A DNA stretch of 16,846 nt from Nitrospinae bacterium RIFCSPLOWO2_12_FULL_45_22. Its GTDB lineage: Bacteria > 2-12-FULL-45-22. Under the pieces are notes generated by a model. The model was not told the DNA's origin. It searched no databases and was given only the letters and a program-made list of their open reading frames with translations. The position numbers and the translations under genes are program-made. How positions within the stretch are numbered: position 1 is the first letter of the stretch; every line of letters starts with the position of its first letter. The stretch is from assembly GCA_001803565.1 (NCBI GenBank), contig MHDQ01000017.1:1-16846 (forward strand). The letters are read 5' to 3'. Below are positions 1-16,846 of the stretch, piece by piece.

Positions 1-36
1 ATCCGCTAAGACTGCCAAATCCGCTAAGACTGCCAA
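1..36. repeat. Two tandem copies of an 18-bp unit at the window edge
   Basis: The unit ATCCGCTAAGACTGCCAA occurs twice in perfect direct tandem, then ATGT follows. It lies inside the intron-like region, beyond its structured part. On the minus strand one frame stays open through it and reads a repeated FGSLSG. I see no start codon for that frame inside the window. It may be part of the intron's open reading frame, a small local duplication, or an edge artefact of assembly. Two copies are too few and unspaced, so this is not CRISPR. Confidence 0.7.
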
Positions 37-78
37 ATGTCCTTTTCGGGTTCGTTCGGTTCTCCCTATCCTCACCCG

Positions 79-290
79 ATACCCCGGATCGAGTCCGGGG
101 CAGGCTCTTGCATCACTCTTCTTTCTTTGTGTCCCTTTCCCATGAAAGGCTTGCTTGAGAGGCTGGAGCTTCCTCTCAATGCCGGGAGTCTTTACCTCTA
201 CGGTCGGCACTCCTAAAACCTTATACTACACAAGGAGACAGTTGGCTATCCCAAGTTCCCAGAGCCTGCCCCGGACTTGATCCGGGGTTA
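79..290. repeat. Inverted pair of REP-like palindromic repeats inside the intron-like region
   Basis: Positions 79-108 and 261-290 are near-identical copies in opposite orientation. Each contains a CCCCGGA-T-GATCCGGGG palindrome followed by the shared tail CAGGCTCT (as read in the first copy). The 152 bases between them are AT-richer and include structured segments. The copies look like dispersed palindromic repeats that inserted into, or bracket a segment of, the intron-like RNA. Together they could fold into a long stem, isolating the enclosed segment. Confidence 0.75.
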
Positions 291-654
291 CCCCCATGAA
301 TACATGCCCTGATCTCAGACCCCGGTGGTGTCCTGTATACATCGCCATATCGCATCCAGAACTGCTGCCTTCCGCACCGCTGCACGGCGTCGGCTTTCAC
401 TCTCTCCATACTCCGAGAGGCTATCCTAGTGACCACAACTATACATATTTCGGGGCTCAATACAGAGCCTGCACCCTTGATCCATCCGGCTTCGGACTCC
501 CGTTACCGGGCTTACCCGCAGACTTCTCTACTGACCTGTTGGCTAGACTTTAGTCAGGTGGGACTTGGGCCGTACCGACCCTCACCCACTGGGTAACAAC
601 ATCGAATTTCATGGGCTACCGCCCAATCCCTTCGACCTGGATTTAACTTGGCAC

Positions 655-674
655 GAGCAACGCCTTGTTAGGCC
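655..674 (-). other. Half attC site (R'' and L'' arm) interrupted by the intron-like sequence
   Basis: On the minus strand the 211-aa gene ends with its TAA stop lying inside GGCCTAAC, a canonical attC R'' box (RYYYAAC). AAGGCGTTGCTC follows, as an L'' arm would. The complementary right half is missing; the intron-like sequence starts at about 654 instead. A weak alternative is a very short 33-bp site ending in GTTAAAT (641-647). That is shorter than usual for attC and would leave a poor stem. Confidence 0.55.
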
Positions 675-1303
675 GCTCGTCCCGGTAGGCGCCGTCGGAG
701 CACTAACAGAAGGCGGCCGAGTGGTGATCCGCGGTATCGGCGATTCGGGAACCGATACCTCTGGCTGCTACCGTCAGCCAGCACCACACGGTACTCCAGG
801 TCGTCGCGACAAACGGCGTCGTGCAGACGCGTGACTGCTTCCCGGACCTCACGGCGCTCATAAATCTGCTTCGCACGCCACTGCCTGGTCGGGTCGTTGA
901 TGCTCCACGGATCCGTCCAGTACCCGTCGATCTCCTTGTACTCGAAAGGTCCGATTGGCATTGGCTTTCGAAAGGCCTCATCGCATCCCGGAATCAGTTC
1001 GTCGATCACAAGGGTCAACCACTTGGAATCGTAGTAGTCGCGGTATGGGATCATCCGCAAGACGTGTCGATCGGTGGGTCGCCATTGAATGTTCAGCACT
1101 GCATGACCGACGGGACTTCTGTTGAGCAATCTGCAGCGAAACGTGTAGGCCGCATTCAATCCGTCAGGCACCCGGGAATCGGCCCACACGCTCACAAGCT
1201 CGACGCGTGGCTGGGCGCGTCTCAGCTCAAGCCAGGCGATGTACGACCCGGCGGCGGTTGCTACTCCTGCGATGAAGGCCAAGGCGATGTTGATCTGGTC
1301 CAT
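668..1303 (-). CDS. Cassette-borne membrane-anchored hypothetical protein, 211 aa
   Basis: I do not recognise this family. The protein begins with a hydrophobic segment (about residues 5-25, IALAFIAGVATAAGSYIAWL), which suggests one N-terminal membrane anchor. A soluble region of about 180 residues with alternating strand-like segments follows, then a basic arginine-rich tail (LLLVLRRRLPGR). The start ATG lies 16 bases after the core GTTAGGG of the upstream attC (1320-1326). The stop TAA lies inside the GCCTAAC R'' box of its own attC. This tight packing between core sites is how integron cassette genes are built. The gene is GC-rich compared with its neighbour at 1402-2061, which suggests independent origins. 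There is only a weak purine-rich stretch (GAAAGAG) as ribosome binding site. Function unknown; confidence in coding is good. Confidence 0.75.
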   Translation of the reverse strand: MDQINIALAFIAGVATAAGSYIAWLELRRAQPRVELVSVWADSRVPDGLNAAYTFRCRLLNRSPVGHAVLNIQWRPTDRHVLRMIPYRDYYDSKWLTLVIDELIPGCDEAFRKPMPIGPFEYKEIDGYWTDPWSINDPTRQWRAKQIYERREVREAVTRLHDAVCRDDLEYRVVLADGSSQRYRFPNRRYRGSPLGRLLLVLRRRLPGRAA

Positions 1304-1319
1304 TGCTCTTTCAAGGCGG

Positions 1320-1381
1320 CCCTAACGCCCGGGCTAAGCGGTGCGACATAAGGAGCGTCCGACTTCAGCCCATGGTTCGGC
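1320..1381 (-). other. attC recombination site of the 219-aa cassette (62 bp)
   Basis: On the minus strand it runs from R'' GCCGAAC (1375-1381) to R' GTTAGGG (1320-1326). The inner arms GGGCTGAAGTCGG and CCGCTTAGCCC pair with two extra bases on one side, as expected of the extrahelical bases of attC. It starts 20 bases after the stop of the 219-aa gene and ends 16 bases before the next start codon. The R'' box deviates from RYYYAAC at one base, but the cassette's start core carries the matching change. Confidence 0.75.
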
Positions 1382-1401
1382 GATGCTTCCTTTGTTCGAG
1401 T

Positions 1402-2061
1402 TCAGAGCACTGCTCCTATGGCCGTAACCAAGTCATATAACCGTTTCTTGAGTTTGTCACGTCCCTCCGGAATGCCCTTGTATTGTTCGACTTCATCCTG
1501 TTCCAATTTTTCAATAAAGTCTTCATATGCCATATTACTCATGTGTTCGACGTTGCACACATAATAATGAAAGTCGGTAATTTCACCAAAACTAAGGCAG
1601 AGTCTGCCAGCAGCTTCAATACATGCGTCTACAGATGTTAAGACCGAGCCAAGACTCGTACCATGCCTCGCCCTAATTTTTTCATTTATTTTCTTAGTAT
1701 GAATGGAAACGCACAGTCTCTCCAATGTCTCTTTGGAGACCTCGGTAAGCCCGACTTTCATCGTCTCTTCGTTTCTAGTACGACGCTTAGTTTCGCCGTC
1801 TAGATCGATTAGACTGTGTATAATATGGTAGGCGTGGTATTTCCTCAGTGCAATTTGATCAATCAGTTTGTTTGTCAAGTCAAGCAATACGTGACATTCT
1901 CGTGCCAGATCCTTAGCTGTTTGTGTTATTGAATCACGTTCGTCTTTTCTTCTGAAATAATGGGTGACGGCATAACTAGTTAACGCCCCGGTAGCCAAGC
2001 CAGACAAGATACTTAGGACGATCTGCCATCCGTAAGCTTCCATAAACTGCAAGAGGCACAC
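1402..2061 (-). CDS. Cassette-borne membrane-anchored hypothetical protein, 219 aa
   Basis: I do not recognise this family. A hydrophobic segment near residues 12-32 (WQIVLSILSGLATGALTSYA) is followed by charged RRKDERD, predicting one N-terminal membrane helix with the rest cytoplasmic. The remainder is mainly helical in character, with a Cys/His-containing stretch (LARECHVLLD) and many charged residues. I take the GTG at 2059-2061 as start because AAGGAAAG lies seven bases upstream; an ATG 18 bases further in has no such site. The gene sits between the core GTTCGGC (2082-2088) and its attC (1320-1381). It is AT-richer than the 211-aa gene. Being membrane-tethered with a helical cytoplasmic body, it could be a defence or signalling accessory protein, but nothing in the sequence proves that. 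Confidence 0.75.
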   Translation of the reverse strand: MCLLQFMEAYGWQIVLSILSGLATGALTSYAVTHYFRRKDERDSITQTAKDLARECHVLLDLTNKLIDQIALRKYHAYHIIHSLIDLDGETKRRTRNEETMKVGLTEVSKETLERLCVSIHTKKINEKIRARHGTSLGSVLTSVDACIEAAGRLCLSFGEITDFHYYVCNVEHMSNMAYEDFIEKLEQDEVEQYKGIPEGRDKLKKRLYDLVTAIGAVL

Positions 2062-2081
2062 TTATTGACTTTCCTTATGAC

Positions 2082-2174
2082 GCCGAACAGTTAAGTATAC
2101 AGACGTCTATTATATTGACACTAGACAGACATCTACTATATTGATACTATGCAGAATCTATTTTATTGAATATC
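2082..2174 (-). other. Core site GTTCGGC beside three 26-bp-spaced direct repeats (attI-like)
   Basis: The cassette start core GTTCGGC (2082-2088, minus) is followed, 11 bases further upstream, by three imperfect direct repeats starting at 2100, 2126 and 2152. On the plus strand they begin CAGACGTCTA, CAGACATCTA and CAGAATCTA, each followed by a TATTGA-like stretch. Known attI sites place integrase-binding direct repeats on this same side of the core. No integrase gene adjoins; leuS lies on that side. The repeats could equally be operators or promoter elements: plus-strand TTGACA (2115-2120) is followed about 16 bases later by TATATT. Confidence 0.45.
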
Positions 2175-2298
2175 TCCACCTCCTTTATACCACATCTGTC
2201 TTTGATTTCGTACCCTCCACCTTGCAGCTGACCACTATCCCCTGCTACTAAATTGTCAAGTGTAAACTCTAAGATTGTTGCTAATTTTGCAATGAAAG

Positions 2299-4800
2299 TT
2301 ACATGACAATATTGACTAACTTTCTGGGTACTATTACCAGACGTCGGATTTGCTTATCCTGAATAAATTCTTTAATCCGTGGGTTGCCCAGGGCCTTTAG
2401 TTTTAATTCTTCCTCCGCGATCTCTGAACTCACCAGGATACGGCTCCGTACTTTACCATTTATCTGGATCACCACTTCTATCTCTTCTTCCTGGGCTATT
2501 TCTGGATCGAAGTCAGGCCAGGGATGCTTGATAATACTTGTTTGATTACCTAACCCTGCCCAGATATCTTCGGCTATATGGGGAGCAAAAGGTGATAGGA
2601 GCAAGATAATGGTCTGAAAGGCTTCTTTAAGGGCCATGAGGTAAAGTTTATTGGTGCGGCCTTCTTGGGAGGGGATATTTACCAGATAAAGAGTATTGAT
2701 CAGCTCCATTATAGCGCTGATAGCAGTATTAAAGTGGAAGCGATCCTGGATATCTTCGGTAACTTTTTTTATAGTCTGGTGGGTCTTTCGGCGTATAGCC
2801 CTTATCTCCGTCGGGCAATCCGATGGATATTTCTGCTCGATATTAATAGCTTTCAGCAGCGGGCCATAGTTTTGATAGAGCCGCCATACCCGCTTTAAGA
2901 AACGGGAACACCCTTCTACTCCCTGATCACTCCACTCCAGATCCTTTTCTGGCGGGGCAGCAAAAAGGACAAATAACCGTACAGTATCGGCCCCATATTT
3001 TTCTATTAGCTTATCCGGGTCTACCACATTCCCTTTGGATTTAGCCATCTTGGCCCCATCTTTTATCACCATGCCCTGGGTGAGGAGGTTGAGGAAGGGC
3101 TCATCCACTTGCAGCAGGCCCATATCCCGCAATACCTTAGTATAAAACCGGGCATAGAGTAAGTGTAAGATGGCGTGCTCTATCCCTCCTATATATTGGT
3201 CTACCGGCATCCAATAGTTTGCCGCTTTAGGGTCAAGGGGGCCTTCCTGGTAGCGGGGGCAGGTGTAACGGTCAAAGTACCAGGATGAGCAGATAAAGGT
3301 GTCCATAGTATCGGACTCGCGTTTAGCAGGGTTACCGCAACGAGGACAGATAGTATTCAGGAACTCTGGATAGTCCAGTAAAGGGGAACGACCTTCGAAC
3401 TTAAAGTCAATATCTATAGGCAGGATAACCGGTAAATCCTGATAAGGGACCGGGACAATGTCGCAAGTTTGGCAGTAGATCACAGGTATCGGTGTACCCC
3501 AATAACGTTGTCGGGAGATCCCCCAATCCCGTAACCGGTAGTTTATCGTCCTCTGACCTATCTTTTTTTCTTCCAAGTACTCGGTAATACGCTCTATGGC
3601 AACCTGGCTGTTTAAGCCGTCGAAGGGAGCGGAGCTTACCAGATAACCCTCGGCCTCGTAAGCCTCTACCATGGTCTCCTCATCCAATCTGTTTTCATAA
3701 GGATGAATCACGACTTTTACCGGCAGGTGATACTTGCGGGCAAAATCCAGGTCCCGCTGGTCATGAGCCGGGACCGACATAATGGCGCCAGTGCCATATT
3801 CCATTAAGACAAAGTTAGAGAGCCAGATAGGGATAGGCTGATTAGTCAGGGGATTTATGGCATAGCGCCCGGTAAAGACCCCTTTCTTCTCTCCCAGGCC
3901 CGAGGTCCTGGCAAACCGCTCTTCCCGGCTGACTTCGTCAATAAATTGCCCTGCTGATCTTTCATAATCAGTGCCCCTGGCTAATTCTATAGCCAGCGGG
4001 TGCTCTGGGGCCAGGAGCATAAAGGTAGCGCCATAAAGGGTATCGGGCCGGGTAGTATATATCCGGATGACCGTTGTAGAATCTTTTACCGGGAAATCTA
4101 CTTCTGCCCCGATACTTTTTCCTATCCAATTTTTCTGCATGATCAGCACCCGCTCAGGCCATCCCTGCGCCAACTTTTCGCAGTCCCTTAAAAGCTCCTC
4201 GGCATAAGCGGTGATCTTCAAGAACCACTGCTCCAGCTCTTTCTGGATCACTGGCTGATCGCAGCGCCAGCAGAGCCCCCCTTCTACCTGCTCATTAGCC
4301 AGCACAGTCTGGCAGGTCTGACACCAATTAACCCAGGCCTTACGCCGATAAACCAGTCTCATCTCATACATCTTGAGGAAAAACCACTGGCTCCAGCGAT
4401 AATATTCCGGGTGGCAGGAGGCTATTTCCCTATCCCAGTCATAACTCAGGCCCAGCTTCTTGAGCTGATACCGCATAAAATTGATGTTATCCCAGGTCCA
4501 TTTAGCCGGATGGATATGGCGCTCGATAGCGGCGTTTTCTGCTGGCATACCGAAGGCATCCCAGCCCATAGGATGGAGGACGTTATAACCTTGCATCAGC
4601 TTAAACCGGGCTACTACGTCACCAATGCAATAGTTCCGCACATGTCCCATATGGATCCTGCCGGAAGGGTAAGGGAACATCTCTAAGAGATAATATTTTT
4701 TTTTATTCGGGTCTTCGCTAACCTTAAAGAGTTTCTGCTCTTCCCAGATTTGTTGCCATTTAGCTTCTATCCTTTTGCTGTTGTGGTCATTATTGGCCAT
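2299..4800 (-). CDS. leuS: Leucyl-tRNA synthetase
   Basis: This class I aminoacyl-tRNA synthetase attaches leucine to tRNA-Leu in the cytoplasm. At 833 aa it is full length for bacterial LeuRS. The HIGH motif is HMGH at residues 50-53. Cysteine pairs at 160/163 and 177/180, and at 443/446 and 485/488, fit zinc-binding modules. The CP1 editing domain shows [12 protein letters not shown] (about 249-260) and [19 protein letters not shown] (about 336-354), whose Asp in AHDQRD is expected to act in proofreading. The KMSKS loop reads KMAKS (584-588), a serine-to-alanine variant. An anticodon-binding domain and a C-terminal region ([10 protein letters not shown]) follow. It is the last gene of the ribE-ribH-nusB-phosphodiesterase-leuS operon, 14 bases after the phosphodiesterase stop. 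I see no clear terminator after it. The adjacent downstream sequence is the attI-like repeat and cassettes. Confidence 0.98.
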
Positions 4801-4814
4801 CTCTCGTATCTTCT

Positions 4815-5549
4815 TTACCTCCCTAAGGCTAATCGGTCAATCAGATAAGGGGGCAGGCCCAAGGCCCGCATCTTCGCTTGAGTTTTAACTACATCATACG
4901 GTATTCTTTTCCATTGAACGCTCCCTAAGCTACTATCATAGATAGTATAGCAGGCCCGGGGGTCTCCATCCCTTGGCTGGCCTATGCTACCCACATTAAT
5001 AATATACTGACAACCGGGTTCCAATTTTAATAAAGGGCTGGGTTTAACAGCTAGCTGGCCCCTTTCATTTTTCTCAATAAATGATGGGTAATGAGAATGG
5101 CCAATAAAGCAGATCTTTTCAGCAAAGGTAGAAAAGTTTTCTTCAGCATCTTCTAGGGTGAATATATAGTGCCATTTTTCTGGCTCGCGGGGGGTAGAGT
5201 GAACAAATAACAAGCTTTCTTCGTTATCTTTTACCATAAGTTTAAGGTGGGTAAGATTCTTGCGATTACTATCAGTTAAGACTTTTCTGGTCCATAGGAT
5301 GGCTATCTTGGCATAAGGATTAAAATAAGTAATATCAGTCCAGCCCAGGGCCGCCCAATCATGATTCCCGGCCAGGTTTATATCGGCCTTTGCTAATAGC
5401 TCCTCCACCACGCTATTAGGGTCCGGGCCATATCCTACCATATCGCCCAAAAAAATTGTTTTCTCTACTCCCTCACGTTCAAGGTCTTGTAATACTTTGT
5501 GTAAGGCATCCCAGTTGCTATGGGCATCAGATATGATAGCATACCTCAA
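4815..5549 (-). CDS. Calcineurin-like metallophosphoesterase (YfcE/MJ0936-type phosphodiesterase)
   Basis: A 244-aa two-metal phosphoesterase with the full motif series: SDAH (7-10), GDMVGYG (35-41), GNHD (61-64), VHSTP (His117) and GHSH (150-153). [11 protein letters not shown] follows near the C-terminus, typical of the small YfcE/MJ0936 group. Members hydrolyse model phosphodiesters, but their natural substrates are mostly unknown, so I give no gene symbol. There is no signal peptide, so it should be cytoplasmic. The start is TTG, placed directly after the TAA stop of nusB (TAATTG) with AAGGA just upstream. This suggests translational coupling. It sits between nusB and leuS in a tight operon; the context implies constitutive expression rather than a specific link to riboflavin. 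Confidence 0.9.
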
Positions 5550-5969
5550 TTAATCCTTCCCTACCTCCTTTTTGATGCGATCCAGAATACCATTGATGAA
5601 GAGGGCTGACCTTTCGGTGCTAAATTTCTTGGCTATCTCAATAGCCTCATTAATAGTCACTTTAGGCGGAATATCTTCCATATAGCAAAGTTCGCATACG
5701 GCTAAACGTAAGATATTCCGATCTATGAAACCCATCCTCTTCAGGGACCAATTTTTGCTAAATTTCTTGATTAAATTATCAATGGTATCCTGGCACTCTG
5801 AGGTTTTAGAGACTAATCGTTGGGTGAATTCTTTAGTTTCCGCCGGGGTGTTAGGATTAGGATATTGTTCCCAGAACTCCTCGAGGGATTTGGGCGTAGT
5901 ATCCTGGCAAATATCTATTTGATAAAGGATCTTCAAGGCATCTTCCCGGGATATTCTCCGTTGCCCCAT
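5550..5969 (-). CDS. nusB: Transcription antitermination factor NusB
   Basis: A 139-aa all-helical RNA-binding protein that acts with NusE (ribosomal protein S10) at boxA during rRNA transcription. The N-terminal pattern RRISREDALKILYQIDI matches the family's opening helix. The C-terminal half shows LRLAVCELCYMEDIPPKVTINEAIEIAKKF, here cited only by position (about residues 86-115), and ends with the usual SALFINGILDRI (about 121-132). The preceding gene is ribH, a very common bacterial pairing. The only good ribosome binding sequence (AAGGAGG) touches the ATG with no spacer. Initiation therefore probably relies on ribosomes arriving from ribH, whose stop is five bases upstream. Confidence 0.95.
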   Translation of the reverse strand: MGQRRISREDALKILYQIDICQDTTPKSLEEFWEQYPNPNTPAETKEFTQRLVSKTSECQDTIDNLIKKFSKNWSLKRMGFIDRNILRLAVCELCYMEDIPPKVTINEAIEIAKKFSTERSALFINGILDRIKKEVGKD

Positions 5970-5974
5970 CCTCC

Positions 5975-6448
5975 TTATTCACTCCCCATCTCCCGATAGA
6001 GATTTACCATCTCTAAGGCAGCTATTGCTGCATCCCAGCCTTTATTGCCTATTTTTGTCCCGGCCCGTTCAATAGCCTGTTCGATATTCTCAGTGGTTAA
6101 TACTCCCAGAATAATAGGCACTCCGGTCTCTAAGGCAGTATTAGCAATACCTTTGGTTACCTCAGCGGCAATATATTCATAATGGGGTGTAGCGCCCCGA
6201 ATGATAGTGCCCAGGCAGATCACAGAGTCGTACCTCTTCCCTAAGGCCAGTTTTTTTGCTACATAGGGTATTTCAAAAGAACCGGGCACCTTAAAGATGT
6301 CTATATCGTCATCCCTCACACCATTCCGTTTCAAAGCGTCAAGACATCCTTCCAGTAACCGGCTAGTGATAAAGTCATTAAAGCGACTAACTATAATACC
6401 GAATTTAAACCCTTCCCCCCTTAAGAACCCCTGAAATATTCTTGGCAT
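5975..6448 (-). CDS. ribH: 6,7-dimethyl-8-ribityllumazine synthase
   Basis: This enzyme condenses 5-amino-6-ribitylamino-uracil with 3,4-dihydroxy-2-butanone 4-phosphate, the penultimate step of riboflavin synthesis. It usually assembles into pentamers or 60-mer capsids. The 157-aa length is normal. Motifs seen are SRFND (21-25), VPGSFEIPY (54-62), [13 protein letters not shown] with the catalytic His89, GVLTTEN, and GNKGWDAA near the C-terminus. A strong AAGGAGG site precedes the ATG. It lies 12 bases after ribE and 5 bases before nusB. Its product is the substrate of the adjacent ribE. The other riboflavin genes (ribD, ribBA) are not in this window. Confidence 0.97.
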
Positions 6449-6460
6449 AAGTATTCCTCC

Positions 6461-7120
6461 TTATAAAAAACCATGTTCAGCAAGGAATTCTTGATCAATT
6501 AATCCAGGCCGATCTTTAAGCTGCTGGCCCCATTGAGCATCCATAAATCGCTCTATATATTTACCTATAAGGTCAGCCTCCAGGTTTACTGCGCTACCGA
6601 TGCTTTTCTGGCCTAGAGTAGTCATTTTGGCTGTATAAGGAACTACGGATATCTGGAAGCGGTCTTCCCAACAACTGGCTATGGTCAAGCTTATTCCATC
6701 CAGGGCAATAGAACCTTTGGTCACAATATATTTCATGACTTCTGGTGGGGCTTGCGCAGTGATGGTCAAAAAATCTCCTTCCCTACCCAGGGCCACTATC
6801 CGGCCTACTCCATCAATATGGCCGGTGACCTGGTGCCCCCCCAGGCGGTCTCCGAGTTTCAAGGCCCTTTCTAAATTTACCCCTTCTCCTATCCGGAGCT
6901 TACCCAAATTAGATCGGATTAAGGTCTCAGGAGAGACTTCTACCACAAAGCTATCCTTTTCGGCCTTTACTACCGTAAGGCAAACGCCATTAACCGCAAT
7001 GCTGTCCCCTGCTTTAAGCTCACTGAGAACCTTACTGGCTTTTATCGTCAGGCTTAAGCCATTTCCCTTTCGGCCCAGCCTGACCAGCTCGCCTATCTCC
7101 TCTATTATACCAGTAAACAC
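6461..7120 (-). CDS. ribE: Riboflavin synthase, alpha subunit
   Basis: It converts two molecules of 6,7-dimethyl-8-ribityllumazine into riboflavin and the pyrimidine precursor. At 219 aa it is the normal size. Two lumazine-binding repeats are visible. The first has MFTGIIEEIGE, GDSIAVNGVCLTV, SPETLIRSNLG and VNLERAL; the second starts at GGHQVTGHIDGVG and has GSIALDGISLTI and VNLEADLIGKYIER. The start is GTG, preceded by GAGGAGATAG, which is a suitable ribosome binding site. It opens the operon ribE-ribH-nusB-phosphodiesterase-leuS. The 171 bases upstream show no FMN riboswitch that I can recognise and no convincing promoter. Confidence 0.96.
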   Translation of the reverse strand: MFTGIIEEIGELVRLGRKGNGLSLTIKASKVLSELKAGDSIAVNGVCLTVVKAEKDSFVVEVSPETLIRSNLGKLRIGEGVNLERALKLGDRLGGHQVTGHIDGVGRIVALGREGDFLTITAQAPPEVMKYIVTKGSIALDGISLTIASCWEDRFQISVVPYTAKMTTLGQKSIGSAVNLEADLIGKYIERFMDAQWGQQLKDRPGLIDQEFLAEHGFL

Positions 7121-7291
7121 CTATCTCCTCTTTCCCATTTTCTGACCCTGGGCCCTTCCTTGATCCCCTGGGCAATCAAATCAAAGTCAAGTTAAATATA
7201 GCTGAAAAATAGCCCCTATGCCATACTTATATGTTGAAATCGTCAAACGCAAATTTGGCTCGCTTTGGCATCGCAGTGTTTGCATGGAAAC

Positions 7292-8206
7292 TCAGGGGGA
7301 TTGTTGCGGGCCAAGATTCTCACCATTTCCTTCCCCACCTGAATAAGCGGTTTTTATGGCTTTATCGCCTATTAGTTTATAGATATGTTCCATATCATTG
7401 AAGAAGTCAGGTTTTCCGCCCCAGAAGGCAGGGGGGCCCAGGAGTTTAAGGATTGCTATAGAGACTGTTGCTGGATTAATAGAGACATTGAAGGCTTCAA
7501 ATCCTTCTCCGATATGCCAAAACTTATCCAAAGCGTCTTCTAAAGGTTCTACTTTACTAGATTCGCTGACAAATGCCCCAGACCTTCCCTCTGCTTCTGG
7601 CTTCCCTAAAGAGCGTATCTTGCGTAGTTCATCAATGATTTGTTCCTTCCTTCGCCCCCGCAGATGGAAGATCATAAAGGGGTCTCGGTCAAACTCATCG
7701 GCTAAAATGTAATAGAGCGCAGCAATATGCTTGCAGGGATTAGCCCAGTCCGGGCAAGAGCATTCGGTCTTGAGGTCTTTTGCCGAGTTGGGTAGAAGCG
7801 ATACATTTGCGGCGGCAAATGCCTCTTCAATATTCTGCGGCATCTCACCGGTAAGGAGCTTTGCGGCAAAGATAGCCTGAGACCCCATAACCGAGATTAC
7901 CTTCTCCCAATCGGCAGCGGAGATCAATTTTAACTCGATCTTTACCGAATAGGGTTTAGGTCGAGTCCCCTGTACCCGGGCAGTTACCTGACCTGGATTA
8001 ATGGCAAAATCAACTACCTGTCCGCTCCTGGCATATTTCCTGCCGCGCTGAAGCCTTGCTGACCAACCAAAAGACTCCAGGGCCGAAAGCCATTTCTTTG
8101 ACCACCAGGTAGCCCCTATTTTGTCTGACTGAAGCTTAATCCCATCGGCTACCTGCTTTGGTTTTGCTGGTTTGTATCTCGGGTAAAAATAATTCCACCT
8201 GCCCAT
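7292..8206 (-). CDS. SWIM zinc-finger protein, partner of the SNF2 helicase
   Basis: A 304-aa protein with a SWIM zinc finger: Cys149, Cys151, Cys158 and His160 in TECSCPDWANPCKHIAALYY (CxCx6CxH). The N-terminal YPRYKPA and WWSKKW stretch (about 9-40) is typical of proteins encoded next to SNF2-family helicases. SWIM domains are thought to bind nucleic acid or protein. The gene starts five bases after the helicase stop with GGAGGGG just upstream, so the two are translated together. The pairing is common in bacteria, but the cellular role is unsettled; DNA repair or chromatin-like remodelling have been proposed for relatives. The C-terminal 100 residues have no motif I recognise. Confidence 0.92.
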   Translation of the reverse strand: MGRWNYFYPRYKPAKPKQVADGIKLQSDKIGATWWSKKWLSALESFGWSARLQRGRKYARSGQVVDFAINPGQVTARVQGTRPKPYSVKIELKLISAADWEKVISVMGSQAIFAAKLLTGEMPQNIEEAFAAANVSLLPNSAKDLKTECSCPDWANPCKHIAALYYILADEFDRDPFMIFHLRGRRKEQIIDELRKIRSLGKPEAEGRSGAFVSESSKVEPLEDALDKFWHIGEGFEAFNVSINPATVSIAILKLLGPPAFWGGKPDFFNDMEHIYKLIGDKAIKTAYSGGEGNGENLGPQQSP

Positions 8207-8211
8207 CTTAT

Positions 8212-11200
8212 CTACCCCTCCCCTACCTGCATCGCCTCTTCAGAGCGCAAGGTGAATATATCTCGAAGCATATCGTTGGAAAGCTCTGTAAGCCATCCCT
8301 CATCGGTTCCTACTATACTTTCAGCCAGCCTCTTCTTCATCTCCAGCATACTATCAATCTTTTCCTCCAGGGTTCCCAGGCAGACAAATTTATAGGCCAT
8401 GACATTCTTTACCTGTCCTATACGGAAAGCCCGGTCGGTTGCCTGATTTTCTACCGCCGGGTTCCACCATCGGTCAAAGTGGAAGACGCGATTCGCCCGG
8501 GTAAGATTCAGCCCAAGACCCCCGGCTTTTATGGAAAGGACAAAGATGGGTGGGCCATCCCTTTCTTCCTGAAAACGGCTTATCATCATATCGCGCATCT
8601 TCGCAGGGATACTTCCATGCAAGAATAGGACTTCCCGCCCAAATCGGGACCTCAGATGCTTCTGGAGCATCTTTCCCATCTCCACATACTGGGTAAATAT
8701 AAGGGCCTTATCATCTTCAGAAAGGACTTCTTCCATCATCTCACAGAGGCGATTAAGTTTCTCTGAACGCCTGGGAGTATCACTCCCATCTTGTAAGAAT
8801 AGTGCTGGATGATCGCAGACCTGCTTCAGCTTGGTGAGGGTTGAGAGTATCAGCCCTTTTCGATTGATCCCTTTCGACTCCTCAATCTTCAGCATCATAT
8901 CGTCAACTGTGGCCTGGTAGAGGGTTACCTGTTCCCGGGATAGGGTGCAATAGACTTTTATCTCAACCTTTTCCGGCAAGTCCTTTATTATGGTCTTATC
9001 TGTCTTTAACCTGCGTAGAATAAAAGGCTGGATCAGTTTACGGAGTCTTTCAGAGGTTTCGTGGGATTTATACCGCTCGATAGGATTGGCAAATTTGGCC
9101 CTAAACGAAGTCAAGGGGCCGAGATATCCGGGATTGAGAAACTCCATGATAGACCATAGCTCTGTCAATCTGTTTTCTACCGGCGTACCAGTGAGGGCAA
9201 TGCGATAACCCCTTGCCAGGGTGCGTACAGCTTGTGCCTGTTTGGCAAAGGGATTCTTTATATTCTGGGCCTCATCCAGGATAACCCCTTCCCATGATAC
9301 TTTACTAAAGTCCTCTTTGTCCCTTAAGGTCAGGGAGTATGTGCTTATGATAAGGTCATGCCCCTTGGCCCTCTTCAAAAACTCTCTGCCTGAATAGCGC
9401 TCAGAGCCATAATGAACCAGGATCTTAATAGAAGGAGCAAAGCGTTCTATTTCCCGGCGCCAATTTCCTACCACGGATGTAGGACAGATCAAGAGCACAG
9501 GCCCAGCGGGACGTTTTCTCCTTTTATCCCCGTTTTTATGCAAAAGGAGAGCCAATGCCTGGATGGTCTTACCCAGGCCCATATCATCCGCCAGACATGC
9601 CCCCAGACCTACCTCACTCAAGAAAGCGAGCCAGGAATAACCCCGGAGCTGATAAGGTCTGAGCTCTCCCTTAAATCCCGGAGGGGTTTCCAGTTCTTTA
9701 AAGTCTATCTCCTTATAGATAACATCTTTAAGCCAACCCTTAATGTCAAATCCTACGAGATCAAGCCCTACCCCTTCTCCGGCAAGGCCCAGGTGCAATG
9801 CCTGGCCCAGGTTTAAACCCTCCTTATCAATCTTGTTCAGGAATTTCATGGCCGAGTCAATATCATTTTGGTTGATCTCAACCCATCTGCCTCGTACCTG
9901 CACCAGAGGGAGCTTTAGTTGAGCTATCTTTTCCAATTCCTCCTTGCTTAGTTTCTCATCGCCAATAGCGATCTGCCAGTCAAAATCCACCAGGCCACTT
10001 AGGGTAAAAAATCCGGTCGTTGATCCCTGGGATGGTTTAGGAGACTTTACCGTAAGCCTTATTCCCGGTTTTGCTCCTTTAGCCCACCAGGAAGGCACCA
10101 GGACATTAAATCCGCTCTCCTCCAAAAGCCATGCCCCTTCTTTTAAGAAGGTATAGGATTGTTCAGTGTTAATAGGGGCTGATGCTGGATGGGCGGTTTG
10201 CAAACTTTTTTCCAGCGGAGGGAAAAGCCTCGATGCCTTTGCTATATCCTGAAGGAATCTCTCTTGCGCAATTTCTAATTCGCCTTTCAGGAGTTTCACG
10301 GTAGATTTGGTCTTTTTCCAGAGGGTAGGGGCGGGTAGAAAGAGGCTTTTATCATCGGTAGCCTGGAGATGGAAGGAGATAGCCCATTTGTCTCCATCAG
10401 ATTCTGGCTCTTCTAATCGGAAACTGGTGCGCCAGGGGAGTTCTTTCCCTGCCACCTGCACCCCTTCTGACCATAATGGGATAGACTCCTTGAGGGTCTT
10501 TATCTGGTGGGTGGTGCCGTTTATTTCAGGATTTGTGGAACATAGGGCTTTAAGCCAGAGGGAGGCAAGGTTATCATAACCAAAGAGGCGCTCCTTTAAG
10601 CCGGGACTTAACCCCTCTGAAAGCCATTTCCGGATTCCTTCATCTATACAAAAACTCAGAAAATCGGTTATCAGTTGATAGGGGTTATGGTTGCCCTTTC
10701 CCCCCTCAGTAACAAAGGCACGGCAGACAGGTGGCATTGATTTTGCCAGGAGCGCGAATCGTTCTATATCGTTAGTATGATTGATCACCGGTCTCCATAC
10801 GGCACAGAGTCTCCCAGTTGTATCTTTTACTGAAGGCACGAATCTCTGGCGCGTAAGGAGTTCCAGGCCGAATTTTGCCGCGGCGCTCCAGAAGCGTATA
10901 TCCTGGCCAATAGAGAGTTGGGGTGAAGACCCCTCCCCCTTTTCGGGGATAAGTCCAAGCCAGATAAAGGTTTCCAGGGCTGGGAGCAGTACACAGGAAA
11001 CTTTCCAGGGTATGAGTTTCAGGTCAGTTTTTGTCTCATAATATTGTGGATCAAGGAATGGGGCAGAGGCATTAGGAATACCTTCCCCGGTGGGGAGCAG
11101 AGCTGTCATCTGTTCCCTGGATACTATAGAGGGGGTCATCTCAAGGGATTTAAGGGCACTTACTATCTCTCCTTCAGAGGCCTGAAATGGGTGATCAATC

Positions 11201-11319
11201 GCTTTTTGCTTACGAGTTCTCTTTGGGCGCTTAATTTCACCTTCTGATGATTCTCCCCAGAAACAAAATTTCCTTGTATTATCCTTTCTAAGACACCATG
11301 TTCCATGTAAAACTATCAT
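8212..11319 (-). CDS. SNF2/HepA-family DEAD/DEAH-box helicase, 1035 aa
   Basis: A large ATP-dependent DNA translocase. The N-terminal half (about 1-540) is a family-specific region opening with IVLHGTWCL. The catalytic half starts at LRPYQLRGYSWLAFL (about 553-567). It has Walker A DDMGLGKT (578-585), Walker B LDEAQ (681-685), motif III ALTGTP (708-713), and the C-terminal helicase lobe with SIKAGGLGLNLTRA, FDRWWNPAVENQA and DRAFRIGQ. All expected motifs are present, so it should be active. Family members move along double-stranded DNA without strand separation. There is no good ribosome binding site before the ATG, but the opening residues fit the family. It precedes the SWIM gene by five bases as a two-gene operon. 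The region upstream is the large inverted repeat. Confidence 0.96.
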   Translation of the reverse strand: MIVLHGTWCLRKDNTRKFCFWGESSEGEIKRPKRTRKQKAIDHPFQASEGEIVSALKSLEMTPSIVSREQMTALLPTGEGIPNASAPFLDPQYYETKTDLKLIPWKVSCVLLPALETFIWLGLIPEKGEGSSPQLSIGQDIRFWSAAAKFGLELLTRQRFVPSVKDTTGRLCAVWRPVINHTNDIERFALLAKSMPPVCRAFVTEGGKGNHNPYQLITDFLSFCIDEGIRKWLSEGLSPGLKERLFGYDNLASLWLKALCSTNPEINGTTHQIKTLKESIPLWSEGVQVAGKELPWRTSFRLEEPESDGDKWAISFHLQATDDKSLFLPAPTLWKKTKSTVKLLKGELEIAQERFLQDIAKASRLFPPLEKSLQTAHPASAPINTEQSYTFLKEGAWLLEESGFNVLVPSWWAKGAKPGIRLTVKSPKPSQGSTTGFFTLSGLVDFDWQIAIGDEKLSKEELEKIAQLKLPLVQVRGRWVEINQNDIDSAMKFLNKIDKEGLNLGQALHLGLAGEGVGLDLVGFDIKGWLKDVIYKEIDFKELETPPGFKGELRPYQLRGYSWLAFLSEVGLGACLADDMGLGKTIQALALLLHKNGDKRRKRPAGPVLLICPTSVVGNWRREIERFAPSIKILVHYGSERYSGREFLKRAKGHDLIISTYSLTLRDKEDFSKVSWEGVILDEAQNIKNPFAKQAQAVRTLARGYRIALTGTPVENRLTELWSIMEFLNPGYLGPLTSFRAKFANPIERYKSHETSERLRKLIQPFILRRLKTDKTIIKDLPEKVEIKVYCTLSREQVTLYQATVDDMMLKIEESKGINRKGLILSTLTKLKQVCDHPALFLQDGSDTPRRSEKLNRLCEMMEEVLSEDDKALIFTQYVEMGKMLQKHLRSRFGREVLFLHGSIPAKMRDMMISRFQEERDGPPIFVLSIKAGGLGLNLTRANRVFHFDRWWNPAVENQATDRAFRIGQVKNVMAYKFVCLGTLEEKIDSMLEMKKRLAESIVGTDEGWLTELSNDMLRDIFTLRSEEAMQVGEG

Positions 11320-11348
11320 AAGAATATACCAGTGTTAAAGATTAATAT

Positions 11349-11643
11349 TTAACCCTAACTTTTGTACAAATACTCCAGGAAATCTCAAAAAAATGAAACA
11401 AAGAAAATAAATATCGTAACCGTTCAGGGAGGTATCTACCGCAGAGACGCGGAGAATGGAACTAAACCAGTTTTAGGCTAGCGGCTAAGGGCAATAGGCA
11501 ATACGCCTTCCCATGGCCCATTGCCCCTGGCCTAATTAGAGTAGTCTTCTCTGCGTCTTTGCGCCTCTGCGGTGAACGGATACGAAAAATAATATTTCAA
11601 ATTTTTGAGGTTTTGCCCACTATTTGTACAAAAGTTACGTTAA
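11349..11643. repeat. 295-bp nested inverted-repeat element (MITE or foldback type)
   Basis: The ends TTAACCCTAACTTTTGTACA (from 11349) and its near-complement ending in GTTACGTTAA (to 11643) pair over about 24 bases. Moving inward, the arms continue to match imperfectly through CTCAAAAA-like and CCGTTC stretches. The next layer is ACCGCAGAGACGCGGAGAA (11438-11456) opposite a copy at 11547-11573. The centre holds GGGCAATAGGC opposite GCCCATTGCCC. No open frame is present. It lies between the helicase operon and the attC cluster and would form a very long cruciform or RNA hairpin. Confidence 0.8.
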
Positions 11644-11719
11644 CGTAACATTAATTGTAATCCAAGGTCAAGAATTTTATGAGTCAGGGATTTTGTTTGA
11701 GCAAAATATAGAGACAAAT

Positions 11720-11778
11720 ATAGAACGCTCGAGATCAGCGGGGCGTATTAACGCATCCGCTGGATTGAGTTGTTAGGC
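11720..11778 (-). other. attC-like site of an empty mini-cassette
   Basis: Minus strand: R'' GCCTAAC (11772-11778), inner arms CTCAATCCAGCGG and CCGCTGATCTCGAG pairing well with unpaired bases, and R' GTTCTAT (11720-11726). The right core is degenerate, as might occur at the decayed end of an array. Only 66 bases separate it from the next attC, with no gene between them. Confidence 0.6.
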
Positions 11779-11844
11779 AATGTTATCTTTCATTTGCAAC
11801 TCAATACTCAAGTCTGACCCCAAACTTCCATTCCCTCATCTCTC

Positions 11845-11903
11845 GTGTAACTTCGTGGCGCAGGCGCAACGGAATAGCGGTCAGGTGGAGCGCCTTGTTA
11901 GCT
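11845..11903 (-). other. attC-like site of the PIN toxin-antitoxin cassette
   Basis: Minus strand: R'' AGCTAAC (11897-11903), then AAGGCGCTCCACCTGACCGC; the far arm GCGCC and a degenerate core GTTACAC (11845-11851). The stem is shorter than in the next site at 12536. The R'' side matches that site almost base for base over about 35 bases (shared GGAATAGCGGTCAGGTG), so the two are relatives. The left half has diverged or recombined. Confidence 0.6.
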
Positions 11904-12066
11904 CTCCTTCTTTTTCTTTTTTTAATTCTGATTCTGACTTTATAGTTGTCTTAGGTTTCTGTGACAACAGATAATCAATGTATCTATCCGGATCATTGGC
12001 AAATTTTTCAGAAATAGAACTGCGAACCCTGCGGGTATCCTTTACTATTGGAGCATCTTCAATCAT
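11881..12066 (-). CDS. Small antitoxin-like protein paired with the PIN toxin, 61 aa
   Basis: A short charged protein with PIVKDTRRVRSSISEKF (about 6-22), then DPDRYIDYLLSQ, then a lysine/glutamate-rich tail. This resembles the small partners (VRRIREE...F..D pattern) often encoded right after this PIN subfamily, so I infer an antitoxin. It lacks an obvious DNA-binding domain. The start overlaps the toxin's stop by eight bases (ATGATTGA) with AGGAG six bases upstream. The coding frame runs through the attC R'' box and stops in its L'' arm. The order is toxin first, reversed from classical vapBC. A mispaired or truncated reading cannot be excluded for so small a gene. Confidence 0.75.
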   Translation of the reverse strand: MIEDAPIVKDTRRVRSSISEKFANDPDRYIDYLLSQKPKTTIKSESELKKEKEGELTRRST

Positions 12067-12517
12067 AGTAATCTCCTATTAACTGATTCGGGGTTACTAA
12101 ATTCGGTATATACAAGCGAATTTGCCGGAACTTATTCGGATTGGCAATGTGCTTACAGTTCCATGTAAGCAAATAATCACATTTGTGATATGATGCCAAT
12201 GCAAGATGTAAGGCATCCCCCAAAGGATTTTTGGGTATCACTTGATTTTGAATATATATCTTAACAATCTGTCTTATCTCATCCTCAATTGGGACTTCAG
12301 GTATATTCTCTATAAGTTCGAGGGCTTGTTGGGAATGAGGAAAATCAGGATGTTTTAATTCATCAACTACAACCCGGCTTACAACAACTTCATATCTATT
12401 TCTTAACTCATCCCACCATATACGTGTCCAATATTTTTGGGCGACTGACACAATATCGGCTCTCTCATCAAAGTATGCACCGATCACAGATGTCTCTACA
12501 TAAACTTTTTCAATCAT
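12059..12517 (-). CDS. PIN-domain ribonuclease toxin (VapC-like), 152 aa
   Basis: A PIN-domain protein expected to cleave RNA with a metal-dependent acidic site. It opens KVYVETSVIGAYFD, where Glu9 stands in the position often filled by Asp, as is usual in this subfamily. DELKHP (about 52-57), GDALHLALASYHKCDYLLTW (99-118) and NCKHIANPNKFR follow. The end LVTPNQLIG matches the subfamily's C-terminal TP-x-x-L pattern. Length is normal. It starts 18 bases after the cassette core GTTAGCC and overlaps the antitoxin-like gene downstream. Toxin-antitoxin pairs are common in integron arrays, where they are thought to stabilise cassettes. Family is secure; toxicity is inferred. Confidence 0.88.
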   Translation of the reverse strand: MIEKVYVETSVIGAYFDERADIVSVAQKYWTRIWWDELRNRYEVVVSRVVVDELKHPDFPHSQQALELIENIPEVPIEDEIRQIVKIYIQNQVIPKNPLGDALHLALASYHKCDYLLTWNCKHIANPNKFRQIRLYIPNLVTPNQLIGDYYD

Positions 12518-12535
12518 GTACTATCCCAATATGAG

Positions 12536-12607
12536 GGCTAACGTCAAAGCTCACCTGGCGCTATGGAGCGCAGCGGAATAGCGGTCAGGTGCAGCGCCAT
12601 GTTGGGC
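12536..12607 (-). other. attC site of the 77/76-aa cassette (72 bp)
   Basis: Minus strand: R'' GCCCAAC (12601-12607), inner arms GCACCTG and CAGGTGAGC pairing, a variable loop with a GCGCTCCATAGCGC-like hairpin, and R' GTTAGCC (12536-12542). It begins 12 bases after the stop of the 76-aa gene and is followed 18 bases later by the PIN toxin start codon. Confidence 0.8.
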
Positions 12608-12619
12608 GAAATGGAATAT

Positions 12620-12850
12620 CTAGATTGCTATTCTTAGTGCTTCTTGCGCCTCGCGGGGTAACTGTACAAGAATGAAATAAGACTGGGGATAAAGATAATC
12701 TTCACCTGATTCATCGATTACTCTGAGGTATCCCTCTTTTTCTGCTTCCTCATCCGGCAGAACCTGGTAGATCTTACGCTTTTCTAAATCCTCACAGTCC
12801 TTGTTCTCTATACAAAGCGCAAATATCTGTCCTTTTTTTTCTTTTTCCAT
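12620..12850 (-). CDS. Small acidic hypothetical protein, 76 aa
   Basis: I do not know a function. The 76-residue protein is rich in Glu and Asp and has a compact pattern: ALCIENKDCEDLEKRKIYQV (about 11-30), DEEAEKEGYLRVIDESGEDYLYP, then a C-terminal VQLPREAQEAL. It reads like a small beta-barrel (SH3-like) fold, with GEDYLYP as a turn. The gene starts four bases after the stop of the basic 77-aa gene and is followed by an attC. The acidic and basic proteins in one cassette suggest a functional pair. A toxin-antitoxin or modulator pair is possible but unproven. Confidence 0.75.
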   Translation of the reverse strand: MEKEKKGQIFALCIENKDCEDLEKRKIYQVLPDEEAEKEGYLRVIDESGEDYLYPQSYFILVQLPREAQEALRIAI

Positions 12851-12854
12851 AGCT

Positions 12855-13088
12855 TTAATCCAGTATCCTTTTGATTTTCATCTTCTTTCTACCAATGCCG
12901 TGGGCCTCGTACCAGTGGACCTCTGCTTTACATATCCTGCCACTCTGAAGACGGACATTCGCCACGCCTTTGAGTTTGCGCCATCGGCCAGGCCCATACT
13001 GTTTCCGAATCCGCATTATATCTTGAATTCTTCCTCCCACGGCAATGGTTTGAATTTTCTCTATTTCTCCAATTATATCTAAATACAT
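12855..13088 (-). CDS. Small basic hypothetical protein, 77 aa
   Basis: I recognise a recurrent small bacterial protein pattern but not its function. It has RIRKQYGPGRWRKLKGVANV (26-45), then RLQSGRICKAEVHWYEAHGI and a lysine-rich end (GRKKMKIKRIL). The basic character suggests contact with nucleic acid. The conserved-looking HWYEAHG segment may be catalytic or structural. It begins about 36 bases after the cassette core GTTGGGC and is followed at four bases by the acidic 76-aa gene. Both lie within one cassette. There is no strong ribosome binding site; translation may start from a near-leaderless transcript or a weak site. Confidence 0.78.
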   Translation of the reverse strand: MYLDIIGEIEKIQTIAVGGRIQDIMRIRKQYGPGRWRKLKGVANVRLQSGRICKAEVHWYEAHGIGRKKMKIKRILD

Positions 13089-13123
13089 GGCTTATTGCAC
13101 CACAAGATATTGAATCATCATAA

Positions 13124-13210
13124 GCCCAACGACAAAAATGAGCCGCCGCGAAACGACGCTGTCTAAATCAAAGCACGCTGTATGCGGTCGGCTCCAGTGA
13201 ATTGTTGGGT
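13124..13210 (-). other. attC site of the 181-aa cassette (87 bp)
   Basis: Minus strand: R'' ACCCAAC (13204-13210), arms GGAGCCGACCGC and GCGGCGGCTC pairing with one mismatch, a central variable loop, and R' GTTGGGC (13124-13130). It is the longest attC here and one of the clearest. The following cassette's start core GTTGGGC exactly mirrors that cassette's own R'' box at 12601-12607. Confidence 0.85.
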
Positions 13211-13283
13211 ATAGTAGAGATTGGAGTCAAAGCAAAGAGTCAACTCCAATCTCTACCCCTATTAACCTTGTTAATGTGTGTCG

Positions 13284-13823
13284 CTATGGGAGATCAACAA
13301 GGACTCGAAGATCAATAAAACTTTCACCACCGAGATCTGTTGCAACCACCTTCAATACATTTGGCCCTACTAATAACAGAGGGTCTGGAGAGATAATTAA
13401 AAACTCATCCACTAGTGGACAAAAACCGTGGGTTACTACTCCTATTGACGTGCCGTTAATAAAAATCTCAGCATCGTTATCTATCGATAATTGCACCCTC
13501 AAATTATGTGCACCTGGTGGCAAAGTAAACCCTTTTTTGAGTGTTATCACAGTACTTACAGGCCAAAAACTCTTTACTGTCGACTGTAATGGGCAACCAT
13601 CACCACTGCCAAACGGCGCCTTGTGAGTGCCTGGGACTCCCACCACTTTGTATTTTGCATGATTTGGTATAACCACTATCGTTTTGTCTGTTATTCCAGG
13701 ATCAGGAGTTGGCACTGGATCTGCCACCGCAACCGATTGGAAACCCGCGGTGAGCGTAACAAACATGCCAACTACAAAAAAACACAGTGTTCTTGAGACT
13801 AATCTTTCTAATCGCTTTCTCAT
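13284..13823 (-). CDS. Secreted beta-sandwich-like hypothetical protein, about 179-181 aa
   Basis: A signal peptide is visible: basic RKRLERLVSR, hydrophobic TLCFFVVGMFVTLTAG, and a probable cleavage after VAVA. The mature part has strand-like repeats: NLRVQLSIDNDAEIFINGTS (about 109-128 of the longer form), a Cys-containing loop (THGFCPLVDEF), and VLKVVATDLGGESFIDLRV at the end. The DNDAEIFINGT pattern is like galactose-binding jelly-roll domains, so it may bind sugars or form part of a surface structure. I chose the ATG at 13823 because AAGGAG lies six bases upstream; the ATG at 13829 touches that site. It has its own promoter, unusual for a cassette gene. No C-terminal anchor is seen. Confidence 0.82.
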   Translation of the reverse strand: MRKRLERLVSRTLCFFVVGMFVTLTAGFQSVAVADPVPTPDPGITDKTIVVIPNHAKYKVVGVPGTHKAPFGSGDGCPLQSTVKSFWPVSTVITLKKGFTLPPGAHNLRVQLSIDNDAEIFINGTSIGVVTHGFCPLVDEFLIISPDPLLLVGPNVLKVVATDLGGESFIDLRVLVDLP

Positions 13824-13844
13824 TTTCATCTCCTTGTGTGGTTA

Positions 13845-13873
13845 ATTATACCCCCTGTGAAGGGGGGGGTTAA
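13845..13873 (-). promoter_or_regulatory. Likely promoter of the secreted-protein cassette
   Basis: Minus strand TTAACC (13868-13873), a 17-base spacer, and a perfect TATAAT (13845-13850), about 20 bases before the start codon region. The spacer contains a C8 run and GGGGG that can form a hairpin (CCCCC-TTCACA-GGGGG), which may influence promoter use. The -35 matches consensus at four of six bases. Confidence 0.55.
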
Positions 13874-13912
13874 TTTTTACAGGCTGACAATGGTCTCCCA
13901 CCATACTGTCCC

Positions 13913-13971
13913 GCCCAACTTTCGGTTCAGCGGCGGCGCTTTGCGCCGTCTGCTGGAACCGGTTGTTAGCT
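13913..13971 (-). other. attC site of the katA-sodC-cupin unit (59 bp)
   Basis: Minus strand: R'' AGCTAAC (13965-13971), arms GGTTCCAGCAGACGGCGC and GCGCCGCCGCTGAACC forming a long stem with unpaired bases on one side, a loop of AAA, and R' GTTGGGC (13913-13919). It lies 11 bases after the stop of the catalase remnant. It is the best-formed attC in the window. Confidence 0.88.
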
Positions 13972-13982
13972 GACAGTTTTGT

Positions 13983-14100
13983 CTATTTCTGAACTTCGCT
14001 TAGAGGGATGCCTAGTGCCATGGCCACTCCTTCGCCATAAGCCGGGTCGGCTTTCAGGCAGTTGCCGATGTGGTAATCCACCATCATTCCAGCACCGAAC
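13983..14100 (-). pseudogene. C-terminal remnant of a second catalase
   Basis: The last 30-odd codons of a catalase remain: [20 protein letters not shown], then GIPLSEVQK and a TAG stop at 13983-13985. The intact katA in this window ends [20 protein letters not shown] and GIPLSEIPK, so homology is certain. The two differ at many codons, so it is not a recent duplicate. In frame, an ATG pair exists at 14082-14087, but no ribosome binding site is evident and the heme-binding core is absent. The upstream boundary is blurred in the 19 bases after the cupin stop. It marks a deletion that removed most of a neighbouring catalase gene. Confidence 0.85.
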
Positions 14101-14119
14101 AACTCCTTCGATGAAGGTC

Positions 14120-14509
14120 TCAGTGATGTTCTGCGGCCTCCGCTGCATCTGCTTCGGCTTTCGTCTTATGCACTGTGCCGTCAGGATGATTGGGCGGGGT
14201 ATAAATCGTGTAGAGCCTGACCGGTTTAGTCGAAGACGTATTGATCACATTGTGGAATATGCCGGCAGGCACCACAACCGCGTCACCGTCACCGACAAGG
14301 TGTTCCTCCTTGTCATTGAAGACGAATTTGGCATTGCCTTCTTCGATGCGGAAGAACTGGTCGACGTTTGCATGCACCTCGTTGCCGATCTCCTCATTCG
14401 GCTGCAGACACATCACCACGAGCTGGCTGTATTTGCCGGTGAATAACACCTGACGGAAGAAGCTGTTATTTAATGTTGCTTTCTCAATAGGTCCAACATA
14501 GCCTGTCAT
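14120..14509 (-). CDS. Single-domain cupin protein, 129 aa
   Basis: A small cupin (double-stranded beta-helix) likely to bind one metal ion. Motif 1 is EIGNEVHANVDQFFRIEEG (about 40-58), a known variant where the usual HxH...E is replaced by H-x3-DQ. Motif 2 is PAGIFHNVIN (about 81-90), giving the second histidine. The tail from about residue 112 is Ala/Glu/Lys-rich and helical. A strong AAGGAGG lies seven bases upstream of the ATG. It follows sodC by about 80 bases and precedes the catalase remnant. The substrate is unknown; as neighbour of catalase and superoxide dismutase a role in oxidative or metal stress is plausible. Confidence 0.9.
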   Translation of the reverse strand: MTGYVGPIEKATLNNSFFRQVLFTGKYSQLVVMCLQPNEEIGNEVHANVDQFFRIEEGNAKFVFNDKEEHLVGDGDAVVVPAGIFHNVINTSSTKPVRLYTIYTPPNHPDGTVHKTKAEADAAEAAEHH

Positions 14510-14547
14510 TGTCTTTACCTCCTTTTTGCAGAACAGGATTTTAGGTG

Positions 14548-14572
14548 CTCCCTCCCCGATTAAGGAAGGGAG
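14548..14572 (-). terminator. Hairpin between sodC and the cupin gene (weak terminator or processing site)
   Basis: Minus strand CTCCCTTCC, loop TTAATC, then GGGGAGGGAG: a stem of about nine pairs with one mismatch, starting 20 bases after the sodC stop. No T-run follows, so it is more likely an mRNA-stabilising or attenuating hairpin than a complete Rho-independent terminator. Confidence 0.35.
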
Positions 14573-14591
14573 TCCCTTGGATTAATAGTTC

Positions 14592-15116
14592 TTACTTAAC
14601 TACGCCACATGCTGCCCGGACACCACCGCCGCCAAGCGGGGCCGGTGTGTCGGCATAATTGTCGCCTCCAACATGAATCATAAGCGATCTTCCTTTGATG
14701 TCAGCTGCCTTCAGGCGCGGGGCAAGGACAGGAAGTGTTGCCTTCCCATCAGCAGACACGTAGAGGGCGGGCAGGTCCCCGAGATGGCCGTTGCCATAAG
14801 GTCCTTCGTGTTTGCCCGCGTTTGCAGGGTCGTAATGGCCGCCAGCAGCAAGCGCCGGGACTGCTTTCCCGTCTCCCTTCATGGCATGGGAGCAATCCGG
14901 TTTGTCATGCACATGGAACCCATGCAGACCGGGTGCAAGGTCGGTCAACTGCGGCGTCAGGATAAGTCCATATTTGCTGTCGGATGCCGTGATGGTGCCG
15001 ATTTCATTACCTATACCTTGTTCGGTCACCAGCGAGACCTTGACAATGACATCCTCGGCAAAGACATAACCGGCAAACAACAGAATGAAGGATAAAACAA
15101 GTAAAGCTTTCAACAT
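14592..15116 (-). CDS. sodC: Secreted Cu-Zn superoxide dismutase
   Basis: It dismutates superoxide to oxygen and hydrogen peroxide in the periplasm or outside the cell. I take the ATG at 15116 (174 aa) because AAGGAGGAG lies just upstream and the resulting start is a clean signal peptide, MLKALLVLSFILLFAGYVFA, cut before ED. Expected copper ligands are His68, His70, His94 and His148; zinc ligands are His94, His103, His111 and Asp114. Cys75 and Cys170 should form the disulfide, and Arg167 guides superoxide. All key residues are present. It follows katA by 42 bases, so the enzyme making peroxide and the one destroying it are co-transcribed. The gene is GC-rich relative to the housekeeping block. 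Confidence 0.95.
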   Translation of the reverse strand: MLKALLVLSFILLFAGYVFAEDVIVKVSLVTEQGIGNEIGTITASDSKYGLILTPQLTDLAPGLHGFHVHDKPDCSHAMKGDGKAVPALAAGGHYDPANAGKHEGPYGNGHLGDLPALYVSADGKATLPVLAPRLKAADIKGRSLMIHVGGDNYADTPAPLGGGGVRAACGVVK

Positions 15117-15158
15117 AGCGTTCTCCTCCTTAAATTTAATGATTTGCATTCACTGCAA

Positions 15159-16622
15159 CTATTTGGGTATTTCACTTAACGGTATGCCAAGCGCGTCAGC
15201 TACCCCCTTGCCGTAATCAGGGTCAGCCTTAAGGCAATTGCCGATGTGACGGATATGTATCTCCCGCGGCGCGTCCTTGATAGCTCGGGCGGTGTTCGCG
15301 AAGAGGAGCGCCTGCTTTTCGGGGCCTATCAGGCGGAAGAGCAGGCCGGGCTGAGTGTAGTAATCATCATCGTCTTCGCGGAAATTCCAGTGGTCTGCAG
15401 CCCCCTCCAGCGCCAGGGGCGGTTCGGCGAATTCCGGCTGCTGCTGCCATTCCCCGTAACTGTTGGGCTCATAGCCCAGCGTGCTGCCATAATTGTCGTC
15501 AACCCGCATGGCTCCGTCGCGGTGATAGCTGTGGTAAGGGCAGCGGGGCGCATTGACCGGAATTTGGTGGTGGTTCACGCCGAGCCGGTAGCGCTGAGCG
15601 TCGCCGTATGAAAAGAGCCGTCCCTGCAGCATCTTGTCGGGTGAAAAGCCGATGCCGGGCACGATGTTGGCCGGGTTGAAGGCCGACTGCTCGACCTCGG
15701 CGAAGTAGTTCTCAGGGTTGCGGTTCAGTTCGAAGACACCCACCTCTATAAGAGGGTAATCCTTCTTGAGCCAGACCTTGGTGAGATCGAAGGGATGGAA
15801 GCGGTATTTTGCCGCGTCCTTTTCCGGCATTACCTGTATGAACATGGTCCAGAGGGGAAAGTCTTTCTTCTCGATGCTCTCATACAGGTCGCGCTGGTGG
15901 CTTTCCCGGTCTTTGCCGATAATCGCCTCTGCCTCTTCATCGGTGAGGTTCTTGCTCCCCTGCTGAGTCTTGAAGTGAAACTTGACCCAGTACCGTTCAT
16001 TCTTTGCATTAATGAAGCTGAAGGTGTGGCTGCCGAAACCGTGCATGTGGCGGTAGGAAGCGGGAATGCCCCGGTCGCTCATGACGATGGTGACCTGGTG
16101 CAGCGCCTCGGGCAGTGATGTCCAGAAATCCCAGTTGTTCTTGGCGCTGCGCATATTGGTGCGTGGATCGCGTTTCACGGCGTGGTTGAGGTCGGGGAAT
16201 TTCAGCGGATCACGCATGAAGAATACCGGCGTGTTGTTGCCCACCAGGTCCCAGTTGCCTTCCTCAGTGTAGAACTTCATGGCAAAGCCCCGGATGTCGC
16301 GCTCCGCATCCGCCGCACCTCGTTCCCCGGCCACAGTGGAGAAGCGGACGAAGAGATCGGTCTTCTTGCCGATTTTGGAAAAAATCTTCGCTTTGGTGTA
16401 ACGGGTGATGTCGTGGGTAACAGTGAAGGTGCCGTAAGCACCAGAACCCTTGGCGTGCATTCTCCGCTCGGGGATGACCTCCCGGTCGAAGTGGGCGAGC
16501 TTTTCCAAGAACCAGACATCCTGCAGCAGCATCGGGCCGCGCGGCCCGGCTGTCATGACATTCTGATTGTCTGGGACAGGTGCCCCGGCGTTGGTGGTCA
16601 ATTTCTTCTTCTCGTCTTTCAT
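15159..16622 (-). CDS. katA: Monofunctional heme catalase (clade 3 type)
   Basis: It decomposes hydrogen peroxide to water and oxygen. The 487-aa length is that of small-subunit catalases. The distal histidine is His56 in [13 protein letters not shown], the distal Asn is Asn129 in [12 protein letters not shown], and the heme-ligating Tyr is Tyr339 in [14 protein letters not shown]. The core is complete, ending with [20 protein letters not shown]. There is no signal peptide, so it should be cytoplasmic. AAAGGAGAAAG precedes the ATG. Only 37 bases separate the start from the group II intron 3' end and no promoter is visible there, so transcription must come from within or beyond the intron. It is followed by sodC (42 bases). 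GC is higher than in leuS-nusB, consistent with separate acquisition. Confidence 0.97.
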
Positions 16623-16654
16623 GGTCTTTCTCCTTTCGGGTTTTGATTTGGTTC

Positions 16655-16660
16655 AGCTAA
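16655..16660 (-). other. Cassette core half-site TTAGCT at the intron junction
   Basis: The minus strand reads CCCGATTAGCTGAACC across the junction. TTAGCT is the six-base cassette 5' end predicted from R'' AGCTAAC at 13965-13971. The TT could belong to either intron or exon, so the splice point is within a base or two of 16658-16660. Confidence 0.5.
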
Positions 16661-16846
16661 TCGGGATAGGGGGGAGCCTCACGACCCCCCTCCTCCCACA
16701 CCACCACTGCATTCGGATCACGAACAGGGCGGTTCGGTAGATTACTCTGGTCCTATGGACCAGCCGGGTGTTCAGTCAGAATGGCGCAACGACCAATTCG
16801 CTTGCCCTCTTCGGACAGGCCACCACACATATAGTGCCGGTGTAAT
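16660..16846 (-). mobile_element. Group IIC intron 3' end (domains V and VI), running off the right edge
   Basis: Minus strand from 16735: GAACCGCC opens a domain V hairpin (16700-16735) with CGC in the triad position, as in group IIC introns. A four-pair upper stem TTCG/CGAA has a two-base TG bulge on its 3' side, and the helix closes with GGTGGT then GTG. Domain VI (16662-16697) is a GC-rich stem, AGGGGGG opposite CCCCCCT, with a likely bulged branch-point A in CCTATCCC, and the intron ends near CCCGATT. One unpaired T lies in the lower domain V stem and the loop has five bases, so the ribozyme may be weakened. The stretch 16740-16846 has no long frame I can assign to the maturase. Confidence 0.72.

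Follow-up and report, generated by a model that had tools for sequence, protein, structure and literature searches.

Gene cassettes of a probable sedentary chromosomal integron, decayed in part, and its broken integrase gene in a Nitrospinae bacterium

Gene cassettes around a chromosomal leuS locus

Integron gene cassettes are a known gene-collecting system of bacteria. The stretch of DNA that was analysed (the window) comprises 16,846 nucleotides, positions 1-16846 of the 21795-base contig C17, from the MAG of Nitrospinae bacterium RIFCSPLOWO2_12_FULL_45_22 (3.67 Mb in 321 contigs, 85% complete), which belongs to a poorly sampled, uncultured lineage near Deltaproteobacteria/Nitrospinota. The short minus-strand genes in the window are genuine integron gene cassettes. 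They are arranged as two minus-strand clusters, a main array at 11720-16659 and a separate pair at ~655-2087, with a 9-kb chromosomal block between them (SNF2, SWIM, ribE, ribH, nusB, phosphoesterase and leuS genes). The array is therefore chromosomal, as housekeeping genes lie on its flanks. The features are listed below in the direction of transcription; the core score is the recomputed number of positions, out of seven, at which the start core of a cassette complements its own R'' box.

16660..16846, minus strand: 3' end of a group II intron (domains V-VI region, read from the sequence), ending in ...CCCGAT
13913..16659, minus strand: three-gene cassette, core 7/7, with no attC inside, genes assigned with Pfam, ending in its own attC
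15159-16622, minus strand: catalase gene (Pfam) within this cassette
14592-15149, minus strand: Cu/Zn SOD gene (Pfam) within this cassette
14120-14509, minus strand: cupin gene (Pfam) within this cassette
13913..13971, minus strand: attC of this cassette
13124..13918, minus strand: cassette with a secreted-type 181-aa ORF (13284-13829) and attC 13124-13210, core 6/7
12536..13129, minus strand: cassette with 77-aa and 76-aa ORFs and attC 12536-12607, core 7/7
11845..12541, minus strand: cassette with a PIN-domain protein (12059-12517, Pfam) and a decayed attC (11845-11903), core 6/7
11881-12066, minus strand: 61-aa ORF within the PIN cassette
11720..11850, minus strand: gene-less remnant cassette with the terminal attC 11720-11778, core 5/7
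1320..2087, minus strand: isolated cassette with a 219-aa ORF (1402-2061) and attC 1320-1381, core 7/7
655..1325, minus strand: cassette with a 211-aa ORF (668-1303), core 6/7, its attC interrupted behind R'' (667-673) and the spacer by a group II intron
1..654, minus strand: group II intron of the D1-D4-6 type (Rfam RF02005, 96.7 bits at 310-567)

An earlier reading of the sequence alone had proposed an array in which genes start tens of bases after R' and stop at or within R''. The distances from R' to the gene start are indeed 19-84 bases. The second part is borne out by the 61-aa ORF, whose stop codon lies inside the attC, but not by the other genes, which stop 13-149 bases ahead of R''. 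For most cassette ORFs, no family was found in Pfam, NCBIfam or PADLOC. The oxidative-stress cassette (catalase, Cu/Zn SOD and cupin) is 2.7 kb long and has a GC content of 54-57%, compared with 40-44% in the neighboring cassettes.

Immediately behind the array end lies a gene pair coding for an SNF2 helicase (DUF3670 type) and a SWIM zinc-finger protein (7292-11319), which was not observed close to leuS among the nearest relatives. PADLOC matches of the SNF2 protein to ZorD/DpdE were rejected as cross-matches through the common helicase domain. Between the SNF2 gene and the array end, positions 11430-11590 contain an inverted repeat (CGCAGAGACGCGGAGA / TCTCTGCGTCTTTGCGCCTCTGCGG type) that may be a dispersed, MITE-like element.

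The only part of the locus common to relatives, for example a Tectomicrobia MAG, is the rib-nusB-leuS order. None of 80 related leuS loci contained the cassette genes beside leuS, nusB or rib genes, so the vertical conservation of gene order that had been named as an argument against cassettes does not apply.

attC sites and cassette start cores

Two covariance models were used to locate attC sites. R1 was trained only on foreign attCs to avoid circularity; its ten sites came from plasmids with class-1 integrons and from a plasmid integron of a cyanobacterium, and each has the layout R''(7)-9-L''(6) ... L'(6)-9-R'(7). R2 additionally included attCs from other contigs of this genome and none from C17. 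Searched against the whole 3.67-Mb genome, R1 found ~30 sites on ~20 contigs, among them 13124-13210 (minus strand, E 4.8e-5) and 11720-11778 (minus strand, E 7.3e-5, 34.8 bits). In the window, R2 added 12536-12607, 1320-1381 and 13913-13971, all on the minus strand, and gave no match on the plus strand. The R2 scores were 39.5 bits for 13124-13210, 39.3 for 11720-11778, 31.2 for 12536-12607, 25.2 for 1320-1381 and 22.2 for 13913-13971. One of these sites, 1320-1381, lies outside 11720-13971. Of the five attC-like stems that the sequence-only reading had placed within 11720-13971, the covariance models recovered four, all on the minus strand. The stem of the fifth, at 11845-11903, has decayed: its R'' (AGCTAAC) and R' (GTTACAC) are well kept, but the L' half is degraded, which explains why this site is marginal in R2 (E ~0.6). 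The R'' at 667-673, which belongs to the intron-split attC, is covered by a weak R2 match (641-673).

As a control, R2 was run on 504 kb of relatives' leuS loci and produced two matches, one of which (in locus L047, described below) adjoins a broken intI and is probably a real attC. In 311 kb of contigs from this genome, there were 57 matches, a density that is not a genome average since these contigs had been picked for attC, intI or intron matches. Genome-wide, R2 yielded at least 42 matches at E<=0.1, with 150 of 541 candidates scored, and the genome contains ~40 attCs in total. Judged against the control, R1 and R2 thus show R''/L''/L'/R' attC sites arrayed in a single orientation.

Other approaches were less informative. 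When six sites were folded and compared with shuffled sequences, 1320-1381 and 11845-11903 were no better than the shuffles and 12536-12607 was marginal, so thermodynamic folding was rejected as a sole criterion. A home-made R''/R'/L-box scanner found 6-13 matches in Markov-shuffled versions of the same loci at the threshold used, and because of this lack of specificity the covariance models were used instead. No attC family fired in an Rfam search, in which group II introns were the only matches.

Integron crossover falls in G/TTRRRY. The TTRRRY at the start of a cassette is therefore its own and must pair with its own R''. This was scored at the four variable positions of each cassette. For 27 cassettes delimited by consecutive attCs across the genome, 87 of 108 positions matched, compared with 55.2 ± 3.9 when the partners were shuffled (z ~8; 0 of 100,000 shuffles reached 87/108). 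The nine cassettes of C17 gave 31/36 matches (permuted 19.4 ± 2.7, p=1.5e-5), and the seven in the window gave 23/28 (permutation p=0.0017). Both genome-wide and on C17, start cores hence complement the R'' of their own cassettes. The individual scores reported earlier (three exact, three at 6/7 and a poor one for the empty cassette) were exactly reproduced, including that of the catalase-SOD-cupin cassette, whose core is divided by the intron into GT (5' exon) and TAGCT (3' exon) and has AGCTAAC as its own R''. The exactness of the match may track array decay. Complementarity between start core and R'' is a cheap, alignment-free test of real cassettes that can be used from sequence alone.

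Integrase genes and the origin of the clusters

A remnant of intI is located on the same contig (C17 ~21408-21751, plus strand), ~4.6 kb past the window, where it runs off the contig end. Its reading frame shifts once 35 residues have been encoded and is also interrupted by an in-frame TAA, and its two frames are 56% and 43% identical to intact IntI. As in a canonical integron, the remnant is upstream of the array and divergent from it. The region between the window and the remnant holds two further cassettes, both with cores of 7/7, one of which carries a type II restriction-modification pair, and no gap between attCs from the main array to the remnant exceeds ~3.6 kb. Looking for intI elsewhere in the genome, as had been suggested, revealed two full-length IntI genes (C243 and C304, 467 and 439 bits, over the family cut-off), each divergent from a cassette array. 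The remnants in the genome number about nine (C115, C136, C317, C7, C17, C287, C248, C95 and C106). The array had been described as integrase-less, which does not hold given the broken intI on its own contig and the two intact genes in the genome; it looked so because the window edge stops short of the remnant. The description as an attC cluster without integrase has to be given up for the main array and stands for the ~668-2087 pair.

The intact IntI on C304 (4451-5815, locus L011) has 454 aa and an N-terminal extension of ~135 aa; an IntI clade ~120 aa longer than usual has been mentioned (PMC2426708). Matches to TIGR02249 on C55, C202, C65, C77 and other contigs are without the IntI-specific region and, judging from the missing profile positions, would represent other tyrosine recombinases.

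As the MAG is fragmented, the frameshift and stop in the C17 remnant could in principle be assembly errors, but clear internal deletions in remnants on other contigs argue that the decay is real. The intI copies on C136 and C317 are 83% identical over 596 bases and have lost the same internal segment, residues ~128-270 (L013 ~6143-6657 and L015 ~8631-9142), which would fit the copying of an already truncated platform. Duplication and decay of integrons within a genome have been reported earlier (PMC2426708).

The intI-proximal region of C17 matches the end of C206 at 88-99% identity, and C206 likewise begins with a piece of intI. The contigs diverge exactly at G/TT and continue with different first cassettes, each with a core that matches its own R'' at 7/7. 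This point of divergence may mark attI, but the same place also holds a long palindromic attC-like element that adjoins intI on both contigs (L009 5050-5250 on C17; 1-410 of C206, locus L143); one copy of this element is without ~98 bases of its R'' half.

Taken with the attC architecture and the core rule, these data make it very probable that the main array forms the distal part of a sedentary chromosomal integron and that the integrase belonging to this integron is dead. Cassettes would have entered as circles, with IntI recombining the folded bottom strand of attC at the G/TT of R', at first presumably by the integrase of the platform itself while that gene was still unbroken. The two surviving IntI proteins could still act in trans to mobilise those attCs that are intact. 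The array itself appears to be decaying: both stem and core are degraded at 11845-11903, and one R' contains an intron.

The neighboring integrase gene, broken as it is, belongs to the array only if the scaffold is correctly joined. An 8-N gap is present at ~16847-16855 of C17, inside the right-edge intron, with a 22-base duplicated overlap, and relatives of this gap-spanning intron are found on C87, C140, C144 and elsewhere. As the gap lies in a multi-copy intron, the join between array and remnant could be chimeric, and the whole set would then be a true CALIN, which never had a neighboring integrase or has lost it, with the remnant misjoined to it at the repeated intron during scaffolding. 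We consider this improbable, since orientation and spacing across the join are exactly canonical, the restriction-modification cassette and the first cassette past the gap score 7/7 on the core rule, and the same intI-proximal region, followed by cassettes, recurs on C206. The join is probably real. It is less probable still that every cassette here was inserted off-target by a trans-acting IntI in an attG-type capture, with the local remnant being unrelated. The ~20 attC-bearing contigs, several with a single site, and the non-attC junction at which the 219-aa cassette begins would fit such a scenario, but a run of seven cassettes in one orientation up to a divergent intI is the pattern that attI insertion gives.

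Same-strand intergenic hairpins are common in bacteria, and the folding comparison, in which two of the six sites failed to surpass the shuffled sequences and 12536-12607 surpassed them by a small margin, would also suit vertically inherited small genes between terminator hairpins or dispersed palindromic repeats. This explanation can practically be dismissed: the attC-specific box spacing (7-9-6 / 6-9-7) was recognized by a foreign-trained model, the start cores are complementary to R'', intI is present in the genome and the cassette genes are not conserved beside leuS in the 80 related loci.

The cluster at ~668-2087 differs in its setting. A plain G/TT marks the beginning of the 219-aa cassette, in an attG-like junction (AACTG/TTCGGC) without a preceding attC, and the start core GTTCGGC of this cassette matches its own R'' at 7/7. 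The simplest reading of this junction would be an off-target insertion, and the two cassettes probably entered past the leuS 3' end, at a site that is attG-like and not an attC. Cassette insertion at attG sites (Loot et al. 2024, as cited in PMC12901181 and PMC11023631) is, as far as these citing articles describe it, similar in that a cassette is joined at G/TT to chromosomal DNA and starts without attC or attI; here, the insertion is a probable one, read from the junction. With attC sites and no nearby intI, the cluster resembles a CALIN as defined in IntegronFinder (at least two attCs and no nearby integrase; PMC9024848), which is a fair name for these two cassettes. The main array differs by the intI remnant on its own contig and is a CALIN only within the window.

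In relatives, a Deltaproteobacteria MAG (CG_4_8_14_3_um_filter_43_13, locus L047), with a leuS that is 72% identical, has a broken intI and an attC directly upstream of leuS (9400-9960 and 8331-8390), the attC coming with a BrnT/BrnA-like gene pair. Two other relatives' genomes (G041 and G043) contain several intI matches and 11 and 26 attC matches, so multiple, partly dead integrons seem habitual in the lineage. In a relative of the same order (G001), IntI is present with no attC near it.

The array as such is largely ordinary, a real, partly decayed sedentary chromosomal integron. It resembles sedentary chromosomal integrons with inactivated integrases (PMC2426708) in attC architecture, divergent intI, core rule, and frameshift plus stop. 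Approximately one-third of surveyed intI genes are pseudogenes, and about one-fifth of hosts have more than one intI (PMC2426708). The present case differs in its unusually many remnants, about nine beside two intact copies, in a poorly sampled MAG lineage. What remains of interest is how many dead integrases accompany the two live ones, together with a family of introns on the attC top strand. A lineage with several platforms, most of them dead, and two intact IntI genes offers a natural setting for the question of whether orphan arrays stay mobile in trans.

Group II introns at attC sites

The right-edge intron occupies 16660-16846 of the window and continues on C17 to ~17518 (L009 ~660-1519) in cassette orientation; beyond the window it matches Rfam group-II-D1D4-3 with 122 bits. 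By eye, it appears to be of class IIC, with a CGC triad in a 34-nt domain V hairpin. On C17, C140 and C87, the intron 5' ends have the same GTGTGTGCCGGGCATGGC immediately after the attC stem and spacer, and on C17 the 3' end is followed by TAGCT, which indicates insertion at GT/TRRRY of R' on the top strand. The intron thus splits R' of the upstream attC at GT/TAGCT. The adjacent attC was called by the model on C17, partly on C140 and by eye on C87.

Group IIC-attC introns likewise sit at attC and cut at GT/T, but their insertion point is TTGT/T in R'' on the bottom strand, and they run against the direction of cassette transcription (PMC7923331). In contrast, the introns on C17, C87 and C140 lie on the top strand, in cassette orientation, with the 5' junction CGT/ at R' instead of R'', so that the bottom-strand R'' location of IIC-attC introns does not apply to them. 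One earlier top-strand case, in Enterobacter cloacae (Rodriguez-Martinez 2012), is cited in PMC7923331. Among six relatives searched, the right-edge intron family was not found in five and gave only a 66-base match in the sixth. We see about an even chance that the three introns, each beginning at the GT of R' in a different attC, represent a group IIC-like family with a specialization for the top strand. If so, an intron in the top strand of R' would block cassette excision and stay transcribed with the cassettes, and could therefore splice out of the array transcript.

The left-edge intron (RF02005), whose exact ends are uncertain, is also in cassette orientation. Its 5' end, GTGCC at ~654, follows R'', the spacer and CTC, so that the attC is cut between spacer'' and L'', and the intron runs off the contig. 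A second copy on C151 has the same 5' boundary after an R''-spacer-like sequence.

Follow-up and report, generated by a model that had tools for sequence, protein, structure and literature searches.

Introduction

Integron gene cassettes generally carry a single gene (PMC8876359). More than one gene under one attC site is found in fused gene cassettes such as blaOXA-10/aadA1 (PMC8876359), and a route by which cassettes could be made with the help of group IIC-attC introns has been proposed (PMC7923331). These introns are recognised by bottom-strand insertion at TTGT/T of the R'' core; one top-strand case, from Enterobacter cloacae, is cited in the same article (PMC7923331). No report of a catalase or superoxide dismutase cassette was found in the open-access literature, as far as this was covered.

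The locus described here lies in a window of 16,846 bases (the whole stretch of DNA analysed). It shares with integron gene cassettes a TTRRRY-type start, an R'' core complementary to that start, genes in array orientation, and an array with a divergent intI remnant, but differs from them in holding three genes and a gene remnant in 2.7 kb, and in its antioxidant content: a core stress enzyme is the cargo, unlike resistance or toxin-antitoxin genes. It bears on the origin of integron cassettes and on the ways in which they acquire additional genes, with a putative starting form (a katA cassette), an enlarged form, and the scar between them available for letter-by-letter comparison.

Sequence data and comparisons

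The window is the start of contig C17 (21,795 bases), which runs beyond it, in a fragmented metagenome-assembled genome (321 contigs, 3.67 Mb, 85% complete); the comparison collection includes one further genome from the same order. Relatives were surveyed as the best 80 katA loci in species genomes of many phyla (81–90% identical), and further cassettes were found with the 3' end of a Smithella katA cassette as query, across Smithella's phylum and order. The attC finder is blind to orientation, so the directions of the genes and of intI, and the arm carrying the bulges (L''), were used to assign it. Agreement between cassette starts and R'' cores was evaluated for 14 cassettes in three arrays (C17, C304, and Smithella), with partners permuted in 20,000 trials.

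Borders and gene content of the unit

On the minus strand, the order is katA, sodC, cupin gene, catalase 3' remnant, attC1 (Table 1). KatA contains what we take to be catalase motifs, recognised by eye. SodC is assigned by NCBIfam NF007628 (199 bits, cut-off 165) to the E. coli-type enzyme and has a signal-peptide-like N-terminus; its true start is probably at 15116 (MLKALL..., after GGAGGAG) rather than 15149. The remnant encodes 30 C-terminal catalase residues at 13986–14075, with 80% identity to katA (E 1.7e-8).

Table 1. Features of the katA-sodC-cupin unit, the adjoining intron, and the array that follows (window coordinates).
Feature	Coordinates	Strand	Basis or remarks
Group II intron, 3' part, in R' core of preceding attC, cassette orientation	16660..16846	-	sequence; exon join
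Complete gene cassette (TTAGCT ... attC G), 2,742 bp	13919..16660	-	start complements own R'' 6/6; no internal attC
TTAGCT cassette start, right half of core GTTAGCT	16655..16660	-	sequence
katA leader with GAAAGGAG ribosome site	16623..16654	-	common to Smithella katA cassette
katA, heme catalase, 487 aa	15159..16622	-	PF00199 (Pfam Catalase, E 4e-196), PF06628
sodC, exported Cu/Zn superoxide dismutase	14592..15149	-	PF00080 (Sod_Cu, E 7e-31); NF007628
Small cupin-domain protein, 129 aa	14120..14509	-	PF07883 (Cupin_2, E 8e-16)
3' remnant of second, diverged catalase gene	13983..14075	-	protein and nucleotide comparison
attC1 of katA-sodC-cupin cassette	13913..13971	-	R'' AGCTAAC, R' GTTGGGC
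attC2, cassette with exported 181-aa protein	13124..13210	-	attC search
attC3, cassette with two small ORFs	12536..12607	-	attC search
attC4, PIN-domain cassette, R' degenerate	11843..11903	-	sequence
attC5, array end	11720..11778	-	attC search

At both ends, the unit from 16660 to 13919 is delimited as a single integron gene cassette would be. The TTAGCT start, 33 bases ahead of katA at the end of the intron, is an exact complement of the unit's own R'' core AGCTAAC (6/6), and the final six bases of attC1 (13918–13913) are part of the next cassette. The bottom strand of attC1 folds with a z-score of -4.66, better than 200 of 200 shuffled sequences, and the position of its bulges, on the L'' arm, is the one that minus-strand cassettes should show. 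Inside the unit no other attC-like sites were found, down to a permissive score of 3.5. The probability of TTAGCT arising by chance in the 35-position leader is about 0.009. Across the 14 cassettes, the start is a perfect match to its own R'' in 10, this one included, compared to a mean of 1.8 with permuted partners (10 was never reached; p<5e-5), and 78 of 84 letters match, compared to 59.8. What places TTAGCT far above chance is the missing attC half on the far side of the intron, together with the recurrence of the GTTAGCT-leader junction ahead of katA in other genomes, both considered below. An earlier note on this DNA had predicted from attC1 that TTAGCT would be the cassette start, and had taken the 2.7-kb unit with its catalase, superoxide dismutase, and cupin to be a single cassette; the first is borne out by the exact R'' complement, the upstream attC half, and katA cassettes with the same start, and the second by both borders and the gene content.

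The intron and the preceding attC site

The intron extends past an N gap (C17:16847-16854), which is inside it and flanked on both sides by a 22-base repeat, to about C17:17516; its 5' part matches Rfam group-II-D1D4-3. The far side, including the upstream attC half, could be seen because C17 extends past the window. In minus-strand reading the 5' exon is CCCCAAC...CTCAACCGT, and joining the exons (...CCGT + TAGCT), by scaffolding across the N gap, yields a complete attC, CCCCAAC...GTTAGCT, with R' GTTAGCT. The splice point is GT|TAGCT: the intron ends with the first T of the window's TTAGCT, and the 5' exon restores the same T. The restored attC belongs to a cassette encoding an HNH-Dam methylase, whose start TTGGGG complements its own R'' CCCCAAC. 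With the exons joined, the katA-sodC-cupin cassette is thus preceded by another attC, to the extent that the scaffolding across the gap is correct.

Like group IIC-attC introns, this one is inserted at GT|T of an attC core, but it is in top-strand (cassette) orientation and in R', rather than bottom-strand at R''; its reverse transcriptase is not assembled. In a katA locus of another genome, L212 (L231; G535:C205:3057-3127), the R' core of the katA attC is likewise interrupted at GT|T by the 5' end of a top-strand group II intron, with core position and orientation identical to those in the window.

katA cassettes in other genomes

Nearly all of the best 80 katA loci lack attC sites and are ordinary genes. 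The exception is Smithella sp. UBA2180 (L062), with the order opposite-strand intI, two ORFs, attC ending in GTTAGCT, leader, katA, attC. Its IntI is intact (409 bits, cut-off 265), its TTAGCT and leader are identical to those of the window at 34 of 38 positions, and its 3' attC is nearly identical to attC1. The search with the Smithella 3' end yielded a second complete example, L208 (genome G503), where GTTAGCT-katA-AGCTAAC attC is perfect at both ends and part of an array with further attC sites; L209, with attC-GTTAGCT-katA, in which the 5' junction is present and the 3' end lost; L212, with katA and a 3' attC; and decayed katA cassettes in L155, L210, and L216. L155 is from outside Smithella's order, its genome having been matched in the phylum search and being absent from the order search. 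The L062 and L208 cassettes share with the window the TTAGCT start, the leader, katA (85%), and an AGCTAAC attC; they differ in carrying katA only, in having an intact upstream attC, and in lacking the intron. TTAGCT thus stands ahead of katA in intron-free loci as well, so the possibility that it is generic intron exon sequence can be set aside. The source genome appears to lie outside Smithella's phylum, so katA cassettes would span at least two phyla, a peroxide-defence gene apparently being exchanged among distantly related bacteria and packaged here with passenger genes.

The three-gene unit flanked by attC was found only in the source genome. Neither sodC nor a cupin gene is near katA in any of the best 80 katA loci, no katA is near the best sodC or cupin relatives, and in 297 genomes of Smithella's phylum the sod and cupin relatives are at best 62–64% identical, none of them beside katA. 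The operon without attC borders, which the earlier note had raised as a possible finding in relatives, was not seen; no relative has the operon at all. In the one other genome of the order, where an empty site was sought, the flanking helicase is not recognisably present. Plasmid records contain katA alone, none covering 80% of the cassette, with sodC matches under 60%. IMG/VR contains no catalase cassette and no exact attC1 pattern, the only catalase relatives (36–37%) being on viral contigs L127–L130.

As to a mobile peroxide and superoxide defence module, the idea holds in part: katA alone recurs as a cassette elsewhere, with both ends in a different array in L062 and L208, but the katA cassettes of other genomes carry neither sodC nor cupin and the three-gene form is in none of them. 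Mobility of the unit as a whole is presumed; katA, sodC, and the cupin gene would move jointly if an integron integrase acted on the attC bottom strand.

Two attC-like sequences downstream of other katA genes may be mentioned. In a Hippea metagenome-assembled genome (L066, 2137–2195) the sequence resembles attC1 with the R' core lost, possibly a stranded former cassette; that in L083 has no cores and was rejected.

Origin of the three-gene form

The remnant and katA itself have different affinities along their lengths. The last 87 nt of the remnant share 71 positions (82%) with the Smithella cassette katA and 62 (71%) with the window's katA. Over residues 1–60, the window's KatA agrees at 97% with the Smithella cassette and at 82% with a Geobacteraceae locus (L047), whereas for residues 421–487 the values are 67 and 82%; as a whole, the gene groups with Geobacteraceae (L047) and Aminicenantes katA in a tree, with support 98. 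A breakpoint test within katA gave a borderline result against the Smithella sequence (p=0.08); the signal was strong only with a non-cassette katA, L050 (p<0.0005, break near nt 66). From the remnant, the katA-end identities, and the tree, the leader, 3' remnant, and attC make up a frame of the Smithella-cassette kind, and the filling (sodC, the cupin gene, and most of katA) is of another.

We consider it quite likely that this is one cassette in a decayed integron, in which the interior of a katA frame was replaced by a katA-sodC-cupin segment and an intron arrived later. The starting point would have been a katA cassette of the type present in several genomes (GTTAGCT, short leader, katA, AGCTAAC-type attC). 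A katA-sodC-cupin segment of a different lineage would have taken the place of most of its katA and made the cassette longer, conceivably in a single step with one crossover within the 5' portion of katA and an illegitimate joint after the cupin gene, leaving the 3' end of the old catalase stranded ahead of attC1. The last event would be the insertion of a group II intron a short distance ahead of katA, within the core of the preceding attC. On these sequence comparisons recombination is the likely route of growth, and sodC and the cupin gene seem to have been added locally.

The main rival to replacement is a cassette fusion, in which neighbouring katA, sodC-cupin, and second katA cassettes merged, losing the attC sites between them and the bulk of the second katA. 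Fusion of cassettes through attC loss is documented (PMC8876359), and a deletion reaching into a downstream katA cassette should leave just such a catalase remnant beside its own attC. But there is no trace of an attC between katA and sodC (42 nt to the likely sodC start) or between the cupin gene and the remnant, so that here, unlike in described fused cassettes, the joint is marked by part of a gene and not by part of an attC; and the N- and C-terminal parts of katA resemble different lineages. We regard it as rather unlikely.

Two further explanations concern the borders themselves. The intron could have made or carried the junction, by insertion at a terminator-like site upstream of katA with the attC joined later by recombination (the IIC-attC route). 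Such a route has its proponents, as noted in the Introduction, and in L212 an intron 5' end follows a katA attC at this very core position. The GTTAGCT-leader-katA junction is intron-free in L062, L208, and L209, however, so the intron came after the junction, and this explanation is very improbable. Still less credit is given to chance borders, in which a chromosomal katA-sodC-cupin operon of the usual kind has, by coincidence, an intron on one side and an unrelated attC on the other: most katA relatives are indeed plain chromosomal genes without attC, and the operon is present once in the data, but the core complementarity is exact, the attC is restored across the intron, and an identical junction and a nearly identical 3' attC are present in the Smithella katA cassette. 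Given the other katA cassettes, it is largely refuted.

Points against replacement within a katA frame are the single occurrence of the three-gene unit, the borderline breakpoint result with Smithella, the scaffolded exon join, and the broken local integrase. In addition, the katA tree requires at least 4–5 changes of cassette label, which means that more than one katA allele turned into a cassette or that alleles were exchanged. More tentatively, and with the balance somewhat against it, catalase cassettes might form a recurring cross-phylum family in anaerobes and sediment bacteria that grows by homologous recombination with chromosomal katA operons. If this were true, whole stress operons could become cassette cargo with no new attC made.

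Possible function

Judging from the predicted proteins, the product is likely a two-compartment oxidative-stress module, in which exported SodC would convert superoxide to H2O2, KatA would destroy H2O2, and the cupin might have an accessory role. The leader is only about 33 bases long, so katA expression must come from upstream. Outward promoters have been reported on group IIC-attC introns (PMC8876359), and the intron is possibly the source of katA expression here.

The remaining array

Beyond the HNH-Dam methylase cassette is one further cassette, followed by integron integrase fragments (C17:21414-21766) that are divergent, carry a frameshift and a stop, and are truncated where the contig ends; a functional intI beside the array is therefore lacking on C17. 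Intact integron integrases are found elsewhere in the same genome, on C243 and C304. The array is best explained as a decayed chromosomal integron.

Contig C304 (L207) combines its intact integrase with at least six attC sites, and could supply integrase in trans. A very long inverted-repeat attC-like element (L046 10040–10240; C17:21040-21240) lies in the interval from the intI remnant to the first cassette. At the other end of the array, the attC4-attC5 interval (11843–11720) is very short, with no ORF, and may be an empty cassette. Part of a second, different group II intron (Rfam group-II-D1D4-6) is found at the left end of the contig (window 310–567, minus strand), with a core-like motif, TTGTTAGG, nearby at about 665–672.
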